From NCBI GenBank assembly GCA_011050675.1, contig DRFI01000013.1, positions 1-64,000 of the forward strand: DNA of 64,000 nucleotides. The letters are read 5' to 3'. Positions 1-64,000 of the stretch are shown here, piece by piece; positions within the stretch are counted from its first letter, which is position 1, and every line of letters starts with the position of its first letter. This stretch comes from Maribacter sp. (lineage in GTDB: Bacteria; Bacteroidota; Bacteroidia; Flavobacteriales; Flavobacteriaceae). The notes under the pieces are model-generated. The model was not told the origin of the DNA and did no database searches. It saw only the letters and a program-made list of their open reading frames with translations. The position numbers were made by a program, and so were the translations under genes.

Positions 1-54
1 AATGGTAATTATGGTACGTTCATTACTATTGGAGGGAAAGGATATGTGCACTGA
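1..54 (+). CDS. Possible 3' end of a gene truncated by the window edge
   Basis: Frame 1 reads 17 sense codons from the window edge to a TGA at 52-54, ending in the peptide GTFITIGGKGYVH. The glycine-rich beta-like composition looks like the C-terminus of a secreted or repeat protein. The fragment is too short to assign to a family and could be a chance open stretch. Positions 55-327 after it hold no ORF, RNA or terminator that I can support. Confidence 0.3.
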   Translation, partial: NGNYGTFITIGGKGYVH

Positions 55-327
55 AAGCTGGTAGCGGTTATACGTTAACCTTCTGTAGTTATTGATGTGT
101 CGGATTGTTTGTGGCTTTCTATTCGGAGGATAAATCCCTTTTAACGAGCATTTAGTTTAACGATACTAAACCTGATCACATAATTTGATGTAATATCTAA
201 ATCGATATATAAAATGTCTGGAGTAGTGGTTGGTTGTAAAACGGGATGGGATAGTTATTTAATAGGTAAATAATGGTAAGAGAAGGGGTAGGTAAAAGAT
301 TGGGGCGAAAAGGATAATTAATATTGA

Positions 328-558
328 TTATGAAAGTTTAGCGTTGTTCAATTTCGTTGAGAATTTTAATGCCTTGATTACTCTGTTGTTTTTGTTCTTG
401 TATAATCTAGCAACTTCCATTGTATTTTCAGTATCAATCGCTTCGATCATCTCAACTTGTACAGTTTCAATCTCTAAAGAAACATTCTCATTGTTCGCTT
501 GCGCTTGCGCTAAGAAAGTAGTGAAGAAAAGAACAGTTAAAAGGATAATTGATTTCAT
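328..558 (-). CDS. Small secreted protein of unknown function (76 aa)
   Basis: Encodes 76 residues. The N-terminus MKSIILLTVLFFTTFLAQAQA is a clear Sec signal peptide with cleavage likely after AQA, leaving a mature peptide of about 55 residues. The mature part is acidic first (EIETVQVEMIEAID) and basic last (KNKNNRVIKALK), with no cysteines and no domain I recognise. It is a lone gene, transcribed away from the ABC-F gene upstream. Its promoter has a tandem motif at 612-647 shared with three signalling and glycan promoters more than 42 kb away, which is the best clue to its role: a regulated, exported small protein. Function unknown. Confidence 0.7.
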   Translation of the reverse strand: MKSIILLTVLFFTTFLAQAQANNENVSLEIETVQVEMIEAIDTENTMEVARLYKNKNNRVIKALKFSTKLNNAKLS

Positions 559-576
559 GATATTTGTTTTACACTG

Positions 577-647
577 CTAAAGTACAGGCATAAACAAACA
601 TAATTTGCCACATATAGTTGGGCGACATTTTACTGTAGACGAATGGT
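577..647 (-). promoter_or_regulatory. Promoter with tandem LytTR-like boxes for the small secreted protein
   Basis: Read on the minus strand, box 1 is ACCATTCGTCTACAG (647-633) and box 2 is GTCGCCCAACTATAT (626-612), 21 bp start to start. A -7-like box TACTTTAG lies at 584-577, 28 bp after box 2; an alternative perfect TAnnTTTG box (TATGTTTG) lies at 602-595. The start codon follows at 558. Box 1 matches 8 of 9 positions of the LytTR consensus [TA][AC][CA]GTTN[AG][TG]. The arrangement is the same at the promoters before 42829, 53470 and 55063. Confidence 0.6.
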
Positions 648-664
648 AAAAACCACCCGTCTAC
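635..664. repeat. Imperfect inverted repeat overlapping the LytTR-like box
   Basis: Arms GTAGACGAATGG (635-646) and CCACCCGTCTAC (653-664) pair at 10 of 12 positions around a 6-base spacer. The repeat sits between the end of the ABC-F gene and the promoter of the small secreted gene. It may be an extra inverted half-site for the regulator of the 577-647 promoter. It lacks a following T-tract on the minus strand, so a terminator role is less likely. Confidence 0.45.
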
Positions 665-714
665 TATTTATAGAAGTAGTAAAATGTAATGTGAAGTCTA
701 AGTGTAAATAGTGT

Positions 715-2586
715 CTAACCCTCCATTATTGCTGAAAGTTCAAACCATCGTTCGGTTTTACTTTCAATAGAGTCGGTCAGTTCTTTTAACTCAATGGATA
801 GGGCTTTAATATCATCGCCACCCAATGAATCATCGGTGAATTTTTCTTGGAGAGTTACTTTTTTCTTTTCCAATTTCTGAATTTCACGCTCTAACTTTTT
901 ATACTCCTGCTGGTCTGCGTAAGAGACTTTAGGAGATGTGTCTGGCTCTTTCCAATTTGTTTTTGTAGAACTTTGAGTTTCTTTTTGTTCTCTTTTTTCT
1001 ATGATTTGGCTGTCTTCGTAAGCTCTGTAATCTGAGTAGTTGCCTGGAAAATCTTCAACAACGGCATCACCTCTAAATACAAATAGATGATCTACAATCT
1101 TATCCATAAAGTAACGGTCGTGAGAAACAACCATTAAACATCCTTGAAAGTCCATCAAGAAACTCTCTAATACGTTAAGCGTTACAATATCTAAATCGTT
1201 GGTAGGCTCATCAAGTATTAGAAAATTAGGATTCTGAATAAGTATAGTACACAAGTAAAGACGTTTGCGTTCACCACCACTTAGTTTATCTACAAAATCA
1301 TATTGTTTTTTTCTGTCAAATAGAAAACGTTCTAGTAATTGTTGTGCTGATATCTGTTTTCCTTTCATTAGAGGTATGTAATCTCCAAATTCACGAATGA
1401 CATCAATAACCTTTTGCCCTTGCTTTATATCAATACCTTTTTGAGTGTAGTACCCAAACTTTATAGTTTCACCAACAATTACTTTTCCGCTATCAGGCTG
1501 GTCTATTCCACTAAGAATATTTAAAAAGGTAGACTTACCTGTACCATTCTTGCCAATAATACCAATACGCTCTCCTTTTTGAAAAACATATTCGAATTTG
1601 TCAAGTATAGGTTTGTTAGGGTACGACTTAGATATTTTATGAAGTTCAAGAATTTTGCTCCCAACACGCTCCATGTTAAGCTCTAATTGTACCTGATGGT
1701 CCTTTCTTCTTTGACTTGCCTTATCCTTAATTACTGCAAAATCATCAATTCTAGATTTAGACTTGGTGGTACGGGCTTTTGGTTGCCTTCTCATCCAGTC
1801 TAATTCCTTCTTAAAAAGTAGTTCTGTTTTATGCTGTTCGGTAGCTTCTTGTTCTATACGGGCTTCTTTTTTCTCTAAATAATAAGAATAGTTGCCTTTA
1901 TATGGATATAACTTACCGTTTTCAAGTTCAATGATTTCGTTACAAACACGCTCTAAAAAGTAACGGTCGTGTGTTACCATAAATAAGGTCATGTTTTCTT
2001 TAGCGAAAAATTCCTCTAACCATTCAATCATTTCTAAATCTAAATGGTTGGTAGGCTCATCCAATACCAAAAGGTCTGGTTTATTAATAAGCGCATTGGC
2101 TAGAGCCAAACGTTTCTTTTGACCACCAGATAATTTATCAACTTTAGCATCTAAATCTTCGAGCTTTAGCTTAGATAGAATTTGTTTATACTGGGTTTCA
2201 AAATCCCAAGCTTCAAAACGGTCCATCGCATCAAATGCTTTTTGGTAAGCATCTGCATCTTCAGGGTTTAGTAATGCCTTTTCGTAATTAGCCAATACCG
2301 TTAGTACCTCATTATCTGAAGCGAAAATAGTTTCCTCTACGGTTAAATTAGGATCCATTACCGGCTCTTGAGCCAAAAAGGATACTCTGGTAGATTTACG
2401 ATAATTTACTTGCCCAGAATCTGGCGTGTCTGCTCCTGACAGTATATTAAGTATAGATGTTTTTCCTGTACCGTTTTTAGCGATCAAAGCAATTTTTTGG
2501 TCTTTATTGATACCAAATGATAGGTTATCAAAAAGCACCAATTCGCCATAGGATTTAGAAATATTTTCAACGGTAAGTAAATTCAT
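715..2586 (-). CDS. ABC-F family ATPase (Uup-like ribosome-associated protein)
   Basis: A 623-residue soluble protein with two ABC ATPase domains and no membrane segments, as in the ABC-F family that acts on the ribosome or on nucleic acids. The first domain (about 5-250) has a Walker A near residue 38 (AKNGTGKTS), signature LSGGQKKRLALANAL and Walker B DLLVLDEPTNHLD. The second (about 315-535) has GKNGTGKST, LSGGERKRLYL and LILDEPTNDLD. The linker between them is charged, and the C-terminus (about 540-620) is a Lys/Glu-rich coiled coil as in Uup. A gap of 17 bp separates it from the DUF4105 gene upstream, so the two may be cotranscribed. Uup-type is the best subfamily; the exact cellular target is not predictable. 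Confidence 0.92.
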   Translation of the reverse strand: MNLLTVENISKSYGELVLFDNLSFGINKDQKIALIAKNGTGKTSILNILSGADTPDSGQVNYRKSTRVSFLAQEPVMDPNLTVEETIFASDNEVLTVLANYEKALLNPEDADAYQKAFDAMDRFEAWDFETQYKQILSKLKLEDLDAKVDKLSGGQKKRLALANALINKPDLLVLDEPTNHLDLEMIEWLEEFFAKENMTLFMVTHDRYFLERVCNEIIELENGKLYPYKGNYSYYLEKKEARIEQEATEQHKTELLFKKELDWMRRQPKARTTKSKSRIDDFAVIKDKASQRRKDHQVQLELNMERVGSKILELHKISKSYPNKPILDKFEYVFQKGERIGIIGKNGTGKSTFLNILSGIDQPDSGKVIVGETIKFGYYTQKGIDIKQGQKVIDVIREFGDYIPLMKGKQISAQQLLERFLFDRKKQYDFVDKLSGGERKRLYLCTILIQNPNFLILDEPTNDLDIVTLNVLESFLMDFQGCLMVVSHDRYFMDKIVDHLFVFRGDAVVEDFPGNYSDYRAYEDSQIIEKREQKETQSSTKTNWKEPDTSPKVSYADQQEYKKLEREIQKLEKKKVTLQEKFTDDSLGGDDIKALSIELKELTDSIESKTERWFELSAIMEG

Positions 2587-2603
2587 GTAAGGTATCTTGA
2601 TTT

Positions 2604-3788
2604 TTATTTTTTCGCTAGATGTTTACTTTTTAAATAATATATCAGATATAGATATCGTATAGCTAATGCTAGTAATACTATAACTAATAATATGGAAAAC
2701 ACTTGAATTTTAAACATCCAAAGAACACAAGTGATTCCTAATAATATGGAGAGGAATATGATATAGGTAATAATCCATTCTGGAACTACCTTCTTAACCA
2801 TTAAAAATGCTATAAATATATTCGGAGCAAATGCCCACAGCGAATTAAAGTTGCCTTTAGTTGCCAAGTGGTCTGTACCATACCAAAGAAAGACTATAAG
2901 AACGCCTGCCAAACCTGTTACTAAGAACAGCGAAAAGTCTAACCACCTATTTCTTCTAAAATTTTTATAGTCGGTGTAGGTAATATAACTGACCAACAAC
3001 AATAATATACTAAGCCAAAAAAGAGGTGTCAAGAAAATAAGAGCTCGGTCTTCTTGTTCTGGAATATCTAATAAAATAGACTCTTTTTTAACTATTGGTT
3101 TGCCATCTAGCGTGGTATGTTTCATTTGTTCATACACATAAATAGGTAAAAACAGATGTTCATATGGCGTAGCCTCTCTATCAATAACAGAACCTAACGC
3201 TAAATCAATACCGAAATTAGACCAAGAATTAGGGTTTAATTTTAATCTAATTAGTTCACGAAAAGTTAATTGGTTTTCTAGGTAGCTGTAATCAAAATTG
3301 AAATTGCTTCCTAAAGTCTTTTCAAATACCATTGGTATTCTAGTGGCACAATTATCAAACAAAAAATCGTACTTGTATTTTTTATTTTCAGGAAGTAAAT
3401 TGTTTTCTAAGAAAGCAACGATTTTGGTACGTTGTTGTATATCTAAATCTAGAGCTTGCTCTTTAATCCATCGCTTTTCTTGTTGGTAAGAGTAGTCAAA
3501 GTACTTAAAAGGAATTCTAGAAATGGTATATGATAATTTACCTCGGGTAAAATTCAAATAAAAATTAGGATCTTCAAAATCATAGGTTCCATAACCATAA
3601 ACTTCATCTATACCCAAAGTAGGGTCTTGTAGACGAATGGCACTGTGTCCAAATTTAGCAGCTAGATCTTCTCCTGTGCCAACTGTCAATAAACTAATTT
3701 TTGATAATGGGGAAAGCTCAACATTTTGAGATTGTCCCCAAAATGCAGTACAAAGTAGCATTAAAAAAAAAGTGAGCTTTTTGAACAT
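2604..3788 (-). CDS. DUF4105 (Lnb N-terminal-like) membrane protein
   Basis: A 394-residue protein with an N-terminal signal peptide (ending about AFWGQSQ), then a periplasmic DUF4105/Lnb-N-like domain with the conserved FDNCATRIP motif around residue 145, whose Cys may be catalytic by analogy with NlpC/P60-like folds. The C-terminal third has four or five hydrophobic helices from about residue 250. The layout (soluble domain then membrane bundle) is usual for Bacteroidota members of this family. Role unknown; an envelope hydrolase or lipid-related role is an inference only. It lies directly upstream of the ABC-F gene in the same direction. Confidence 0.85.
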   Translation of the reverse strand: MFKKLTFFLMLLCTAFWGQSQNVELSPLSKISLLTVGTGEDLAAKFGHSAIRLQDPTLGIDEVYGYGTYDFEDPNFYLNFTRGKLSYTISRIPFKYFDYSYQQEKRWIKEQALDLDIQQRTKIVAFLENNLLPENKKYKYDFLFDNCATRIPMVFEKTLGSNFNFDYSYLENQLTFRELIRLKLNPNSWSNFGIDLALGSVIDREATPYEHLFLPIYVYEQMKHTTLDGKPIVKKESILLDIPEQEDRALIFLTPLFWLSILLLLVSYITYTDYKNFRRNRWLDFSLFLVTGLAGVLIVFLWYGTDHLATKGNFNSLWAFAPNIFIAFLMVKKVVPEWIITYIIFLSILLGITCVLWMFKIQVFSILLVIVLLALAIRYLYLIYYLKSKHLAKK

Positions 3789-3907
3789 ATTTTTACTAGT
3801 TCATAATAGCTGCAAAGATGCGAATAATAACAGAATAGAGGGATATAGCTTTTTTATAATTTTATGTGAAAGATTTTAATATAAAGTGAGTGGTTGGCGC
3901 TAAAAGT

Positions 3908-3934
3908 AAAAGCCGCCCATTTGGGCAGCTTTTT
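3908..3934 (-). terminator. Rho-independent terminator after pyruvate carboxylase
   Basis: Inverted repeat AAAAGCCGCCC / GGGCAGCTTTTT around a 4-base loop, 26 bases past the pyc stop on the minus strand. The GC-rich stem with flanking A and T runs fits an intrinsic terminator. Confidence 0.8.
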
Positions 3935-3959
3935 GTAGTACTATCAAGCAATATGGTTT

Positions 3960-6900
3960 CTATTCAAAAGTGATGATTAAATCATCTTGTTTTACCATAC
4001 TACCTTCTTTTAGACTTACCGATTTAACAGTCCCTGATTTAAAAGAAGTAACGGTAGTTTCCATTTTCATAGCTTCAATCACAAATAAAGGATCGTTCTC
4101 TTTTATGGTTTGCCCTTTTTTGACCAATACTTTATAAAGTGAACCTTGTAACGGAGCCCCAATCTGGTTGGTGTTATCTGTATCTATTTTTTCATTTTCT
4201 TCAATCTTCAAGTTTAAAGAAGTATCTAAAACATCTACAAATCTATTCTCCCCGTTTACCTGGAAAAATACGGTGCGCATACCTAGTTCGTTAGGTATAC
4301 CCACAGAAAGTAACCTTACAATTACAGTTTTACCAGGCTCTAATTCTATTAGCGTTTCTTCACGAAGTTTCATTCCGTAGAAGAAATGCTTTGTTTGTAC
4401 AAGTGCTAAATTACCGTACAGCTTATAATTTTCATGTGCCTGTTCGAAAACCTTTGGGTATAAGGTATATGAAAGAAAATCTTCCATTTCAATGCCACGA
4501 GTAAATCCTTTTTGAAACTTCTTTTTAAAGGCTTTAAACTCCTTGTCAAAATCGGTAGGTTCTAAATGTGCATTTGGTCTGTTCGTGTAGGGCTTTTTAT
4601 TTTTAAGAATAATCTTCTGCAGTTTTTTAGGAAACCCACCAACTGGTTGCCCTAAATCGCCCATAAAGAAGCTAATAACCGAATCTGGGAAGGATATTTC
4701 CTCACCACGTGTCATAACATCCTCGGTTGTTAAATCGTTGGTTACCATGAAAATTGCCATGTCGCCAACAACTTTAGAGCTAGGGGTAACTTTAATTAGA
4801 TTTCCGAAGAGTTTATTAACCTCTGCATACATCTTTTTAACCTCTTCAAATTTGTCTCCTAGACCTAATGCAGTTGCTTGCGGACGCAAATTAGAATACT
4901 GCCCACCAGGAATTTCATGAGAATATACTTCAGCTGTACCTGCTTTTAATCCCGATTCAAAAGGATAATATAACTCTCTTGTATCTTCCCAGAAGTTAGA
5001 AAACTGATTTAATTTTGGCATATCAAACTCATGCGCTCTTGGCTGATTCTTCATCATCTCTACCACCGAATTAAAGTTGGGTTGAGATGTTAATCCAGAT
5101 AATCCACCTAATGCTACATCTACTACATCTACACCAGCTTCAATAGCTTTTAGATACGTTGTAGTCTGTAAAGAAGAGGTGTCATGTGTGTGTAAATGAA
5201 TAGGTAGGTTTACAGTGTCTTTCAGTGCAGTTACCAATTCAGTAGCAGCATATGGTTTTAGTAGACCTGCCATATCTTTTATGGCAATCATATGAGCGCC
5301 TGCATTTTCTAAATCTTTCGCAAGCTGAGTATAATATTTTAGAGTGTATTTACTTTCGTTGACATCTAATATGTCACCAGTATAACTTATCGCAGCTTCC
5401 GCAATACCACCTGTTTTGTTTCGTACATAATTGATGCTTGGCTCCATTGCTTTTACCCAGTTCAATGAATCGAAAATTCTAAAAATATCGACTCCGTTTT
5501 CCCAAGATTTTTCAACGAATTTTTCAATTAAATTATCAGGGTATGCTTTGTAACCTACACCGTTAGAACCGCGCAATAACATTTGAAACAAGATATTTGG
5601 TACCGCTTTTCTCAATTCTCGTAAACGTGTCCACGGGCTCTCATGCAAGAAGCGCATACAAACATCAAAAGTTGCACCTCCCCAAACTTCCATACTAAAG
5701 GTATTTGGGTGATTTTTGGCATAACTTTCTGCGACACGCAACATATCATAGGTACGCATTCTGGTTGCCAATAAAGATTGATGCGCATCGCGCATTGTCG
5801 TGTCTGTAAAATGAATTTTATTTTCATCCATTAACCAAGCACAGAATTTTTCAGGACCCATTTCGGTGAGCATATCTTTTGTTCCTTTCGGATGTGCTTC
5901 CAATGGATTGAATTTTGGAACTTTCGGATTTCTGAAAACTTTGTTTTGATCTATATATTTAACATCAGAGTTTCCATTTACAATTACTTCAGCCAAAAAG
6001 TTCACCACCTTGGATGTTCTATCTTGAGGAAGTTTTATTTTGAATAGGGCAGGAGTGTTTTGAATAAAATTGACAGTTACCTTACCTGCTTTAAATGTGG
6101 GATGCTGAATAACATTCTGTAGAAAATGAATGTTAGTTTCAACTCCTCTAATTCTAAATTCCTTTAGTGCACGTACCATTTTTCGAGTAGCACCATCTAA
6201 GGTTCTACCGTGAGATGATACTTTTACCAACATAGAATCAAAAAACGGGCTAACTTGATACCCTTGGTAAATACTACCGGCATCTAAACGAATACCCATA
6301 CCAGATGCACTTCTGTATGTAGTTACCGTACCATAATCTGGAGTAAAGTTATTGCCTGGATCTTCTGTTGTTAATCTACATTGTAGTGCAAAACCATATG
6401 TTGCAATAGTATCTTGACCGTAAATTTTAATTTGCTGACTGTCTAACTTATAATTGCCAGCAACGAAAATTTGGGTTTTCACCAAATCGATACCAGTTAC
6501 CATTTCGGTTACGGTATGCTCTACTTGAATACGTGGGTTTACTTCAATGAAATAAATATTATCATCTGGATCTACTAAAAATTCTACCGTCCCAATATTA
6601 TTGTAATTGACCTCTTTGGCAATATTTACAGCATATTTATATAGATTTTGTTTTACTTCCTCACTCACATTATGTGAAGGGGCAATCTCAACAACTTTTT
6701 GATGACGACGTTGCACAGAGCAATCGCGCTCATGTAAATGGCGAATATTTCCGTGGTTATCTGCTACTATTTGTACTTCTATATGTTTTGGGTTTTCTAC
6801 ATACTTTTCTAGAAACATAGTATCATCGCCAAAAGCATTAAGTGCTTCGTTTCTGGCAGAATCAAAATTCATTTTTAAATCTTCATCTTTTCTAATAATA

Positions 6901-7421
6901 CGCATACCACGACCTCCACCACCAGAAGCAGCTTTTAGCATTAGTGGGTAACCTATAGTTGCAGCTTCCGATAAAGCTACTTTTAGTGTGCTTAGTTTTT
7001 TCTTGTTACTCTCAATAATTGGGACATTACATTTTACAGCAACTTTCTTAGCGGTAATTTTATCACCTAAGGCATCCATTACTTTTGGGTCTGGACCTAT
7101 AAAAATAATATCGTTAGCTGCACATTGCCTTGCAAACTCTGAGTTTTCAGATAGAAATCCGTAACCTGGGTGTATAGCATCTACATTTTTAGCTTTCGCT
7201 AACGCTATAATTTGTGGAATATCTAAATAAGGTTTTAACGGTTGATTGTCTTCACCTATTTGGTAAGATTCATCGGCCTTGTTTCGGTGTTGTGAATAGC
7301 GATCTTCATACGTATATATAGCAACTGTCTTAATGTTTAGTTCAGAACAGGCACGTAATACTCTAATTGCAATTTCACTTCGGTTAGCTACTAAAACCTT
7401 TTTAATTTTCATTTTTGGCAA
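3960..7421 (-). CDS. pyc: Pyruvate carboxylase
   Basis: A single 1153-residue chain with all three parts of pyruvate carboxylase: N-terminal biotin carboxylase (about 5-460, ATP-grasp loop KAASGGGGRGMR and VEFLVDPDDNIYFIEVNPRIQVEHTVTE), central carboxyltransferase (about 540-820, FTDTTMRDAHQS start and HLHTHDTSS metal-binding region), and C-terminal biotinyl domain with EAMKMET, the biotinylated Lys being about K1119. It converts pyruvate, bicarbonate and ATP to oxaloacetate, an anaplerotic reaction for the TCA cycle. Length matches the usual 1150-1180 residues. The gene is monocistronic, with its own terminator and a 384-bp divergent upstream region. Confidence 0.97.
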   Translation of the reverse strand: MPKMKIKKVLVANRSEIAIRVLRACSELNIKTVAIYTYEDRYSQHRNKADESYQIGEDNQPLKPYLDIPQIIALAKAKNVDAIHPGYGFLSENSEFARQCAANDIIFIGPDPKVMDALGDKITAKKVAVKCNVPIIESNKKKLSTLKVALSEAATIGYPLMLKAASGGGGRGMRIIRKDEDLKMNFDSARNEALNAFGDDTMFLEKYVENPKHIEVQIVADNHGNIRHLHERDCSVQRRHQKVVEIAPSHNVSEEVKQNLYKYAVNIAKEVNYNNIGTVEFLVDPDDNIYFIEVNPRIQVEHTVTEMVTGIDLVKTQIFVAGNYKLDSQQIKIYGQDTIATYGFALQCRLTTEDPGNNFTPDYGTVTTYRSASGMGIRLDAGSIYQGYQVSPFFDSMLVKVSSHGRTLDGATRKMVRALKEFRIRGVETNIHFLQNVIQHPTFKAGKVTVNFIQNTPALFKIKLPQDRTSKVVNFLAEVIVNGNSDVKYIDQNKVFRNPKVPKFNPLEAHPKGTKDMLTEMGPEKFCAWLMDENKIHFTDTTMRDAHQSLLATRMRTYDMLRVAESYAKNHPNTFSMEVWGGATFDVCMRFLHESPWTRLRELRKAVPNILFQMLLRGSNGVGYKAYPDNLIEKFVEKSWENGVDIFRIFDSLNWVKAMEPSINYVRNKTGGIAEAAISYTGDILDVNESKYTLKYYTQLAKDLENAGAHMIAIKDMAGLLKPYAATELVTALKDTVNLPIHLHTHDTSSLQTTTYLKAIEAGVDVVDVALGGLSGLTSQPNFNSVVEMMKNQPRAHEFDMPKLNQFSNFWEDTRELYYPFESGLKAGTAEVYSHEIPGGQYSNLRPQATALGLGDKFEEVKKMYAEVNKLFGNLIKVTPSSKVVGDMAIFMVTNDLTTEDVMTRGEEISFPDSVISFFMGDLGQPVGGFPKKLQKIILKNKKPYTNRPNAHLEPTDFDKEFKAFKKKFQKGFTRGIEMEDFLSYTLYPKVFEQAHENYKLYGNLALVQTKHFFYGMKLREETLIELEPGKTVIVRLLSVGIPNELGMRTVFFQVNGENRFVDVLDTSLNLKIEENEKIDTDNTNQIGAPLQGSLYKVLVKKGQTIKENDPLFVIEAMKMETTVTSFKSGTVKSVSLKEGSMVKQDDLIITFE

Positions 7422-7805
7422 TGTATTTAATGGTTAGTGTTTAATAGTATTTGTTACAAATTTTCATTTTTTAGGGTAAATTGTTACAAAGGCTATAATT
7501 TAATTCTAAAATTTTAAGAAAACAATACTATGCATGCATAATATTTTTCATTTAGCAATTAATTTGTGATAAGACTAAATAGAAGGTAGTTTTAATTTCA
7601 ATGCAAACAACCTAACGAGTTGTAAATTTGTTGGTTAGCCAGATTATACATCATTAAGGAGAAAATTTTACCTTTAGAAATGAAGATGTAATTATTGGTT
7701 TTTAGAAGGGAATACCAATACCACCGTTTAATTATATTATTTTAGAGCAAATATTGATGAAAGGGTACATTTACCTTTGTAATTTGTGACATTATATTAA
7801 CTATC
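7422..7805. other. Divergent intergenic region between pyc and pssA
   Basis: 384 bp, very AT-rich, with no ORF worth calling. It must hold the pyc promoter (minus) and the pssA promoter (plus; -7 box at 7772-7779). Two short GTTACAAA repeats lie near 7453 and 7482 but no full operator can be argued. No riboswitch-like structure was recognised. Confidence 0.6.
7772..7779 (+). promoter_or_regulatory. Bacteroidota -7 box for pssA
   Basis: TACCTTTG matches the Bacteroidota sigma-A -7 consensus TAnnTTTG, with a TTG at 7754-7756 at about the distance of a -33 element, and lies 26 bases before the pssA ATG. Confidence 0.65.
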
Positions 7806-8549
7806 ATGAAAAAACATATTCCCAATTTTATTACCCTATTAAACGTTTTTTGCGGCTGTGTGGCAACTGTTTTTGCCGTGCTTAATAAATTAGAGATTGC
7901 AGCTATTTTTGTTGCCTTGGGTATATTTTTTGATTTTTTCGACGGATTGGCAGCTAGGGTTCTAGATGTAAAAAGCGAACTTGGTTTGCAATTAGATTCT
8001 CTTGCAGATATGATTACTAGTGGTCTTGTGCCTGGTATCGTAATGTTTCAATTATTGGCAATGTCACAAACTAGTGGCTGGGGAGATGGGTCTCACTTTT
8101 TTATAGAAGCGGGAGACCTAAAATTAGTACACCTTATACCATTCTTTGGTTTTGTGATAACTATGGCATCTGGTTACAGATTGGCGAAATTTAATATTGA
8201 TGAAAATCAGACTTCTTCCTTTATAGGATTACCTACACCAGCTAATGCGTTATTAATATTATCATTACCACTTATATTACTCTATCAAAACAATGATTTT
8301 TTAAATACATTGATTCTTAATCAGTGGTTTTTAATATTACTAACTATTGTTAGTGCGTATCTATTAAATGCTAATCTTCCTTTATTCGCTTTAAAATTTA
8401 AGAATACAAGTTTTAAGGATAATGCCATGCGTTATATTTTTATCATTATTAGTTTAATACTTATCGTAACCATGAAGTTTATGGCGATACCTTTAATTAT
8501 CCTCTTTTATGTGGTAAGTTCTATGATTCAAGAGAGACTTTATAAATAG
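7806..8549 (+). CDS. pssA: CDP-diacylglycerol--serine O-phosphatidyltransferase
   Basis: A 247-residue integral membrane protein of the CDP-alcohol phosphatidyltransferase family. The full family motif DG-x2-AR-x8-G-x3-D-x3-D is present at about residues 45-67 (DGLAAR ... G ... D ... D), giving the metal and CDP-DAG site. About seven hydrophobic helices follow the usual topology. It makes phosphatidylserine, the precursor of phosphatidylethanolamine, the main phospholipid of this group. The N-terminus MKKHIPNFITLLNVFCG is typical of Bacteroidota PssA rather than phosphatidylglycerophosphate synthase. The DinB gene follows 20 bases downstream. Confidence 0.93.
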   Translation: MKKHIPNFITLLNVFCGCVATVFAVLNKLEIAAIFVALGIFFDFFDGLAARVLDVKSELGLQLDSLADMITSGLVPGIVMFQLLAMSQTSGWGDGSHFFIEAGDLKLVHLIPFFGFVITMASGYRLAKFNIDENQTSSFIGLPTPANALLILSLPLILLYQNNDFLNTLILNQWFLILLTIVSAYLLNANLPLFALKFKNTSFKDNAMRYIFIIISLILIVTMKFMAIPLIILFYVVSSMIQERLYK

Positions 8550-8569
8550 AATTGAAAAGTAAGAGTATT

Positions 8570-9091
8570 ATGGATGATGGACAGGAACAAATGGAATTTT
8601 GGTTAGCAGGACCTATACTCAATATTCCAGATATTTTGCAGCCTGCGGCACATGCGCTTTTGCAATCTGAAAGAGAATTAAAAAAGTATACTGCAGATTT
8701 CCCTAAAGAACTTTTATGGGCTAAGACATCTGGTAGAGCATCGGTTGGTTTTCATATGAATCATATAACTGGCGTTTTAGATAGAATGATGACTTACGCC
8801 AAGAGTGAGTCTCTTACGGCAGAGCAATTTCAATTTTTAAAACAAGAAGGTTCTTTTAATTTAACTATTGAAGTCGAAGGTTTGCAAGAACAGTTTTCTG
8901 CAAAGGTTGCGGAGGCTTTAGCATATTTTAAGACCCTTCCAGAAGATACACTTACAGAGAAAAGAACTGTGGGCAGGAAAAAACTACCAACTACGGTTAT
9001 AGGTCTGTTGTTTCATGCAGCAGAACATAGTCAAAGACATATTGGTCAGTTATTAGTAACTGTTAGTGTACTGCAATCAAAAATTTCTTAG
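8570..9091 (+). CDS. DinB/YfiT-like putative metal-dependent protein
   Basis: 173 residues from the ATG at 8570 (MDDGQEQMEFWLAGP); a TTG six codons earlier is a poorer start because it nearly abuts the pssA stop. The helical-bundle DinB fold is suggested by the widely spaced His residues: HMNHITGVLDRM in the first half and FHAAEHSQRHIGQLL near the C-terminus, which together form the usual metal triad. DinB-like proteins include thiol transferases and damage-inducible proteins; no substrate can be named. Probably cotranscribed with pssA. Confidence 0.82.
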   Translation: MDDGQEQMEFWLAGPILNIPDILQPAAHALLQSERELKKYTADFPKELLWAKTSGRASVGFHMNHITGVLDRMMTYAKSESLTAEQFQFLKQEGSFNLTIEVEGLQEQFSAKVAEALAYFKTLPEDTLTEKRTVGRKKLPTTVIGLLFHAAEHSQRHIGQLLVTVSVLQSKIS

Positions 9092-9120
9092 CCCGGTTTT
9101 AATCAGAATTATATAGAATA

Positions 9121-10188
9121 ATGGAAAAATCGGTAGTGATTGTCGGTGCAGGCTTAACAGGACTTTTAACTGCATACCTTTTGCAAGAACTTGGGTATAA
9201 TGTAAAGGTGTTAGAAGGACGAGACCGCATAGGAGGTAGAATTCATACCATTCAATCTGGGAACGCAAAAGTTGAAATGGGTGCCACTTGGTTTAATCAA
9301 AGTCATTACCATTTGTTGGATATTATAGAAGAGTTCAAGGTTCCTTATTTTGAACAATTTATGACTGGTAAATCTTATTTTCAAACCTTTTCAAACGTGC
9401 CGCCTCAAGAGATTGCAGTACCGAACGATAGCCCTAGTTACCGATTTAAAAATGGAACCATAGATTTATTGAATTCAATATATACTAAACTAAAACCCAA
9501 TACCGTTTTTTTGAACGAAACGGTAAATGAGATTATAATCTCTATAAGTACCTCAGAAGTAAAAACCAATTCTAGAACTTTAAAAGCAGATGTAGTTATT
9601 ACCACCTTACCACCTGCGGCATTAATAGACCAGATTAAATTTACACCTGCTTTACCAAGCGAACTAATATCACTGGCAGAACAGACACACACGTGGATGC
9701 AAGATTCTATTAAAGTTGCATTAACCTATAAGAAACCTTTCTGGCGAGAGCAGGGTAAATCGGGAACCATATTTAGTAATGTTGGTCCACTTACCGAATT
9801 TTACGACCAATCTAATTTGGAAAATGAATCTTATGCCCTTGTTGGTTTTGCCTCTGGTAGCTGTGCTCGTTTTACAAAAGAACAAAGAATAGAGAAAATA
9901 GAAGCGCAACTGAAAATGGTTTTTGGGGATGAGGCTTTGCAATACGAATCGTATAACGAAACGGCTTGGTATAATGAGGAGTTTACCAAATCTAACAGAC
10001 AGGAAGATAATTTGTTTCCGCATCAAAACGGCGGACATTCACTGTACCAAGAACCTTTATTTGGTAATAAATTATTTATTTCTGGAGCAGAAACGTCAAA
10101 ACATCACTCTGGTTACATGGAAGGCGCTATTTTTGCAGCTGAATCTGTTGTTGCAAGACTTAAGAATTTGCACATAACGCAGTCATAA
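9121..10188 (+). CDS. FAD-dependent amine oxidase family protein
   Basis: A 355-residue soluble flavoprotein. The dinucleotide-binding motif VVIVGAGLTGLLTAYLLQ starts at residue 5 and is followed by the GGRIHT motif of the amine oxidase/protoporphyrinogen oxidase superfamily. Near the C-terminus, LFISGAETSKHHSGYMEGAI matches the second FAD contact of monoamine oxidases. Shorter than classical MAOs (about 450 residues). The substrate is unknown. It ends 4 bases before the dus start, so it is transcribed with it. Confidence 0.88.
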   Translation: MEKSVVIVGAGLTGLLTAYLLQELGYNVKVLEGRDRIGGRIHTIQSGNAKVEMGATWFNQSHYHLLDIIEEFKVPYFEQFMTGKSYFQTFSNVPPQEIAVPNDSPSYRFKNGTIDLLNSIYTKLKPNTVFLNETVNEIIISISTSEVKTNSRTLKADVVITTLPPAALIDQIKFTPALPSELISLAEQTHTWMQDSIKVALTYKKPFWREQGKSGTIFSNVGPLTEFYDQSNLENESYALVGFASGSCARFTKEQRIEKIEAQLKMVFGDEALQYESYNETAWYNEEFTKSNRQEDNLFPHQNGGHSLYQEPLFGNKLFISGAETSKHHSGYMEGAIFAAESVVARLKNLHITQS

Positions 10189-10192
10189 ATAC

Positions 10193-11143
10193 ATGTCAGT
10201 TATTTTACTATCATCACCATTACAGGGTTTTACCGATTTTAGATTCCGAAATGCATTCCATAAATATTTTGGAGGTATTGATACCTTCTATGCACCGTAC
10301 ATTCGTTTGAATGGGAAAATGGTGATTAAGAATTCTTATCAAAAAGATTTACAGCCAGAAAATAACACCACACTAGAAGTTATTCCACAGGTAATGACTG
10401 GTGATGCCGATGAATTTTTGTTCGTAATAAAATACATTCAGAGTTTAGGGTATAAAGAACTGAATTGGAATTTAGGTTGCCCTTATCCTATGGTTACGAA
10501 ACAAGGTATGGGTAGCGGACTCATTTGTAATCCCGAGAAAATAGACCTTATTTTAAAACGTGCTCATGAAGAAACAGATGTTGTAGTTTCTATGAAAATG
10601 AGAATGGGCTATGAAAATGCAGAAGAGATTTTAGCTGTTTTTCCTATCCTAGATTCTTATCCATTAAAGAATATTGCCATTCATGCACGTATAGGAAAGC
10701 AACTATATAAAGGTGGAGTGGATTTAGATGCTTTTCAGAAATGTGTAGAAAGTACTAAGCACAAATTATATTATAACGGAGATATAACTACAGTAGCAAA
10801 ATTTCAAGAAATGCAAGAGCGTTTCCCTTCAATTGATCATTTTATGATGGGAAGAGGTTTAATTTCCGACCCATTTTTACCTAGCATGATTAAGAATAAT
10901 ACCACCGAATACCCAAAAGACCGTTGGAAGATTTTCTCTGAGTTTCATGATACTATTTATCAGCAGTATGACGAAGCATTATCAGGACCAACACCAATTA
11001 AAATGAAAATGCAGGGCTTTTGGGAGTATTTCGCTCAATCAACTTCTAATCCACATAAGGCATTCAAGAAAATAAAGAAAGCTAATAACCCTAAGGCATA
11101 TCAGCAAGCGGTTCGCGAGATATTGAATAATGAAAAAGTTTAA
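10193..11143 (+). CDS. dus: tRNA-dihydrouridine synthase
   Basis: A 316-residue TIM-barrel flavoenzyme that reduces uridine to dihydrouridine in tRNA D-loops. NLGCPYPMVTKQGMGSG carries the catalytic Cys96 and the phosphate-binding region; MKMRMGY and IAIHAR match later Dus barrel strands, and FMMGRGLISDPF the FMN phosphate site. It resembles the DusC/short Dus group in length. Its last 12 codons are repeated intact after the next gene (see the repeats at 11098 and 12283); the copy downstream ends ...ILNNE followed by stop, whereas this gene ends ...ILNNEKV. Confidence 0.92.
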   Translation: MSVILLSSPLQGFTDFRFRNAFHKYFGGIDTFYAPYIRLNGKMVIKNSYQKDLQPENNTTLEVIPQVMTGDADEFLFVIKYIQSLGYKELNWNLGCPYPMVTKQGMGSGLICNPEKIDLILKRAHEETDVVVSMKMRMGYENAEEILAVFPILDSYPLKNIAIHARIGKQLYKGGVDLDAFQKCVESTKHKLYYNGDITTVAKFQEMQERFPSIDHFMMGRGLISDPFLPSMIKNNTTEYPKDRWKIFSEFHDTIYQQYDEALSGPTPIKMKMQGFWEYFAQSTSNPHKAFKKIKKANNPKAYQQAVREILNNEKV

Positions 11144-11153
11144 AGTTATCTTT
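11098..11153 (+). repeat. Direct repeat copy 1: 3' end of dus plus downstream leader
   Basis: Positions 11098-11133 are identical over 36 bp to 12283-12318, and after 11 diverged bases GTTATCTTT recurs at the same offset (11145-11153 and 12330-12338). Copy 1 is the real dus 3' end. Its promoter-like tail reads TATCTTTA, one base away from the TATCTTTG seen in copy 2. Confidence 0.9.
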
Positions 11154-11186
11154 AGTTGAATTTATCTGATTTGACTACAAATAATT

Positions 11187-12269
11187 ATGAATAGAAAGGG
11201 ATACTTTACGATAATTTTATTATTTATATGTACTGCCTGTTTCAGTCAAGATAAAACCAACCAAATTGATGAGTTCTTGGATGGATTGGTTTCATCAGAT
11301 TTTTCTGGTGCGATTTTGGTGGCACATAATGATAGTATAATTGAGAAAAGAGCTTATGGTCTTGCCAGTATAGAGTATAACATTAAAAACAAGGTTTATA
11401 CTAAGTTTAACCTGGCGTCTATCACAAAAATGTTTACTGCCGTTTCTACTTTGCAGTTATATGAGAAAGGACTGGTAGAACTAGATGTTTCTATCGGGAA
11501 ATATCTTCCGGATTATCCAAATGAATTGGTGAGGGACTCGGTGACTATTCATCAGCTTTTAACCCATACTTCAGGAAACAATAATTTTTATGTGGGTGGT
11601 TTTTTGGATACGAATAAATTACAATATAAAAATATTTCAGATTTTGTTCCACTCTTTGTAAAGGATACATTGCTTTCCAGTCCAGGTGCTACATATAATT
11701 ATAGTGCTTCTGGTTTTGTCATTTTAGGACTAATAATAGAAAAGGTTAGTGGTGAAAGTTATTACGATTATGTAAAGGATAATATTTTTACACCAGCAGA
11801 TATGACCAACTCAACTGAGTTAGAAATTGATTCAGTTGTAAGTAATAGGGCAAGTGGTTATACTACGTTTTTTGGGGATAGTAAAATTCCGAAAAGAAAC
11901 GATTACTATCTTTCAAAAGCATCACCTGGCGGTTTTCATTATGCTACAGTTGAAGATTTGTTTAAGTTTTCATACGCCCTTAGAAATGGAGTATTGTTAA
12001 AAAAATCAACGTCAGAATTAATGTTTGAACCTAAAGTAAAAGGCTATAACACCAGTTTAGGGTATGGAATAGATATTGATCAACGGTATAATCAAATAAT
12101 ACAAGGACATAGCGGAGGTTGGTATGGCATACACAATGAACTTATGGATTTTATGAAAGAGAAGTACACCATTGTTGTTTTGTCAAATATGGATGATAAT
12201 GGTAAGACAGGGGCTTCAAGGGTTATCGATTTTTTCAAAGTATTAATAGCAGATAAAAAAGAAGATTAA
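11187..12269 (+). CDS. Secreted serine hydrolase, class C beta-lactamase family
   Basis: 360 residues, with a signal peptide ending near CFSQD. Domain Beta-lactamase (PF00144 type): SxxK motif S78-I-T-K81, a YSASG motif in place of Y-x-N around residue 172, and GHSGGW near residue 311 as the third (H-x-G) motif. Such enzymes include DD-peptidases, esterases and D-amino-acid peptidases; a true beta-lactamase is not indicated. The gene sits exactly between the two copies of the dus 3' direct repeat, so it looks like an insertion into a former dus-radical SAM junction. Confidence 0.88.
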   Translation: MNRKGYFTIILLFICTACFSQDKTNQIDEFLDGLVSSDFSGAILVAHNDSIIEKRAYGLASIEYNIKNKVYTKFNLASITKMFTAVSTLQLYEKGLVELDVSIGKYLPDYPNELVRDSVTIHQLLTHTSGNNNFYVGGFLDTNKLQYKNISDFVPLFVKDTLLSSPGATYNYSASGFVILGLIIEKVSGESYYDYVKDNIFTPADMTNSTELEIDSVVSNRASGYTTFFGDSKIPKRNDYYLSKASPGGFHYATVEDLFKFSYALRNGVLLKKSTSELMFEPKVKGYNTSLGYGIDIDQRYNQIIQGHSGGWYGIHNELMDFMKEKYTIVVLSNMDDNGKTGASRVIDFFKVLIADKKED

Positions 12270-12282
12270 ATACTTTTTCTTA

Positions 12283-12338
12283 ATATCAGCAAGCGGTTCG
12301 CGAGATATTGAATAATGAGTAAGGTATCCGTTATCTTT
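12283..12338 (+). repeat. Direct repeat copy 2: duplicated dus 3' end before the radical SAM gene
   Basis: Identical over its first 36 bp to the dus 3' end at 11098-11133. In the old dus frame it still encodes YQQAVREILNNE followed directly by TAA, so it is a preserved coding tail with no gene body. It ends in a perfect TAnnTTTG promoter box that lies 24 bases before the radical SAM start. Confidence 0.9.
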
Positions 12339-12339
12339 G
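12332..12339 (+). promoter_or_regulatory. -7 box for the radical SAM gene
   Basis: TATCTTTG, a perfect TAnnTTTG box, 23 bases before the GTG start at 12363. It lies at the end of repeat copy 2; the matching place in copy 1 is degenerate (TATCTTTA). Confidence 0.6.
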
Positions 12340-12362
12340 CAACATTGTTCTAAAATAGCCTT

Positions 12363-14543
12363 GTGAAAGACCTTCTTTTAATAACACCACCTTTTACCCA
12401 ACTGAATACCCCATATCCGGCAACGGCTTATATAAAAGGGTTTTTGAATACGAAGAATATCTCCTCGTTTCAATCGGATCTAGGTATTGAGGTTATATTA
12501 TCACTTTTTAATAAAAGTACCTTTCAGCAACTATTTGAAATGGCTTTTGAAGCAGGTGCTATTGTTTCTGAAAACTGCCAGAGAATATATGCCCTGCGCC
12601 AAGATTATTTGAAGACTTTAGATGCTGTAATTCTGTTTCTACAAGGGAAAAATGATACATTAGCCAGGCAGTTGTGTACCGATAATTTTTTGCCTCAAGC
12701 TTCACGTTTTCAGCAATTGGATGATTTAGAATGGGCTTTTGGTAATATGGGTATGCAAGATAAAGCCAAGCATTTGGCAACCTTATATCTTGAAGATTTA
12801 TCTGATTTTATTGTAGAATGTATAGACCCTAATTTTGGTTTCAGTAGATATGCCGAACGGTTAGGAAGAAGTGCCAATTCATTTGATGAACTTTATAATC
12901 ATTTAAACGAAGACCCAACATTTATTGATGAATTAACGCTTAAATTATTAGGAGAACAATTAATAGCCATTAATCCTAAATTGGTATGTTTTTCAGTGCC
13001 TTTCCCTGGTAATTTGTATAGTGCTTTTCGCTGTGCACAGTTCATAAAGAAAAATCATCCATCGATTAAGATTGCTATGGGTGGTGGTTTTCCTAATACA
13101 GAATTACGAAGCCTTACCGATGTTCGTGTCTTTGAATTCTTCGATTTTATTTCGTTAGATGATGGAGAACTCCCCTTAGAACTGGTTCATCAATATGTAA
13201 TTAATGGTGAAGGGGAATTAAAAAGAACCTTCATTTTAGAGGACAACCAAGTAGTATATAAAAATAATAGTGCTAACCCAGATTATAAACAACAGGCAAT
13301 AGGTACTCCGGATTATTCAGATTTATATTTGGATAAATATGTATCGGTAATAGAGATAGCAAACCCTATGCATAGTTTATGGAGCGATGGTCGTTGGAAT
13401 AAACTTACCATGGCACACGGTTGTTATTGGGGTAAATGTACTTTTTGTGATATCTCTTTAGACTATATTAAAATATATGAACCTGTCGCTGCTAGTCTCT
13501 TGGTGGATCGTGTAGAAACATTAATAGAACAAACAGGTGAATCGGGTTTTCATTTTGTAGATGAAGCTGCACCGCCTTCTTTAATGAAGGCATTTGCGTT
13601 GGAGATTCTGAAAAGAAATCTGACTATTACATGGTGGACAAATATTCGTTTTGAAAAAAACTTTACCCAAGATTTATGTTTTTTATTGAAAGCATCAGGC
13701 TGTATTGCCGTTTCTGGAGGATTAGAAGTTGCATCAGACCGTTTACTGAAATTGATTGATAAAGGCGTTACAGTAGAGCAAGTTGCCCAAGTGACACGTA
13801 ATTTGACCGAATCAAATATTATGGTGCATTCGTATTTAATGTACGGCTACCCAACCCAAACGGTACAAGAAACGGTAGATAGTTTAGAAATGGTGCGACA
13901 GTTGTTCGAGCTGGGAATAATACAATCGGGTTTTTGGCATCAATTTGCATTAACAGCACATAGTCCGGTGGGTCTAAATCCCGAAAATTATGGTGTTATT
14001 CCAGATTTAAAAGCTATCAGCTTTGCTAATAACGATATTGACTTCAAAGATAAAATTGGTGTAGACCATGGCGAATTTAGTTACGGTCTAAAAAAATCAC
14101 TCTTCAATTTTATGCATGGTATCGGTTTTGATATGAGTTTGCAAGAATGGTTCGATTTTAAAATTCCGACGTCAACAATAGCTCCAGATTATATATATAA
14201 TTGCTTAGAACAACAGTTGGTGCTAAATACTAAATCCACAGCTAAGGTGGCTTGGATTGGTCCAATGCCTATAACTAGTGAGCGTGTAAAGAAGAAAAAA
14301 GGAATGACTTGGCAACAATTAGAATTAAGCTTTCATACAAAGGTTGATAAGTACGAAATAACAGTGGATAAGGATAAAGGGGAATGGTTGCTTTCTAGTT
14401 TAGAAAAATTGAAACCTGAAAATAAACCATTAAGTTACGGTCAGTTAAAAAAGGATTACGAATCTCAATTAGAAGATTTTGAGCTTTTTTGGTACTCTAA
14501 GCAAATAACTGGTTTGCGTGAGCACGGACTTTTAGTTTTATAA
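12363..14543 (+). CDS. B12-binding domain-containing radical SAM protein
   Basis: 726 residues from a GTG start; the first residues KDLLLITPPFTQLNTPYPATAYIKGFL are the usual N-terminus of cobalamin-binding radical SAM enzymes. A B12-binding-like Rossmann region runs to about 290 (KIAMGGGFPNTEL). The radical SAM cluster motif is C354-x4-C359-x2-C362 (GCYWGKCTFC), one residue longer than the canonical C-x3-C-x2-C. Downstream barrel motifs include GGLEVASDRLL and MYGYPTQT. No canonical DxHxxG cobalamin motif was seen. Substrate unknown. Followed 16 bases later by a GNAT gene, then by genes spaced closely enough to form an operon to 17203. Confidence 0.87.
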   Translation: MKDLLLITPPFTQLNTPYPATAYIKGFLNTKNISSFQSDLGIEVILSLFNKSTFQQLFEMAFEAGAIVSENCQRIYALRQDYLKTLDAVILFLQGKNDTLARQLCTDNFLPQASRFQQLDDLEWAFGNMGMQDKAKHLATLYLEDLSDFIVECIDPNFGFSRYAERLGRSANSFDELYNHLNEDPTFIDELTLKLLGEQLIAINPKLVCFSVPFPGNLYSAFRCAQFIKKNHPSIKIAMGGGFPNTELRSLTDVRVFEFFDFISLDDGELPLELVHQYVINGEGELKRTFILEDNQVVYKNNSANPDYKQQAIGTPDYSDLYLDKYVSVIEIANPMHSLWSDGRWNKLTMAHGCYWGKCTFCDISLDYIKIYEPVAASLLVDRVETLIEQTGESGFHFVDEAAPPSLMKAFALEILKRNLTITWWTNIRFEKNFTQDLCFLLKASGCIAVSGGLEVASDRLLKLIDKGVTVEQVAQVTRNLTESNIMVHSYLMYGYPTQTVQETVDSLEMVRQLFELGIIQSGFWHQFALTAHSPVGLNPENYGVIPDLKAISFANNDIDFKDKIGVDHGEFSYGLKKSLFNFMHGIGFDMSLQEWFDFKIPTSTIAPDYIYNCLEQQLVLNTKSTAKVAWIGPMPITSERVKKKKGMTWQQLELSFHTKVDKYEITVDKDKGEWLLSSLEKLKPENKPLSYGQLKKDYESQLEDFELFWYSKQITGLREHGLLVL

Positions 14544-14559
14544 TTTAAGTGTATTATAT

Positions 14560-15090
14560 ATGAAAGTTGAAAATATTGGATTAAAAGAAATAGATGATGT
14601 TTTCAACTTGTACAATATTGCCTCAGCATATCAGAAAAGTAAGAAATCTGTAGTAGTCTGGCCAGAATTTGATAGAAGCATGGTTACTTCTGAGATAGCA
14701 GAACAAAGACAGTTTAAATTAATAATTGATAATGATATTGCTTGTATTTGGGCTATTACTTTTTCTGATGCTCAAATATGGGAAAAAAGAAATGAGGATC
14801 CAGCCATTTATATTCATCGTATAGCTACAAACCCAGATTTTCGCGGTCATAATTTTGTTGCCTTAATCGTAGATTGGGCAAAAGATTATGCAAAAACTCA
14901 TGCAAAACAATTCATTCGCTTAGATACCATAGGGGATAATACCCGCTTAATTAATCATTACTGTACTTGTGGTTTTAATTTTTTAGGCATGTTTGATTTG
15001 CCGAACGTAGATGAACTTCCACCTCATTATAAAGAAGGACCTGTTTGTTTATTTGAAATTGATTTAAAGAAAGTGAATAATGAAGCCTAG
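14560..15090 (+). CDS. GNAT family N-acetyltransferase
   Basis: 176 residues with the GNAT acetyl-CoA region IATNPDFRGHNFVALIVDWAKD around 90-110, in which R-G-H-N replaces the common Q/R-x-x-G-x-G/A loop, then a C-terminal DTIGDNTRLINHYCTCGFNFLG strand typical of the family. Substrate unknown. It overlaps the next gene by 11 bases, so translation is probably coupled. Confidence 0.85.
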   Translation: MKVENIGLKEIDDVFNLYNIASAYQKSKKSVVVWPEFDRSMVTSEIAEQRQFKLIIDNDIACIWAITFSDAQIWEKRNEDPAIYIHRIATNPDFRGHNFVALIVDWAKDYAKTHAKQFIRLDTIGDNTRLINHYCTCGFNFLGMFDLPNVDELPPHYKEGPVCLFEIDLKKVNNEA

Positions 15091-15559
15091 AATCGTTGAA
15101 TTAAAATCGAAACAACTATTAGGAATCAATCAAAAAATGAGTCTAATTGATAATAAGACTTTTGAACTTTGGAAAAATTTCAGGCAGCGTAGTAACGATA
15201 TTTTAAATAAGTCGTCTCAAGACTTTATCTCATTACAAGTTTATCCAGAAGGTTATTTTGAAACGTTCTCTCCTGCTAAAAAATTTGTAAAATGGGCATG
15301 TGTAGAAGTGAATGTAATAGAAGACATTTCTACAGATTTTCAAAATTTAATTATAGAGGGCGGTCTTTATGCTGTCTTTGATTATAAAGGTACTGTAGAA
15401 AGTGCCCCAGCTTTTTTTCAATATATTTATGGGGAATGGATTTCTAAATCAGATTATATTTTAGATGACCGTCCACATTTTGAAGTGTTGGGCGATAAAT
15501 ACAAAAACAATGATCCTGCCTCTGAAGAGGAGATTTGGATTCCGATTAAAACGAAATGA
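15080..15559 (+). CDS. GyrI-like small-molecule-binding domain protein
   Basis: 159 residues matching the GyrI-like/AraC effector-binding fold: an N-terminal strand RIVELKSKQLLGINQKMSL, a central GGLYAVFDYKGT strand and the C-terminal family signature FEVLGDKY...DPASEEEIWIPI. No DNA-binding domain is attached. Such stand-alone domains bind small hydrophobic or amphipathic ligands; some inhibit gyrase or hydrolyse cyclopropanoids. It overlaps the genes on both sides by 4-11 bases, which places it firmly in the operon with the GNAT and MFS genes. Confidence 0.8.
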   Translation: MKPRIVELKSKQLLGINQKMSLIDNKTFELWKNFRQRSNDILNKSSQDFISLQVYPEGYFETFSPAKKFVKWACVEVNVIEDISTDFQNLIIEGGLYAVFDYKGTVESAPAFFQYIYGEWISKSDYILDDRPHFEVLGDKYKNNDPASEEEIWIPIKTK

Positions 15560-16839
15560 AACAACCCGAAAAAGCGCCCTGGTATTACTTGTTACTATTA
15601 ATTTTAGCAGGAGAGAGCGTCTTTATTTTGCCTTTTGTTTTACAGCGAGTCTTTAGACCTACCGTATTAAAAGTATTTGAGCTAGACAATGTTTCTTTGG
15701 GACTTTGTTTTTCTGTATATGGCTTTGTGGCATTAGTATCTTATTTATTGGGCGGACCTTTGGCAGATAAATATCAACCTAGAAAATTAATAGCTATTGC
15801 TTTATGGATGACCGCTTTAGGCGGATTAGTTTTTGCAACCTTTCCCGATTATTTAGCGCTTCAAATATTATATGGTTTCTGGGGCTTTACCACTATTTTT
15901 CTTTTTTGGTCTCCTATGATAAAAGCTACAAGGGTTTGGGGCGGTCAAAATTCTCAAGGCAAAGCATTCGGATTATTAGATGGAGGTAGGGGATTGGTAG
16001 GTGCTCTTTTCGGAACTTTAGGCGTTCTTGTTTTTGCTCACTTTATGTCGGCAGATTTAGAAGTTGCAACCTTGCAGGAAAGTAGATTTGCGTTTCGGTA
16101 TGTTATTTTGGTTTCTTCAGGAATTGTTGCTGTCGTAGGTGTTTTGGTTTGGTCGTTTATGAAGCTGCCCGAGCATCAAGAGAAAGAGATTGTTGTTGAG
16201 AGAATTACGGTTTCACAAATTAAAGAAGTCCTTCGACTCCCTTCCGTATTATTATTAATGATTATTATTCTATGTGCTTATGTAGGATATAAAATCACTG
16301 ATATATTTTCACTCTACGCCCAAGATGTTATGTTGCTAGATGAGGTTGGCTCTGCAGAGGTAGGTACGTACTTATTATTTGCAAGACCGGTTGTGGGTGT
16401 TTTTATAGGGATTGTTGCCGACCGTTCTAGACCAAGCTTGTTTTTGTTTATAGGTTTTGTAATTGCACTAATAGGTTCATTACTATTTGCTTCTGGTATG
16501 GTTGCGGATGTTTCCTATTTTATGTTTTTATTTTCTATAATGATTGTGGCATTAGGCGTTTACGCCATCCGATCTTTATACTTTGCAGTTATGCAGAGTG
16601 GTAAAATTCCTTTGGTATTAACGGGTACTGCAGTCGGGCTTATTTCTTTAGTAGGATATACGCCAGATATTTTTGCTGGTCCTGCAATGGGTTACTTGCT
16701 AGATGCTTCACCAGGTTTGGAAGGACACCAACATGTGTTTTGGATGTTAGCTGTATTTTCATTTATTGGTGGTATAGCTGCATTTAGATATCTTCAACTT
16801 TATGGTAAACAATTCAATGAAAATTCCAAAATATCTTAA
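15556..16839 (+). CDS. Major facilitator superfamily transporter
   Basis: 427 residues with 12 predicted membrane helices. The loop 2-3 motif of the family is visible as GGPLADKYQPRKL near residue 73, and a second-half counterpart as GIVADRSRPSLF near residue 288. Start overlaps the previous gene as ATGA. The combination GNAT, GyrI-like domain, MFS and DUF4345 suggests export or detoxification of a small compound, but no substrate can be read from the sequence. Confidence 0.87.
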   Translation: MKQPEKAPWYYLLLLILAGESVFILPFVLQRVFRPTVLKVFELDNVSLGLCFSVYGFVALVSYLLGGPLADKYQPRKLIAIALWMTALGGLVFATFPDYLALQILYGFWGFTTIFLFWSPMIKATRVWGGQNSQGKAFGLLDGGRGLVGALFGTLGVLVFAHFMSADLEVATLQESRFAFRYVILVSSGIVAVVGVLVWSFMKLPEHQEKEIVVERITVSQIKEVLRLPSVLLLMIIILCAYVGYKITDIFSLYAQDVMLLDEVGSAEVGTYLLFARPVVGVFIGIVADRSRPSLFLFIGFVIALIGSLLFASGMVADVSYFMFLFSIMIVALGVYAIRSLYFAVMQSGKIPLVLTGTAVGLISLVGYTPDIFAGPAMGYLLDASPGLEGHQHVFWMLAVFSFIGGIAAFRYLQLYGKQFNENSKIS

Positions 16840-17203
16840 TCTAGTTTTATCCGGAATTATAGTAATCATTGCCGGGGTGGTATATGGTGGTCATCCAGCT
16901 TTTATAATGCCAGAACTTTTAGGGTTTGAGGTGGTAGACTTGGAATTGAAGAATATGTTGCGTGCCGTAATGGGTATTTATTTGGGTGTAGGGCTGTATT
17001 GGCTAATAGGTGCTTTTAAATCCAGAATTTGGTATGGAGCAACATTGTGTAATGTGCTTTTTATGGGAGGAATTTCTTTTGGAAGAATAGTAAGTACATT
17101 AGTTGACGGTATATCGCCACTATTTATTCCTGCATTAATTCTAGAGCTATTGTTTTTTGGATGGGGATTATACAACCTAAAGAAGTACAAAGAAGAATTT
17201 TAA
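16817..17203 (+). CDS. DUF4345 small membrane protein
   Basis: 128 residues from the ATG at 16817 (MKIPKYLNLVLSG); an in-frame ATG at 16802 is possible but deeper in the MFS gene. Four hydrophobic helices with the motif MLRAVMGIYLGVGLYW in the middle, typical of DUF4345 proteins. Function unknown. It overlaps the end of the MFS gene and closes the operon; lptB converges on it after 12 bases. Confidence 0.75.
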   Translation: MKIPKYLNLVLSGIIVIIAGVVYGGHPAFIMPELLGFEVVDLELKNMLRAVMGIYLGVGLYWLIGAFKSRIWYGATLCNVLFMGGISFGRIVSTLVDGISPLFIPALILELLFFGWGLYNLKKYKEEF

Positions 17204-17215
17204 GTTTAATCTTTT

Positions 17216-17956
17216 TTAAAAATCTAACTTCTTCTTACGTAGTTCAAAATTTTGCCCCAAGTATACTTTACGTACCATTTCATCGGCAGCCAATTCTTCA
17301 GGTTCACCAGATTTTAAGATGCCGCCTTCGAACATTAAGTAAGAACGCTCTGTAATAGCAAGCGTTTCCTGTACGTTGTGGTCGGTAATAAGAATACCAA
17401 TGTTTTTGTCTTTTAATTGAGCTACGATACGTTGTATGTCTTCTACGGCTACAGGATCGACACCGGCGAAAGGTTCATCAAGTAAAATAAATTTGGGGTC
17501 GGTAGCCAATGCTCTAGCGATTTCTGTTCTTCTTCGTTCGCCACCAGATAATAAATCACCACGGCTCTTACGAATATGACCAAGACCAAATTCCTCAATA
17601 AGAGATTCCATTTTCATATGTTGCTCTTTCTTACTCAATTTGGTCAATTGAAGTACACTTAAAATATTCTTTTCAATACTAAGTTTTCTAAAAACAGAAG
17701 CCTCTTGTGCCAAATAACCAATACCATTCTGAGCTCTTTTGTACATGGGGAATTTTGTAATCTCCATGTCATCTAAATAGATACTGCCACCGTTAGGTTT
17801 AATAAGCCCAACAATCATATAAAAGGAGGTTGTTTTACCAGCACCATTTGGTCCTAATAATCCAACGATTTCTCCTTGGTTAACTTCCAGGGAAATTCCT
17901 TTAACCACCCTACGACCTCTGTAGGACTTCATTATATTGTCGGCACGTAACTTCAT
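17216..17956 (-). CDS. lptB: LPS export ABC transporter ATP-binding protein LptB
   Basis: A 246-residue ABC ATPase: Walker [12 protein letters not shown] near residue 37, Q-loop [13 protein letters not shown], signature [15 protein letters not shown] and Walker [28 protein letters not shown] is diagnostic of LptB, the cytoplasmic motor of the LptB2FGC complex that extracts lipopolysaccharide from the inner membrane. Encoded at the end of a minus-strand cluster with tatC and kdsD; KdsD makes a Kdo precursor, so the two fit in one LPS theme. Confidence 0.93.
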
Positions 17957-18007
17957 GTTTTCAAATCTATTGGTTATTGGTCTGTTAGAAAAGTAATTAG
18001 GGATTAT

Positions 18008-18358
18008 TTAACCTTGTTGGTTTTCTAATTCTTCCCAATACTCATATGCTTTTCTTAAATGTGGAATAACGATAGTACCGCCCACCAAAGTAGCAATACT
18101 TAAAGTTTCCATGACCTCTTCTTTAGAAACTCCTTCATTATAAGAACTTTCTAAATGATACTTTACACAATCGTCGCAACGAAGAACTGCCGATGCTACA
18201 AGACCTAATAACTCTTTGGTCTTTACATCTAAAGCGCCCGCAGCAAAAGCGTTGGTGTCTAAGTTAAATATGCGTTTTACAATTTTATTATTATCGGCCA
18301 ACAACTTATCGTTCATCTTAGAACGGTAAGCATTAAATTTTTCAATTTGGTTTGACAT
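18008..18358 (-). CDS. Carboxymuconolactone decarboxylase (AhpD-like) family protein
   Basis: 116 residues, all-helical, with the AhpD-like redox motif C61-D-D-C64-x3-H68 (RCDDCVKYHLE). The EVMETLSIATLVGGTIVIPH segment is typical of the family. Proteins of this kind act as small thiol peroxidase or reductase partners; the precise partner is unknown. Its start overlaps the end of tatC by 17 bases. Confidence 0.87.
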   Translation of the reverse strand: MSNQIEKFNAYRSKMNDKLLADNNKIVKRIFNLDTNAFAAGALDVKTKELLGLVASAVLRCDDCVKYHLESSYNEGVSKEEVMETLSIATLVGGTIVIPHLRKAYEYWEELENQQG

Positions 18359-19223
18359 TTCTATTTTTCTTTTTTTCTTTTTCAGCTTTTTTTCTTTCCT
18401 TTCTTAGTACCATCGCAGAAATAAAAATACTTATTTGGTATAAAAATATAACTGGTATAGCAACTATGATTTGACTTGTAACATCAGGAGGAGTAATTAC
18501 CGCAGAGAGTATTAAAACAATTACCAAAGCAATTTTTCGGTACTTTTTCATTAATTCTGGAGTAACCAAACCTACTTTGGTTAAAAAGAAAATGATAATA
18601 GGTAACTCGAATAAAATACCGCAAGCAAGAACAGATATTTTTAGCGTGCCTATGTAAGAATCAAGGTCGAACTCGTTTAATACAGTATCACTAACTACGT
18701 AAGATCCTAAGAAGTTAATAGAAAGCGGCGCTACGATATAGTATCCAAATAACACTCCAATAAAAAATAATAAAGAAGCAATTAATATAAATCCTCGGGA
18801 ATTCTTGCGTTCGTTCGCATGAAGTCCAGGGCTAATAAATTTCCACATTTCCCATAAAATATAGGGGAATCCAATGATAACACCTGCCCAAATAGAGGTC
18901 CAGATATGGGCTGAAAATTGCCCGCCCATTTCACGACTCTGAATTGTAAAAGGAAATTCATCGGCACAGAATGAAGAATCTATTAGTGTAAAAGACTGGA
19001 TTTTGTTTAACCATGTAGCCACATCGCAGAAAAAGCGATATGTTGGAAAATCCATGTTTTTAGGTCCGAAAATAATCGTATCAAAAATGAAACCCTTCAT
19101 TAAAAAGGCAACACTTCCAATTATGACAACAGCCAATACGGATCTAATTAAATGCCATCTTAATTCTTCTAAATGGTCGAGAAATGACATCTCGTTGTGA
19201 GGTTTGGAAGCTTTGGAACTCAT
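18342..19223 (-). CDS. tatC: Sec-independent translocase protein TatC
   Basis: 293 residues with six membrane helices and family motifs MSFLDHLEELRWHLIRS at the N-terminus, FISPGLHANERK in the cytoplasmic loop and FGYYIVAP in a later helix. TatC is the receptor for twin-arginine signal peptides of folded exported proteins. It has a highly charged Lys/Glu-rich C-terminal tail of about 15 residues. Overlaps kdsD by one base and the AhpD-like gene by 17. Confidence 0.95.
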   Translation of the reverse strand: MSSKASKPHNEMSFLDHLEELRWHLIRSVLAVVIIGSVAFLMKGFIFDTIIFGPKNMDFPTYRFFCDVATWLNKIQSFTLIDSSFCADEFPFTIQSREMGGQFSAHIWTSIWAGVIIGFPYILWEMWKFISPGLHANERKNSRGFILIASLLFFIGVLFGYYIVAPLSINFLGSYVVSDTVLNEFDLDSYIGTLKISVLACGILFELPIIIFFLTKVGLVTPELMKKYRKIALVIVLILSAVITPPDVTSQIIVAIPVIFLYQISIFISAMVLRKERKKAEKEKKKNRNVKPN

Positions 19224-20200
19224 TATAAAATACCTTCGTTTATTAAATTATGTAAATGGATAACACCAACATAGGTGTCATTATCCATAGCAAGTAATTG
19301 AGATATACCCTTTTTTTGCATGTGCTCTAAAGCTTTGATTGCTAATGTGTCAGCAGGTATGGTTTTAGGATTACTTGTCATGATATCTTCTGCCATCAAC
19401 CCTTTTATATTGTCGTGCTTGTTTAGCATACGCCTAATATCGCCATCGGTAACGATACCTACAACTTTTTCGCCATCAAGTACTGCTGTAACCCCTAACA
19501 TTTTTTTAGAGATTTCTACAATCACTTTTTTAACTGATTCCTTTTTTTGAACTTTAGGTACTTGATTTTTACTTACTAAATCAGATACTCTTAAGTACAG
19601 TCTTTTTCCCAAAGACCCACCAGGGTGGTATTTTGCAAAATCAGAACTGCTAAATCCTTTTATTTCTAAGAGAACTATAGCAAGTGCATCTCCCATTACC
19701 AATTGTGCAGTGGTGCTGGTTGTAGGTGCTAAACCATTAGGGCAAGCTTCTTTTTCAACATGGGTGTTTAAAATATAATCTGCTTGCTTTGCCAAAAAAG
19801 ATTCGGTGTTACCCGTCATAGCAATTAGTTTGTTCGTGCCTCTTTTTATTAATGGAACTAACATTTTAATCTCTGGGGTATTACCACTGTTAGAGATGCA
19901 TATAACCACGTCATTATCTTGAACCGTGCCTAAATCTCCATGAATAGCATCACCAGCATGCATGAAAATAGCAGGGGTGCCAGTTGAATTAAGAGTAGCT
20001 ACAATTTTTGCCGCAATAATGGCACTTTTGCCAATGCCAGAAATTATAACACGCCCTTTTGAATCAATAATGCAGTTTACTATACTCGCAAAATCTTCTG
20101 TTAAAAGAGAGGAAAGTTGAGCTATAGCATCACGCTCAGTTTCAATGGTTTTTTTGGCTAAGTCAATAATGGTGTCCGTTGCAATCAATCTATTATTCAA
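19223..20200 (-). CDS. kdsD: KpsF/GutQ family arabinose-5-phosphate isomerase
   Basis: SIS domain (about 30-170; GISNSGNTPEIKM sugar-phosphate loop reads CISNSGNTPE, and GIGKSAIIAAKIV) followed by two CBS domains, the standard KdsD layout. It converts ribulose-5-phosphate to arabinose-5-phosphate for Kdo synthesis. No ATG start exists: the frame opens with TTG at 20257, but a perfect -7 box (20252-20245) overlaps that codon, so I prefer the in-frame TTG at 20200 (MNNRLIATDT) or at 20188. About 325 residues then agree with family length. Confidence 0.88.
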   Translation of the reverse strand: MNNRLIATDTIIDLAKKTIETERDAIAQLSSLLTEDFASIVNCIIDSKGRVIISGIGKSAIIAAKIVATLNSTGTPAIFMHAGDAIHGDLGTVQDNDVVICISNSGNTPEIKMLVPLIKRGTNKLIAMTGNTESFLAKQADYILNTHVEKEACPNGLAPTTSTTAQLVMGDALAIVLLEIKGFSSSDFAKYHPGGSLGKRLYLRVSDLVSKNQVPKVQKKESVKKVIVEISKKMLGVTAVLDGEKVVGIVTDGDIRRMLNKHDNIKGLMAEDIMTSNPKTIPADTLAIKALEHMQKKGISQLLAMDNDTYVGVIHLHNLINEGIL

Positions 20201-20244
20201 ATTATGGATTGTATTCCTAAAAGAATGTATTATCTTTAAGATGA

Positions 20245-20252
20245 CAAAATTA
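20245..20252 (-). promoter_or_regulatory. -7 box for kdsD-tatC operon
   Basis: Minus-strand TAATTTTG, a perfect TAnnTTTG box. It overlaps the longest possible kdsD start and so argues for a downstream TTG start. Confidence 0.55.
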
Positions 20253-20298
20253 AACAAACTTAATTTTAAATGCCGATTATAGCATAATAATTTAGTAA

Positions 20299-20312
20299 TG
20301 CCAAGCTAGGCA
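20299..20312. promoter_or_regulatory. Dyad in the recQ/kdsD intergenic region
   Basis: TGCCAAGCTAGGCA is palindromic at 12 of 14 positions and lies just before the recQ -7 box, where a repressor could bind. Only one copy is seen, so this is a weak call. Confidence 0.3.
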
Positions 20313-20317
20313 AATTG

Positions 20318-20325
20318 TAATTTTG
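20318..20325 (+). promoter_or_regulatory. -7 box for recQ
   Basis: TAATTTTG matches TAnnTTTG, 47 bases before the recQ GTG start. Confidence 0.55.
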
Positions 20326-20372
20326 TTCGCTTATTAATTTTAAAGTAAGTAGTGTCCCCTTAAATGTAAAAT

Positions 20373-22583
20373 GTGACAGACAGTAAAGAATTTGACAATA
20401 TCGATTTACATTCCTCTTTAAAAAAATATTTTGGTTTTTCTCAGTTTAAAGGACTTCAAGAGGAAGTAATCAAAAATGTTTTACGACAGAATAATACGTT
20501 TGTAATAATGCCAACTGGTGGTGGTAAATCTCTTTGCTACCAATTACCAGCCCTTATGCAAGAGGGTACGGCAATAATTGTATCTCCATTAATTGCCTTA
20601 ATGAAGAATCAGGTAGATGCCATTCGTGGTATTTCATCTGAAAACGGAATAGCACATGTACTTAATTCTTCATTGAATAAAGGAGAGATTAAACAGGTGA
20701 AACAAGATATAACAGATGGGATAACCAAGTTGTTATATGTGGCGCCAGAGTCGCTGACCAAAGAAGAGAATGTTGAGTTTTTGCGTTCAGTTACCGTTTC
20801 TTTTGTTGCGGTAGATGAGGCGCATTGTATTTCTGAATGGGGTCATGATTTTAGACCTGAGTATAGAAATTTGAAATCTATAGTGGAGCGTTTGGGTGAT
20901 AATATTCCAATTATTGGACTTACCGCGACTGCTACACCTAAGGTTCAAGAAGATATTATAAAAAATTTAGGTATTGGTGGCGCGAAGTTGTTTAAAGCTT
21001 CTTTTAATAGACCAAACCTATTTTACGAAGTACGAACTAAAACAGAGAATATAGAGGCTGACCTTATTCGTTTTGTAAAACAAAACTCGGGTAAATCAGG
21101 AATAATATATTGCCTAAGCCGTAAAAAGGTGGAGGAATTGGCACAAGTTTTACAAGTAAACGGAGTTAGTGCCGTGCCATACCATGCTGGTTTTGATGCC
21201 AAGACAAGATCTAAATATCAAGATATGTTCTTGATGGAAGATGTAGATGTTGTTGTTGCTACAATTGCCTTTGGTATGGGAATCGATAAACCAGATGTTC
21301 GTTTTGTAATTCATCATGATATTCCTAAGAGTATAGAAAGCTATTACCAAGAAACCGGTAGAGCTGGCCGTGATGGTGGAGAAGGTCACTGTTTGGCATA
21401 TTATTCTTATAAGGATATTGAGAAATTAGAGAAGTTCATGTCTGGCAAGCCAGTAGCAGAACAAGAAATAGGAAATGCGCTGTTACAAGAAGTGGTAGCA
21501 TATGCAGAGACATCTATGTCTAGGCGTAAGTTTATGCTGCATTATTTTGGAGAGGAATTTGACGACGTTAACGGTGATGGTGCCGAAATGGATGATAATA
21601 CCAGAAATCCAAAAGAGAAAGAAGAGGCTAAAGATGATGTCATTAAATTACTTAAAGTAGTTAGAGGTACTAGTGAAAAGTTTAAATCTAAAGAAGTTGT
21701 AAATACAATTCGCGGAAAAACGAATGCTATAATTTCATCTCATAAAACCAACGAAAAAGAATTTTTTGGAATTGGTTCAGAAAAAGACAAGAGTCATTGG
21801 ATGGCATTAATTCGTCAAACTTTGGTAGCAGGTCTTCTGCGAAAAGAAATTGAGCAGTATGGTGTTCTGCATTTAACTGATAATGGCAATGAATTTTTAG
21901 ATGCTCCAGTATCGTTTATGATGACTAAGGATCATGTTTATAATGCCGAAAATGATAATGCAATAGTAGGTGCTGCCAAGTCTGGTGGTATTGCCGATGA
22001 GAAATTATTGAAGCAATTAAAAGACCTGAGAAAAGCGCAGGCAAAGAAATTAGATGTGCCTCCTTTTGTTGTATTTCAAGACCCTTCATTGGAAGATATG
22101 GCGTTGAAATATCCTATATCACATGATGAATTATTAAACGTACATGGAGTAGGAGAAGGAAAGGCTAAGAAATATGGTAAGCCATTTTTAGCATTCATTA
22201 ATTCATATGTTGTAGAAAATGAAATAATTAGACCAGATGATTTAGTAGTTAAAAGTACTGGGGCTAATTCTGCATTGAAGCTTTATGTAATACAGAACGT
22301 AGATAGAAAATTACCTTTGTCAGATATAGCATCCTCAAAAGGATTGGAAATACCTGACCTTATAAAGGAAATGGAACAAATAGTTTACAGTGGTACCAAA
22401 TTGAATTTGAACTATTGGATCGATGAAATTTTGGATGAAGACCAACAAGAGGAAATTCATGATTATTTCTTAGAAGCTGATAGTGATGATTTAGAGGAAG
22501 CTATGGCTGAATTTGACGGAGACTATGAGGAGGAGGAATTGCGGTTGTATAGACTTAAATTTATAAGTGAGGTGGCAAATTAA
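20373..22583 (+). CDS. recQ: ATP-dependent DNA helicase RecQ
   Basis: 736 residues from a GTG start. Helicase motifs: Walker A PTGGGKSLCYQLP near 47, DEAHCISEWGHDFRPEY near 147, motif VI QETGRAGRDG. An RQC-like region follows, then an HRDC domain (about 555-640) and an acidic C-terminal tail. It unwinds DNA 3' to 5' in recombination and fork repair. The four zinc-binding cysteines that follow the helicase core in E. coli RecQ are absent: the matching place (SRRKFMLHYFGEEF then MDDNTRNP) has none. Confidence 0.95.
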   Translation: MTDSKEFDNIDLHSSLKKYFGFSQFKGLQEEVIKNVLRQNNTFVIMPTGGGKSLCYQLPALMQEGTAIIVSPLIALMKNQVDAIRGISSENGIAHVLNSSLNKGEIKQVKQDITDGITKLLYVAPESLTKEENVEFLRSVTVSFVAVDEAHCISEWGHDFRPEYRNLKSIVERLGDNIPIIGLTATATPKVQEDIIKNLGIGGAKLFKASFNRPNLFYEVRTKTENIEADLIRFVKQNSGKSGIIYCLSRKKVEELAQVLQVNGVSAVPYHAGFDAKTRSKYQDMFLMEDVDVVVATIAFGMGIDKPDVRFVIHHDIPKSIESYYQETGRAGRDGGEGHCLAYYSYKDIEKLEKFMSGKPVAEQEIGNALLQEVVAYAETSMSRRKFMLHYFGEEFDDVNGDGAEMDDNTRNPKEKEEAKDDVIKLLKVVRGTSEKFKSKEVVNTIRGKTNAIISSHKTNEKEFFGIGSEKDKSHWMALIRQTLVAGLLRKEIEQYGVLHLTDNGNEFLDAPVSFMMTKDHVYNAENDNAIVGAAKSGGIADEKLLKQLKDLRKAQAKKLDVPPFVVFQDPSLEDMALKYPISHDELLNVHGVGEGKAKKYGKPFLAFINSYVVENEIIRPDDLVVKSTGANSALKLYVIQNVDRKLPLSDIASSKGLEIPDLIKEMEQIVYSGTKLNLNYWIDEILDEDQQEEIHDYFLEADSDDLEEAMAEFDGDYEEEELRLYRLKFISEVAN

Positions 22584-22607
22584 ACCCATAATTTGCTAGT
22601 GTTATAT

Positions 22608-22652
22608 AAAAAATCCCTTTGTTATTCGTAAAGAACTACAAAGGGATTTTTT
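22608..22652. terminator. Bidirectional terminator between recQ and the convergent gene
   Basis: Stem AAAATCCCTTTGT / ACAAAGGGATTTT with a 15-base loop and A/T runs on both sides, placed between two converging genes, so it can serve both. Confidence 0.8.
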
Positions 22653-22670
22653 ATTATTATTTAACGGTTT

Positions 22671-23981
22671 CTAGCGTGCAGATGTGCCATTATTTGGTTT
22701 TTCTCTGCGTAGTTGTCTTTGAATCTTTTTAATAGCGGATTCAATTGATTTTTCTGGTTCTATAATATTATACTCTCCCCAGAAATCTGGATCCGCAAAA
22801 CCAATGGCTTCATCACTTAAAATAATTGACGCTTTCATTCTGTCTTTAGACCTCGGTATTATATTATCAATATTTTTCTCCCAATCTGTAATAGCCATTT
22901 CACAGCTCATACTATAAACAGAATTAAACAGACGTTTATCCCAGTTGATTTTAAATTCTAACAATACATTACTGTAACCATAGTACCATTTCCCGTCCTT
23001 TTCTCTATAATCTACTCGGTAAGATACTTCTGTCGGCCACACCTCTGCATTCTTTGGTTTTCTACGTACGAACATTTGAGAAGCTAGTTTTTTATCTGTA
23101 ATGTTAAGAGAATAAATGGCGCTTGTTAGAATTTTGTTTTCTGCATCTATATATAGTTTGCCATTGTATAATGGGTCAATAATTCCTGGCTTTTGTTTAA
23201 AGTCGATAACATAAATTAATTGGTCATTTACACGAGTTGATGTGTCAAAGGAAAAATCATAATACCCCAATGTCTCTGGTGTAAAAATATAATTAGGGTA
23301 CTTTACCATATCAACGAACAAAGTATTGAACGGTCCTCCCTGAAGTTTTAGAGCTACGGTGTCTAACTTGGTGTAATCTGTACTCTTACGAGCCTTGTAT
23401 AGCTCTAATGCATCTGTCTTCTTAGATGAATATGGGGTTTTGTAAATATTTACGACAGCTTCAGAAAGACTAACGTTAGTTCTTCTCTTTTTAATTGTCT
23501 CCCTATAAAATGCGGTCATTACCGTATTTTCATTTAAATAATTACTACCTTTTTTATCTAGGGTTTCTCTAACTAAGGCTTCTGCGTCGTTAGGAGCATC
23601 GATTCTTGCTTCTGACAAAGCCATAGCAAATTCTTCCATGAAAATTTTATTCTTCTCGTTTTCCAATTCTGAAATGGAAATTTGCTTTGTTTTATATCCT
23701 AAAAAACTGATAGTTAAATTATTACTGCTGTATTCATTAGGTACTTTTAATGAAAATTGACCTTCCGAATTAGTAATTGTGGTAACATTGGTATTATCCA
23801 CAGTTAATGTTGCAAATACTAAAGCTTTTTTGCTATTGGAATCTAATACCTCTCCAGTATACTCCGAATAAGTAATGGTTTGGGCCAACAAAGAAGTAGC
23901 TGCTGTGGCTATAGAAATAAGTAGAATAAATACATACTTTATAGTATGGTGTTTTATGTGATTTTTTTTCTCTTTTGACAT
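22671..23981 (-). CDS. CarboxypepD_reg-like domain envelope protein, DUF5686-like in part
   Basis: 436 residues. After an N-terminal hydrophobic segment ending near LLAQTI, residues 37-115 form a carboxypeptidase regulatory-like beta-sandwich (GEVLDSNSKKALVFATLTVDNTN... FLGYKTKQISI). The rest resembles the periplasmic part of Bacteroidota outer-membrane proteins, with an AFYRETI motif around 163. It has no TonB plug or barrel. Exported, probably outer-membrane associated; the specific role is unknown. Single gene. Confidence 0.75.
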   Translation of the reverse strand: MSKEKKNHIKHHTIKYVFILLISIATAATSLLAQTITYSEYTGEVLDSNSKKALVFATLTVDNTNVTTITNSEGQFSLKVPNEYSSNNLTISFLGYKTKQISISELENEKNKIFMEEFAMALSEARIDAPNDAEALVRETLDKKGSNYLNENTVMTAFYRETIKKRRTNVSLSEAVVNIYKTPYSSKKTDALELYKARKSTDYTKLDTVALKLQGGPFNTLFVDMVKYPNYIFTPETLGYYDFSFDTSTRVNDQLIYVIDFKQKPGIIDPLYNGKLYIDAENKILTSAIYSLNITDKKLASQMFVRRKPKNAEVWPTEVSYRVDYREKDGKWYYGYSNVLLEFKINWDKRLFNSVYSMSCEMAITDWEKNIDNIIPRSKDRMKASIILSDEAIGFADPDFWGEYNIIEPEKSIESAIKKIQRQLRREKPNNGTSAR

Positions 23982-24090
23982 AACGTAGCTTTTTATTTTA
24001 AAATAGTGATTTTTAGTGAATTAAGCTACTTTGTTGAACTTTAATTATTTGTATTATCAAATTAAGAAAACAAGCGAGATAACCTGTTTG

Positions 24091-24834
24091 CTATTTCTTA
24101 CCGTCAAATGTTTTTGATGAGGAACTTACGAGTCTATTGATTTCAGCTAATTCTTCTTGTGTTAGGTCACGATATTCCCCTACAGGTATATCCAATTGAA
24201 CATTCATGATTCTAATTCGTTTCAATTTTTTTACCCTGTATTCTAAATATTCGCACATACGGCGTATTTGCCTGTTAAGACCCTGGGTTAGAATAATTCT
24301 AAACTGATAAGTACTTACTTCAAATACTTGACATTCTCTGGTAACGGTATCAAGAATAGGAATGCCTTTACGCATTCTATTTAAAAAATCAATAGTAATA
24401 GGTTTATCAACTGTTACTAAATATTCTTTTTCATGATTGTTTCGAGCACGTAAAATCTTATTTACAATATCACCATCATCGGTAAGAAAAATGAGTCCTT
24501 CACTGGGTTTGTCTAATCTACCAATTGGGAAAATTCGTTTATGGTAGTTAATAAAATCAATAATATTATCTTTTTCAACACCTGTATCTGTCGTACAAAC
24601 TATGCCTACAGGTTTATTGAACGCTAAGTAAGTTGATTTTCCCTTTGATTCTTTTATTAATTCACCATCAACTTTTACAATATCACCTGCCGAAATTTTA
24701 GTTCCCATTTCTGGAACTTCTCCATTGATGGTAACTCTACCTTGATCAATAAGCTTATCTGCAGCCCTACGAGAGCAATAACCAGCTTCACTTAAGTATT
24801 TATTGATTCTTGTTTTATTAGTATTGTCTTGCAT
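24091..24834 (-). CDS. rluF: 23S rRNA pseudouridine synthase, RluF type
   Basis: 247 residues: N-terminal S4 RNA-binding domain ([21 protein letters not shown]) followed by the RsuA/RluB/E/F catalytic domain with [17 protein letters not shown], where D108 is the catalytic aspartate, and the C-terminal [21 protein letters not shown] motif. That C-terminal signature and the length point to RluF, which modifies a helix-74 region uridine of 23S rRNA. RluB or RluE is less likely. Confidence 0.88.
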
Positions 24835-24856
24835 AGTCAGCGTGCTGTTTCTAATT

Positions 24857-25984
24857 TTATTTACGGTTTAATTCCTGTTGATAGATTTCCCTGCCCAATT
24901 GTGCTAAAAACGGAATTCCAATTTCTTCATATTCATAGGCATCATCATTAAAGATACCATCTTTGTTTACTAATATAGTTGCGGTTAAAAGAAACTCTAC
25001 GTTTTTCTCTGTATCCTTTACGTAAGCACAATCAGTAAGAGTACCGTATGCAAATCCTACTTTATTGTAAATTTCGATATGCTCTGGGATATTTTCTTTA
25101 GTATCGCCGTAAAGGAAAAATTTGCAATAGCTATCATAGAAGGTTGTGTTGTCATAACCTACCTTTTGGGGTAAAGTATGCATTGCTTCGAGCAGATGTT
25201 CTCTTTGTTTATCGCTTATATGAAAACGTTCTGATTCTTTAAAATTTTGAGGAAATATGACTCTTTTTATAACATTATGCTGCGATGTGATAGGGTAGAA
25301 GTTTTTTTGACTGAAATTAAAAGGTGTATTTATTAATTCATCATCTTCATAATAGCCTAATCCTTTTGCTATTTCCAGAAGTTCTAGTTCTTCTGGGGTT
25401 TTGTTTAATATAGAAGAGGTAATACCAATAGTAGAATCGTTTAGGTAGATTATTATCGGTTTGGTTCTTAGGTCATCTGAGCGATGTCCTAATCTATGCG
25501 TAATTCTGATTGGGGATATTCCTTTATCCCTTAATTCCTGATTGATGGCTTCGAACCCTAAAAATTCAACCAATCTATTGTTTGCTAAATTGTCGCTTAC
25601 TGCGAATATTTCAGATACATCTTTTGCGACTGTACTTTCAACAGTGTCACCTTCCACATAATACTTTGTGTGCATGGAAAGGCTATCGACCTTATTTAGT
25701 TTTTCTAAAGCTAATACCGCTGTCGGGAATTTTACCGTGCTTGCAGGATAGAAGTACATACTATCGTTAACCTGAAAATCATAGTCGGTGAAAAATACAC
25801 TGTCATTTCTTCTGTCTATTTGAGTGTATTTGATTTGAACTTGATAGTCGTCAATACTATCTACCACCCGTTTAATTTTTATATTATCTGATGATAAAGC
25901 AACCTCTAGAAAATTTAAATTTTGTTTTTGTTGAGAACAAGAAGCTATAGCTACACAACTTATTAAAAGTAAAAAATGCTTCAT
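24857..25984 (-). CDS. Class A beta-lactamase-like serine hydrolase (lipoprotein)
   Basis: 375 residues with a lipoprotein signal (lipid Cys16 in AIASCSQQ). Active-site motifs of the Beta-lactamase2 fold are present: S82-T-V-K85, SDNLANN at about 149 as the SDN loop, and KVG near 307 in place of KTG. It is larger than ordinary class A beta-lactamases (about 290 residues), so a lipid-anchored transpeptidase-like or peptidase role is as likely as drug resistance. It follows rluF after 22 bases on the opposite side of the operon and precedes no other enzyme of cell-wall synthesis. Confidence 0.82.
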
Positions 25985-25999
25985 AATTATGCATTTAAG

Positions 26000-26239
26000 T
26001 TAAGCTACGTAAACTTCACCACGGTGTGGCTTCAATAAATCTCTAACAGATATCATTTCTTTTTCTTCCACGATCATAAATGCAATGCTGTGCATGTCAT
26101 TTATTTCTTTAAAACCGGTAATGTTCAGTTCGGTTTTTTCCATGGCTATAAATTCATTGAGGTGCTTAACATGGTGTTCTGCAGTTTTTAATGCTGCAGG
26201 ACCTCTAAAATCCCAAATTAATTTTATTTGTCGGTTCAA
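26000..26239 (-). CDS. Conserved small protein of unknown function (79 aa)
   Basis: 79 residues without signal peptide or membrane segment (MNRQIKLIWDFRGPAALKT ...). A ferredoxin-like alternation of strands and helices is suggested by KTELNITGFKEI and HSIAFMIVEEKEM. It starts 15 bases before the serine hydrolase gene in the same direction, so both may be in one message. I do not recognise a named family. Confidence 0.65.
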   Translation of the reverse strand: MNRQIKLIWDFRGPAALKTAEHHVKHLNEFIAMEKTELNITGFKEINDMHSIAFMIVEEKEMISVRDLLKPHRGEVYVA

Positions 26240-26447
26240 GAATAAGTGGTGTTAAATTATAAAAATCAATAGGCAAATTTACCTAAAAAACCTCAGTTCA
26301 TGTCCTGTTTTGCTAGAGATTGCAATTTTGTAAAAAGTCTACTTTTAGTTCTTTATAAGGTATTTGTTATATCTTGTATTCCTAAAATTCGTGTTAAGTA
26401 AATCAATAAGCATTTGCATACGAATAGGTTATTGCTATTTTTGCTCG

Positions 26448-27347
26448 ATGTTTTTTAAGAAATCTAAATTTATATTCCGCAAGTTCTACCCTTTAGCTAG
26501 TTTAGGGTTATTGACTATTTTGTTTATTTCATGCGATGGTCTTTTGAAAAAGGATGAAGAAAAGAAAGTTATAGCTAGAGTAGGTGAGTCATTTTTATAT
26601 CATGAAGATTTAGCTCCTTTACTTACTGAAAATATGACAAAAGGCGATAGCGCTTCTTTCGCTATCAATTATATTAATAACTGGGCTTCAAAACAATTAC
26701 TGCTTTCCAAAGCCAAGATTAATTTATCCGAAGAAAAGTTAGCAGAATATAATGCTCTGGTAGATGATTATAGGACGGAGTTGTATACCCGTGTTTATAA
26801 AGAAGCATTGGTGACACAAGCTACAGATACTGTAATTACAGATCAGCAACTGAATAAATTTTACGAAAACGCAAAAGAGAATTTTAAGCTAAAAGAAAGA
26901 ATCGCAAGGATTAGGTTTGTTGCCTTGCCAAAAGGTTTTTTGGATAAAGATGAGGTTGGTAAGCGCTTAAAGAGATTCAAGAAAGATGACGTACGTTACT
27001 TAGATTCTATTGGCGTTCAGTTCAATAAACTAAATTTTAACGACTCTATATGGGTGCGTTATAGTAGAATATTCGAAGAAATCCCTCCAATTACGGTTGA
27101 CAATGCCAATAAGTACTTAAAAAACTCACAATTTTTTGAATTAGAGGATTCAATCGGGGTATATTTGGGGAAAATAGAGGAAACAAAGGATATCAATGAT
27201 ATTGCACCTTTGACTTTTATTAAGCCTACCATAGAACAAGTTTTATTAAGTCGTAGAAAAATGGACTACCTACGCAAATTAGAAACTGAATTATTAGATG
27301 AAGCAATCAAGGATAATGAATTTGAAGTTTTCGAAAACAAAAAATAG
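26448..27347 (+). CDS. Parvulin/SurA-related periplasmic lipoprotein
   Basis: 299 residues from the ATG at 26448 (MFFKKSKFIFRKF); the longer frame to 26364 lacks coding character. The signal ends LFISCDG, a lipobox, so it is anchored as a lipoprotein. The rest is charged helical sequence with the SurA N-domain style (KVIARVGESFLYHEDLAPLL...). A complete PPIase domain is not evident. It is encoded just before a SurA-like PPIase and overlaps it, so the two probably act together in outer-membrane protein folding. Confidence 0.78.
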   Translation: MFFKKSKFIFRKFYPLASLGLLTILFISCDGLLKKDEEKKVIARVGESFLYHEDLAPLLTENMTKGDSASFAINYINNWASKQLLLSKAKINLSEEKLAEYNALVDDYRTELYTRVYKEALVTQATDTVITDQQLNKFYENAKENFKLKERIARIRFVALPKGFLDKDEVGKRLKRFKKDDVRYLDSIGVQFNKLNFNDSIWVRYSRIFEEIPPITVDNANKYLKNSQFFELEDSIGVYLGKIEETKDINDIAPLTFIKPTIEQVLLSRRKMDYLRKLETELLDEAIKDNEFEVFENKK

Positions 27348-28779
27348 TATTTATATCGGGGCAGTATTGCTGTTCTCAAGTGTAGTAACTGCACAAGATT
27401 CTATACCAACTGTAACGGATAATCAAGTAGAGCCAATGGAGGCTGTTGCAGAAGCGGCTCCTGTAAAAAAAGACTCTTCAATTAATTTTAAGAGAATTAA
27501 ATTAGATGGTATCGCTGCGGTAGTAGGGGATTATGTGATCTTAGATTCTGATATAGAAAAAACACTTATTGACCTTAAAAGTCAAGGAGCTTCAACTGAC
27601 GATATTACCCACTGTGGACTTTTAGGTAAGTTGATGGAAGATCGGTTGTATGCAAACCAAGCAGTTCAAGATAGTATATTGGTATCTGACGATGAGGTAA
27701 ATGCTACTGGTGATCGTCAATTACAGTCTTTAGTTCAGCAAATTGGTTCGATGGACAAAGTCTTGAAATATTATAAAAAGGAAGACGAGGCTAGTTTTAG
27801 AGAAGAGCTTTATAAAATTAATAAACTGCGTATGCTTTCTGAGCGTATGCAACAAGATATCATAAAAGAGATTGAAATTACACCTGAAGAGGTTCGTCAA
27901 TTTTTTAATAAAATCCCACAAGATGAACGCCCAGTGTTTGGTGCAGAATTAGAGATTGCACAAATTACGAAAGAGCCAGAACCATCTGAGGAGGAAAAAC
28001 AAAAAGTAATAGATAAGCTTAATCAGATAAAAGCAGATGTTGAAGATAACGACGCTAGTTTTAGTGTAAAAGCTATTTTGTATTCTCAGGATCCAGGTTC
28101 AAAATCTAAAGGTGGTTTTTATAGCATTACTAAAGAGACAGGTTTTGATAAGAAATTTAAAGATGTTGCCTTTAGTTTAAAAGAAGGTGAAGTTTCTGAG
28201 CCTTTTGAAACTGCATTTGGGTACCACATTATTTTTATTGAAAAAATTAGAGGTCAAGAATTAGATTTGAGACATATATTGGTTCAGCCAGAAATTTCTC
28301 AAAGTGTTTTGGATGCAGCCAAGGCAGAATTGGATACTATTCGTAAGAAAATCATCAATGAAGAATTTACGTTCGCACAGGCGGCATTAAATTTTTCTGA
28401 TGAAAAGGAAACAAAATTTGACGGTGGACTTTTACGTAACCCTGTAAACTTCGATTCTAAATTCGAATTAACGAAGATGGATCCTACTTTGTACAATCAG
28501 GTTCAGAACTTGAAGGATAATGAAATTACTTATCCGGTACTAGAACAAGATCAAAGAGGTGGTGCTCCAAAATATAAAATTCTAAAGATTACCAATAGGT
28601 ATGATGAGCATGTAGCTGATTTCTCGAAAGATTACACTAAAATTCAAGAATTGGCGCTAACAGAAAAGAAATACAACGCCATTAAAAAATGGATGGACAA
28701 GCATATTAAAGATACCTATATTAGTGTTAACGATGAGAACAAAGATTGTGAGTTCGCTAATAATTGGGTAAAAGAATAA
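27316..28779 (+). CDS. SurA-like peptidylprolyl isomerase
   Basis: 487 residues from the ATG at 27316 (an ATG at 27298 is also possible). Signal peptide ends VVTAQD. A SurA-type N-domain (AVVGDYVILDSDIEKTL) is followed by two parvulin domains: one with YSQDPGSKSKGGFYSI and FGYHIIFIEKI, and one with RHILVQPEIS... FSDEKETKFDGGLL. Such proteins chaperone outer-membrane proteins across the periplasm. It overlaps the lipoprotein gene upstream by about 32 bases and precedes moxR by 4. Confidence 0.9.
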   Translation: MNLKFSKTKNSIYIGAVLLFSSVVTAQDSIPTVTDNQVEPMEAVAEAAPVKKDSSINFKRIKLDGIAAVVGDYVILDSDIEKTLIDLKSQGASTDDITHCGLLGKLMEDRLYANQAVQDSILVSDDEVNATGDRQLQSLVQQIGSMDKVLKYYKKEDEASFREELYKINKLRMLSERMQQDIIKEIEITPEEVRQFFNKIPQDERPVFGAELEIAQITKEPEPSEEEKQKVIDKLNQIKADVEDNDASFSVKAILYSQDPGSKSKGGFYSITKETGFDKKFKDVAFSLKEGEVSEPFETAFGYHIIFIEKIRGQELDLRHILVQPEISQSVLDAAKAELDTIRKKIINEEFTFAQAALNFSDEKETKFDGGLLRNPVNFDSKFELTKMDPTLYNQVQNLKDNEITYPVLEQDQRGGAPKYKILKITNRYDEHVADFSKDYTKIQELALTEKKYNAIKKWMDKHIKDTYISVNDENKDCEFANNWVKE

Positions 28780-28783
28780 AAAT

Positions 28784-29737
28784 ATGTCAGACGTTGCTGC
28801 AATAGAACGCCTAGTAGTAAAACATGCTGAGCTTAAGAAAGAAATAGCCAAAATCATTGTAGGTCAAGATGAGGTTATCGAACATATTCTGCTTTCTATT
28901 TATACAGGTGGACATTCATTGCTGATTGGTGTTCCAGGCTTGGCAAAAACTTTAATGGTTAATACCATTGCACAAGCGTTAGGTCTCGATTTTAAAAGAA
29001 TACAATTTACTCCAGATTTAATGCCAAGTGATATTCTTGGTAGTGAAATATTAGATCAGAATAGAAATTTTAAATTCCTAAAAGGTCCGATATTTTCTAA
29101 TATTATTTTGGCGGATGAAATTAATAGAACTCCACCAAAAACACAGGCGGCACTATTAGAAGCCATGCAAGAGAGAGCAGTAACTATTGCTGGTCACCAA
29201 CACAAATTAGAATTACCGTATTTCGTTTTAGCAACACAAAACCCAATTGAGCAAGAAGGAACTTATCCTTTGCCAGAAGCTCAATTAGACCGTTTTATGT
29301 TTGCAATTGAATTGAAATACCCTTCAATTGCCGAAGAAATTCAAGTAGTTAAAAATACTACAGCAAATATTAAGCAGGTTGTAAATCCGCTTTTCAATGC
29401 CCAAGATATCATAGCTATTCAAGAATTGGTAAGGCGAATTCCTGTTGCCGATAATGTTGTAGAATATGCAGTTAAATTGGTAAACAGTACAAGACCTAAT
29501 TTAGATTCCGCTTCAGATTACGTAAAACAGTATTTAGATTGGGGAGCAGGACCAAGAGCCTCTCAAAACCTAATTTTAGGTGCTAAGGCCAATGCCGCTA
29601 TACACGGTAAATTTTCCCCAGATATTGAAGATGTACATGCTGTTGTAAAAGGTATTCTTCGTCATCGTATTATTAAAAACTACAAGGCAGAAGCAGAAGG
29701 CATCAGTGAAGAGGATATCATTGATAAACTGCTTTAA
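28784..29737 (+). CDS. MoxR-family AAA+ ATPase
   Basis: 317 residues: Walker A GVPGLAKT near 42, Walker B IILADEINRTPPKTQAALLEAMQE, sensor 1 VLATQNPIEQEGTYPLPEAQLDRF and a C-terminal lid domain. MoxR ATPases act as chaperones for assembly of metal or VWA-domain complexes; here the usual DUF58/VWA partners are not next to it. It is the last gene of the chaperone operon. Confidence 0.93.
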   Translation: MSDVAAIERLVVKHAELKKEIAKIIVGQDEVIEHILLSIYTGGHSLLIGVPGLAKTLMVNTIAQALGLDFKRIQFTPDLMPSDILGSEILDQNRNFKFLKGPIFSNIILADEINRTPPKTQAALLEAMQERAVTIAGHQHKLELPYFVLATQNPIEQEGTYPLPEAQLDRFMFAIELKYPSIAEEIQVVKNTTANIKQVVNPLFNAQDIIAIQELVRRIPVADNVVEYAVKLVNSTRPNLDSASDYVKQYLDWGAGPRASQNLILGAKANAAIHGKFSPDIEDVHAVVKGILRHRIIKNYKAEAEGISEEDIIDKLL

Positions 29738-29923
29738 TTTTCACTTCTTTTTTTTAGTTTTTTAATAGCAAATTGTGATAATAGTCGCTTTCTGCCATGT
29801 CCTGTTGTATCTACTAATTGGTCTTATTTGATAAAAAGGGATTAATCATACTTATTTAATTTTAATTGCGTTATAGATTTTCTTAAATTTACAGAATTGC
29901 GCTAACTTAAAATTAGATAAAGA

Positions 29924-32197
29924 ATGGCATTTGATATTGATATGATTAAAGGAGTTTACGCCAATATGGCTAAACGTGTTGACGAGGCTAGGAATATTGT
30001 AGGGAAACCACTTACCCTTTCTGAGAAAATTTTGTATTCACACCTTTGGGATGGAACACCATCTAAAGCATTTACAAGAGGAAAAGATTACGTTGATTTT
30101 GCTCCGGATCGTATTGCTTGTCAAGATGCTACTGCTCAAATGGCTTTATTACAGTTTATGCAAGCTGGTAAGCCAAAAGTAGCAGTGCCAACTACAGTAC
30201 ATTGTGATCACTTGATCCAAGCTAAGAATGGTGCTACTGCCGATTTGAAATCTGCGAACACTACAAGTGCTGAAGTTTTTGATTTCTTGGAATCTGTTTC
30301 TAATAAATACGGAATCGGTTTTTGGAAGCCAGGTGCAGGTATTATTCACCAAGTAGTATTGGAGAATTATGCATTCCCAGGTGGAATGATGATAGGTACT
30401 GATTCACACACTGTAAACGCAGGTGGTTTAGGTATGGTAGCTATTGGTGTTGGTGGTGCAGATGCTGTTGATGTTATGGCTGGTATGGCTTGGGAGTTAA
30501 AATTCCCTAAATTAATAGGTGTTAAGTTAACAGGAACTATTTCTGGATGGACTGCACCAAAAGATGTTATATTAAAAGTTGCCGAGATTCTTACGGTAAA
30601 AGGTGGAACAGGAGCAATCGTTGAATATTTTGGTTCAGGTGCTAAATCTTTATCATGTACTGGTAAAGGAACCATCTGTAACATGGGTGCTGAAATAGGA
30701 GCTACCACTTCTACTTTTGGGTATGACGATTCTATGGAGCGTTACTTAAGAGCTACGGATAGAGCTGATATTGCAGATGCTGCAAATGAGGTAAGAGAGC
30801 ATTTAACTGCAGATGCAGAGGTGTACGCTAATCCAGAACAATATTTTGATGAGGTAATAGAAATTAACTTATCTGATTTAACTCCATTATTAAATGGTCC
30901 TTTCACTCCAGATTTATCTACTAAAGTTGGTAGTGATATGACAGAAAAAGCTACTTCTCATGAATGGCCTTTAGCTGTTGAATGGGGCTTGATTGGTTCT
31001 TGTACAAACTCTTCTTACGAAGATTTGTCTAGAGCTTCTTCTATTGCACAACAAGCTATTGATAAAGGAATTAAAATGAAAGCGGAATTAGGAATTAATC
31101 CTGGTTCTGAACAAGTACGTTATACTGCAGCTCGTGATGGTATTCTTGGAATATTCGAGAAATTAGATGCTAAGATATTTACTAACGCATGTGGACCATG
31201 TATTGGTCAATGGGCACGTTATAGTGATCCAAAAAATGCACCAAAGAACAGTATAGTTCACTCTTTCAACAGAAACTTTGCTAAGCGTGCGGATGGTAAC
31301 CCAAATACACATGCTTTCGTTGCTTCACCAGAAATTACAGCTGCAATAGCTATTGCTGGTAGATTAGATTTTAACCCGATGACGGATAAACTAATCAATG
31401 AAAAGGGAGAAGAAGTTATGTTCGAGGAGCCAACAGGATGGGAATTGCCTCCTAAAGGTTTTGAAGTAGAAGATGCAGGTTATCTTGCTCCAGATGCTGA
31501 TGGTACTGGTGTAGAGGTGAAAGTAGCTACAGATTCTGAAAGATTACAATTATTAGAACCATTTACTCCCATAAAAGACGAAAGTTTAACGGGTGCTAAA
31601 TTGTTAATTAAGGCATTTGGTAAATGTACTACGGATCATATTTCTATGGCAGGACCATGGTTACGTTTCCGTGGACATTTAGATAATATTTCAAATAACT
31701 GTTTAATTGGTGCTGTAAATGCATTTGGTCAGAAGACCAATTTGGTTAAAAACCAATTAACAGGAGAATTTGGTGGTGTTCCAGATACTGCACGTGCTTA
31801 TAAAGCAGCAGGTGTAAGAAGTATCGTAATCGGTGATCATAACTATGGAGAAGGTTCTTCAAGAGAACATGCTGCAATGGAGCCTCGTCATTTAGGTGTA
31901 GCTGCTGTAATCGTTAAATCATTTGCACGTATTCACGAAACTAACCTTAAGAAACAAGGTATGTTAGGTTTGACTTTCTCAAATGAAAGTGATTATGATC
32001 TTATACAAGAAGACGATACATTTAACTTTACTGATATTGCAGAATTTGCACCAGATAAGCAATTAACTATTGAGGTTGTTCATGCAGATGGTAGTAAAGA
32101 TGTAATTAAAGTAAACCATACTTATAATGCTGCCCAAATTGGATGGTATAGAGAAGGTTCTGCTTTAAATGTTATTAAGAGAGAAAACGCTTCTTAA
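29924..32197 (+). CDS. Aconitate hydratase, mitochondrial type
   Basis: 757 residues, the length of mitochondrial-type aconitase rather than the roughly 890 of AcnA. Iron-sulfur ligands lie in [11 protein letters not shown] and [10 protein letters not shown]. Other family motifs include [13 protein letters not shown] and [15 protein letters not shown]. It interconverts citrate and isocitrate in the TCA cycle. It has its own 186-bp upstream region and a strong terminator at 32221. Confidence 0.97.
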
Positions 32198-32220
32198 TTC
32201 AATAAATAAAAATTAGTGAG

Positions 32221-32251
32221 AAAAACTCCTGATATTATTCAGGAGTTTTTT
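32221..32251 (+). terminator. Terminator after aconitase
   Basis: Perfect 12-bp stem AAAAACTCCTGA / TCAGGAGTTTTT with a 6-base loop and T-run, 24 bases after the aconitase stop. An upstream GTG at 32216, which would extend the next gene, lies before this hairpin and is therefore rejected as its start. Confidence 0.9.
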
Positions 32252-32275
32252 AGTTTTGAACCCTATCTGACTTTT

Positions 32276-32830
32276 ATGAAGAGACAAACAGTTTTTACCT
32301 TATTGATTATTGCTTTTGTACTTTCTTTTTTTGTTACTCCATTGGGTGATTACAGCAAAATTATACTCAATAGGGTTTTTGCAACATCTCCGACTATTAT
32401 TAAGACAGAAAAAAGAGGAAAGATTGCAGACTATGATTGGAAGCTGAAAGATGAAAATTGGAAATACATCAATTTTGAAGAAGCAAAAGGTAAGGTAACC
32501 TTCATTACTTTTTGGACTACATGGCATATGCCTTCTCAGGCACAGTTAAAAGACGTTCAGTATCTTTTTGATACCTACGGGGATAAGATTAAGTTCTATG
32601 TTATTACTAACGAAGAAAGAGCTCCTGTAGAGCTTTTTATGAATGAACAGGGGTATACTTTTCCAGTTACTTATCAAATTATCGGAGAGCCGAGCCCAAT
32701 TTCATTACTAAAACCACCAGGATCATATTTAATAGATAAAGATGGTTCAATCATAATACACCAAAATGCTATAGCAGATTGGGACAATGAGAAAATTAAT
32801 AATCTATTAAACGGATTGATTTCTAAGTAA
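32276..32830 (+). CDS. TlpA-fold membrane-anchored thioredoxin-like protein lacking CxxC
   Basis: 184 residues from the ATG at 32276. One N-terminal anchor helix (VFTLLIIAFVLSFFV) and a periplasmic thioredoxin-like TlpA fold: strand VTFITFWTTW, active-site loop W83-H84-M85-P86-S87, and the cis-Pro loop PPGSYLIDKDG near 154. Active TlpA/ResA proteins have WCxxC here; both cysteines are replaced (His84, Ser87), so no disulfide exchange can occur. A chaperone or binding role is possible. Function unknown. Confidence 0.82.
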   Translation: MKRQTVFTLLIIAFVLSFFVTPLGDYSKIILNRVFATSPTIIKTEKRGKIADYDWKLKDENWKYINFEEAKGKVTFITFWTTWHMPSQAQLKDVQYLFDTYGDKIKFYVITNEERAPVELFMNEQGYTFPVTYQIIGEPSPISLLKPPGSYLIDKDGSIIIHQNAIADWDNEKINNLLNGLISK

Positions 32831-32857
32831 ACGGCTTAAATAAAACCGAATAGTTTA

Positions 32858-33304
32858 TTATTTTTTAAAGTATTTAAACGGAACGAAAAGCATTCCAAAA
32901 CATTCTCCTTCTCCTTTACCCAAGTGCTTATGATGCATTTTATGAGCTCTTCTAACACCTCTACTATACCAGTTATTTGCATTCCTGAATAGTTTAAAAC
33001 GTTGGTGAATAAAAATGTCGTGTACTAAGAAATAAGCGATACCATAGGCTAAAATTCCAAAGCCTAAAGGATAGCCATACCAAAAACCTGTAGTACCCGA
33101 ATAAAATAAGGACATGCTTACAATAGCATAGAAAATAAAGAATAAATCGTTTCTTTCAAACCAAGAATTATGGTCTTTTTTATGGTGATCTCTATGAAGA
33201 CTCCACAAAAAACCATGCATTACATATTTATGCGTAAACCACGCCATGAATTCCATGAACAAAAAAGTTCCTAGAAAAATCAATATTCCAATAACTATAT
33301 CCAT
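32858..33304 (-). CDS. crtZ: Beta-carotene hydroxylase (sterol desaturase superfamily)
   Basis: 148 residues with four hydrophobic segments and the histidine clusters of CrtZ diiron hydroxylases: HKYVMH, HRDHHKKDH, HDIFIHQRF and HKMHHKH. It hydroxylates beta-ionone rings, giving zeaxanthin from beta-carotene. Its start overlaps the stop of crtB by one base, in a crtI-crtB-crtZ order. No lycopene cyclase gene is in the window. Confidence 0.93.
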   Translation of the reverse strand: MDIVIGILIFLGTFLFMEFMAWFTHKYVMHGFLWSLHRDHHKKDHNSWFERNDLFFIFYAIVSMSLFYSGTTGFWYGYPLGFGILAYGIAYFLVHDIFIHQRFKLFRNANNWYSRGVRRAHKMHHKHLGKGEGECFGMLFVPFKYFKK

Positions 33305-34143
33305 TATACTAAGTTCATTTTAAATTTAACGTAAGAACGAGCTAGTAGCCCAAATTTCTGATAATTAGGTACTCTTATTCGTGCATTTTTAATTTCTAAA
33401 GATGGTGTGCTCTGTAGTTTATTTAATAATTTATAATAATATTTATAAGCTGTATAAACTCCAAACTTGGCTTCGGTTGGTAAGCCGATAATGCCTTCAT
33501 ACCCTTTTTTAAAATCAGATTTTATTTCATCAACTATTCGTTTTTTTGAATTCTCGTCAAGCTCTTTTAAATTGGTATTCGGAAAATAAGATCTATTCAA
33601 TTCTTCAAAATCTGCTTTTACATCTCTTAAGAAATTTACTTTTTGAAATGCAGAGCCAAGTGCCATTGCAGATTCCTTCAATTTATCATAAGCTTCAATA
33701 TCACCTTTTACAAAGACTTGAAGACACATTAAACCAACTACATCAGCAGAACCATAGATGTATTCTTTGTATTCTGCATCTGTACGGTAAATATTCTTTA
33801 CCAGATCCATGCGCATGCTTTTCATAAAAGAATCAACCAAATGCTTAGGTATGTTGAATGTATGATAGGTGTGTTGAAATGAGTTTAAAATTGGATTTAA
33901 ACTAATTTTATCACGAAGGGATGCTTCTAATTCTTGCTCGAATTTATTAAAGAGTAATTCCTTGTCATAGTCATGAAACGTATCTACGATTTCATCGGCA
34001 AAACGAACAAATCCGTAAATATTATAAATATGACCGCGTATAGATGAATGTAGCATTTTAGTAGCTAACGCAAAAGATGTACTATATCTTTTGGTTACAA
34101 TTTTACTACATTGGTACGAGACTTGATCAAAAGTATCTTTCAT
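33304..34143 (-). CDS. crtB: Phytoene synthase
   Basis: 279 residues of the squalene/phytoene synthase family with two aspartate-rich motifs: DEIVDTFHDYD (about 51) and DVKADFEELNRSYFP (about 176). It condenses two geranylgeranyl diphosphates to phytoene, the first committed carotenoid step. Encoded 7 bases after crtI. Confidence 0.94.
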   Translation of the reverse strand: MKDTFDQVSYQCSKIVTKRYSTSFALATKMLHSSIRGHIYNIYGFVRFADEIVDTFHDYDKELLFNKFEQELEASLRDKISLNPILNSFQHTYHTFNIPKHLVDSFMKSMRMDLVKNIYRTDAEYKEYIYGSADVVGLMCLQVFVKGDIEAYDKLKESAMALGSAFQKVNFLRDVKADFEELNRSYFPNTNLKELDENSKKRIVDEIKSDFKKGYEGIIGLPTEAKFGVYTAYKYYYKLLNKLQSTPSLEIKNARIRVPNYQKFGLLARSYVKFKMNLV

Positions 34144-34150
34144 AGGTTAA

Positions 34151-35608
34151 CTAATTATCTTTTATAATTAATTCTGACACTAATTTCCCAGAAATCAGTG
34201 CGGGTGGCACTCCTGGGCCAGGTACAGTCAGTTGTCCTGTAAAATATAAATCAACTACTTTTTTACTTCTTAAATTTGGTCTCAAAAACGCAGTCTGGGT
34301 TAAAGTGTTGGCCATGCCATAAGCATTCCCCTTATATGAATTATATCTCTCTACAAAATCGTTAACACAGAATGTTTCTTTGAATATAATATTATTTCTA
34401 ATGTCTTGCTTTGTTCTTTTTTCAAAACGGTCAATAATTATATCAAAATATTGATTTCTTAAAGCCTCTGTATCCTCAAGAGCTGTAGCAATAGGCACTA
34501 GAAAAAAGGCTGTTTCACAACCCATAGGTGCCATACTTTCATCTGTTATAGATGGAAAATTAGCATAGAATAATGGATTTGTAGGCCATTTAGGATCATC
34601 ATAAATTTCTTGTGCATGTAATTCGAAATCTGTGTCAAAAAACAAATTGTGATGTTCTACATTTTTTAATTTGATATCAAATCCAATATAAAACAGAAGA
34701 GATGATGGAGCAAATACCTTTTTATTCCAATAATTCTTGCTATACTGTTGGTACTTTTCTTCTAATAAGCTTTCTGAGTGTTGATAATCGGCTCCGCTTA
34801 AAACTACATCGGCTGTATGAATTTCACCGTTACAAGAAACACCTGTAGCCTTACCATCGACAACTAATATATGCTCTACGGGTGAATTTGTATGTATGGT
34901 AACGCCAAGCTCTTTAGCAAGACTTTCCATTGCTTTAATAACTTCATACATACCACCTTTGGGATGCCATGTGCCTAAACCAAAATCGGCAAAGTTCATA
35001 AAATTATAGAACGACGGAGTTTTACTTGGTTTTGCGCCAAGAAATAATACCGGAAATTCTAATGTAGATACCAACTTTGGATTTTTAAAAGACTTACGTA
35101 CTTGCGAGCTAATGGTTTTAAAAAACTGATCAACTTTTAAAATAGTTTCTTTGGTTACCAATTCTAAGGGAGAGAGCCCTGGTCTTAGAACTACCTTATT
35201 AATTGCAATGTCATAATTTTCTTGCGCCTTATCAATGAATTTTTTTAACGCTTTTGAACTACCTGGTTCTATTCTTTCAAATTCTTTACAGATTTTATCC
35301 ATACTATCACCAATGGTGATTACATCATCTGAAAAGAAAATTTTGTAGGCAGGACTTAATTTGTCTAATTGATAATAGTCTGAAGTTTGTTTATTGAAAT
35401 CTGCAAAAAATTTATCAAAAATATCTGGCATCCAATACCAACTTGGACCCATGTCAAAAGTGAATCCATCTTTAATAAATTGAGAGGCACGACCACCGAC
35501 AGATTCGTTTTTCTCAAAAATAGAAACATTCCAGCCGTCCTTTGCCAAGTAACATGCTGCTGATAATGACGAGAAACCAGAACCTATTACAATGCAATTT
35601 TTCTTCAT
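34151..35608 (-). CDS. crtI: Phytoene desaturase
   Basis: 485 residues. The N-terminal FAD motif GSGFSSLSAACYLAKDG and NESVGGRA, and the C-terminal YFTGQLTVPGPGVPPALISG signature identify CrtI-type desaturases, which convert phytoene to lycopene. Length is typical. Encoded 14 bases after the CarH-like gene, between it and crtB. Confidence 0.95.
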   Translation of the reverse strand: MKKNCIVIGSGFSSLSAACYLAKDGWNVSIFEKNESVGGRASQFIKDGFTFDMGPSWYWMPDIFDKFFADFNKQTSDYYQLDKLSPAYKIFFSDDVITIGDSMDKICKEFERIEPGSSKALKKFIDKAQENYDIAINKVVLRPGLSPLELVTKETILKVDQFFKTISSQVRKSFKNPKLVSTLEFPVLFLGAKPSKTPSFYNFMNFADFGLGTWHPKGGMYEVIKAMESLAKELGVTIHTNSPVEHILVVDGKATGVSCNGEIHTADVVLSGADYQHSESLLEEKYQQYSKNYWNKKVFAPSSLLFYIGFDIKLKNVEHHNLFFDTDFELHAQEIYDDPKWPTNPLFYANFPSITDESMAPMGCETAFFLVPIATALEDTEALRNQYFDIIIDRFEKRTKQDIRNNIIFKETFCVNDFVERYNSYKGNAYGMANTLTQTAFLRPNLRSKKVVDLYFTGQLTVPGPGVPPALISGKLVSELIIKDN

Positions 35609-35622
35609 GTATTTCTGTGAGA

Positions 35623-36522
35623 TTATAAATTGTTTACCAAACTATCAATAGATGTGAATGTTCTACAAAATTTTGGTTTAGTAGCTTCGTCAATAAAATT
35701 TGTTTGTCGTCCTAAAAGCCAAATATTAGGGTTGTTGTAGTTAGCTACTATAGCCTTAAATTCTTCGAGATACTTATTTACCCTGTCTTTTTCAGGAAAA
35801 ACGGTAAAATATGATACAAAGTAGATGTCATCAAAATACTTTAATACATCTTCAAGATTTTCCATAGGTATGGTTGGTCCTAGGTAAATACATTTATATC
35901 CTTTAAGAATGATTTCATAATTGATATACAATAGACCAATATCATGAATTTCATTTTCTGGCAAGAAAGCGACAAACACTTTATTCTTTTTAGTAGGTTC
36001 TAAATGTTGAAGCTTTTCTGTGTTTATTAGAATTTTCTGTTTTATTAGGCTACTCATAAAATGCTCGTGAGCAGGACTAATAGTATCTGTTTGCCATAAA
36101 AGACCAAGTTCGTTTAATAAAGGAACAAATGTTTCTTTGAAAATTTCCCTAAAAGAGCTTTCACTTAATAAAGCATTGTAAGTATTAAAAAACATGGTCT
36201 GGTCAAAATTGACCATTGCAAGTTTAAACGCATTTATAGCTTGACTCTTGTGACTGTGTTTTGCTACAATTTCACGAACTACGTAAGGAATATCCTTATC
36301 AGATATCTTAGCGATTTTTGAGATTTTGTGCCCGTTATTGTACAATAATGTAACGTTAAGTAACTTTTGAAGGCTAGAAAGGCTATAAGTTCTAATGTTA
36401 GTGTCTGTACGCTCAGGTGATAAAAGATTATATCTTTTTTCCCAAATTCTAATGGTGTGTGCCTTAATACCAGAGAGGTTTTCTAAATCTCTAATACTAA
36501 ACTGCTTTTTTACATTGTTCAT
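35623..36522 (-). CDS. MerR-type B12-dependent photoreceptor regulator, CarH/LitR-like
   Basis: 299 residues from the ATG at 36522 (MNNVKKQFSIRDL); a frame start at 36546 lies inside the -7 box. Residues 7-75 are a MerR helix-turn-helix (IRIWEKRYNLLSPERTDTNIRTYS). The middle has the light-sensing helical bundle with W143-x9-E153-H154, the same W-x9-EH spacing as in Thermus CarH. The C-terminal cobalamin domain has E191-I-H193-D-I-G, the ExHxxG motif supplying the lower His ligand. In CarH, dark-state AdoB12 tetramers repress and light releases DNA. It heads crtI-crtB-crtZ in the same direction, so light-regulated carotenoid synthesis is likely. Confidence 0.9.
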   Translation of the reverse strand: MNNVKKQFSIRDLENLSGIKAHTIRIWEKRYNLLSPERTDTNIRTYSLSSLQKLLNVTLLYNNGHKISKIAKISDKDIPYVVREIVAKHSHKSQAINAFKLAMVNFDQTMFFNTYNALLSESSFREIFKETFVPLLNELGLLWQTDTISPAHEHFMSSLIKQKILINTEKLQHLEPTKKNKVFVAFLPENEIHDIGLLYINYEIILKGYKCIYLGPTIPMENLEDVLKYFDDIYFVSYFTVFPEKDRVNKYLEEFKAIVANYNNPNIWLLGRQTNFIDEATKPKFCRTFTSIDSLVNNL

Positions 36523-36543
36523 GATTTCTGAAAAAGGATTAAA

Positions 36544-36551
36544 CAAATCTA
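36544..36551 (-). promoter_or_regulatory. -7 box for the carH-crt operon
   Basis: Minus-strand TAGATTTG matches TAnnTTTG, 22 bases before the ATG at 36522. It overlaps the longer frame start at 36546 and thus selects the downstream start. Confidence 0.55.
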
Positions 36552-36596
36552 CAATTTATTGAAATGCTTATCACTACCAGAAAGTTAAAATTATCA

Positions 36597-36631
36597 AAAT
36601 AAAAAAAGGTTAGATTTCGATCTAACCTTTT
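36597..36631 (-). terminator. Terminator of tRNA-Leu
   Basis: Stem AAAAGGTTAGAT / ATCTAACCTTTT with a four-base loop (CGAA on the minus strand) and a T-rich tract, directly after the tRNA 3' end. Confidence 0.85.
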
Positions 36632-36632
36632 G

Positions 36633-36716
36633 TGCCCACGACTAGATTCGAACTAGCACGTCCTTACGAACACTACCCCCTCAAGGTAGCATGTCTACCA
36701 ATTTCACCACGTGGGC
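36633..36716 (-). tRNA. tRNA-Leu(GAG)
   Basis: An 84-nt class II tRNA. The acceptor arms GCCCACG / CGTGGGC pair fully, followed by discriminator A. The anticodon stem CTACC/GGTAG closes a loop TTGAGGG, giving anticodon GAG. The T-arm carries GTTCGAATC, and the long variable arm fits Leu. CCA is not encoded and must be added. It is flanked by its own terminator and lies between carH and the AraC gene. Confidence 0.93.
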
Positions 36717-36799
36717 TAATACGAAGTATATTGGACCGCAAATATAGAAACCTATTATGCAATTTAAAATTTATTGATGATAATATATGTGTCAACTTT

Positions 36800-37651
36800 T
36801 TATAGAAGAAGCGACTGCTGATATTGGGTTGGTGTAATTCCTTTTAGCTTTTTAAATTTTTTGTTGAAATTAGATATGGAATTAAAGCCAGACTGATCGG
36901 ATACTAAATTTATATTCAACTCTTTTTTGGAAGAAAGTAACTGGCAAGCATGTTCAATTCGAAGCTCAATTAAAAATTGAAAAAATGTTTTATTCGTTCG
37001 CTGTTTAAAAAATTTACAAAATGCATTTGGGGTCATGAATGCCATTTTAGATATCTCGTCTAATGAAATGGATTGTTGAAAATTCTTCAAAACAAAATCA
37101 AATATTTCCTGTAATCGTTCGCCTTCATTTACACTAAGTGTTTTTGAATATATAAAACTACTCAAAGGTTCTGTGCTTAACTGTGACAATTGTTCTAGCA
37201 ATTCTAAAAATGATATAAAACGTTTCAACCTATTTTGAAATTGTAGTTCTATTAATTGTTGCGCTATAATTTTTTGGTTAGAAATTACTTTAAAACCAGT
37301 TGTTGCATTTAAGAAGAATGGCTTTAAATCTTTAAAATATGGAAGCATAAAAAAATCATTTCCAAAAGATTTTTCGGTAAAAAATACGGTTACCATATGT
37401 GCATCTTTTTCCTGAGGTATACTTTTAAATATATGTGGTAGGTTGCTGCCAATTATATAAGTATCTCCTGCTGAAAATTGATGTACGCTATCACCTACCA
37501 ATAATTTTCCATTACCATTTATAATATGACTTATTTGAATTTCTTCATGATGATGTAGGCGATTATAAAAAAGGGGTTCTTTATCTATCTGAACTATTAA
37601 ATGTTCATCGATAGGTTTTGGTATTTTAAAAGGATACACTTTCATATGCAT
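36800..37651 (-). CDS. AraC family transcriptional regulator of the hydroxyproline cluster
   Basis: 283 residues: N-terminal cupin (LHHHEEIQISHIINGNGKLLVGD, FSAGDTYIIGSNLPH) and a C-terminal double helix-turn-helix (about 180-283) ending NINLVSDQSGFNSISNFNKKFKKLKGITP. Start could also be the Met at residue 3. It is divergent from the hydroxyproline genes across 127 bp, the classical place for their regulator; the ligand is probably hydroxyproline or a pathway intermediate, which is inference. Confidence 0.87.
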   Translation of the reverse strand: MHMKVYPFKIPKPIDEHLIVQIDKEPLFYNRLHHHEEIQISHIINGNGKLLVGDSVHQFSAGDTYIIGSNLPHIFKSIPQEKDAHMVTVFFTEKSFGNDFFMLPYFKDLKPFFLNATTGFKVISNQKIIAQQLIELQFQNRLKRFISFLELLEQLSQLSTEPLSSFIYSKTLSVNEGERLQEIFDFVLKNFQQSISLDEISKMAFMTPNAFCKFFKQRTNKTFFQFLIELRIEHACQLLSSKKELNINLVSDQSGFNSISNFNKKFKKLKGITPTQYQQSLLL

Positions 37652-37705
37652 CTAATTTATCATATTAAATTATATATAAACAATTAAGATGATAATATAG
37701 TACCA

Positions 37706-37755
37706 TGTCTGGATAATATGAAAACACCTTATCGGTAATGTGACCCGTAATTTTG
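37706..37755 (+). promoter_or_regulatory. Promoter of the dapA-like gene, with candidate AraC site
   Basis: Perfect -7 box TAATTTTG at 37748-37755, 23 bases before the ATG. TGTCTGGATA at 37706 is similar to TGTCCAGAAA at 38746, and both lie about 40 bases before a -7 box in this cluster, so they are candidate operators of the divergent AraC protein. Confidence 0.45.
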
Positions 37756-37778
37756 AGTAGCATTAAAAACAAAATAGT

Positions 37779-38696
37779 ATGAGTATTTCATGGACAGGCG
37801 TTATGCCAGCAGTTACTACAAAGTTTACCGATAAAGATGAATTGGACCTAGATATGTTTTCGGTTAATATTGAAGCGCAATTAGAAGCAGGGGTGAGCGG
37901 GATTATTCTTGGTGGAACTTTAGGTGAGGCAAGTACGCTTACTTATGATGAAAAGAAGGTTTTAATGAAAGAAACCGTTAAGCTCGTAAAAGGTAAAGTA
38001 CCTGTTATTATCAATATTGCAGAACAGACTACAAAGGGTGCTATACATGCTGCGCATGTTGCAGAAGAATGTGGAGCAACAGGATTAATGATGTTACCGC
38101 CTATGCGTTATAAAGCTAATGACCATGAAACGGTAACTTATTTTAAAGAAACGGCACATAGTACCAAGCTGCCAATTATGATTTATAATAATCCTATAGA
38201 TTATGGCATAATGGTCACTTTAGATATGTTAGAAGAATTAATGGAATGTGATAATATACAGGCTGTAAAAGAATCTACAAGAGATATATCGAACATTACC
38301 CGAATTAAGACAAGGTTTGGCAATCGACTTAATGTATTAACAGGTGTTGATACACTGGGTCTGGAAAGTACTTTAATGGGTGCCGATGGATGGGTAGCTG
38401 GATTAGTTTGTGCTTTTCCTGCAGAAACTTGTGCGGTTTTTGAGTTGGCAAAAGCTGGCAGAATTACAGAAGCTTTAGAAATTTACAGATGGTTTTTACC
38501 ATTATTAGAATTAGATATTAGTCCGCAATTGGTACAGAATATTAAAATGGCAGAAGTAGCCACTGGTATAGGAACTGAATATGTTAGGGCGCCAAGGTTA
38601 CCATTAATAGGTGTTGAGAGAGAACGAGTTGCTGCAGTTATAAAACTAGGTATGGCTACACGACCTACATTGCCAAATTATAAAGGAATAAATTAA
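37779..38696 (+). CDS. DapA-family lyase, likely 1-pyrroline-4-hydroxy-2-carboxylate deaminase
   Basis: 305 residues of the dihydrodipicolinate synthase/N-acetylneuraminate lyase superfamily. Schiff-base Lys164 (AVKESTRDI) and Tyr136 (IMIYNNP) are in place, with GGTLGEAST as the substrate loop. In this context, with epimerase, D-amino-acid dehydrogenase and 2-oxoglutarate semialdehyde dehydrogenase, the expected reaction is deamination of pyrroline-hydroxycarboxylate to 2-oxoglutarate semialdehyde. Lysine biosynthesis is less likely. First gene of the cluster. Confidence 0.87.
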   Translation: MSISWTGVMPAVTTKFTDKDELDLDMFSVNIEAQLEAGVSGIILGGTLGEASTLTYDEKKVLMKETVKLVKGKVPVIINIAEQTTKGAIHAAHVAEECGATGLMMLPPMRYKANDHETVTYFKETAHSTKLPIMIYNNPIDYGIMVTLDMLEELMECDNIQAVKESTRDISNITRIKTRFGNRLNVLTGVDTLGLESTLMGADGWVAGLVCAFPAETCAVFELAKAGRITEALEIYRWFLPLLELDISPQLVQNIKMAEVATGIGTEYVRAPRLPLIGVERERVAAVIKLGMATRPTLPNYKGIN

Positions 38697-38745
38697 TTGT
38701 AAATAGGTGCTATACGAATTGAGTATTTTTTCAACTTTAGACAAT

Positions 38746-38792
38746 TGTCCAGAAAGATGCTAAATTTATTACAGGTTCTTTCTTTACTTTTG
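38746..38792 (+). promoter_or_regulatory. Internal promoter before the aldehyde dehydrogenase
   Basis: Perfect -7 box TACTTTTG at 38785-38792, followed by GAGTA as at the first promoter of the cluster, 22 bases before the ATG. Candidate regulator site TGTCCAGAAA at 38746 mirrors the one at 37706. Confidence 0.45.
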
Positions 38793-38814
38793 AGTAACAC
38801 GATAAATATAAAGA

Positions 38815-40392
38815 ATGATAAGCGGTACAAATTCAATAGGGAACAAATCTTCAAGGGAGGGTAAAATAACCTTTAAGACTTTTAACCCAAAAGAAAATAA
38901 AAATACGGAGTGGACTTTTTATGAGGCAACTTCTAATGAAATTGATGAAGCTGTTGAACTGGCAACAGACGCTTTTAAAGTGTATAAACATTTTTCTGGA
39001 ACAAGAAAGGCTGAGTTTCTAGAAGAAATAGCAACAGAAATAGAAGCTTTGGGAGACGAATTGATTGACACCTATTGTAAAGAATCTGGTTTACCAGAAG
39101 GTAGAGCAAGAGGAGAACGCGGTCGTACCATGGGGCAATTACGTGCTTTTGCCAATGTTTTAAAAGAAGGTTCTTGGATAGAAGCTGTTATTGAGAAAGC
39201 AAAGCCTAATAGAGAACCAATGCCAAAATCGGATATACGTAAAATGTTGTTTCCATTAGGTCCAGTGGTAGTATTCGGAGCCAGCAATTTTCCATTAGCG
39301 TTTTCAACTGCTGGAGGAGATACAGCTAGTGCACTAGCGGCAGGTTGCCCGGTTATTGTAAAAAGTCATCCAATGCATGCAGGTACTGGTGAATTAGTAT
39401 CATTAGCAATAATTAAAGCAGCAGAAAAAACAGGTATGCCAAATGGTGTATTCTCTAATTTAAATAGTAGTGGAATAGAAGTAGGTCAGCAATTGGTAAA
39501 ACACCCTAAAGTGAAAGCTGTAGGTTTTACCGGTAGTATAAATGGTGGAACGGCACTATATAAATTAGCCAATGAACGTGATGAACCTATACCTGTATTT
39601 GCAGAAATGGGTAGTATCAATCCTGTTGTTATATTACCCTCGGCATTAGAGAATGATGGTGATGCATGGGCAACCAAATACGCTTCGTCAATTACTATGG
39701 GTGCGGGTCAGTTTTGTACCAACCCAGGTTTGGTGCTTGGATTAAAAGGAGCAAAGTTAGATAGATTTATAAATACATTGTCCGAAGAAATTTTAAAATT
39801 AGAGCCTACATGTATGCTCCACCCAAATATATATGCCAAATATGAAGAGGGTAAGAAAGAATTATCTGGTCAATATGGAGTAACTGTTACTGCAGACTAT
39901 AAAAAGGATACAATGGTAAATACCGCGCAACCATCTATTTTAAAGGTTAGCGGAGTAGATTTTTTGGTAAACACCAAATTACATAAAGAAGTCTTTGGAC
40001 CGTTTTCGGTAGTTGTTACTTGTGAGAATGCTTCTGAATTGGAAAATATTCTTAATCATCTAGAAGGTCAATTAACAGGTACTGTTTTAGGATCTGAAGA
40101 TGATTTGGAAAAGCATACAAATATTGTTGATGCGCTGCAAAGTAGAGTTGGGCGTTTATTATTTAATGGTGTGCCTACAGGTGTAGAAGTATGTTCTTCT
40201 ATGGTTCATGGTGGTCCATTCCCTGCTTCTACAGATGCTCGTTTTACTTCTGTTGGTACATCGGCCATAAAAAGATGGGTACGCCCGGTTTCTTTTCAAG
40301 ATTGGCCTAACAGATTATTACCACAAGCTTTACAAAATGAAAATCCGCTTGAAATTACACGTCTAGTCGAAGGCGTATATGGCAAGAACTAA
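38815..40392 (+). CDS. 2-Oxoglutarate semialdehyde (2,5-dioxovalerate) dehydrogenase
   Basis: 525 residues of the NAD(P)-dependent aldehyde dehydrogenase superfamily, of the long type used for alpha-ketoglutarate semialdehyde. Catalytic Cys301 (GAGQFCTNPG) and general base Glu264 (FAEMGSINP) are present, and the cofactor loop reads GFTGSINGGTAL. It would oxidise the semialdehyde formed by the DapA-like lyase to 2-oxoglutarate, feeding the TCA cycle. Confidence 0.92.
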   Translation: MISGTNSIGNKSSREGKITFKTFNPKENKNTEWTFYEATSNEIDEAVELATDAFKVYKHFSGTRKAEFLEEIATEIEALGDELIDTYCKESGLPEGRARGERGRTMGQLRAFANVLKEGSWIEAVIEKAKPNREPMPKSDIRKMLFPLGPVVVFGASNFPLAFSTAGGDTASALAAGCPVIVKSHPMHAGTGELVSLAIIKAAEKTGMPNGVFSNLNSSGIEVGQQLVKHPKVKAVGFTGSINGGTALYKLANERDEPIPVFAEMGSINPVVILPSALENDGDAWATKYASSITMGAGQFCTNPGLVLGLKGAKLDRFINTLSEEILKLEPTCMLHPNIYAKYEEGKKELSGQYGVTVTADYKKDTMVNTAQPSILKVSGVDFLVNTKLHKEVFGPFSVVVTCENASELENILNHLEGQLTGTVLGSEDDLEKHTNIVDALQSRVGRLLFNGVPTGVEVCSSMVHGGPFPASTDARFTSVGTSAIKRWVRPVSFQDWPNRLLPQALQNENPLEITRLVEGVYGKN

Positions 40393-40430
40393 AAAATATT
40401 AAATTGAACAACGGTAAGTAATGTTTCTAA

Positions 40431-41438
40431 ATGGCAAGTAGCACTTTTGTTTGTATTGATGCGCACACCTGCGGAAATCCTGTTAGGGTGATTAAGCACG
40501 GTGGTCCTAATTTAATTGGAAATACAATGAGTGAAAAACGCCAGCATTTTCTAAAGGAATATGATTGGATCCGTAAAGGATTAATGTTTGAGCCTCGTGG
40601 GCATGATATGATGAGCGGCAGTATATTCTATGCGCCAAGTGATCCTAATAATGATTTAGGTATTTTATTTATCGAAACAAGTGGCTGTTTACCTATGTGT
40701 GGGCACGGAACTATAGGAGCGATAACAATTGGTATTGAGGAGGGATTGATAGTGCCTAAAATACACGGACAGGTTCGTATGGAAACTCCTGCAGGTTTAG
40801 TACATGTTACTTATCAGCAAACAGGAAAGAAAGTAGATTGGGTAAAATTGATTAATGTAAAGTCTTATTTGGCGGCAACCAATTTGATTATTGAATCTTC
40901 TCATTTGGGAGAACTGAGTTTTGATGTATCCTACGGAGGTAATTTTTACGCCATTATTGATCCACAAAAAAACTTTAGCGGAATACAAGATTATTCAGCC
41001 AACGAATTGATACAGTTTAGTCAAGAGTTAAGAATAGAAATTAATAGTAAGTATCCTAATTTATTTATCCATCCAGAGGATATGACTATTAGAAATGTGA
41101 GCCATATGTTATGGACTGGTACCACGATGTCTGACACTGCTACAGCAAGAAATGCTGTTTTTTATGGCGATAAAGCAATTGATCGTTCACCATGTGGTAC
41201 AGGTACTTCTGCTCGAATGGCGCAATGGTATGCAAAAGATAAATTGGCTGTGGCCGAAGATTTTATTCACGAAAGTTATATAGGGTCTCAATTTGTGGGG
41301 CGCGTCGAGGAGGTAACAGAATTGGCAGGTAAACTAGCCATTATACCCAGTATAAAAGGTTGGGCGAAAATTTATGGTCACAACACCATTACCATAGATG
41401 ATGATGACCCGTATGCTCATGGTTTTCAGGTAATATAA
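40431..41438 (+). CDS. 4-Hydroxyproline 2-epimerase (proline racemase family)
   Basis: 335 residues. Both catalytic cysteines are kept: Cys90 in LPMCGHGT and Cys255 in SPCGTGTS. Two cysteines mark epimerase or racemase; trans-3-hydroxyproline dehydratases replace one with Thr. It interconverts trans-4-hydroxy-L-proline and cis-4-hydroxy-D-proline, the first step of this pathway. 38 bases after the dehydrogenase gene. Confidence 0.93.
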   Translation: MASSTFVCIDAHTCGNPVRVIKHGGPNLIGNTMSEKRQHFLKEYDWIRKGLMFEPRGHDMMSGSIFYAPSDPNNDLGILFIETSGCLPMCGHGTIGAITIGIEEGLIVPKIHGQVRMETPAGLVHVTYQQTGKKVDWVKLINVKSYLAATNLIIESSHLGELSFDVSYGGNFYAIIDPQKNFSGIQDYSANELIQFSQELRIEINSKYPNLFIHPEDMTIRNVSHMLWTGTTMSDTATARNAVFYGDKAIDRSPCGTGTSARMAQWYAKDKLAVAEDFIHESYIGSQFVGRVEEVTELAGKLAIIPSIKGWAKIYGHNTITIDDDDPYAHGFQVI

Positions 41439-41456
41439 ACTTAGCAATGATCTAAA

Positions 41457-42704
41457 ATGAAAAATGTAGTTGTTATTGGTGCTGGTATTGTCGGTTTAAG
41501 CACTGCGTATTATTTATTAAAAGAAGGATTTCAAGTTACTATAATTGATAAAGGAGACATTACCTCTGGCGCATCGTTTGTAAATGCCGGTTATATAACA
41601 CCAAGTCATATAATTCCTTTAGCATCACCAGGTATGATTGCCAAAGGAATTAAAATGATGTTTAATTCAGCGAGTCCGTTTTATATGAAACCAAGACTTG
41701 ATGTAGATTTTCTTAAATGGTCATGGTATTTTCATAAATCTTCAACTTTAGCAAAAGTGGAAAAAGCTATTCCTCTGATCAAGGATATCAACCTTATAAG
41801 TAGACAATTATTTACTGATATAAAAAATTCGGGTGATTTAGGAGATTTTCAATTAGAGCGTAAGGGTTTACTAATGTTGTATAAGACCGAAGCAAGTTAT
41901 CTACATGAAAAGAAAGTTGCCGAAAGGGTGAATTTTGAAGGTCTTAAGGTCTCTGATTTAAACAAGTCTGAATTGCATAAATTAGAACCTAATGTAAATA
42001 TTGATGCAGAAGGAGCTATACATTACGAGTGTGATGGACATACCACACCAACTGAAATAATGCCAAAGCTATTATCTTACTTAAAAGAGCAAGGTGTTAT
42101 TATTAAGACAAATGAAGAGGTACTTGATATTAAAAGTTCTGGAACTACAATTAAGGAAGTAATTACAGATAAAGATAACTATAGACCAGATGAGGTTGTT
42201 TTGGCGGCGGGTTCTTGGAGTGGAAAACTTGCTAAAAAACTGAATTTAAAACTATCATTGCAAGGAGGTAAAGGCTATAGCATAAATGTAGCACGCGAAA
42301 CAGGTATTTCAGTACCAGCAATATTAATGGAATCTAAAATAGCGGTAACGCCTATGAACGGATTTACGAGATTTGCAGGTACTATGGAGTTTTCAGGTAA
42401 CAATGATTTCGTTAGAAAAGAAAGGGTACATGCTATTGTCAATGGTGCACGTTCGTTTTATCCTGATATAGAAATAAACGATACTGAAATAAAGGAAGTT
42501 AAGACAGGTTTACGACCCGTGTCACCAGACGGTTTGCCGTATATAGGTAAATCTACAAAGTTTACGAACCTTACAATTGCCACAGGTCATGCTATGATGG
42601 GGTGGAGTTTAGGACCTGCAACTGGTAAGCTAGTTACGGATTTATTATCTGATACTAAGCCATCTATGAACCTTGTTGCTTTTAGTCCAGAAAGAGCATT
42701 TTAA
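41457..42704 (+). CDS. FAD-dependent D-amino acid (cis-4-hydroxy-D-proline) dehydrogenase
   Basis: 415 residues of the DAO/DadA superfamily. FAD motif VVVIGAGIVGLSTAYYLL at the N-terminus, SGASFVNAGYITPSH as DadA-like family stretch, and GLRPVSPDGLPYIGKS with TGHAMMGWSLGPATG at the C-terminus. By context it oxidises cis-4-hydroxy-D-proline to the pyrroline. Last gene of the cluster, 18 bases after the epimerase. Confidence 0.9.
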   Translation: MKNVVVIGAGIVGLSTAYYLLKEGFQVTIIDKGDITSGASFVNAGYITPSHIIPLASPGMIAKGIKMMFNSASPFYMKPRLDVDFLKWSWYFHKSSTLAKVEKAIPLIKDINLISRQLFTDIKNSGDLGDFQLERKGLLMLYKTEASYLHEKKVAERVNFEGLKVSDLNKSELHKLEPNVNIDAEGAIHYECDGHTTPTEIMPKLLSYLKEQGVIIKTNEEVLDIKSSGTTIKEVITDKDNYRPDEVVLAAGSWSGKLAKKLNLKLSLQGGKGYSINVARETGISVPAILMESKIAVTPMNGFTRFAGTMEFSGNNDFVRKERVHAIVNGARSFYPDIEINDTEIKEVKTGLRPVSPDGLPYIGKSTKFTNLTIATGHAMMGWSLGPATGKLVTDLLSDTKPSMNLVAFSPERAF

Positions 42705-42737
42705 AGAATTTCAAAAAATACTCATCGGCATAGAATC

Positions 42738-42808
42738 ACCATTCACCGACACTAAACAGCCATTCACCTATAGTTGTCATTTTAACAATCATTAATCCTT
42801 GACATTTG
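42738..42808 (+). promoter_or_regulatory. Promoter of the NO-signalling operon with tandem LytTR-like boxes
   Basis: Box 1 ACCATTCACCGACAC (42738-42752) and box 2 GCCATTCACCTATAG (42759-42773) are direct repeats 21 bp start to start, two turns of the helix. A -7-like box GACATTTG lies at 42801-42808, 28 bases after box 2, and the first ATG at 42829. The 9-bp repeat with 12-bp spacer fits known LytTR operators; the operon's last gene is a LytTR regulator, so autoregulation is likely. Confidence 0.65.
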
Positions 42809-42828
42809 TCGTATCAAATAAATGAGCA

Positions 42829-43230
42829 ATGGATATATTATTAATAGAAGACGATTTAATCGAAGTAATGAAGTTGAAACGTACGGTTTCTAAACTTAAT
42901 TTAAAGCATTCTATTAAAGAAGCAAAAAATGGTGAAGAAGCATTAACCTTTTTAAGATCAGGTGAGAAATTACCAGATATTATTCTTTTAGATTTGAATA
43001 TGCCAAGAATGAATGGTATAGAATTTCTAGCTATTTTAAAGGAAGATGAAGTACTTCAGTATTTACCAACTGTTATTTTAACCACATCTGAAAATAGAGC
43101 CGATCTATTAAAATGTTACCAAGCCGGTATAGCAGGTTATGTAATTAAGCCTTTGAAATACGAGGATTATGAATATAAGCTAAATGCTGTTTTAGAGTAC
43201 TGGAATGTTAACCAATTGGTTAAAGGCTAA
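42829..43230 (+). CDS. Single-domain response regulator (REC only)
   Basis: 133 residues, one CheY-like receiver with acidic pocket E7/D8/D9, phospho-acceptor Asp55 (ILLDLNMPRMNG), Thr/Ser switch (ILTTSENR) and Lys in VIKPLK. There is no output domain. It opens the operon, 80 bases before H-NOX. Because the downstream kinases have no receiver and an Hpt protein is present, it could be the Spo0F-like first Asp of a relay. Confidence 0.9.
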   Translation: MDILLIEDDLIEVMKLKRTVSKLNLKHSIKEAKNGEEALTFLRSGEKLPDIILLDLNMPRMNGIEFLAILKEDEVLQYLPTVILTTSENRADLLKCYQAGIAGYVIKPLKYEDYEYKLNAVLEYWNVNQLVKG

Positions 43231-43310
43231 CAAAAAAGCTCATTTCACAACATTTTCCATTATTTCTGTATTAAATTTCCTACGTTTGAGAATAAATCAA
43301 ATATTTTCGA

Positions 43311-43853
43311 ATGAAAGGCATAGTGTTTACAGAGTTTTTAGAAATGGTCGAATCGGAGTTCGGTTTAGAGACTGTTGATAATATTATTGAAAAATCCAAT
43401 CTGCCATCCGAGGGTATCTATACTTCTGTTGCCACCTATGAATTCAATGAAATGGTGGCGTTGATTACCCAATTAAGTATAGAGGTAGATTTGCCTGCGG
43501 GTGATTTAATTTATGCCTTTGGACTATACTTGTTTTCAAGTTTAAAGAATGCCCACCCAGAAGTTATTCAAAACTACAAAACACCAATTGGTTTACTATA
43601 TTCTATAGAAGATCACATACATGTACATGTAAAAAAGCTGTATCCAGAAGCTGAGTTACCTACATTTAAAATTCTTGAAAAGACAGACACTTCAATTTCA
43701 ATGATATATTCCTCATCTAGAGGTTTGTATAGATTAGCCCATGGGCTAATTGAAAAAGCATTTGAACATTTTAATGGTAAGGCAGATATAAGTTATGAAC
43801 TTCTTAAGGAAGATGGAACAGAAGTGAAATTTGATGTTGTACAACATGGATAA
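43311..43853 (+). CDS. H-NOX haem nitric-oxide sensor
   Basis: 180 residues, full-length stand-alone H-NOX (HNOB) domain. Proximal haem ligand His104 (DHIHVHV), and the haem-propionate motif Y133-x-S135-x-R137 (YSSSR) is complete. The distal Tyr that lets some family members hold O2 (Tyr140 of the Thermoanaerobacter protein) aligns with Leu142, so selective binding of NO is expected. It overlaps the following kinase gene by 8 bases, the standard H-NOX/associated-kinase arrangement. NO-bound H-NOX usually inhibits the partner kinase. Confidence 0.93.
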   Translation: MKGIVFTEFLEMVESEFGLETVDNIIEKSNLPSEGIYTSVATYEFNEMVALITQLSIEVDLPAGDLIYAFGLYLFSSLKNAHPEVIQNYKTPIGLLYSIEDHIHVHVKKLYPEAELPTFKILEKTDTSISMIYSSSRGLYRLAHGLIEKAFEHFNGKADISYELLKEDGTEVKFDVVQHG

Positions 43854-46209
43854 TAAAGAAGTTGTTCTCTTAAAAAAAGCCCTTGAAAGGCAAAAAAAAG
43901 CACGTAAACAGGCTGAGGGGATTTTAGAGGAAAAATCTAAAGAACTTTACGATGTTACGCACCATCTAAGAGAATCTAACCAAAAGCTTGAAAATTTACT
44001 GAGTGAAAAAACCTCAGAGCTTGATGGTATTTTTATAAATATAATAGATCCTTACGTCGTTATGGATCTTCAGTTCAATGTAATAAACATGAACAGATCG
44101 GCCAAAGAATTTTTGGGATTTGACCATGTAGACAAATTGGTAAACCTTTCGCATTTTATACATCCAGATTTTTTAGCATATACCCAAGAATCTATGAGCT
44201 CCATGTTGGAAGTTGGTAGTTTAAAGAATTACCGAGCAAAGATTATTCTTGACGGTGGTGTTGAAAAATGGATTCAAATAAATGCTAGTCTTGTTTATGA
44301 CAAAAACCAAAGACCGATTGCCGCACAAGGCATCATTAGGGATATTTCTCAAGAAACAGAAGTAAAAAGGCTTGTTGCCGAACAAAAGGCGCAATTAGAT
44401 ATTATCGTAGAAAACTCTCCTTTAGGTATTGTACTTTCTGTCGATGGTGAAATTCTAAAGACGAATAATACGTTTGTTGAAATGCTAGGTTATAAAGAGA
44501 ATGAACTTAAACATGTCTCTTTTAAGTCTATATCTCAACCCGAAAAAATCGAGAATGAAATACACCCAATAGATGAAATGTGCGCAGGTAGGCTAGATAA
44601 GTTTACCGAAGTATGGAAATTTACTAAAAAAGATGGCACCACTATTATGGCTAAGACTATGATGTCTGCTATACACGATGACCATAGAAAAACCGATTAT
44701 CAAGTAGCAATTATAGAAGATATATCTCATCAATTAGAAGCTGATAGAAAGCTAAAAGCATCTGAAAATAGATTGTCTGCATTGATTTCTAACTTACAAA
44801 CAGGGGTGCTCTTAGAAGATGAAAATGGTAAAGTAGCATTGACCAACCAAATGTTCTGTAATATTTTCGATATTAAAAAGACTCCTAAAAACCTTATTGG
44901 AGTTGATTGCGAAGAATCTGAAGAGGAGAATAAAAAACTCTTTAAAAATCCCGATAATTTTGTAACTAGAATTGAAGAAATTCTAGCAAAGAAAGAAACT
45001 GTATTGGCAGATGAGTTAGAGATGATAGATGGTAGGGTTTTAGCAAGAGATTTTATTCCTATTGATAATGATGGCGACTACAAAGGTCATCTATGGGCAT
45101 ACCATGATATTACTATAAGTAAAAACTACAGAAAAAATTTAGAAGCTCAACGTGAAAAATATGGTAGTATAATAGCTAACATGAATTTAGGTTTAGTTGA
45201 GGTTGATAATGAAGATATTATACAGATGGTCAATCAAAGTTTTTGTAATATGAGCGGTTATGAAAGTGATTACCTTATAGGTAAAGTAGCTTCTAAGGTT
45301 GTTAAATTCAAAGATGGTGGCATTATTGAAAAGAAGAATCAGAATAGACTTGGTGGCAAATCAGAATCTTACGAAGTAGAAGTAATAGATAAAAATGATA
45401 ATGTAAAGCATTGGCTAATTAGTGGTGCACCTAGATATGATGATACTGGTTCGGTAATTGGCTCAATAGGTATACATTTAGATATTACCGATCAAAAAGA
45501 ATTAGAACTGCAAAAAGAAACATTAGTTAAAGATTTAGAGAATAGTAACCAGGGTTTACAAGAGTATGCCCATATTGTTTCTCATGATCTTAAATCGCCT
45601 TTGAGAAGTATTAGTGCATTGGCTACTTGGTTAAGCGATGATTATAAAGATGTACTAGATGAAGGTGGACGACAAAATCTTGACCTTATGCAAGAGAAGG
45701 TTGCATCGATGGATAAATTAATTCATGGTATTCTAGAATATTCAACCGCCAATAGTTCTGCTTTAGATGATTCTAAAGTGAATTTAAACGAAGTCATTTC
45801 AGATATAGGTGAAACTATATATATACCTGAACACGTAAAATTGGTAATCCCTAAACCATTGCCAACGATTATGGCAGATAGAATTAAGGTTCATCAGGTT
45901 TTTCAAAACATTATTGGTAATGCCGTTGTACATATAGAAAGGGAAGAAGGGCTTGTAGAAGTTCTCTTTAAAGATGATGGAGAATTCTGGCAGTTTACGA
46001 TTAGCGATAATGGAGTGGGTATCCCAGAAGAATATCATAAAAAGATTTTCGACATATTTCAATCTATCGGAAATAATGAAAGATCTACAGGTATAGGACT
46101 TTCTATAGTTAAGAAAATTGTTGATCGATACCAAGGTAGTGTATGGGTAGATAGTGTAGTAGGGGAAGGAACCCAATTTCATTTTACCATAAAGAAACAC
46201 CATAACTAA
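43846..46209 (+). CDS. H-NOX-associated multi-PAS sensor histidine kinase
   Basis: 787 residues from the ATG at 43846, soluble. An N-terminal coiled coil (LKKALERQKKARKQAEGIL) is characteristic of H-NOX partner kinases. Four PAS domains follow (about 60-180, 185-300, 310-430 and 440-555), then a DHp helix with phospho-His about 580 (HIVSHDLKSPLRS) and an HATPase domain (DNGVGIPEE, STGIGLSIVKKI). No receiver domain. Its DHp and ATPase closely resemble those of the kinase at 47351-48415, suggesting the same partner. Confidence 0.93.
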   Translation: MDNKEVVLLKKALERQKKARKQAEGILEEKSKELYDVTHHLRESNQKLENLLSEKTSELDGIFINIIDPYVVMDLQFNVINMNRSAKEFLGFDHVDKLVNLSHFIHPDFLAYTQESMSSMLEVGSLKNYRAKIILDGGVEKWIQINASLVYDKNQRPIAAQGIIRDISQETEVKRLVAEQKAQLDIIVENSPLGIVLSVDGEILKTNNTFVEMLGYKENELKHVSFKSISQPEKIENEIHPIDEMCAGRLDKFTEVWKFTKKDGTTIMAKTMMSAIHDDHRKTDYQVAIIEDISHQLEADRKLKASENRLSALISNLQTGVLLEDENGKVALTNQMFCNIFDIKKTPKNLIGVDCEESEEENKKLFKNPDNFVTRIEEILAKKETVLADELEMIDGRVLARDFIPIDNDGDYKGHLWAYHDITISKNYRKNLEAQREKYGSIIANMNLGLVEVDNEDIIQMVNQSFCNMSGYESDYLIGKVASKVVKFKDGGIIEKKNQNRLGGKSESYEVEVIDKNDNVKHWLISGAPRYDDTGSVIGSIGIHLDITDQKELELQKETLVKDLENSNQGLQEYAHIVSHDLKSPLRSISALATWLSDDYKDVLDEGGRQNLDLMQEKVASMDKLIHGILEYSTANSSALDDSKVNLNEVISDIGETIYIPEHVKLVIPKPLPTIMADRIKVHQVFQNIIGNAVVHIEREEGLVEVLFKDDGEFWQFTISDNGVGIPEEYHKKIFDIFQSIGNNERSTGIGLSIVKKIVDRYQGSVWVDSVVGEGTQFHFTIKKHHN

Positions 46210-46220
46210 TACTTCCGAAA

Positions 46221-47351
46221 ATGAAAATAGTTCAAGCAATAAAAAAATCTAACGAACCTTTTAAACTCAATAATTCTGTTGCGTTAAAAGAGCCGTTGGT
46301 ATTAGTTTTTGGTAATAGATATTTATTAGAAAGTAATCAAATTTATGCAGAGGTTAGAGAAATGTTCCCTAACGGTCATATTGTATTTGGTACTACATCT
46401 GGTGAGATTATAGATGATACCGTTCTTGATAATTCTGTTGTCTTAACTGCAATTGAATTTGAAAAAAGTTCAATTTTGGTAAAAAGGAGTAATGTTAACG
46501 ATTTTAACAACGATGATGAAAAATTAGGGAGGAGCCTTATGGACGAATTTCCTAGAGAAAATTTAAAGCACGTATTTGTTATATCAGAAGGTAGTACGGT
46601 AAATGGTAGCGCTCTTATCGCGGGAATTGAACATTTAGGAAATACTAGTTTTGGACTTTCTGGTGGGCTCTGTGGTGATGATGATCGTTTTGAACGAACA
46701 TTGGCTTCCTATAATGAAAACCCTAAAGAAGGTGAAATTATAGCTATTGGTTTTTATGGCGAAACTTTAGAAATCACTAGTTCTAATTATGGTGGATGGA
46801 CAACTTTTGGTCCAGAACGAATAATTACAAAATCTGATGGTAATGTACTTTATGAGCTAGATGGTAAACCAGCTTTAGATTTATATAAAACTTATTTAGG
46901 TGATAAAGCAAAAGAGTTGCCAAAGTCAGCTTTGCTATATCCTTTGAGTGTAAAAACGACACAAGATTCTGAAGCATTGGTGCGTACTATTCTAAATATA
47001 GATGAAGTAGAAAATACGATGACACTTGCAGGCGACGTTCCGGAAGGGGCTAGGGTGCAATTAATGATGTCTTCTGTTGATGATATTGCTAATGGTGCTT
47101 TTCATGCAGCAGAATTAGCAATGAACGATAGAAAGAATCCTCCAGAGCTAGCATTATTAATTAGTTGCATTGGCAGAAAATTGGTAATGGATCAAAGAAC
47201 GGAAGAAGAAATAGAAGAAGTGAAAGCTGTAATAGGTGATAATACTGTAATTGGCGGGTTTTATTCTTATGGCGAAATGGCCCCATTTAGTGGTCAAGAT
47301 AGTTGTAAATTACATAACCAGACCATGACATTAACCTTATTTAGCGAATAA
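46221..47351 (+). CDS. FIST-domain protein, NosP-like NO sensor
   Basis: 376 residues with FIST N-terminal (about 25-215, PNGHIVFGTTSGEI and FGLSGGLCGDDDRFERT) and FIST C-terminal (about 220-365, ELPKSALLYPLSV ... GGFYSYGEMAP) domains and no signal peptide. FIST proteins next to histidine kinases were shown in other bacteria to be haem NO sensors (NosP). It shares a TAATG start/stop overlap with the next kinase, the NosP-NahK arrangement. Haem binding by this protein is inferred from context. Confidence 0.9.
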   Translation: MKIVQAIKKSNEPFKLNNSVALKEPLVLVFGNRYLLESNQIYAEVREMFPNGHIVFGTTSGEIIDDTVLDNSVVLTAIEFEKSSILVKRSNVNDFNNDDEKLGRSLMDEFPRENLKHVFVISEGSTVNGSALIAGIEHLGNTSFGLSGGLCGDDDRFERTLASYNENPKEGEIIAIGFYGETLEITSSNYGGWTTFGPERIITKSDGNVLYELDGKPALDLYKTYLGDKAKELPKSALLYPLSVKTTQDSEALVRTILNIDEVENTMTLAGDVPEGARVQLMMSSVDDIANGAFHAAELAMNDRKNPPELALLISCIGRKLVMDQRTEEEIEEVKAVIGDNTVIGGFYSYGEMAPFSGQDSCKLHNQTMTLTLFSE

Positions 47352-48415
47352 TGCATTCACTATTAAAAAGACAGATTCGAAAATATTTACCTAGTGATCT
47401 AGAATCAAATCCCGAATTGGATAAGTTTTTAGAGGCAATAGAAAAATCGTATGAAAATTACGATGATAAATTTTCTATGCTCCACAGAGCTTCTACAATT
47501 AGCTCTGATGAACTTTTTGAAGCAAATAAGAAATTACAAAAAGAAGCCGAACAGCAGAAAAATATTTTAAATTCATTAGAAAATGCCATTCGTAGTTTAA
47601 CAGATAGTTTAAACGAAGAGCAATTATTTGGTCAAAAAATACAAAACGAATTTAATGCAGAAGATCTTGCAGGTTACATAAGTAATTTAGCATCTCAGTT
47701 TTCTAAGATGACAGTTGAAAAAGATAAACTTCTTATCAGTTTAGAAAACCAAAATGAATCTTTAAACAATTATGCGCAAATGGTATCGCATGATTTAAAA
47801 TCACCAATTAGAAACATTAACGCTCTAATGAGTTGGATAATGCAAGATGAGAAGGACAAATTCTCTAACACCAGTAAAGAAAATTGTTCATTGGTATCTC
47901 AAAACCTGGCAAAGATGGATAAACTTATTTCGGGTATACTAAGCCATGCGACATTGGGCGAAACAGAAGAGTTTAAGGTTTCGTTCGGTTTAATAGATAG
48001 TTTAAAAGATATAGAGCGAACAATTTATGTTCCAGATAATATAACATTTGAGTATCCTGTGGAGCTGCCACAGATGGTCTTTGAAAAGGCACGTTTAGAA
48101 CAATTGTTCATGAACTTGTTTACAAATGCCATTACTGCTACTGAAAACGTAGGAAAAGGAATAATTAAAATTGGCTACGAACCAGATGATGTATATTGGA
48201 AATTTAGTGTTTCCGATAACGGTAAAGGAATTGCAGTTAAACATCAAAAAGGAATCTTTGAAATGTTTAAAAAGCTAGAAACAGCTAATAATGCAACCGG
48301 TATAGGACTTGCAATTGTTAAGAAAATTGCAGTTCTTTATGAAGGTGATGTATGGTTGGAGTCAGAAGAAAATGTAGGCACTACATTTTTTATAACTTTA
48401 AAAAAGAATTCATGA
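47351..48415 (+). CDS. NosP-associated-type histidine kinase
   Basis: 354 residues, soluble, without PAS. The N-terminus LLKRQIRKYLPSDLESN ... FLEAIEKSYENYD and a long coiled coil (50-140) resemble NahK-type kinases that pair with NosP. DHp His147 (MVSHDLKSPIRN) and HATPase (DNGKGIAVKH, ATGIGLAIVKKI) follow. NahK proteins elsewhere are often hybrids with a receiver; this one ends after the ATPase, which fits a split relay with the separate REC and Hpt genes. Overlaps the Hpt gene as ATGA. Confidence 0.9.
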   Translation: MHSLLKRQIRKYLPSDLESNPELDKFLEAIEKSYENYDDKFSMLHRASTISSDELFEANKKLQKEAEQQKNILNSLENAIRSLTDSLNEEQLFGQKIQNEFNAEDLAGYISNLASQFSKMTVEKDKLLISLENQNESLNNYAQMVSHDLKSPIRNINALMSWIMQDEKDKFSNTSKENCSLVSQNLAKMDKLISGILSHATLGETEEFKVSFGLIDSLKDIERTIYVPDNITFEYPVELPQMVFEKARLEQLFMNLFTNAITATENVGKGIIKIGYEPDDVYWKFSVSDNGKGIAVKHQKGIFEMFKKLETANNATGIGLAIVKKIAVLYEGDVWLESEENVGTTFFITLKKNS

Positions 48416-48732
48416 TAGATCAACCTAACCTTAATTATGTAAATGAACTTGCCGGTGACGATGTTGAATTTAGAGGTCAATTCATCGATATAATCAAGAA
48501 CGAGTTCCCCCAGGAAAAAGAAGAATATTTTGGTCATGTATCTAATACTAGGGTAAAAGAAACAGCTGAAATCGTTCATAAATTAAAACACAAATTCAAT
48601 ATTCTGGGCATGGAAAATTCCTATAAGTTGGCTGTTGTCTATGAAATGGAATTATTAGAAGGCAAGCACGATAGCCAATCTAAATTCAAAGAAATTTTAG
48701 AAACTATTGAAGAATATATTAAAACAATATAA
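48412..48732 (+). CDS. Hpt-domain phosphotransfer protein
   Basis: 106 residues from the ATG at 48412, which overlaps the kinase stop; the frame extends upstream but without support. All-helical Hpt fold with phospho-His56 in EIVHKLKHKFNILGME, the usual H-x-L-K pattern followed by the LGM turn. A stand-alone Hpt links the Asp of one receiver to another. The LytTR gene starts on the next base after its stop. Confidence 0.88.
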   Translation: MIDQPNLNYVNELAGDDVEFRGQFIDIIKNEFPQEKEEYFGHVSNTRVKETAEIVHKLKHKFNILGMENSYKLAVVYEMELLEGKHDSQSKFKEILETIEEYIKTI

Positions 48733-49443
48733 ATGAACTGTATTATTATTGATGACGAAGCTATGGCAAGGGCAATTGTAAGACAATTGTGTTCTAAAAT
48801 ACCAGGGCTTGATGTCATTGAGGAATTTGATAATGCCATATCAGCAATTAAATTTCTAAATCAACAGGATATAGATGTCATATTTTTAGATATTCATATG
48901 CCTGGTTTTAGTGGTGTTGATTTTGTACAGACACTTAAAGATCCACCAAAAGTAGTTATGACTACTTCTGACACTGATTTTGCGATTGCTGCTTATGAAT
49001 ATGAATGTATCGTTGATTATTTAGTAAAACCGATTACGTTAGAACGATTTGAAAAAAGTATTGCAAAGATTCATAGCGCTTCAACTCAAAAACCACAAGC
49101 AAAGGTAGCAGCTAACGCGGATTCGGCGGTAGGTGAAGATTTATATATAAATATTGATAGAAGGTTGATAAAGCTAAAGCTTGATGAAATTTTGGTTATT
49201 GAGGCCAAAGGAGATTATATAGATGTTAAAACAGAAAAAGAAGAACACAGAGTACATACAACCTTAAAGAAAATTAAGGAAAAATTACCCGAAAAATTGT
49301 TTCTTCAAATACACCGATCGTACATTATTAATTTTACTAAAATTATTGATATAGAGGATAATAGTGTATTGATTGCAAAAAATGTAGTGCCTATAAGCCG
49401 ATCTAATCGTCCAGAATTAATGAGACGATTAAACCTACTATAA
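48733..49443 (+). CDS. LytTR-family response regulator
   Basis: 236 residues: receiver (1-120; D7, D8, phospho-acceptor Asp53 in IFLDIHMPGFSG, Lys in DYLVKPI) and a C-terminal LytTR DNA-binding domain (about 135-236; ILVIEAKGDYIDVKT, FLQIHRSYIINF, VPISRSNRPELM). LytTR proteins bind pairs of about 9-bp direct repeats 12-13 bp apart. Last gene of the NO operon and the only DNA-binding output in it. Confidence 0.94.
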   Translation: MNCIIIDDEAMARAIVRQLCSKIPGLDVIEEFDNAISAIKFLNQQDIDVIFLDIHMPGFSGVDFVQTLKDPPKVVMTTSDTDFAIAAYEYECIVDYLVKPITLERFEKSIAKIHSASTQKPQAKVAANADSAVGEDLYINIDRRLIKLKLDEILVIEAKGDYIDVKTEKEEHRVHTTLKKIKEKLPEKLFLQIHRSYIINFTKIIDIEDNSVLIAKNVVPISRSNRPELMRRLNLL

Positions 49444-49455
49444 CAGATATTTTAT

Positions 49456-49869
49456 TTACCAATTTTCGTGGTAAATCTTTTTAAAGATTTCTGCTAGCTC
49501 AATCTTGTTTACTGGCTTAACAACATAGCCTGTTAACTCTTCGAAGTGTGAGGCCTTTTTAATATCACTGTCGCGCATAGAAGAACTCACCATATAGATA
49601 TTTACGTCGTTTTGAATTTTGTCCTTAAGTTTTTTAAACTCGTTTAAAAATCCCCATCCATCTAAGAATGGCATGTTAATGTCTAAGAAAATAACTTCAG
49701 GAAGATCAATTTTTTCTTCGGTACATTTAGAAATGTATTCAACAGCTTGTTCTCCATCTGTAAATGTACTTACCACCAAATCTTTCGATAATTGGTGAAT
49801 GGTCTTTTTCATTAAATATAAATACAGTTCGTCATCATCGACTAGTAAAATGTTTGGTTTTGTTGTCAT
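49456..49869 (-). CDS. Single-domain response regulator, partner of the adjacent kinase
   Basis: 137 residues, receiver only, with phospho-acceptor Asp63 (IFLDINMPFLDG), DDD acidic pocket at 11-13 and GYVVKPV. It converges on the LytTR gene and directly follows a membrane histidine kinase gene (1-base gap) in the same direction, so they form a pair. No output domain; cross-talk with the Hpt of the neighbouring operon is possible. Confidence 0.9.
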   Translation of the reverse strand: MTTKPNILLVDDDELYLYLMKKTIHQLSKDLVVSTFTDGEQAVEYISKCTEEKIDLPEVIFLDINMPFLDGWGFLNEFKKLKDKIQNDVNIYMVSSSMRDSDIKKASHFEELTGYVVKPVNKIELAEIFKKIYHENW

Positions 49870-49870
49870 T

Positions 49871-51658
49871 TTAAAATATTAGTTTAAACGTGGTTCCTAC
49901 TCCTTCTTTACTATTTATTGTTATGGTTGCGTTGAGTGCGTCTAGTTGAGATTTTACTAAAAACAGCCCCATACCTTTGCCAGAAATATTTCTATGAAAT
50001 CTTTTGTAGAGTTTAAATACATTGTCTCCATGACGTTCCATATTTAATCCTATTCCATTATCCCTCACATATAAGACCTTATGCTTATTTTCTATTGCTG
50101 TTTTAAACTCTATATATGACGCAACATCATCTCTTTTATATTTTATGGAATTTGATATAAAGTTGTGAATTATGCTTTGTAAATAGAATTTGGAATACGA
50201 GATATGATCCCATGCATCTATGTTTATCAATACTTCAAATCCGGTATCTTCTAAAAGTGTTTCGGTAAATTCATGTTTTACTTCCGCTATAAGTTCTTGA
50301 AGGTCAATATTTGTAATTTTAATTTCCTTACTGTCTAAGATAGATACGTACTTATTTATATCTTTTGTTAGGTTCGTTATACTGTTAGAAACCTGTTCTA
50401 ATTTAGGTAAGAGTTGATTTAGTATCTCAGGATTTTTTTCGATTCTAATCATTTCTACAATGACCGACATACTAGTTACAGGCGCCCTAAGGTTATGAGA
50501 AATTAAATAATTGAAATCGCTTAACTGCTTGTTACGTATTTCTAAACTATTATTCATTTCATTGACAATCACGTTATTCTCCTCTAATTGGTCCTTACTT
50601 CTTGTAAGCAATATATTCTTACTCTCTAATTCTTTATAAAACAGATCTTTTTCCGCTTTCTTTTTTTGAAAAACATAACTTAAAGTAAACAGACCAATAA
50701 TGGCGATGATATTAAACGTAATAAAACTATCTAATAAAGGCTGTACGTAAGATTTTATTAACCTTGGCGGTATTTCTAAAATCATGTACCAATTACTTGG
50801 CGTAACAATCTCTGATGGTAAATTAGATTTTGAACCAAACGAACTTTTAGTTCCATTTAAAACTATAGGTTGCAATCGCCAAATGTGATCATCATCTACA
50901 ATTGTAGTGTCAAGTGTTATGCCTTTTATATTTGATATTAAATCAATGGGAAAAACGTTATCAACATTACCAGTTTCATATGGTAAGTCTTCTTCATGCA
51001 GACTTGAGCTTATTACGCGGTGGTTTTCATCTAATAAAAAAAGTTCTGTATCGGCAACTTTAGATTTAAGTTGGTCAAGTACTCTTTTCATTTTAAAATT
51101 AATAACAACTACACCTATTTTAGTTTGAGTAGTGTCAAAAATTGGAGCTACTGCTCTAAGAACTGGCTTGTTAGGTTTTTCAATGATGCCATTTTCCCTA
51201 TTTAAACTTATTTGAGATAGATATAACTGATTTTTGGACAATGCCAAACCAGCCCTAACATATTGATGGTTTTCTTTATTCTGTAAGTTGCCAATGGTTA
51301 CTGAGTCTGCGCTATTTCTTACGGCTCTAAAAAATTCTTGTCCATGGAGATCTATGAAACGAAATTGATCATAATCTGTTATTTCTTTTATTAATTCGAT
51401 ATATCGGTCCATGAAAGAAGTATGCTTTCCCATGGGGTCAAAACTTACTGGGTATTCTAAGTTAGACCAGTACACCGTGTCATCAAGTAGAGCATTACAT
51501 TGTTCAAGAAAATAATTCTTTTTTAATATAGCATCTCGTTGTTGATATTCAGATAAGGCAATAATCTGCTTCTCTTTTTGCGAATAAAAGATGTACATTG
51601 TTAGGGCTACCAACGGAACATATAAACCTATAAACATTTTAAAAACTCTCTTCCACAT
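49871..51658 (-). CDS. Membrane sensor histidine kinase with extracellular sensing domain
   Basis: 595 residues. One membrane helix at about 7-25, a periplasmic sensor of about 285 residues that looks like a double-Cache/CHASE-like module, second helix about 311-330, coiled coil, DHp with His388 (YLISHNLRAPVTSM) and HATPase (NGIGLNMERHGDNVF, GKGMGLFLVK). The ligand is unknown. Its DHp differs from the two NO-operon kinases. Confidence 0.9.
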   Translation of the reverse strand: MWKRVFKMFIGLYVPLVALTMYIFYSQKEKQIIALSEYQQRDAILKKNYFLEQCNALLDDTVYWSNLEYPVSFDPMGKHTSFMDRYIELIKEITDYDQFRFIDLHGQEFFRAVRNSADSVTIGNLQNKENHQYVRAGLALSKNQLYLSQISLNRENGIIEKPNKPVLRAVAPIFDTTQTKIGVVVINFKMKRVLDQLKSKVADTELFLLDENHRVISSSLHEEDLPYETGNVDNVFPIDLISNIKGITLDTTIVDDDHIWRLQPIVLNGTKSSFGSKSNLPSEIVTPSNWYMILEIPPRLIKSYVQPLLDSFITFNIIAIIGLFTLSYVFQKKKAEKDLFYKELESKNILLTRSKDQLEENNVIVNEMNNSLEIRNKQLSDFNYLISHNLRAPVTSMSVIVEMIRIEKNPEILNQLLPKLEQVSNSITNLTKDINKYVSILDSKEIKITNIDLQELIAEVKHEFTETLLEDTGFEVLINIDAWDHISYSKFYLQSIIHNFISNSIKYKRDDVASYIEFKTAIENKHKVLYVRDNGIGLNMERHGDNVFKLYKRFHRNISGKGMGLFLVKSQLDALNATITINSKEGVGTTFKLIF

Positions 51659-51992
51659 ATAAGCTCGATTAGAGTCTCATTTTCTATAGTAATTCTACAA
51701 TGGGGGAATTTAATGTTCTTACGCTAAAGTAAGTAAAATTCTTACAATTAACTGGTTTTTTTCTAATAATTTAACTGCTTAAGCTACGATTATGCAATAA
51801 ATACTTTAAATTTTTGTAGGATTTTTTATGTAAGAGATTGTTTTACAATACCAAAAGTAATTTTTGGGTATAGTTATACATGAAATTGTAAAATTAAAAT
51901 GAAATAGTAGGGGTTATTATAAACGGTTTAATCAAGATTTAAGCTTCTATAAAATAGTGGTTTCTCTTAAAATAACTACTTCGCTTTTACAA

Positions 51993-52301
51993 CTATTTCG
52001 GTAAACTCGAATCCAGCTGCTTTGCCGATGCAATATTACTATACTTACCATAAATATTTAAGCTAAAACGCTTATAGAAATGATCTTGTATAGAAGCTTC
52101 AGTCCTAAAAATAACTGTTTTAACATCATCCTCTACTAGTTGAATACCTTTGGCCGCACTAACCATGTAGGTTGTTTTTTCTGAGATATTACCAGGTATA
52201 TCTGCAAATATTTCAACTGCGTTGTATACTTGGGGACTAAAATATATGGTAGGTAATTGGTCACCGACCTAAATGCTTGATAAAATAATGCTAGCCTTCA
52301 T
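51993..52301 (-). pseudogene. Decayed gene with an in-frame stop
   Basis: A 103-codon frame running from an ATG at 52301 (MKASIILSSI) to a TAG at 51993 is broken by a TAG at codon 11 (52271-52269). After the stop it stays open for 91 codons with normal amino-acid mix (...IPGNISEKTTYMVSAAKG... SIQDHFYKRFSLNIYGKYS). This looks like a short, exported or surface protein gene that has decayed. Family unknown. The rest of the 51659-52306 interval (51659-51992) is AT-rich and holds nothing that I can name. Confidence 0.5.
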
Positions 52302-52306
52302 GATAT

Positions 52307-53233
52307 TTGATTTATAACCAAGTCAATTTTTGGACTCTAAAAAACGTAATCAAGACGGCAATAAAACTAGTATTTAATAAAGTTTCTCCCGAAAAATTAT
52401 TCATGGGGAGTGTACTGGTCATTAATGGAGATAATTATCTCTATAATGTTATCTTGGGTAGATTGCTTGGTCCTGCAATATATAGGGAAGCAGCATTAAT
52501 TATAATCTTATTACTGGTGCTATCCTTTTTAGGAACGACCTTTCAACTTGCCACTGCAAAATTCGCAATATTATTTATCTATGATGATTGGATTGCTATA
52601 AAGCAACTTTTGTATACATATGCATTATGTTTTTGGATGCTAATTGGTATATTCATTTTTGCTTTAGCCAATAACCTATTGGTTAAGCATTATTTTGATA
52701 CTGTAAATACAGGTCTTTATTCTTCATTGGCCATGATTTGGCATGTGGTTTATTTTGTGGCTTGGATGTTCGGAATGTTATTGTTGCCCGCTGTGGTACA
52801 AAAGCAAAAAGGTGGTGAAGCTACTGCACCAATACTAATTAAGTATATAAGCTATGTGGGCGTACTGGCAATTTCTATAATTTTCTGCTGTGCCGTTTTT
52901 CCAGAATTTATAATGCCATTAATTTTTGGTGAGGCTTATATATCAATAGTAACATTATTATGGCAATATACACTTGCTACGTCGTTACTCGCAATCTCCA
53001 ATATATTTGCTTATTACTTTTTATCATTAAATCAGTATGTTACTTTTATACTTTCTGGTGTTCTTGGAATTTCACAAATTGTAATGATCATTTTCTTTCA
53101 TAGTACCTTATATATGGTAGTTCAAATTCAAATTATAGCAATGGTAGCATTGTTGGTTGCTCAGCTATTTTATTTTACACATAATAATATTTTAAATAAG
53201 ACGACTTCATCCTATCGTCCTAGAAAAATATAA
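52307..53233 (+). CDS. Shortened polysaccharide flippase-like membrane protein
   Basis: 308 residues from a TTG (or 276 from the ATG at 52403), with about 8 hydrophobic helices, resembling oligosaccharide flippase (MATE/MOP) proteins of flavobacterial glycan loci (NGDNYLYNVILGRLLGPA near the N-terminus, FGEAYISIVTLLWQYTLA later). Flippases of this sort have about 12-14 helices and over 400 residues; here the text passes from helix 3-4 (ALCFWMLIGIFIFALA) straight into a segment expected near mid-protein (LLVKHYFDTVNTGLYSSLA). An in-frame internal loss of about 100-130 residues is inferred from family memory. It may be non-functional. Confidence 0.6.
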   Translation: MIYNQVNFWTLKNVIKTAIKLVFNKVSPEKLFMGSVLVINGDNYLYNVILGRLLGPAIYREAALIIILLLVLSFLGTTFQLATAKFAILFIYDDWIAIKQLLYTYALCFWMLIGIFIFALANNLLVKHYFDTVNTGLYSSLAMIWHVVYFVAWMFGMLLLPAVVQKQKGGEATAPILIKYISYVGVLAISIIFCCAVFPEFIMPLIFGEAYISIVTLLWQYTLATSLLAISNIFAYYFLSLNQYVTFILSGVLGISQIVMIIFFHSTLYMVVQIQIIAMVALLVAQLFYFTHNNILNKTTSSYRPRKI

Positions 53234-53361
53234 CCTCGAGGAAATCTCGCATTTTAGGTTATTATATAATGTCCACATGTTTATAGATGAACAGTGTGTT
53301 ATTATAAGTGATTTATATAGTGGTGTGTAAAGGTGAATTTATGGCTTAACGCGTATTTACT

Positions 53362-53431
53362 TCCATTCGTCTACAGTAAATCTTCATCCACCTAAAATCG
53401 CTATAAAAGCTTCGTCTTAGTTGGATATTTG
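53362..53431 (+). promoter_or_regulatory. Promoter of the GT4 gene with tandem LytTR-like boxes
   Basis: Box 1 TCCATTCGTCTACAG (53362-53376) and box 2 TTCATCCACCTAAAA (53383-53397), 21 bp start to start, and a -7-like GATATTTG at 53424-53431, 27 bases after box 2. ATG at 53470. Same layout as at 42738-42808. Confidence 0.6.
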
Positions 53432-53469
53432 TTCCAGAAATAACCCAAATAGTATTTAAACCTTAACCT

Positions 53470-54699
53470 ATGAAGCTTGCAATTGTTACTGCATATCCCC
53501 CAAGTAAAGTGACCTTAACCGAATACGGATATCACTTAGTAAAACATTTTAGACTTCAAAAAGAAGTAACGGAAATAATATTGATTACCGACAAAACTAA
53601 AGGAGAGAAAGATCTTAATTTCAATGAAGACGGATGTAAGATTACGGTAAAAGAATGTTGGAGTTTTAATGACTACACGAACCTTTTCAAAATTAACCGT
53701 GTAATTACAGAAACAAAACCAGACGCAGTACTTTTTAACTTACAGTTCTTAAAATTTGGGGATAAGAAAATACCCGCAGCCCTTGGTTTAATGTTACCAT
53801 TAATGTGCAAATTAAAGGGAATACCTACTATTTCATTATTGCATAATATTTTGGAGCAAGTAGATTTAGAAAATGCCGGTATTACTTCTAATAAACTAGT
53901 GCAAAAGTTTTGTGGGACAATTGGTAATATGCTAACAAGATTTGTATTGGCTTCAGATGTTGTTGCGGTAACGATAAGTAAATATCAAACCATATTAGAG
54001 AACAAATACGAGTCTAGAAATGTGGCTCTAATTCCGCACGGCTCTTTTGAAACTCCACCAGAACCTGACTATAGATTGCCCGTAGGACCAAAGAAAATTA
54101 TGGCTTTTGGAAAGTTCGGTACTTATAAAAAGGTAGAGATTATGATTGAAGCGATAGAATTGGTAAGAAAGCGTACAAATGAAGACATCGAAATTGTAAT
54201 TGCCGGCACCAATAGCCTCAATACCCCTGGTTATTTAGAAGGTGTGAAAAAGAAATATGCACATGTAGAACAATTACATTTTACAGGTTATGTTGCAGAA
54301 GAAGATGTACCAGTAATTTTTGGTGAAAGTGCTGTGGTGGTTTTTCCTTATACTTCTACTACAGGTAGTTCTGGAGTTCTTCACCAAGCTGGCAGCTATG
54401 GTAAGGCAGTTGTGTTACCAGATTTGGGACACTTAAGTACTTTGGTAAAAGAAGAAGGTTATAAAGGTGAGTTTTTTGAGCCTGAAAGTGCAGATTCTTT
54501 GGCAGATGCTATAGAGAATATTCTGGTCCACGATTCGTATAGAGCATATTTAGCAAAGGCAAATTATAGAGCAGCTTCCTCTTTTCCTATGTCAGATATT
54601 ACAAAAATGTACTTAGAGTATTTTAAAGTATTACAATTAGCAAAATCGAAAGGTTTCACTTTAGATGTGCCTATGGTAGAAAAAGAATTAATGTTATAA
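53470..54699 (+). CDS. Glycosyltransferase family 4-type
   Basis: 409 residues with GT-B fold features: N-terminal MKLAIVTAYPPSK and a C-terminal donor-binding domain with KIMAFGKFGTYKKVEIMIEA, EDVPVIFGESAVVVFPY and GSSGVLHQAGSYGKAVVLPD. It transfers a sugar from an NDP-sugar to a glycan or lipid acceptor; the substrate is unknown. Cytoplasmic. It has its own LytTR-like promoter and a strong terminator, so it forms a single transcription unit between the flippase-like and REC-GT2 genes. Confidence 0.9.
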   Translation: MKLAIVTAYPPSKVTLTEYGYHLVKHFRLQKEVTEIILITDKTKGEKDLNFNEDGCKITVKECWSFNDYTNLFKINRVITETKPDAVLFNLQFLKFGDKKIPAALGLMLPLMCKLKGIPTISLLHNILEQVDLENAGITSNKLVQKFCGTIGNMLTRFVLASDVVAVTISKYQTILENKYESRNVALIPHGSFETPPEPDYRLPVGPKKIMAFGKFGTYKKVEIMIEAIELVRKRTNEDIEIVIAGTNSLNTPGYLEGVKKKYAHVEQLHFTGYVAEEDVPVIFGESAVVVFPYTSTTGSSGVLHQAGSYGKAVVLPDLGHLSTLVKEEGYKGEFFEPESADSLADAIENILVHDSYRAYLAKANYRAASSFPMSDITKMYLEYFKVLQLAKSKGFTLDVPMVEKELML

Positions 54700-54720
54700 A
54701 CTATTTGGTTAGGTTTGGTG

Positions 54721-54760
54721 AAAAAGGGAGTAGTGTGGTTAGCTACTCCCTTTTTGTTTT
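54721..54760 (+). terminator. Terminator after the GT4 gene
   Basis: Stem AAAAAGGGAGTAG / CTACTCCCTTTTT around a 9-base loop, followed by a T-rich tract, 21 bases after the stop. The remaining 54761-54945 stretch has no credible gene; an ORF at 54705-54941 spans this hairpin and was rejected. Confidence 0.88.
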
Positions 54761-54945
54761 TTCGATATTTTGGGCGCTTAATTTTTTTCAGAAACAAGTT
54801 CAATATAAAATTAAATCTCGATTCTTACAAATATTATTTTTCTGTATTACTGCGATGACGGTATGTAAATCAATTGGTTATCTGTTGATTGAATATTTAT
54901 TTTTTTCATTTTATTTTCTTGGCAATGAGTCAGCGAACTAATAAA

Positions 54946-55016
54946 ACCATTCGTCTACAGAAAAACGGGGGTCATCTTTTTAGTTCCAAAATCGATGTGT
55001 CTGAAAAGTACTTTTA
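54946..55016 (+). promoter_or_regulatory. Promoter of the REC-GT2 gene with LytTR-like boxes
   Basis: Box 1 ACCATTCGTCTACAG (54946-54960) is identical to the one before the small secreted gene. Box 2 (54967-54981) is weaker, sharing TCAxCT. A -7-like TACTTTTA lies at 55009-55016, 28 bases after box 2. ATG at 55063. Confidence 0.55.
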
Positions 55017-55062
55017 AGGTGTAACCATATAAAGCAACCAAATACTAACCAAAATCTTATAC

Positions 55063-56229
55063 ATGAAAATCTTAGCCATAGATGACCAAAAACTAATTTT
55101 ACTATCTGTTGAAAAACGATTATCAGAATTGGGCTATGAAGTAGAAACGGCCAATTCAATTGAAACAGGTATTAGGTTGTTCGATTCATTTAAACCCGAC
55201 TTGGTTTTATTAGATATGAATATGCCAGAAATGGCTGGGACAGAATTGGTGTCATGTACAGGTACAGAAGTAGTTAAATACATTCGTGTATTTATGAAAA
55301 ATGATACTCCTATCCTTGTAATGTCCGGTAATACGGATGAGGCATTAATTATGAAAAATTTTAATCTAGGCGTAAATGACTACTTGAAAAAACCAGTAAG
55401 TCTAGATGAAATGGCTGCTAGAATTAAGAGAATAATTGGAGCGCCGGAAAACAATGGGATAACTACAACAACAATATCTGACACCCGTATGCTTCAGAAA
55501 AATTGCATTGGTGTAGTAATTCCGTGTTATAATGAGGAGACAAGACTTTCATGTGAAGAGTTTAAAGACTTCGCTCATAAAAATTTAGGCTACCACCTTT
55601 GTTTTGTAAATGATGGTAGTACAGATAATACCATGGCTGTATTACAGAAACTACAAAAAGAAAATCCTTCTAATATTAGCGTGTACAATTACAAGCAAAA
55701 TGGAGGTAAAGCAGAAGCGGTTCGCCAAGGTGTTCTTCAGCTAGTAAAAGATAAACAATTTGATTATATCGGATTTTTAGATGCAGATCTATCGACTGAT
55801 TTTAGAGATTTTAATGATTTGGTAATAACGATTGAACAGTCAGATTTTAAAATAGTAAGCGGTTCCCGTATATCAAGAATGGGAGCTAATATTACAAAAG
55901 AGTCTGCTCATAAGGTGATTAGCATGACTATTAATTTAATTATCCAAACCATTTTGTGGATGCCCTTTAAAGATGCACAATGTGGTGCCATGGTAATGGA
56001 CCGTGAAGTTGCTTCTAAAATGTTCACTAAAGAATTTGTTACCAATTGGTTGTTTGATGTTGAGCTTTTTATGAGAATGAAAAGATATTTTGGTAAAACA
56101 GAGGTAAAGAGAATGATTTGTGAGCAACCGTTAAAAAGATGGATACATGCAGATCGTTCTAAACTTTCAATGAAAGACTCCGTAAAAATTGTTGGTCAAC
56201 TAGCTCAAATTGCAGTTCACTATAGGTAA
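55063..56229 (+). CDS. Response-regulator receiver fused to a GT2 glycosyltransferase
   Basis: 388 residues in two parts. Residues 1-125 are a receiver with D7/D8, phospho-acceptor Asp51 (LLDMNMPEM), Ser88 and Lys110 (LKKP). Residues 148-385 are a family 2 glycosyltransferase of the dolichol-phosphate-mannose-synthase type: VVIPCYNEE, NDGSTDNT (183), GGKAEAVRQG, and FLDADLSTD (240) as the metal site. No membrane helix follows. Phosphorylation would act directly on the enzyme, an unusual arrangement. The receiver has an 8-residue insertion after Asp51. Likely substrates are a nucleotide sugar and polyprenyl phosphate (inference). Confidence 0.9.
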   Translation: MKILAIDDQKLILLSVEKRLSELGYEVETANSIETGIRLFDSFKPDLVLLDMNMPEMAGTELVSCTGTEVVKYIRVFMKNDTPILVMSGNTDEALIMKNFNLGVNDYLKKPVSLDEMAARIKRIIGAPENNGITTTTISDTRMLQKNCIGVVIPCYNEETRLSCEEFKDFAHKNLGYHLCFVNDGSTDNTMAVLQKLQKENPSNISVYNYKQNGGKAEAVRQGVLQLVKDKQFDYIGFLDADLSTDFRDFNDLVITIEQSDFKIVSGSRISRMGANITKESAHKVISMTINLIIQTILWMPFKDAQCGAMVMDREVASKMFTKEFVTNWLFDVELFMRMKRYFGKTEVKRMICEQPLKRWIHADRSKLSMKDSVKIVGQLAQIAVHYR

Positions 56230-56272
56230 TGATACTTAAAATTTAAGTTCACATAAATTTAAATATAGAATA

Positions 56273-56305
56273 GGTGTTGAGGTTTAATTACCCCAACACT
56301 TTTTG
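56273..56305 (+). terminator. Terminator after the REC-GT2 gene
   Basis: Stem GTGTTGaGG / CCcCAACAC with an 8-base loop and a following TTTTTT tract, 45 bases past the stop. Confidence 0.8.
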
Positions 56306-56341
56306 CTTTATTTAGGGTCAATGGCTTCTTTTACCATAGTG

Positions 56342-56349
56342 TATCTTTG
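56342..56349 (+). promoter_or_regulatory. -7 box for the FUSC gene
   Basis: TATCTTTG, a perfect TAnnTTTG box, 18 bases before the TTG start at 56368. Confidence 0.5.
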
Positions 56350-56367
56350 TGCTTGATTTTATAAGTA

Positions 56368-58596
56368 TTGGAAAACATTCAACATTACATTTCTGTTTAT
56401 TTTAAAGAACTGGTTCAGTTTCTGGTCAGCACTAATTTCACAAAATCTGTGCTTACTGTAATTGCGGTTATTATACCTATTGCCATTGGTGTATTAACAG
56501 GGCATACAGAAATTGGGATAGCTATTTGCTTTGGTGCCTTTTGGTGTTCTCCAAGTGACGTTCATGGCAGTCAACGGCACAAAGTTCTAGGTATACTCTT
56601 TTCTGGTGCGTTGGTAATGGTCGTAAGTTTTATAGGTGGCTATTTACATTATTCTCTATGGCTTTCTTTAGTGATTTTAGGATTGATGAGTTTTGCTATT
56701 TCCTTTATTTCTGCCTACGGTTTTAGAGCATCCCTTATTAGTTTCTCTGGACTCTTAGCATTGATTTTAAGTTTTGCGCATACTCCAGATAAACTACAAA
56801 TTTATGAGTACTCGTTATTAGTTGGTCTAGGCAGTCTCTGGTATTTAGGCTTGTCTTTGTTATGGTTTAAAATAAACCCGAAGGGACAAACAGAAGAGGT
56901 ACTGTATGAAACCATTAGTAATACGGGGAAGCTTTTAAAGAAACGAGGTACACTAATTGACCAAGAATCTAACAGAAAAAAGTTACAGGAAAGCCTGTTC
57001 TTATTGCAGAGCCAACTTACCGAACAACATGACATATTGCGTGAAATTTTAATTCTTTCACGAAAAAGTTCAGGTAGATCGGTTTACAATGGTAAAAGGG
57101 TTTTGGTATTGGCGCAACTTATAGAAATGTTGGAAACTTCAGGAGCCAACCCTGTAAACTATTTAAAAATGGATGATCAATTTAAAATTCATCCTGAGTT
57201 TACAACTCTCTTTCAAAACCTAATATTTGAAATGGCAAATCAATTACAGTTGATTTCAGAAATAGGCAACAAGCCAAATAAAATACCAAAACATGATGGC
57301 TTAACCGCGCTTTTTGAAGACATACGAATTAAGATTTTAGAGCTTGGTAAAATTAAAGAGGCGAAGGCTTATGAGGCATTTATCATGTTTCAAAATTTAT
57401 TGGAATATCAAGAAAAGCAATTCGATAAGCTAAAAAGAATAAAATGGCTATTGAGCGATCATGACGTTGCTTCAGAAGAATTTATTGATAAAGAAATTCT
57501 AAAACGATTTTTGATATCTCAAGATTATAGTCCGCGTATATTACTACGGAATCTTAGTTTTAGATCTACCATATTTAGGCACTCGCTACGGTTGGCGGTA
57601 ACCTTAATGATCGGTTTTGTTTTAGGTAATTTGTTTTCTTTTCAGAATCCGTATTGGATACTTTTAACTATTATCTTGATTATGAGACCTAATTACGGTC
57701 TTACAAAAACACGTTCTAAAGACAGAACAATAGGTACAATCATAGGTGGTGTAATCGCCACAGTTATCGTATTCCTAATACAAGATGTGTATGTTTACGC
57801 TGCATTGGCATTGGTTTCTTTTGTAATAGCACTTTCAATGCTTCAGAAAAATTATAAAGCATCTGCTATATATATCACTTTAAGTATCGTATTTATTTAT
57901 GGAATTCTACAGCCCGATGTTATGACGGTTATTCAATACCGTATACTAGATACTTTGTTAGGGGCAGGATTATCTTACTTAGGGTTTTTGTTTTTATGGC
58001 CAAGTTGGGGCTTTCAGGAAATACGAAAAGATGTAACTAAAAGTGTAGAAGCGAACAGGATATATTTATCTAAAATTGCGGACTTTTATATACATAAAGG
58101 CAGTGTGCCTACGAGTTATAGGTTAGCGCGTAAAAACGCTTTTTTAGAAACATCTAACCTAAGTTCGGCATTTCAGCGAATGACCCAAGAACCTCATTCA
58201 AAACAAAAGAATTTGAATAAGATATATGAGTTGGTTGAATTGAACCATAACTTCTTATCATCATTGGCATCATTGAGTATTTATATTCAACATCATACGA
58301 CCACAGAGGCTTCTGAGCGTTTTAATGCTATTATAACTAAGATCGACGAAAATCTTACTGTGGTGCTTCAATCGTTATCTAAGGAAGCAACAGGAGACCA
58401 AGAGCCAAATTTTGATGCCGTTATTTCCTTTGAAAAACAATTGCCCAAATTCGAATCAGAACAGGTGAATTTAAGTTCCGAAGATAATGGTGCGTTAAAA
58501 CGAAATCATCAAGAAGAACAATTGATATGGGAGCAATTACGCTGGTTGTTTTCCTTGAGTTCAAATATGATGAAACTAACTTTGAGCTTAAAGTAA
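56368..58596 (+). CDS. FUSC family (YccS/YhfK-like) inner-membrane transporter
   Basis: 742 residues from a TTG start. Two membrane blocks of about five or six helices (about 25-170 and 400-540) are each followed by a large soluble domain, the internal-duplication layout of FUSC/YccS/YhfK proteins related to aromatic-acid efflux (AaeB). The second block starts SLRLAVTLMIGFVLG and carries LIMRPNYGLTKTRSKDRTIGT, a strong family motif. Substrate unknown. Single gene between a terminator and a convergent gene. Confidence 0.9.
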   Translation: MENIQHYISVYFKELVQFLVSTNFTKSVLTVIAVIIPIAIGVLTGHTEIGIAICFGAFWCSPSDVHGSQRHKVLGILFSGALVMVVSFIGGYLHYSLWLSLVILGLMSFAISFISAYGFRASLISFSGLLALILSFAHTPDKLQIYEYSLLVGLGSLWYLGLSLLWFKINPKGQTEEVLYETISNTGKLLKKRGTLIDQESNRKKLQESLFLLQSQLTEQHDILREILILSRKSSGRSVYNGKRVLVLAQLIEMLETSGANPVNYLKMDDQFKIHPEFTTLFQNLIFEMANQLQLISEIGNKPNKIPKHDGLTALFEDIRIKILELGKIKEAKAYEAFIMFQNLLEYQEKQFDKLKRIKWLLSDHDVASEEFIDKEILKRFLISQDYSPRILLRNLSFRSTIFRHSLRLAVTLMIGFVLGNLFSFQNPYWILLTIILIMRPNYGLTKTRSKDRTIGTIIGGVIATVIVFLIQDVYVYAALALVSFVIALSMLQKNYKASAIYITLSIVFIYGILQPDVMTVIQYRILDTLLGAGLSYLGFLFLWPSWGFQEIRKDVTKSVEANRIYLSKIADFYIHKGSVPTSYRLARKNAFLETSNLSSAFQRMTQEPHSKQKNLNKIYELVELNHNFLSSLASLSIYIQHHTTTEASERFNAIITKIDENLTVVLQSLSKEATGDQEPNFDAVISFEKQLPKFESEQVNLSSEDNGALKRNHQEEQLIWEQLRWLFSLSSNMMKLTLSLK

Positions 58597-58640
58597 TTAA
58601 TAGATTTTTGTTATTCTAATTAAGTAGTGGTAAATATTCT

Positions 58641-59270
58641 TTAATCGTTTTCATTCATAAGCTCTTGAAGTTCTTCAAAGAATTGCCCAACATGTAGACC
58701 GTCCATTAGACCATGATGTACGTGAACAGAAACTGACATCATTTGCCTGTCATTTTCCGTTATCATTTTACCAAAACTTATTTTAGGGCAACTGTCAGGA
58801 AAATCATAATGTCTGGCGTGGGAAAGAGAAGTGAAATCTATCCAAGGTAATGCTGAAAAATGAATTACGTTTTCGCCCGATAACGCAGGCATTAAACTAT
58901 TAGAGTTTCTAACTTCTTCAATTCTTGGTGCTGCCAAGTCACAGAACGTTTTAAAATCTTCATGATAATCTAAATATGAAAATCCGAAAGAACCATTTTC
59001 GCGATTAATTGTAGGTGAAGCATTTATTGCTTCATATTCAAAAAGTTTACCCTCAATAATTCTATACCTAAACGGTTCTATTTTATTTGTTGTTACTAGC
59101 GTTTTATGTAGATAGTATAGAAAGAAAGAATAGCCATTCTCTTTTGAAATTTTATAGGCTAACGTACAATCAATTTTAGCTGTAACACCAAAAAATGGCT
59201 CGCTGAATTTAGAGAAAAATTCAAAGTGATCTTTTCTATACCATTCCTTAATGTTTATTTCTTTTCGCAT
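58641..59270 (-). CDS. Chloramphenicol O-acetyltransferase-like (type A) enzyme
   Basis: 209 residues, the usual length of a type A CAT. The catalytic motif HHxxxDG is intact: H185-H186-G-L-M-D190-G191, with His186 as the general base and Asp190 as its partner. Other CAT features are YSFFLYYLHKTLV and LPWIDFTSLSHA. Whether it acts on chloramphenicol or another substrate cannot be decided; environmental Bacteroidota carry many such enzymes. It starts 19 bases after the SMI1/KNR4 gene. Confidence 0.87.
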   Translation of the reverse strand: MRKEINIKEWYRKDHFEFFSKFSEPFFGVTAKIDCTLAYKISKENGYSFFLYYLHKTLVTTNKIEPFRYRIIEGKLFEYEAINASPTINRENGSFGFSYLDYHEDFKTFCDLAAPRIEEVRNSNSLMPALSGENVIHFSALPWIDFTSLSHARHYDFPDSCPKISFGKMITENDRQMMSVSVHVHHGLMDGLHVGQFFEELQELMNEND

Positions 59271-59289
59271 TGTTATTGGGTTTTCTAAT

Positions 59290-60486
59290 CTAAAATCCGT
59301 TATTTAAAACACCTCTTCCTTCTATCCACTGTTGTAAAAAGTCGGTCATATTTTCGGCTATGAATCTTATTTTATTTTCATCGGCACCAAAGGCAATTAT
59401 TTGTCCCGATGTACCTTTACTTCCAGGTGCATAATCTATACCTATAAAATTTCCGTCACCAAAACTTATAAAAGGCACCCAATAAGGGTTCGTATATATA
59501 CCTATTGTCTTTCTGCCATCTGGTTGATTATTTCCTGTTAAATCAATAAGCATCCAATTTGGTTCATCATATATTACCTTCCAATTTTTCCATTCGGCAA
59601 GTATTTGTTCAGCGGTCAAAAAGCTTTTACTTTCAATACCGTTGCTTTTACTTAATAGCGCTTTTAGCTCATCAGGAAATTTATAGTTCGCCAAAGATTC
59701 AAATTCTTTATAAATTTGTTCTTTATTTTCTGGGGGGTTAATACTTAGGTTTTTTGTAGTTATAAATGTGTTGAATAGTTCCTGTAGTTCTACTAAATTT
59801 AATTTAGCACCACTAGTATCTATATATTTTTTAAGGTAATTCTGTTTCTCTTTTGCAATCTTAGCTTCGTTATATTGCTTAGGTGCTTTTTTATATAAAT
59901 ATGCTCCTGTATTTTCAAAAGGTCTTTCATCTACTAACATACCAGAATTCACCCATTTTTGAGAAAACTCTCCTTTCCCTAGCGTTAGCATAAATTTTGG
60001 GTTCGGGTTAAGCTCTGGTTGTTTTTCAAATTGTCCGTTTGTTTTATATTCTTCGAGCTGTTCGTATTGCCTTTCAAAAATGATATCCATCCACATTTTG
60101 AAATTGGCATTGCTCGGTAAACGGAAAGCAACTATATTTTTGTTGGATAAAAAAGCAAAAGCATCATAGGGTAGTTCCTGTTCACTTGGTGTAATAACCA
60201 TTAGCCTTAAAACGGTATCTTCTAAATTAGTAGACAACTGCTTTAATAAAATATCTCTGAAACCCATGGTATCATATGACTTGTGTGAATTGGCTGTAGC
60301 ACTTTTATGGTGAGAATAATCTTTATAGAAGGGTTCAGGTATTTGATCTAAAGTAATAGTATTAAAGGTGATTTCTGTAAGAGCTATTTTCTTTAATTGA
60401 TTGTTGTAGGGAATAGATTTTATATCCATTTTATTGGTGCAATTGATTATCGCTAAAATTAATAGTATCGAAGACCAGTGTTTCAT
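59290..60486 (-). CDS. SMI1/KNR4-domain lipoprotein
   Basis: 398 residues with a lipoprotein signal (lipid Cys16 in LAIINC). The N-terminal half (20-230) is unassigned. The C-terminal half (about 240-395) is a SMI1/KNR4 domain: YKFPDELKALLSKSNGI, NWMLIDLTGNNQPDG, PFISFGDGNFIGIDY. SMI1/KNR4 proteins often serve as toxin immunity proteins, but a lipid-anchored form is unusual and there is no toxin gene beside it. Same direction as the CAT-like gene. Confidence 0.8.
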   Translation of the reverse strand: MKHWSSILLILAIINCTNKMDIKSIPYNNQLKKIALTEITFNTITLDQIPEPFYKDYSHHKSATANSHKSYDTMGFRDILLKQLSTNLEDTVLRLMVITPSEQELPYDAFAFLSNKNIVAFRLPSNANFKMWMDIIFERQYEQLEEYKTNGQFEKQPELNPNPKFMLTLGKGEFSQKWVNSGMLVDERPFENTGAYLYKKAPKQYNEAKIAKEKQNYLKKYIDTSGAKLNLVELQELFNTFITTKNLSINPPENKEQIYKEFESLANYKFPDELKALLSKSNGIESKSFLTAEQILAEWKNWKVIYDEPNWMLIDLTGNNQPDGRKTIGIYTNPYWVPFISFGDGNFIGIDYAPGSKGTSGQIIAFGADENKIRFIAENMTDFLQQWIEGRGVLNNGF

Positions 60487-60671
60487 TTTAACGGTCGGTT
60501 TATTGATTTTTTAATGATTAGGCTATAATTGTTAAGTAGAATAATCATGATTTTAGTAAAGCTAAATAAAGTCAAATAGTTTACATTTCTATTTTATAAA
60601 TATACATAGACCTAAATAAAATTTATTGAAAATAGAACATGGAAATTGAACCGATTTTAATCTAAAATGAA

Positions 60672-61544
60672 CTATTCTCTTAAGATATCTGCTTCTTTAA
60701 ATTCTATACTTTTAGATTTTAAATATTCCCAAATCTGTAGAGAATTACCTGATTGGGTCAATTCTAAAAAATCATTTTGAGAAATGCAAAAAGTAATAAA
60801 TCCCTCAAAATTTTCTTCTGAAATCTGAAAACTATCACAGATTACTTTTTTGGAAAATTTATCAATGATATCCCTTTCCATTTCAGTCTTCTCATCACGG
60901 GCAACCATCTCTTCAAGTGATTTGGTTCTACCGGAAAGGCGGTTCATTATTTTGTGTGTGTTTATGACTACGCTTATAGAAGTGTAACTGAGAATCTCAC
61001 TTAATTGGTCGGTACCTTCAGGATCTTTTTTTTCAATCTTTATGTATTTATCTCTATCCGCTTCTTGTAACAACCTTTGGCTTTGTGTCATTTTCGTTAC
61101 ATCCGAATTAGGTAAACCTAGCGAGTATGAGGTAATGGTGGGCTTAATGTTAAGTCTATCAATATCGCGATCAATTTCACCTGTAAGATTGTATGGGGTA
61201 ACTGTAACCTCACTTAAGTCTATGATATTTTCAATAAGGTGTATAACAACCACACCCTTATTTATTAGGTCATTAGTAATGATAATTTCTTTGGAGAGGT
61301 ATTGTACTGCTGTAATACGCAGCGAGTCTTGCAATTTTACATATATGGAGAATAGCCCCAAAGAATCTGTAATGGTAGATTTTTTAGAATTCAAGTTAAT
61401 TATTAAAACATTGCTAACATCATTATTTAGGCTTGCTATCTTACCTTTTAAAACGGCGGTGTCTTTTTGGCAAAACCCTGTATAAGAGACGAATGAAAAT
61501 AAGAACACTAAGAGTACATATTTACGCAATAGGTGTATTTTCAC
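60672..61544 (-). CDS. CarboxypepD_reg-like exported protein
   Basis: 290 residues. Signal peptide ending TGFCQKD, then a carboxypeptidase regulatory-like beta-sandwich (about 30-110; LKGKIASLNNDVSNVLIINL, STITDSLGLFSIYV). The C-terminal half (120-290) is helical and unassigned, with no barrel or membrane helix. Typical of Bacteroidota envelope accessory proteins of unknown function. Single gene. Confidence 0.75.
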   Translation of the reverse strand: MKIHLLRKYVLLVFLFSFVSYTGFCQKDTAVLKGKIASLNNDVSNVLIINLNSKKSTITDSLGLFSIYVKLQDSLRITAVQYLSKEIIITNDLINKGVVVIHLIENIIDLSEVTVTPYNLTGEIDRDIDRLNIKPTITSYSLGLPNSDVTKMTQSQRLLQEADRDKYIKIEKKDPEGTDQLSEILSYTSISVVINTHKIMNRLSGRTKSLEEMVARDEKTEMERDIIDKFSKKVICDSFQISEENFEGFITFCISQNDFLELTQSGNSLQIWEYLKSKSIEFKEADILRE

Positions 61545-61710
61545 TAAAAATAGCGTGTGGTATTTTAAAAAATGAAAAGATTTAGTTAAATGTAGAATGC
61601 TGGTTATGAGAATTTTAATTCATATATTTCATTAAGGTTTAATTTCAGAAGTATATTTCAAGGGCTAAAAATTACCATAGTTAGAATTAAAAGGGATAAT
61701 TGAATTGAAT

Positions 61711-63276
61711 TCAATTTGGTAGTGCTTTTCGCCATCCACCTTCAAGTTGTTTTGATAACGTTTCAACAATCTTTTTCTGATTAGAATTACTTGCAATATT
61801 TACAAACTCATTAGGATCACTTTCTATATCGTACAACTCAACGTCTTTTTGATCTCCTCTAGTTCCTGTTTCTGGATTCCAGGAATACCACTCTATATAA
61901 TGATGTTTCTTTGTGTTTATAGAGTAACCCATATAACGGTTGCCGTCTGCGGAAACTTTGGGTCTTCTGTGAAATTGGCTAAAGGCAGCATTTTTCCATT
62001 GGCGATTAGGCTCTTTTATTAAGGGGACAAAACTAGTACCTTGCATATATTTTGGTGTTTCAATACCGGCCAACTCACATAACGAAGGAAACATATCTAC
62101 TAATTCTGTAAATGCAAATGTCTGCATACCTCTATTTTCTTGATTTGGATAGCGAATAATCATGGGCACTTTAAGGTCAATGTTATAATTAGTCATTTTA
62201 CCCCAACTATTATGTTCACCTAACTTCCAGCCGTGATCTCCCCAAATGATGATGATAGTATTTTCATAAATTCCAATTTCTTTCATGTGAGCAAATAGAT
62301 CACCTAGCAAACCATCTATGTAACTTACACTAGCATAATATCCATGCTTTAATTTTCTCGAAGTTTCTTCCTTTATTTTAAAATCAGATTGCGGATGCCC
62401 AATTTTATTGAATCCGTCGTACGAACGTAATTCATACATTGAATTCATAGTGTACCCTGGTGCATTTTTAGGAACATTAGGATTAGCAGCTAAAGGTATT
62501 TCTTCTGGATTGTAATAATCCCAATACTTTTTAGGTGCTGCAAATGGAAGGTGAGGACGAAAATACCCCAGACCCATATAAAATGGTTTGTCGTTTTTAG
62601 CCAATCTCGTTAGGGCTCTTTTTGCAATCTCGGTTTGCGCTCCGTCATAATATAGAGAATCGTGTACATCAGCAGACTCCCAGGCCGGTCCTGTATTCCA
62701 GCCATCGGCATACCTCATAGGTCTTAACTTTAATAAGGAATCTCGTTTTGTAGCTTGTGATTTTTGAACATCCTTACTTATATAAAAAGTTTCTCCATCT
62801 CTATTAAGCCAGGTTGGACGTTTAAATTGCTCAGGACGCAAGTCTGGTTCATCCCAAGATATAGAATCAGGCATATAGTTATGAAACATCTTACCTACAT
62901 TAACGGTATGATAGCCAAATTTGGAAAAATGTTGTGGCATTGTTACCACATCTGGTTTAAGTTCACGAAACTTATCTCCTAGGTGCCAAACACGGGTGGA
63001 ATCTGGTCTTAAACCTGTCATTAAACTTGCTCTAGAAGGTGCACATACTGCCGACTGGGTAAAAGTCTGTCTAAAGGTCATTCCTTCAGAAGCAAAATAA
63101 TCAATATTCGGCGTTACGGCTATTGAATCTCCATACACACCCAAAGTAGGTCTAAGGTCATCAATAGATATAAACAGAATATTCGGTTTTTTTACTTCGG
63201 GCTTATGAGTATTACAACTGAAAATTGTCAATGCTATTATTGAGATAAGGCAATAAGAAGCGTAATTTTTTTTCAT
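61711..63276 (-). CDS. Lipid-anchored sulfatase, iduronate-2-sulfatase-like
   Basis: 521 residues from the ATG at 63276 (an upstream ATG at 63297 is less likely), with lipid Cys21 (TIFSCNTH). Formylglycine-type sulfatase: D39/D40 of ISIDDLRP, the modified Cys78 in VCAPSRAS and the metal site GDHGWKLGEH. PYWNINMSM-type features and the YDGA..., RPHLPFAAP motifs resemble the iduronate-2-sulfatase group. It would desulfate an algal or animal glycan at the cell surface. Needs an anaerobic-type or FGE maturase elsewhere; no polysaccharide utilisation genes are next to it. Confidence 0.92.
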   Translation of the reverse strand: MKKNYASYCLISIIALTIFSCNTHKPEVKKPNILFISIDDLRPTLGVYGDSIAVTPNIDYFASEGMTFRQTFTQSAVCAPSRASLMTGLRPDSTRVWHLGDKFRELKPDVVTMPQHFSKFGYHTVNVGKMFHNYMPDSISWDEPDLRPEQFKRPTWLNRDGETFYISKDVQKSQATKRDSLLKLRPMRYADGWNTGPAWESADVHDSLYYDGAQTEIAKRALTRLAKNDKPFYMGLGYFRPHLPFAAPKKYWDYYNPEEIPLAANPNVPKNAPGYTMNSMYELRSYDGFNKIGHPQSDFKIKEETSRKLKHGYYASVSYIDGLLGDLFAHMKEIGIYENTIIIIWGDHGWKLGEHNSWGKMTNYNIDLKVPMIIRYPNQENRGMQTFAFTELVDMFPSLCELAGIETPKYMQGTSFVPLIKEPNRQWKNAAFSQFHRRPKVSADGNRYMGYSINTKKHHYIEWYSWNPETGTRGDQKDVELYDIESDPNEFVNIASNSNQKKIVETLSKQLEGGWRKALPN

Positions 63277-63382
63277 TGTAGTTGAATTTTTATGCAAACT
63301 ATTTATTATAAATTTCAGATTAGTAATCTACTAAAAATGTACTTTAATAGTAATGAATAATCAGCAATAGTGTGGCAAATAT

Positions 63383-63922
63383 TTACTCATATTCATAATT
63401 TAAATAATCCTCAAAACGATTTCCTGTTTCTTCGTTATTAAGACGTTTTCCCCATTGTATTAAATTTTCTTTAGGTTCACTTGTATCAGAAATACTAAAC
63501 AGAACTAAGAGATTTTTACCTAACTCATTTCTAAAGAATTTTTCTGTCCGTAGTTTTTCTAATACTTGAACACAGGTTTCAAACAAGGTGTTTCTAAAAC
63601 CTTCGAAATCTAAATCGTCATTATCGATTTCATCAAATATCATTTTACATATGTCATTAAACTCAGTATTAGCTCCATCTGATGTAAACCATTCTGCAGG
63701 TTCAAACTCGTAAGAGTCTTTATATGTAGGGTCCTCTAATTGTAGTTCTTTTAAATGACTTTTAGTATTTGTAAATGGAACTATCGTCATCGCCCCATCA
63801 TCACTTATCAATGAAAAAGAGCAAATGTCAGAACCATATTTCTTACTATTTTCTTTGAAACACTTTTTTGTAGCACTTTCTATTTTGCTTTTTAATTCTT
63901 CAAAATTAAAATTAGTTTTCAT
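63383..63922 (-). CDS. DUF4303 domain protein
   Basis: 179 residues, cytoplasmic, no signal peptide. The pattern FSLISDDGAMTIVPFTNTKSHL near the N-terminus, EPAEWFTSDGANTEFNDICK in the middle and LLVLFSISDTSE near the C-terminus fit the DUF4303 family. The family is linked to toxin-immunity systems in some genomes; nothing of that kind is seen here. Function unknown. Confidence 0.75.
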   Translation of the reverse strand: MKTNFNFEELKSKIESATKKCFKENSKKYGSDICSFSLISDDGAMTIVPFTNTKSHLKELQLEDPTYKDSYEFEPAEWFTSDGANTEFNDICKMIFDEIDNDDLDFEGFRNTLFETCVQVLEKLRTEKFFRNELGKNLLVLFSISDTSEPKENLIQWGKRLNNEETGNRFEDYLNYEYE

Positions 63923-64000
63923 AGTTTTTTAAATTAGATTCAATGGTTACCTATGAAAATCATTTATAAAAAACATATAATCTGAATGAAGTATCGATCT

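What the first reader, a model, noticed from the sequence alone, without database searches (positions are those of the whole stretch)
42829..49443. One operon with two different NO-sensor classes and a split four-step phosphorelay
Read directly: REC (Asp55), H-NOX, multi-PAS kinase, FIST/NosP-like protein, second kinase, Hpt (His56) and LytTR regulator (Asp53), with seven genes in one direction, mostly overlapping. H-NOX with its kinase and NosP with its kinase are each known separately as NO-sensing pairs. Here both are joined to the same REC/Hpt/LytTR set. Neither kinase has a receiver, and each relay step is on a separate protein, so kinase His -> REC Asp -> Hpt His -> LytTR Asp is the simplest model. 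Output is by a LytTR transcription factor rather than by cyclic-di-GMP enzymes, which are scarce in this group.
Basis: partly seen in the sequence, partly recalled or inferred. Interest (0 to 1): 0.92.

Follow-up and report, generated by a model that had tools for sequence, protein, structure and literature searches.

The report
Nitric-oxide relay with two sensors
A marine bacterium carries a seven-gene signalling unit that joins a nitric-oxide sensor and a second, less understood sensor to one relay, and DNA marks shared with related bacteria suggest that the relay switches itself and nearby surface-sugar genes on or off.

Summary
Window 42829-49443 (a Maribacter, judged by its nearest relatives) holds REC, H-NOX, PAS-kinase, FIST, kinase, Hpt and LytTR genes in one direction, with every named phospho-residue present and invariant in the relatives aligned. 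It is not a one-off. H-NOX occurs in 146 of 397 sampled family genomes. The core REC/H-NOX/kinase/Hpt/LytTR is nearly constant; FIST plus second kinase is an all-or-none cassette between kinase 1 and Hpt.

One correction: the FIST protein is not NosP by the curated model (57 bits against a cut-off of 450; annotated NosPs score 500), so a second NO sensor is unproven.

It is absent where LytTR has left the operon and sits instead at the relocated LytTR. The same site recurs 2-30 kb downstream, before flippase, glycosyltransferase and REC-glycosyltransferase genes. Best model: H-NOX and FIST each tune a kinase; both kinases feed REC, Hpt, then LytTR, which controls its own operon and polysaccharide genes. 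Phosphotransfer order, NO response and DNA binding are inferred. In the window strain this sugar cluster is partly decayed. New variant of a known kind.

The parts
42739..42768 (+). predicted LytTR operator, CCATTCACC-N12-CCATTCACC (21-bp period), upstream of the operon
   Evidence: sequence; 0 mismatches to family pattern at 42740-42772; a match with 4 or fewer mismatches lies upstream of REC in 102 of 125 family loci with LytTR after Hpt
42829..43230 (+). stand-alone receiver (REC), phospho-Asp55
   Evidence: Pfam 76 bits; D55 in 217 of 217 aligned
43311..43853 (+). H-NOX heme-NO sensor, His104 proximal ligand, Y133/S135/R137
   Evidence: Pfam HNOB 131 bits; 202 bits to 6bde; H104, Y133, S135 in 220 of 220, R137 in 216 of 220
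43846..46209 (+). kinase 1: PAS repeats + HisKA (His580) + HATPase, no receiver
   Evidence: His in 213 of 213
46221..47351 (+). FIST_N-FIST_C protein; sensor of unproven ligand; not a NosP equivalog
   Evidence: model matches FBXO22
47351..48415 (+). kinase 2: HisKA (His147) + HATPase, no PAS and no receiver match
   Evidence: His in 124 of 124; found with FIST in 76 of 77 family loci that have FIST
48412..48732 (+). histidine phosphotransferase (Hpt), His56
   Evidence: H56 in 206 of 206; AF2 model and Foldseek Hpt matches
48733..49443 (+). LytTR response regulator, Asp53; DNA-binding output
   Evidence: Pfam LytTR 69 bits, REC 68 bits; D53 in 194 of 194
53364..53396 (+). second predicted LytTR site, 73 nt before the glycosyltransferase gene
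   Evidence: 2 mismatches; sites in comparable places in other genera
53470..54699 (+). predicted target: GT4-type glycosyltransferase
   Evidence: Pfam Glyco_trans_1_4 72 bits; 65-87% identical relatives in 12 of 12 neighbourhoods fetched because they had downstream sites
55063..56229 (+). REC-GT2 fusion (receiver joined to a family-2 glycosyltransferase); relatives have a predicted site upstream in 9 of 11 neighbourhoods, the window copy has none directly upstream
   Evidence: (Pfam of the L298 relative)
52307..53233 (+). flippase (Wzx-like) gene with an internal deletion; part of the same cluster
   Evidence: by similarity to L301 and other relatives, no Pfam match of its own

Best explanation
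The operon is a split, multi-input phosphorelay. H-NOX binds NO and tunes kinase 1. The FIST protein senses a second cue, possibly NO or heme but not shown, and tunes kinase 2. Both kinases have a similar docking surface and pass phosphate to the single stand-alone REC (Asp55), from there to Hpt (His56) and then to the LytTR regulator (Asp53). Phospho-LytTR binds direct repeats CCATTCRYC-N12-CCATTCRYC upstream of the operon itself and, in many relatives, upstream of a neighbouring polysaccharide cluster (STAS, flippase, GT4, REC-GT2). The sensors therefore act on transcription of surface-sugar genes without a c-di-GMP step inside the operon. By analogy with Vibrio, NO-bound H-NOX probably lowers kinase 1 activity. 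Shown: gene content, residues, conservation, the FIST-kinase cassette, the motif and its association with LytTR and the cluster. Inferred: ligands, direction of response, phosphotransfer order, DNA binding, and that the sugar genes are the target.
For: Invariant phospho-sites and heme His. FIST and kinase 2 are found together or not at all in 138 of 139 family loci; the exception, L151, has FIST and ends near there. Kinase 1 and kinase 2 share 4 of 6 docking positions, against at most 2 (vs kinase 1) or 3 (vs kinase 2) for 20 other kinases of the own genome. Hpt fold. Motif upstream of REC in 102 of 125 family loci and 62 of 65 named loci with LytTR after Hpt; control 1 of 430. In 10 loci (six genomes, as the two sets overlap) LytTR is missing although the contig continues, and the motif is missing too; in 5 of 5 of these genomes examined, motif-REC-LytTR lies elsewhere. 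Motif in 100 of 146 H-NOX+ and 10 of 251 H-NOX- genomes; 8 of those 10 carry a close Hpt relative (counted by hand). Of 150 listed sites 41 lie 2-30 kb downstream on the same strand, 0.24 expected. Motif not found within about 1.5 kb of the LytTR domains of the other 20 LytTR genes of the own genome.
Against: No experiment. Co-location cannot give the order of transfer: the kinases could phosphorylate LytTR directly and REC or Hpt could be a sink. The FIST protein is not a NosP equivalog. Kinase pairs within operons are no more alike than pairs between operons (matched 0.597, shuffled mean 0.605), so co-evolution of the two kinases was not seen; 4 of 190 pairs among the other kinases are as alike in this helix as kinases 1 and 2. 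The motif fails at 4 mismatches in 23 of 125 family loci and at 2 mismatches in 46 of 146 H-NOX+ genomes. In the window strain the sugar cluster is decayed: porin-like TPR gene a remnant, flippase internally deleted, 1030-aa membrane protein not found.
Confidence: 0.6

Rival explanations
1. Two parallel two-component systems share an operon: kinase 1 and kinase 2 phosphorylate LytTR (or its REC) directly, and the stand-alone REC and the Hpt act as phosphate sink or serve another output such as gliding or secretion.
For: Both kinases are ordinary HisKA kinases without receivers; in five genomes LytTR lies elsewhere with its own second REC copy while REC/H-NOX/kinase/FIST/kinase/Hpt stays together.
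Against: Hpt is present in 133 of 139 loci with its His invariant, and LytTR follows it within 2 kb in 127; the relocated LytTR again travels with a REC; one H-NOX-negative genome looked at keeps REC, kinase, Hpt and LytTR together (L303).
Confidence: 0.25
2. The FIST protein is a NosP-like heme/NO sensor, so the operon reads NO twice at different ranges or redox states.
For: Same domain pair as NosP, beside its own kinase; FIST occurs mostly in H-NOX+ genomes (93 of 116); NosP and H-NOX both feed the Hpt LuxU in Vibrio species (PMC6769237, passages); NosP has a His one column away from His365 (MHVNQT against KLHNQT).
Against: 57 bits against the NosP model's 450; four loci carry a still more distant FIST in the same slot (31-44 bits); no aligned His shared with NosP.
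Confidence: 0.3
3. The FIST cassette senses something else, such as a thiol/redox state, heme itself or a small metabolite, and the operon integrates NO with that second cue.
For: Cys151 in 119, Cys316 in 124, Cys362 in 120 and His365 in 120 of 125 sequences; FIST sequences 38-40% identical on Azospirillum and Legionella plasmids are not annotated NosP; the model matches the FIST part of FBXO22; FIST proteins have been linked to heme as ligand (PMC8846402, passages).
Against: No ligand is known to me for this subfamily; it would be a coincidence that it sits with H-NOX unless the cues are related.
Confidence: 0.4
4. The repeats near the sugar genes are bound by another regulator, and their sharing with the relay operon reflects common regulation by a third factor.
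For: Motif prediction only; two H-NOX- genomes without a close Hpt relative have a match (G292, G351).
Against: The motif leaves and moves with LytTR, has the direct-repeat geometry of LytTR sites (PMC4064291, passage) and is not found near the other LytTR genes of the genome.
Confidence: 0.15

Closest known systems
Vibrio fischeri HnoX-HahK-SypF/LuxU-SypG-syp (PMC12369376, passages read)
   Same: H-NOX controls a kinase; phosphate passes through receiver and Hpt to a DNA-binding regulator that drives polysaccharide genes
   Different: there the kinase carries its own receiver, Hpt is a domain of SypF or the protein LuxU, the regulator is SypG rather than LytTR, and the operon described is hnoX-hahK alone
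Vibrio harveyi H-NOX/HqsK/LuxU/LuxO and V. cholerae NosP/VpsS/LuxU (PMC6769237, passages)
   Same: heme sensor inhibits a kinase that feeds a shared Hpt and a transcription factor
   Different: hybrid kinases, one NO sensor class per described circuit, quorum-sensing output
Shewanella oneidensis HnoX/HnoK/HnoB/HnoD (PMC8846402, passages) with a NosP arm (title seen in a reference list)
   Same: H-NOX with separate kinase and response regulators; NosP signalling modulates the same network (by that title)
   Different: output is a c-di-GMP phosphodiesterase
NosP-NosK-NosR of Burkholderia pseudomallei (PMC12570481, passages)
   Same: FIST protein with an adjacent kinase that has no recognised sensory domain
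   Different: NosR carries a degenerate HD-GYP domain; the FIST protein here is not a NosP equivalog
LytTR regulators such as AgrA and AlgR (PMC4064291, passages)
   Same: REC-LytTR; direct repeats of 8-13 bp about 12 bp apart
   Different: different motif sequence; fed through an Hpt in the model proposed here

Membership tests
H-NOX | HNOB domain over the curated cut-off | tested here: met
   131 bits, cut-off 25.5
H-NOX | proximal heme His and YxSxR motif | tested here: met
   His104, Y133, S135 in 220 of 220, R137 in 216 of 220; motif names recalled
H-NOX | binds heme and NO and tunes its kinase | not testable with these tools
   needs protein
NosP | FIST_N + FIST_C beside a kinase | tested here: met
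NosP | NCBIfam NosP equivalog score | tested here: not met
   57 bits, cut-off 450; two annotated NosPs score 500
NosP | heme/NO binding | not testable with these tools
   no aligned His shared with NosP, though one lies a column away; the one paper that one search found for the NosP heme ligand was not opened
Hpt | helix-bundle fold with conserved His | tested here: met
   exposure of the His not computed
Hpt | Pfam Hpt match | tested here: not met
   no family at E 0.01; I weigh the fold match above this
LytTR response regulator | REC + LytTR domains | tested here: met
LytTR response regulator | binds direct repeats about 12 bp apart | tested here: inconclusive
   repeats present and associated with the gene; binding not tested
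four-step phosphorelay | kinase His, receiver Asp, Hpt His, output Asp all present | tested here: met
four-step phosphorelay | phosphate moves in that order | not testable with these tools
   needs purified proteins

The most novel reading that the evidence does not exclude
A widespread Flavobacteriaceae signalling module in which a gas sensor (H-NOX) and a distinct, non-NosP FIST sensor are plugged as interchangeable kinase-sensor cassettes into one split REC-Hpt-LytTR relay. Its LytTR regulon, marked by a 21-bp-period operator not matched to any known one here, is a neighbouring polysaccharide cluster that includes a receiver-glycosyltransferase fusion, so NO acts on surface sugar at transcription, without c-di-GMP.
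Probability: 0.45. Interest if true: 0.78.

Novelty: new variant of a known kind. Interest (0 to 1): 0.63.

Why it matters
The NO circuits described in the papers read (PMC8846402, PMC8738867, PMC6769237, PMC12369376, PMC12570481; sections or passages) are proteobacterial, and most act through c-di-GMP. If the model holds, a large marine bacterial family uses a different, transcriptional route with two sensor inputs. The operator motif makes the regulon testable at once. The all-or-none FIST-kinase cassette gives a natural comparison set for how a second sensor is added to a relay.

Tried and rejected
FIST as NosP: rejected as a family label. Search of the large protein database for FIST relatives: could not be made. 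Kinase co-evolution within operons: no signal, matched 0.597 vs shuffled 0.605. A first control set of other kinases in the fetched neighbourhoods was only 3, so the own genome was used: 30 HisKA loci (of 35 hits), of which 21 were parsed (9 dropped by the motif rule) and one is kinase 1 itself, leaving 20. Rfam in 42600-56300: nothing. Solved structures by sequence for FIST: none relevant.

Papers. H-NOX with 'FIST domain' 1 paper (PMC12570481, read by passages); H-NOX with LytTR 2 (PMC6769237, read by passages; PMC8396549, listing only); H-NOX with Kordia algicida 1 (listing only); NosP with heme ligand 1 (listing only). Listings (20 of 31 shown; 15 of 24; 10 of 25) showed no title or abstract start describing this operon. 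One search was badly chosen: it was swamped (6,446 papers, 15 shown, none holding H-NOX) and says nothing. Most subscription journals are not in the library. Opened: PMC8738867 (one section and passages), PMC12570481, PMC6769237, PMC4064291, PMC12369376 and PMC8846402 (passages). Recalled, from no call: that 6bde/6bdd is the Kordia algicida H-NOX, the DHp docking positions, the H-NOX YxSxR motif, and the reading of Polysacc_synt proteins as Wzx-like flippases and of the TPR gene as a porin-like exporter.

Limits of the counts. 140 of 150 H-NOX hit places were fetched (the own one and the 9 weakest were not). One of the 140, L113, was dropped from the counts because its H-NOX is too distant; there the FIST gene lies upstream of H-NOX. 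21 named loci have the same REC and H-NOX proteins as a locus of the family sample, so the two sets are not independent. The motif pattern was drawn from the window and named loci L033-L112. The site listing was cut short: 150 sites in 99 genomes are listed, while 110 genomes had one. The 12 downstream neighbourhoods were chosen because they had sites. The empty answer for the 1030-aa protein has no positive control in that call.
Full report
WHAT IS THERE. Neither kinase has a receiver match. The Hpt has no Pfam match, but its start at 48412 gives 106 aa with His56, and its predicted fold (mean pLDDT 94.5) matches solved Hpt domains first (3myf TM-score 0.75/0.70, then BarA, fungal and plant Hpts; Foldseek E-values of 0.04 and above, probability up to 1.00). 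H-NOX matches solved H-NOX 6bde at 202 bits, with the proximal His aligned. Across relatives plus window the phospho-Asp of REC (217 of 217), the His of kinase 1 (213 of 213), kinase 2 (124 of 124) and Hpt (206 of 206), the Asp of LytTR (194 of 194) and the heme His of H-NOX (220 of 220) are invariant; 110 to 198 of these sequences are distinct.

IT IS A FAMILY MODULE. The window's nearest named relatives are Maribacter species (H-NOX 98% identical in M. stanieri). H-NOX occurs in 146 of 397 sampled family genomes and in 27 of 395 genomes of the phylum sample, which includes family members. In 139 analysed family loci (140 fetched of 150 hit places) REC is found in 136, kinase 1 in 138, Hpt in 133, LytTR within 2 kb after Hpt in 127, FIST in 77 and kinase 2 in 76. 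FIST and kinase 2 go together in every locus but one, L151, which ends near its FIST gene. In all 75 family loci that have both FIST and Hpt, and all 47 such named loci, the cassette lies between kinase 1 and Hpt; in L113, which was not counted, a FIST gene lies upstream of a much diverged H-NOX. No named locus has FIST or kinase 2 alone. The two sets overlap: 21 named loci have the same REC and H-NOX as a family locus. On a quick tree of the four core proteins (125 loci) the cassette's presence changes at least 23 times, against 41 on average for 100 shuffles (minimum 32). It is therefore partly inherited and often lost or gained. Four loci carry a much more distant FIST in that slot (L119, L133, L168, L188). 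Twenty H-NOX-negative genomes keep a close Hpt relative (E up to 1e-20, counted by hand), and one of them, looked at in full, has REC, kinase, Hpt and LytTR without H-NOX (L303). I take the relay to be the core and the sensors to be plug-ins.

THE SECOND SENSOR. The FIST protein has both FIST domains, but scores 57 bits on the curated NosP model, whose cut-off is 450; two annotated NosPs from Azospirillum score 500 in the same test. It is 20-21% identical to them, against 39-40% to two other FIST proteins not named NosP. No histidine is shared with NosP in the alignment, although NosP has one a single column from His365, so equivalence is not excluded. Cys316 is kept in 124, Cys151 in 119, Cys362 and His365 in 120 of 125 sequences; in the alignment the distant FISTs lack the last three. 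No FIST sequence relative was found in the PDB; the model (mean pLDDT 79.8) matches FBXO22 best. Whether it binds heme or NO is open.

ONE RELAY FOR TWO KINASES. The two kinases share the helix after the phospho-His: 44% identity over H+6 to H+23 and 4 of 6 docking positions. Twenty other kinases of the own genome average 20% and 14% and share at most 2 positions with kinase 1 or 3 with kinase 2; 4 of 190 pairs among those others are as alike as kinases 1 and 2. Over the loci both classes mostly keep Arg at H+7 (208 of 210 and 118 of 123), Leu at H+12 (206 and 122) and Trp at H+15 (209 and 112). This fits one common partner. It does not say which receiver, and no pairwise co-evolution within operons was seen.

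THE OPERATOR. Upstream of the operon lie CCATTCACC repeats with a 21-bp period at 42739-42747 and 42760-42768. LytTR regulators bind direct repeats of 8-13 bp about 12 bp apart (PMC4064291, section 9, passage). The repeats recur upstream of REC at 4 or fewer mismatches in 102 of 125 family loci and 62 of 65 named loci that have LytTR after Hpt; a control of shuffled and reverse-complement sequence gave 1 of 430. Twelve loci have Hpt without a recognised LytTR after it. Two of these, L110 and L164, have the motif, and their contigs end soon after Hpt. In five of five such genomes examined, two of them with identical REC and H-NOX, the motif lies elsewhere, directly before a REC-LytTR pair with LytTR 72-75% identical to the window's. 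In L307, the one scanned, that pair sits beside NirB/NirD-like nitrite reductase genes and a HisKA_3 kinase with a PilJ domain. Genome-wide at 2 mismatches the motif is in 100 of 146 H-NOX-positive and 10 of 251 H-NOX-negative genomes; the reversed-pattern control hit 3 of 397 genomes. Eight of those ten have a close Hpt relative (8 of 20 with it, 2 of 231 without; by hand). Part of this association is built in, because the operon promoter itself holds the site. The motif is not found within about 1.5 kb of the LytTR domains of the other 20 LytTR genes of the own genome (best 6-8 mismatches).

THE LIKELY TARGETS. Of 150 listed sites, 73 are operon promoters and 41, in 32 genomes, lie 2-30 kb downstream on the same strand, where 0.24 would be expected among the 66 other sites of H-NOX-positive genomes; 20 lie on other contigs, 4 further than 30 kb, 1 on the opposite strand and 11 in H-NOX-negative genomes. 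Twelve such neighbourhoods were fetched, chosen because they had sites. All 12 hold a flippase and a GT4 gene; a site (3 or fewer mismatches) precedes the flippase, mostly with a small gene before it (STAS in the one scanned), in 11 of 12, and the REC-GT2 fusion in 9 of 11 (the twelfth stretch ends before it). Other sites precede GT4 or a large protein with a type IX secretion tail. The cluster also holds a TPR protein of 686 aa, a glycosidase-like protein and a 1029-aa membrane protein (Pfam of L298). I read it as polysaccharide synthesis and export; no product is known. In the window a site lies at 53364-53396, 73 nt before a GT4 gene at 53470, with REC-GT2 at 55063. But here the cluster is partly decayed: only about the last sixth of the TPR gene remains, with a stop, the flippase lacks about a quarter internally, and the 1030-aa protein was not found in the genome.

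COMPARISON. H-NOX or NosP acting through a kinase, receiver and Hpt on a transcription factor is known in Vibrio: HqsK/LuxU/LuxO, VpsS/LuxU (PMC6769237, passages) and HahK/SypF or LuxU/SypG controlling syp polysaccharide (PMC12369376, passages). FIST genes near H-NOX genes have been reported from neighbourhood networks (PMC8738867, section 10). What differs here is one operon with every relay step on its own protein, two kinase-sensor pairs, LytTR output with its own predicted operator, and wide conservation in one family. No description of this operon was seen in the listings of the paper searches (one search was swamped and is no evidence), which show only part of the hits and lack most subscription journals. 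I file it as a new variant of a known kind.

HOW SURE. Gene content, conservation, motif and its association with LytTR: high. Shared relay: about 0.6. NO as the cue for H-NOX: likely from family knowledge. FIST as a NO sensor: about 0.3. Sugar genes as direct targets: about 0.65 in relatives, less in the window strain because of the decay.

Noticed in passing
51931-52301 (-) and 52307-53233 (+): Remnant of a TPR gene (only about residues 576-686 of the relative's 687, with a stop) beside a flippase gene that lacks about 110 internal residues: the polysaccharide cluster is decaying in this strain.
   Followed up: partly
55063-56229: Receiver domain fused to a family-2 glycosyltransferase; relatives in 9 of 11 neighbourhoods have a predicted LytTR site upstream.
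   Followed up: partly
L304-L308 (L307 scanned in detail): In genomes whose LytTR left the operon, motif-REC-LytTR lies elsewhere; in L307 it sits beside nitrite-reductase-like genes and a PilJ/HisKA_3 kinase.
   Followed up: partly
L303: H-NOX-negative genome with REC, kinase, Hpt and LytTR kept together, next to a gene with rubredoxin and nitrite/sulfite-reductase ferredoxin-like domains.
   Followed up: no
49456-51658 (-): Convergent pair of a Cache-like sensor kinase and a stand-alone receiver directly after the operon, with similar genes after the operon in several Maribacter loci.
   Followed up: no
38815-42704: Aldehyde dehydrogenase, proline-racemase-like and FAD amino-acid oxidase-like genes just upstream, by the look of their translations (not scanned), perhaps hydroxyproline breakdown.
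   Followed up: no
e.g. genomes G225, G261, G101, G069: Closely spaced arrays of 4 FIST genes of a lower-scoring kind in these family genomes, none of which has H-NOX.
   Followed up: no
L341-L344, L361, L367: A genus of the same family has a much diverged H-NOX (23-26% identical) directly after a 57-63% identical REC: possibly a second H-NOX subfamily with the same partner.
   Followed up: no
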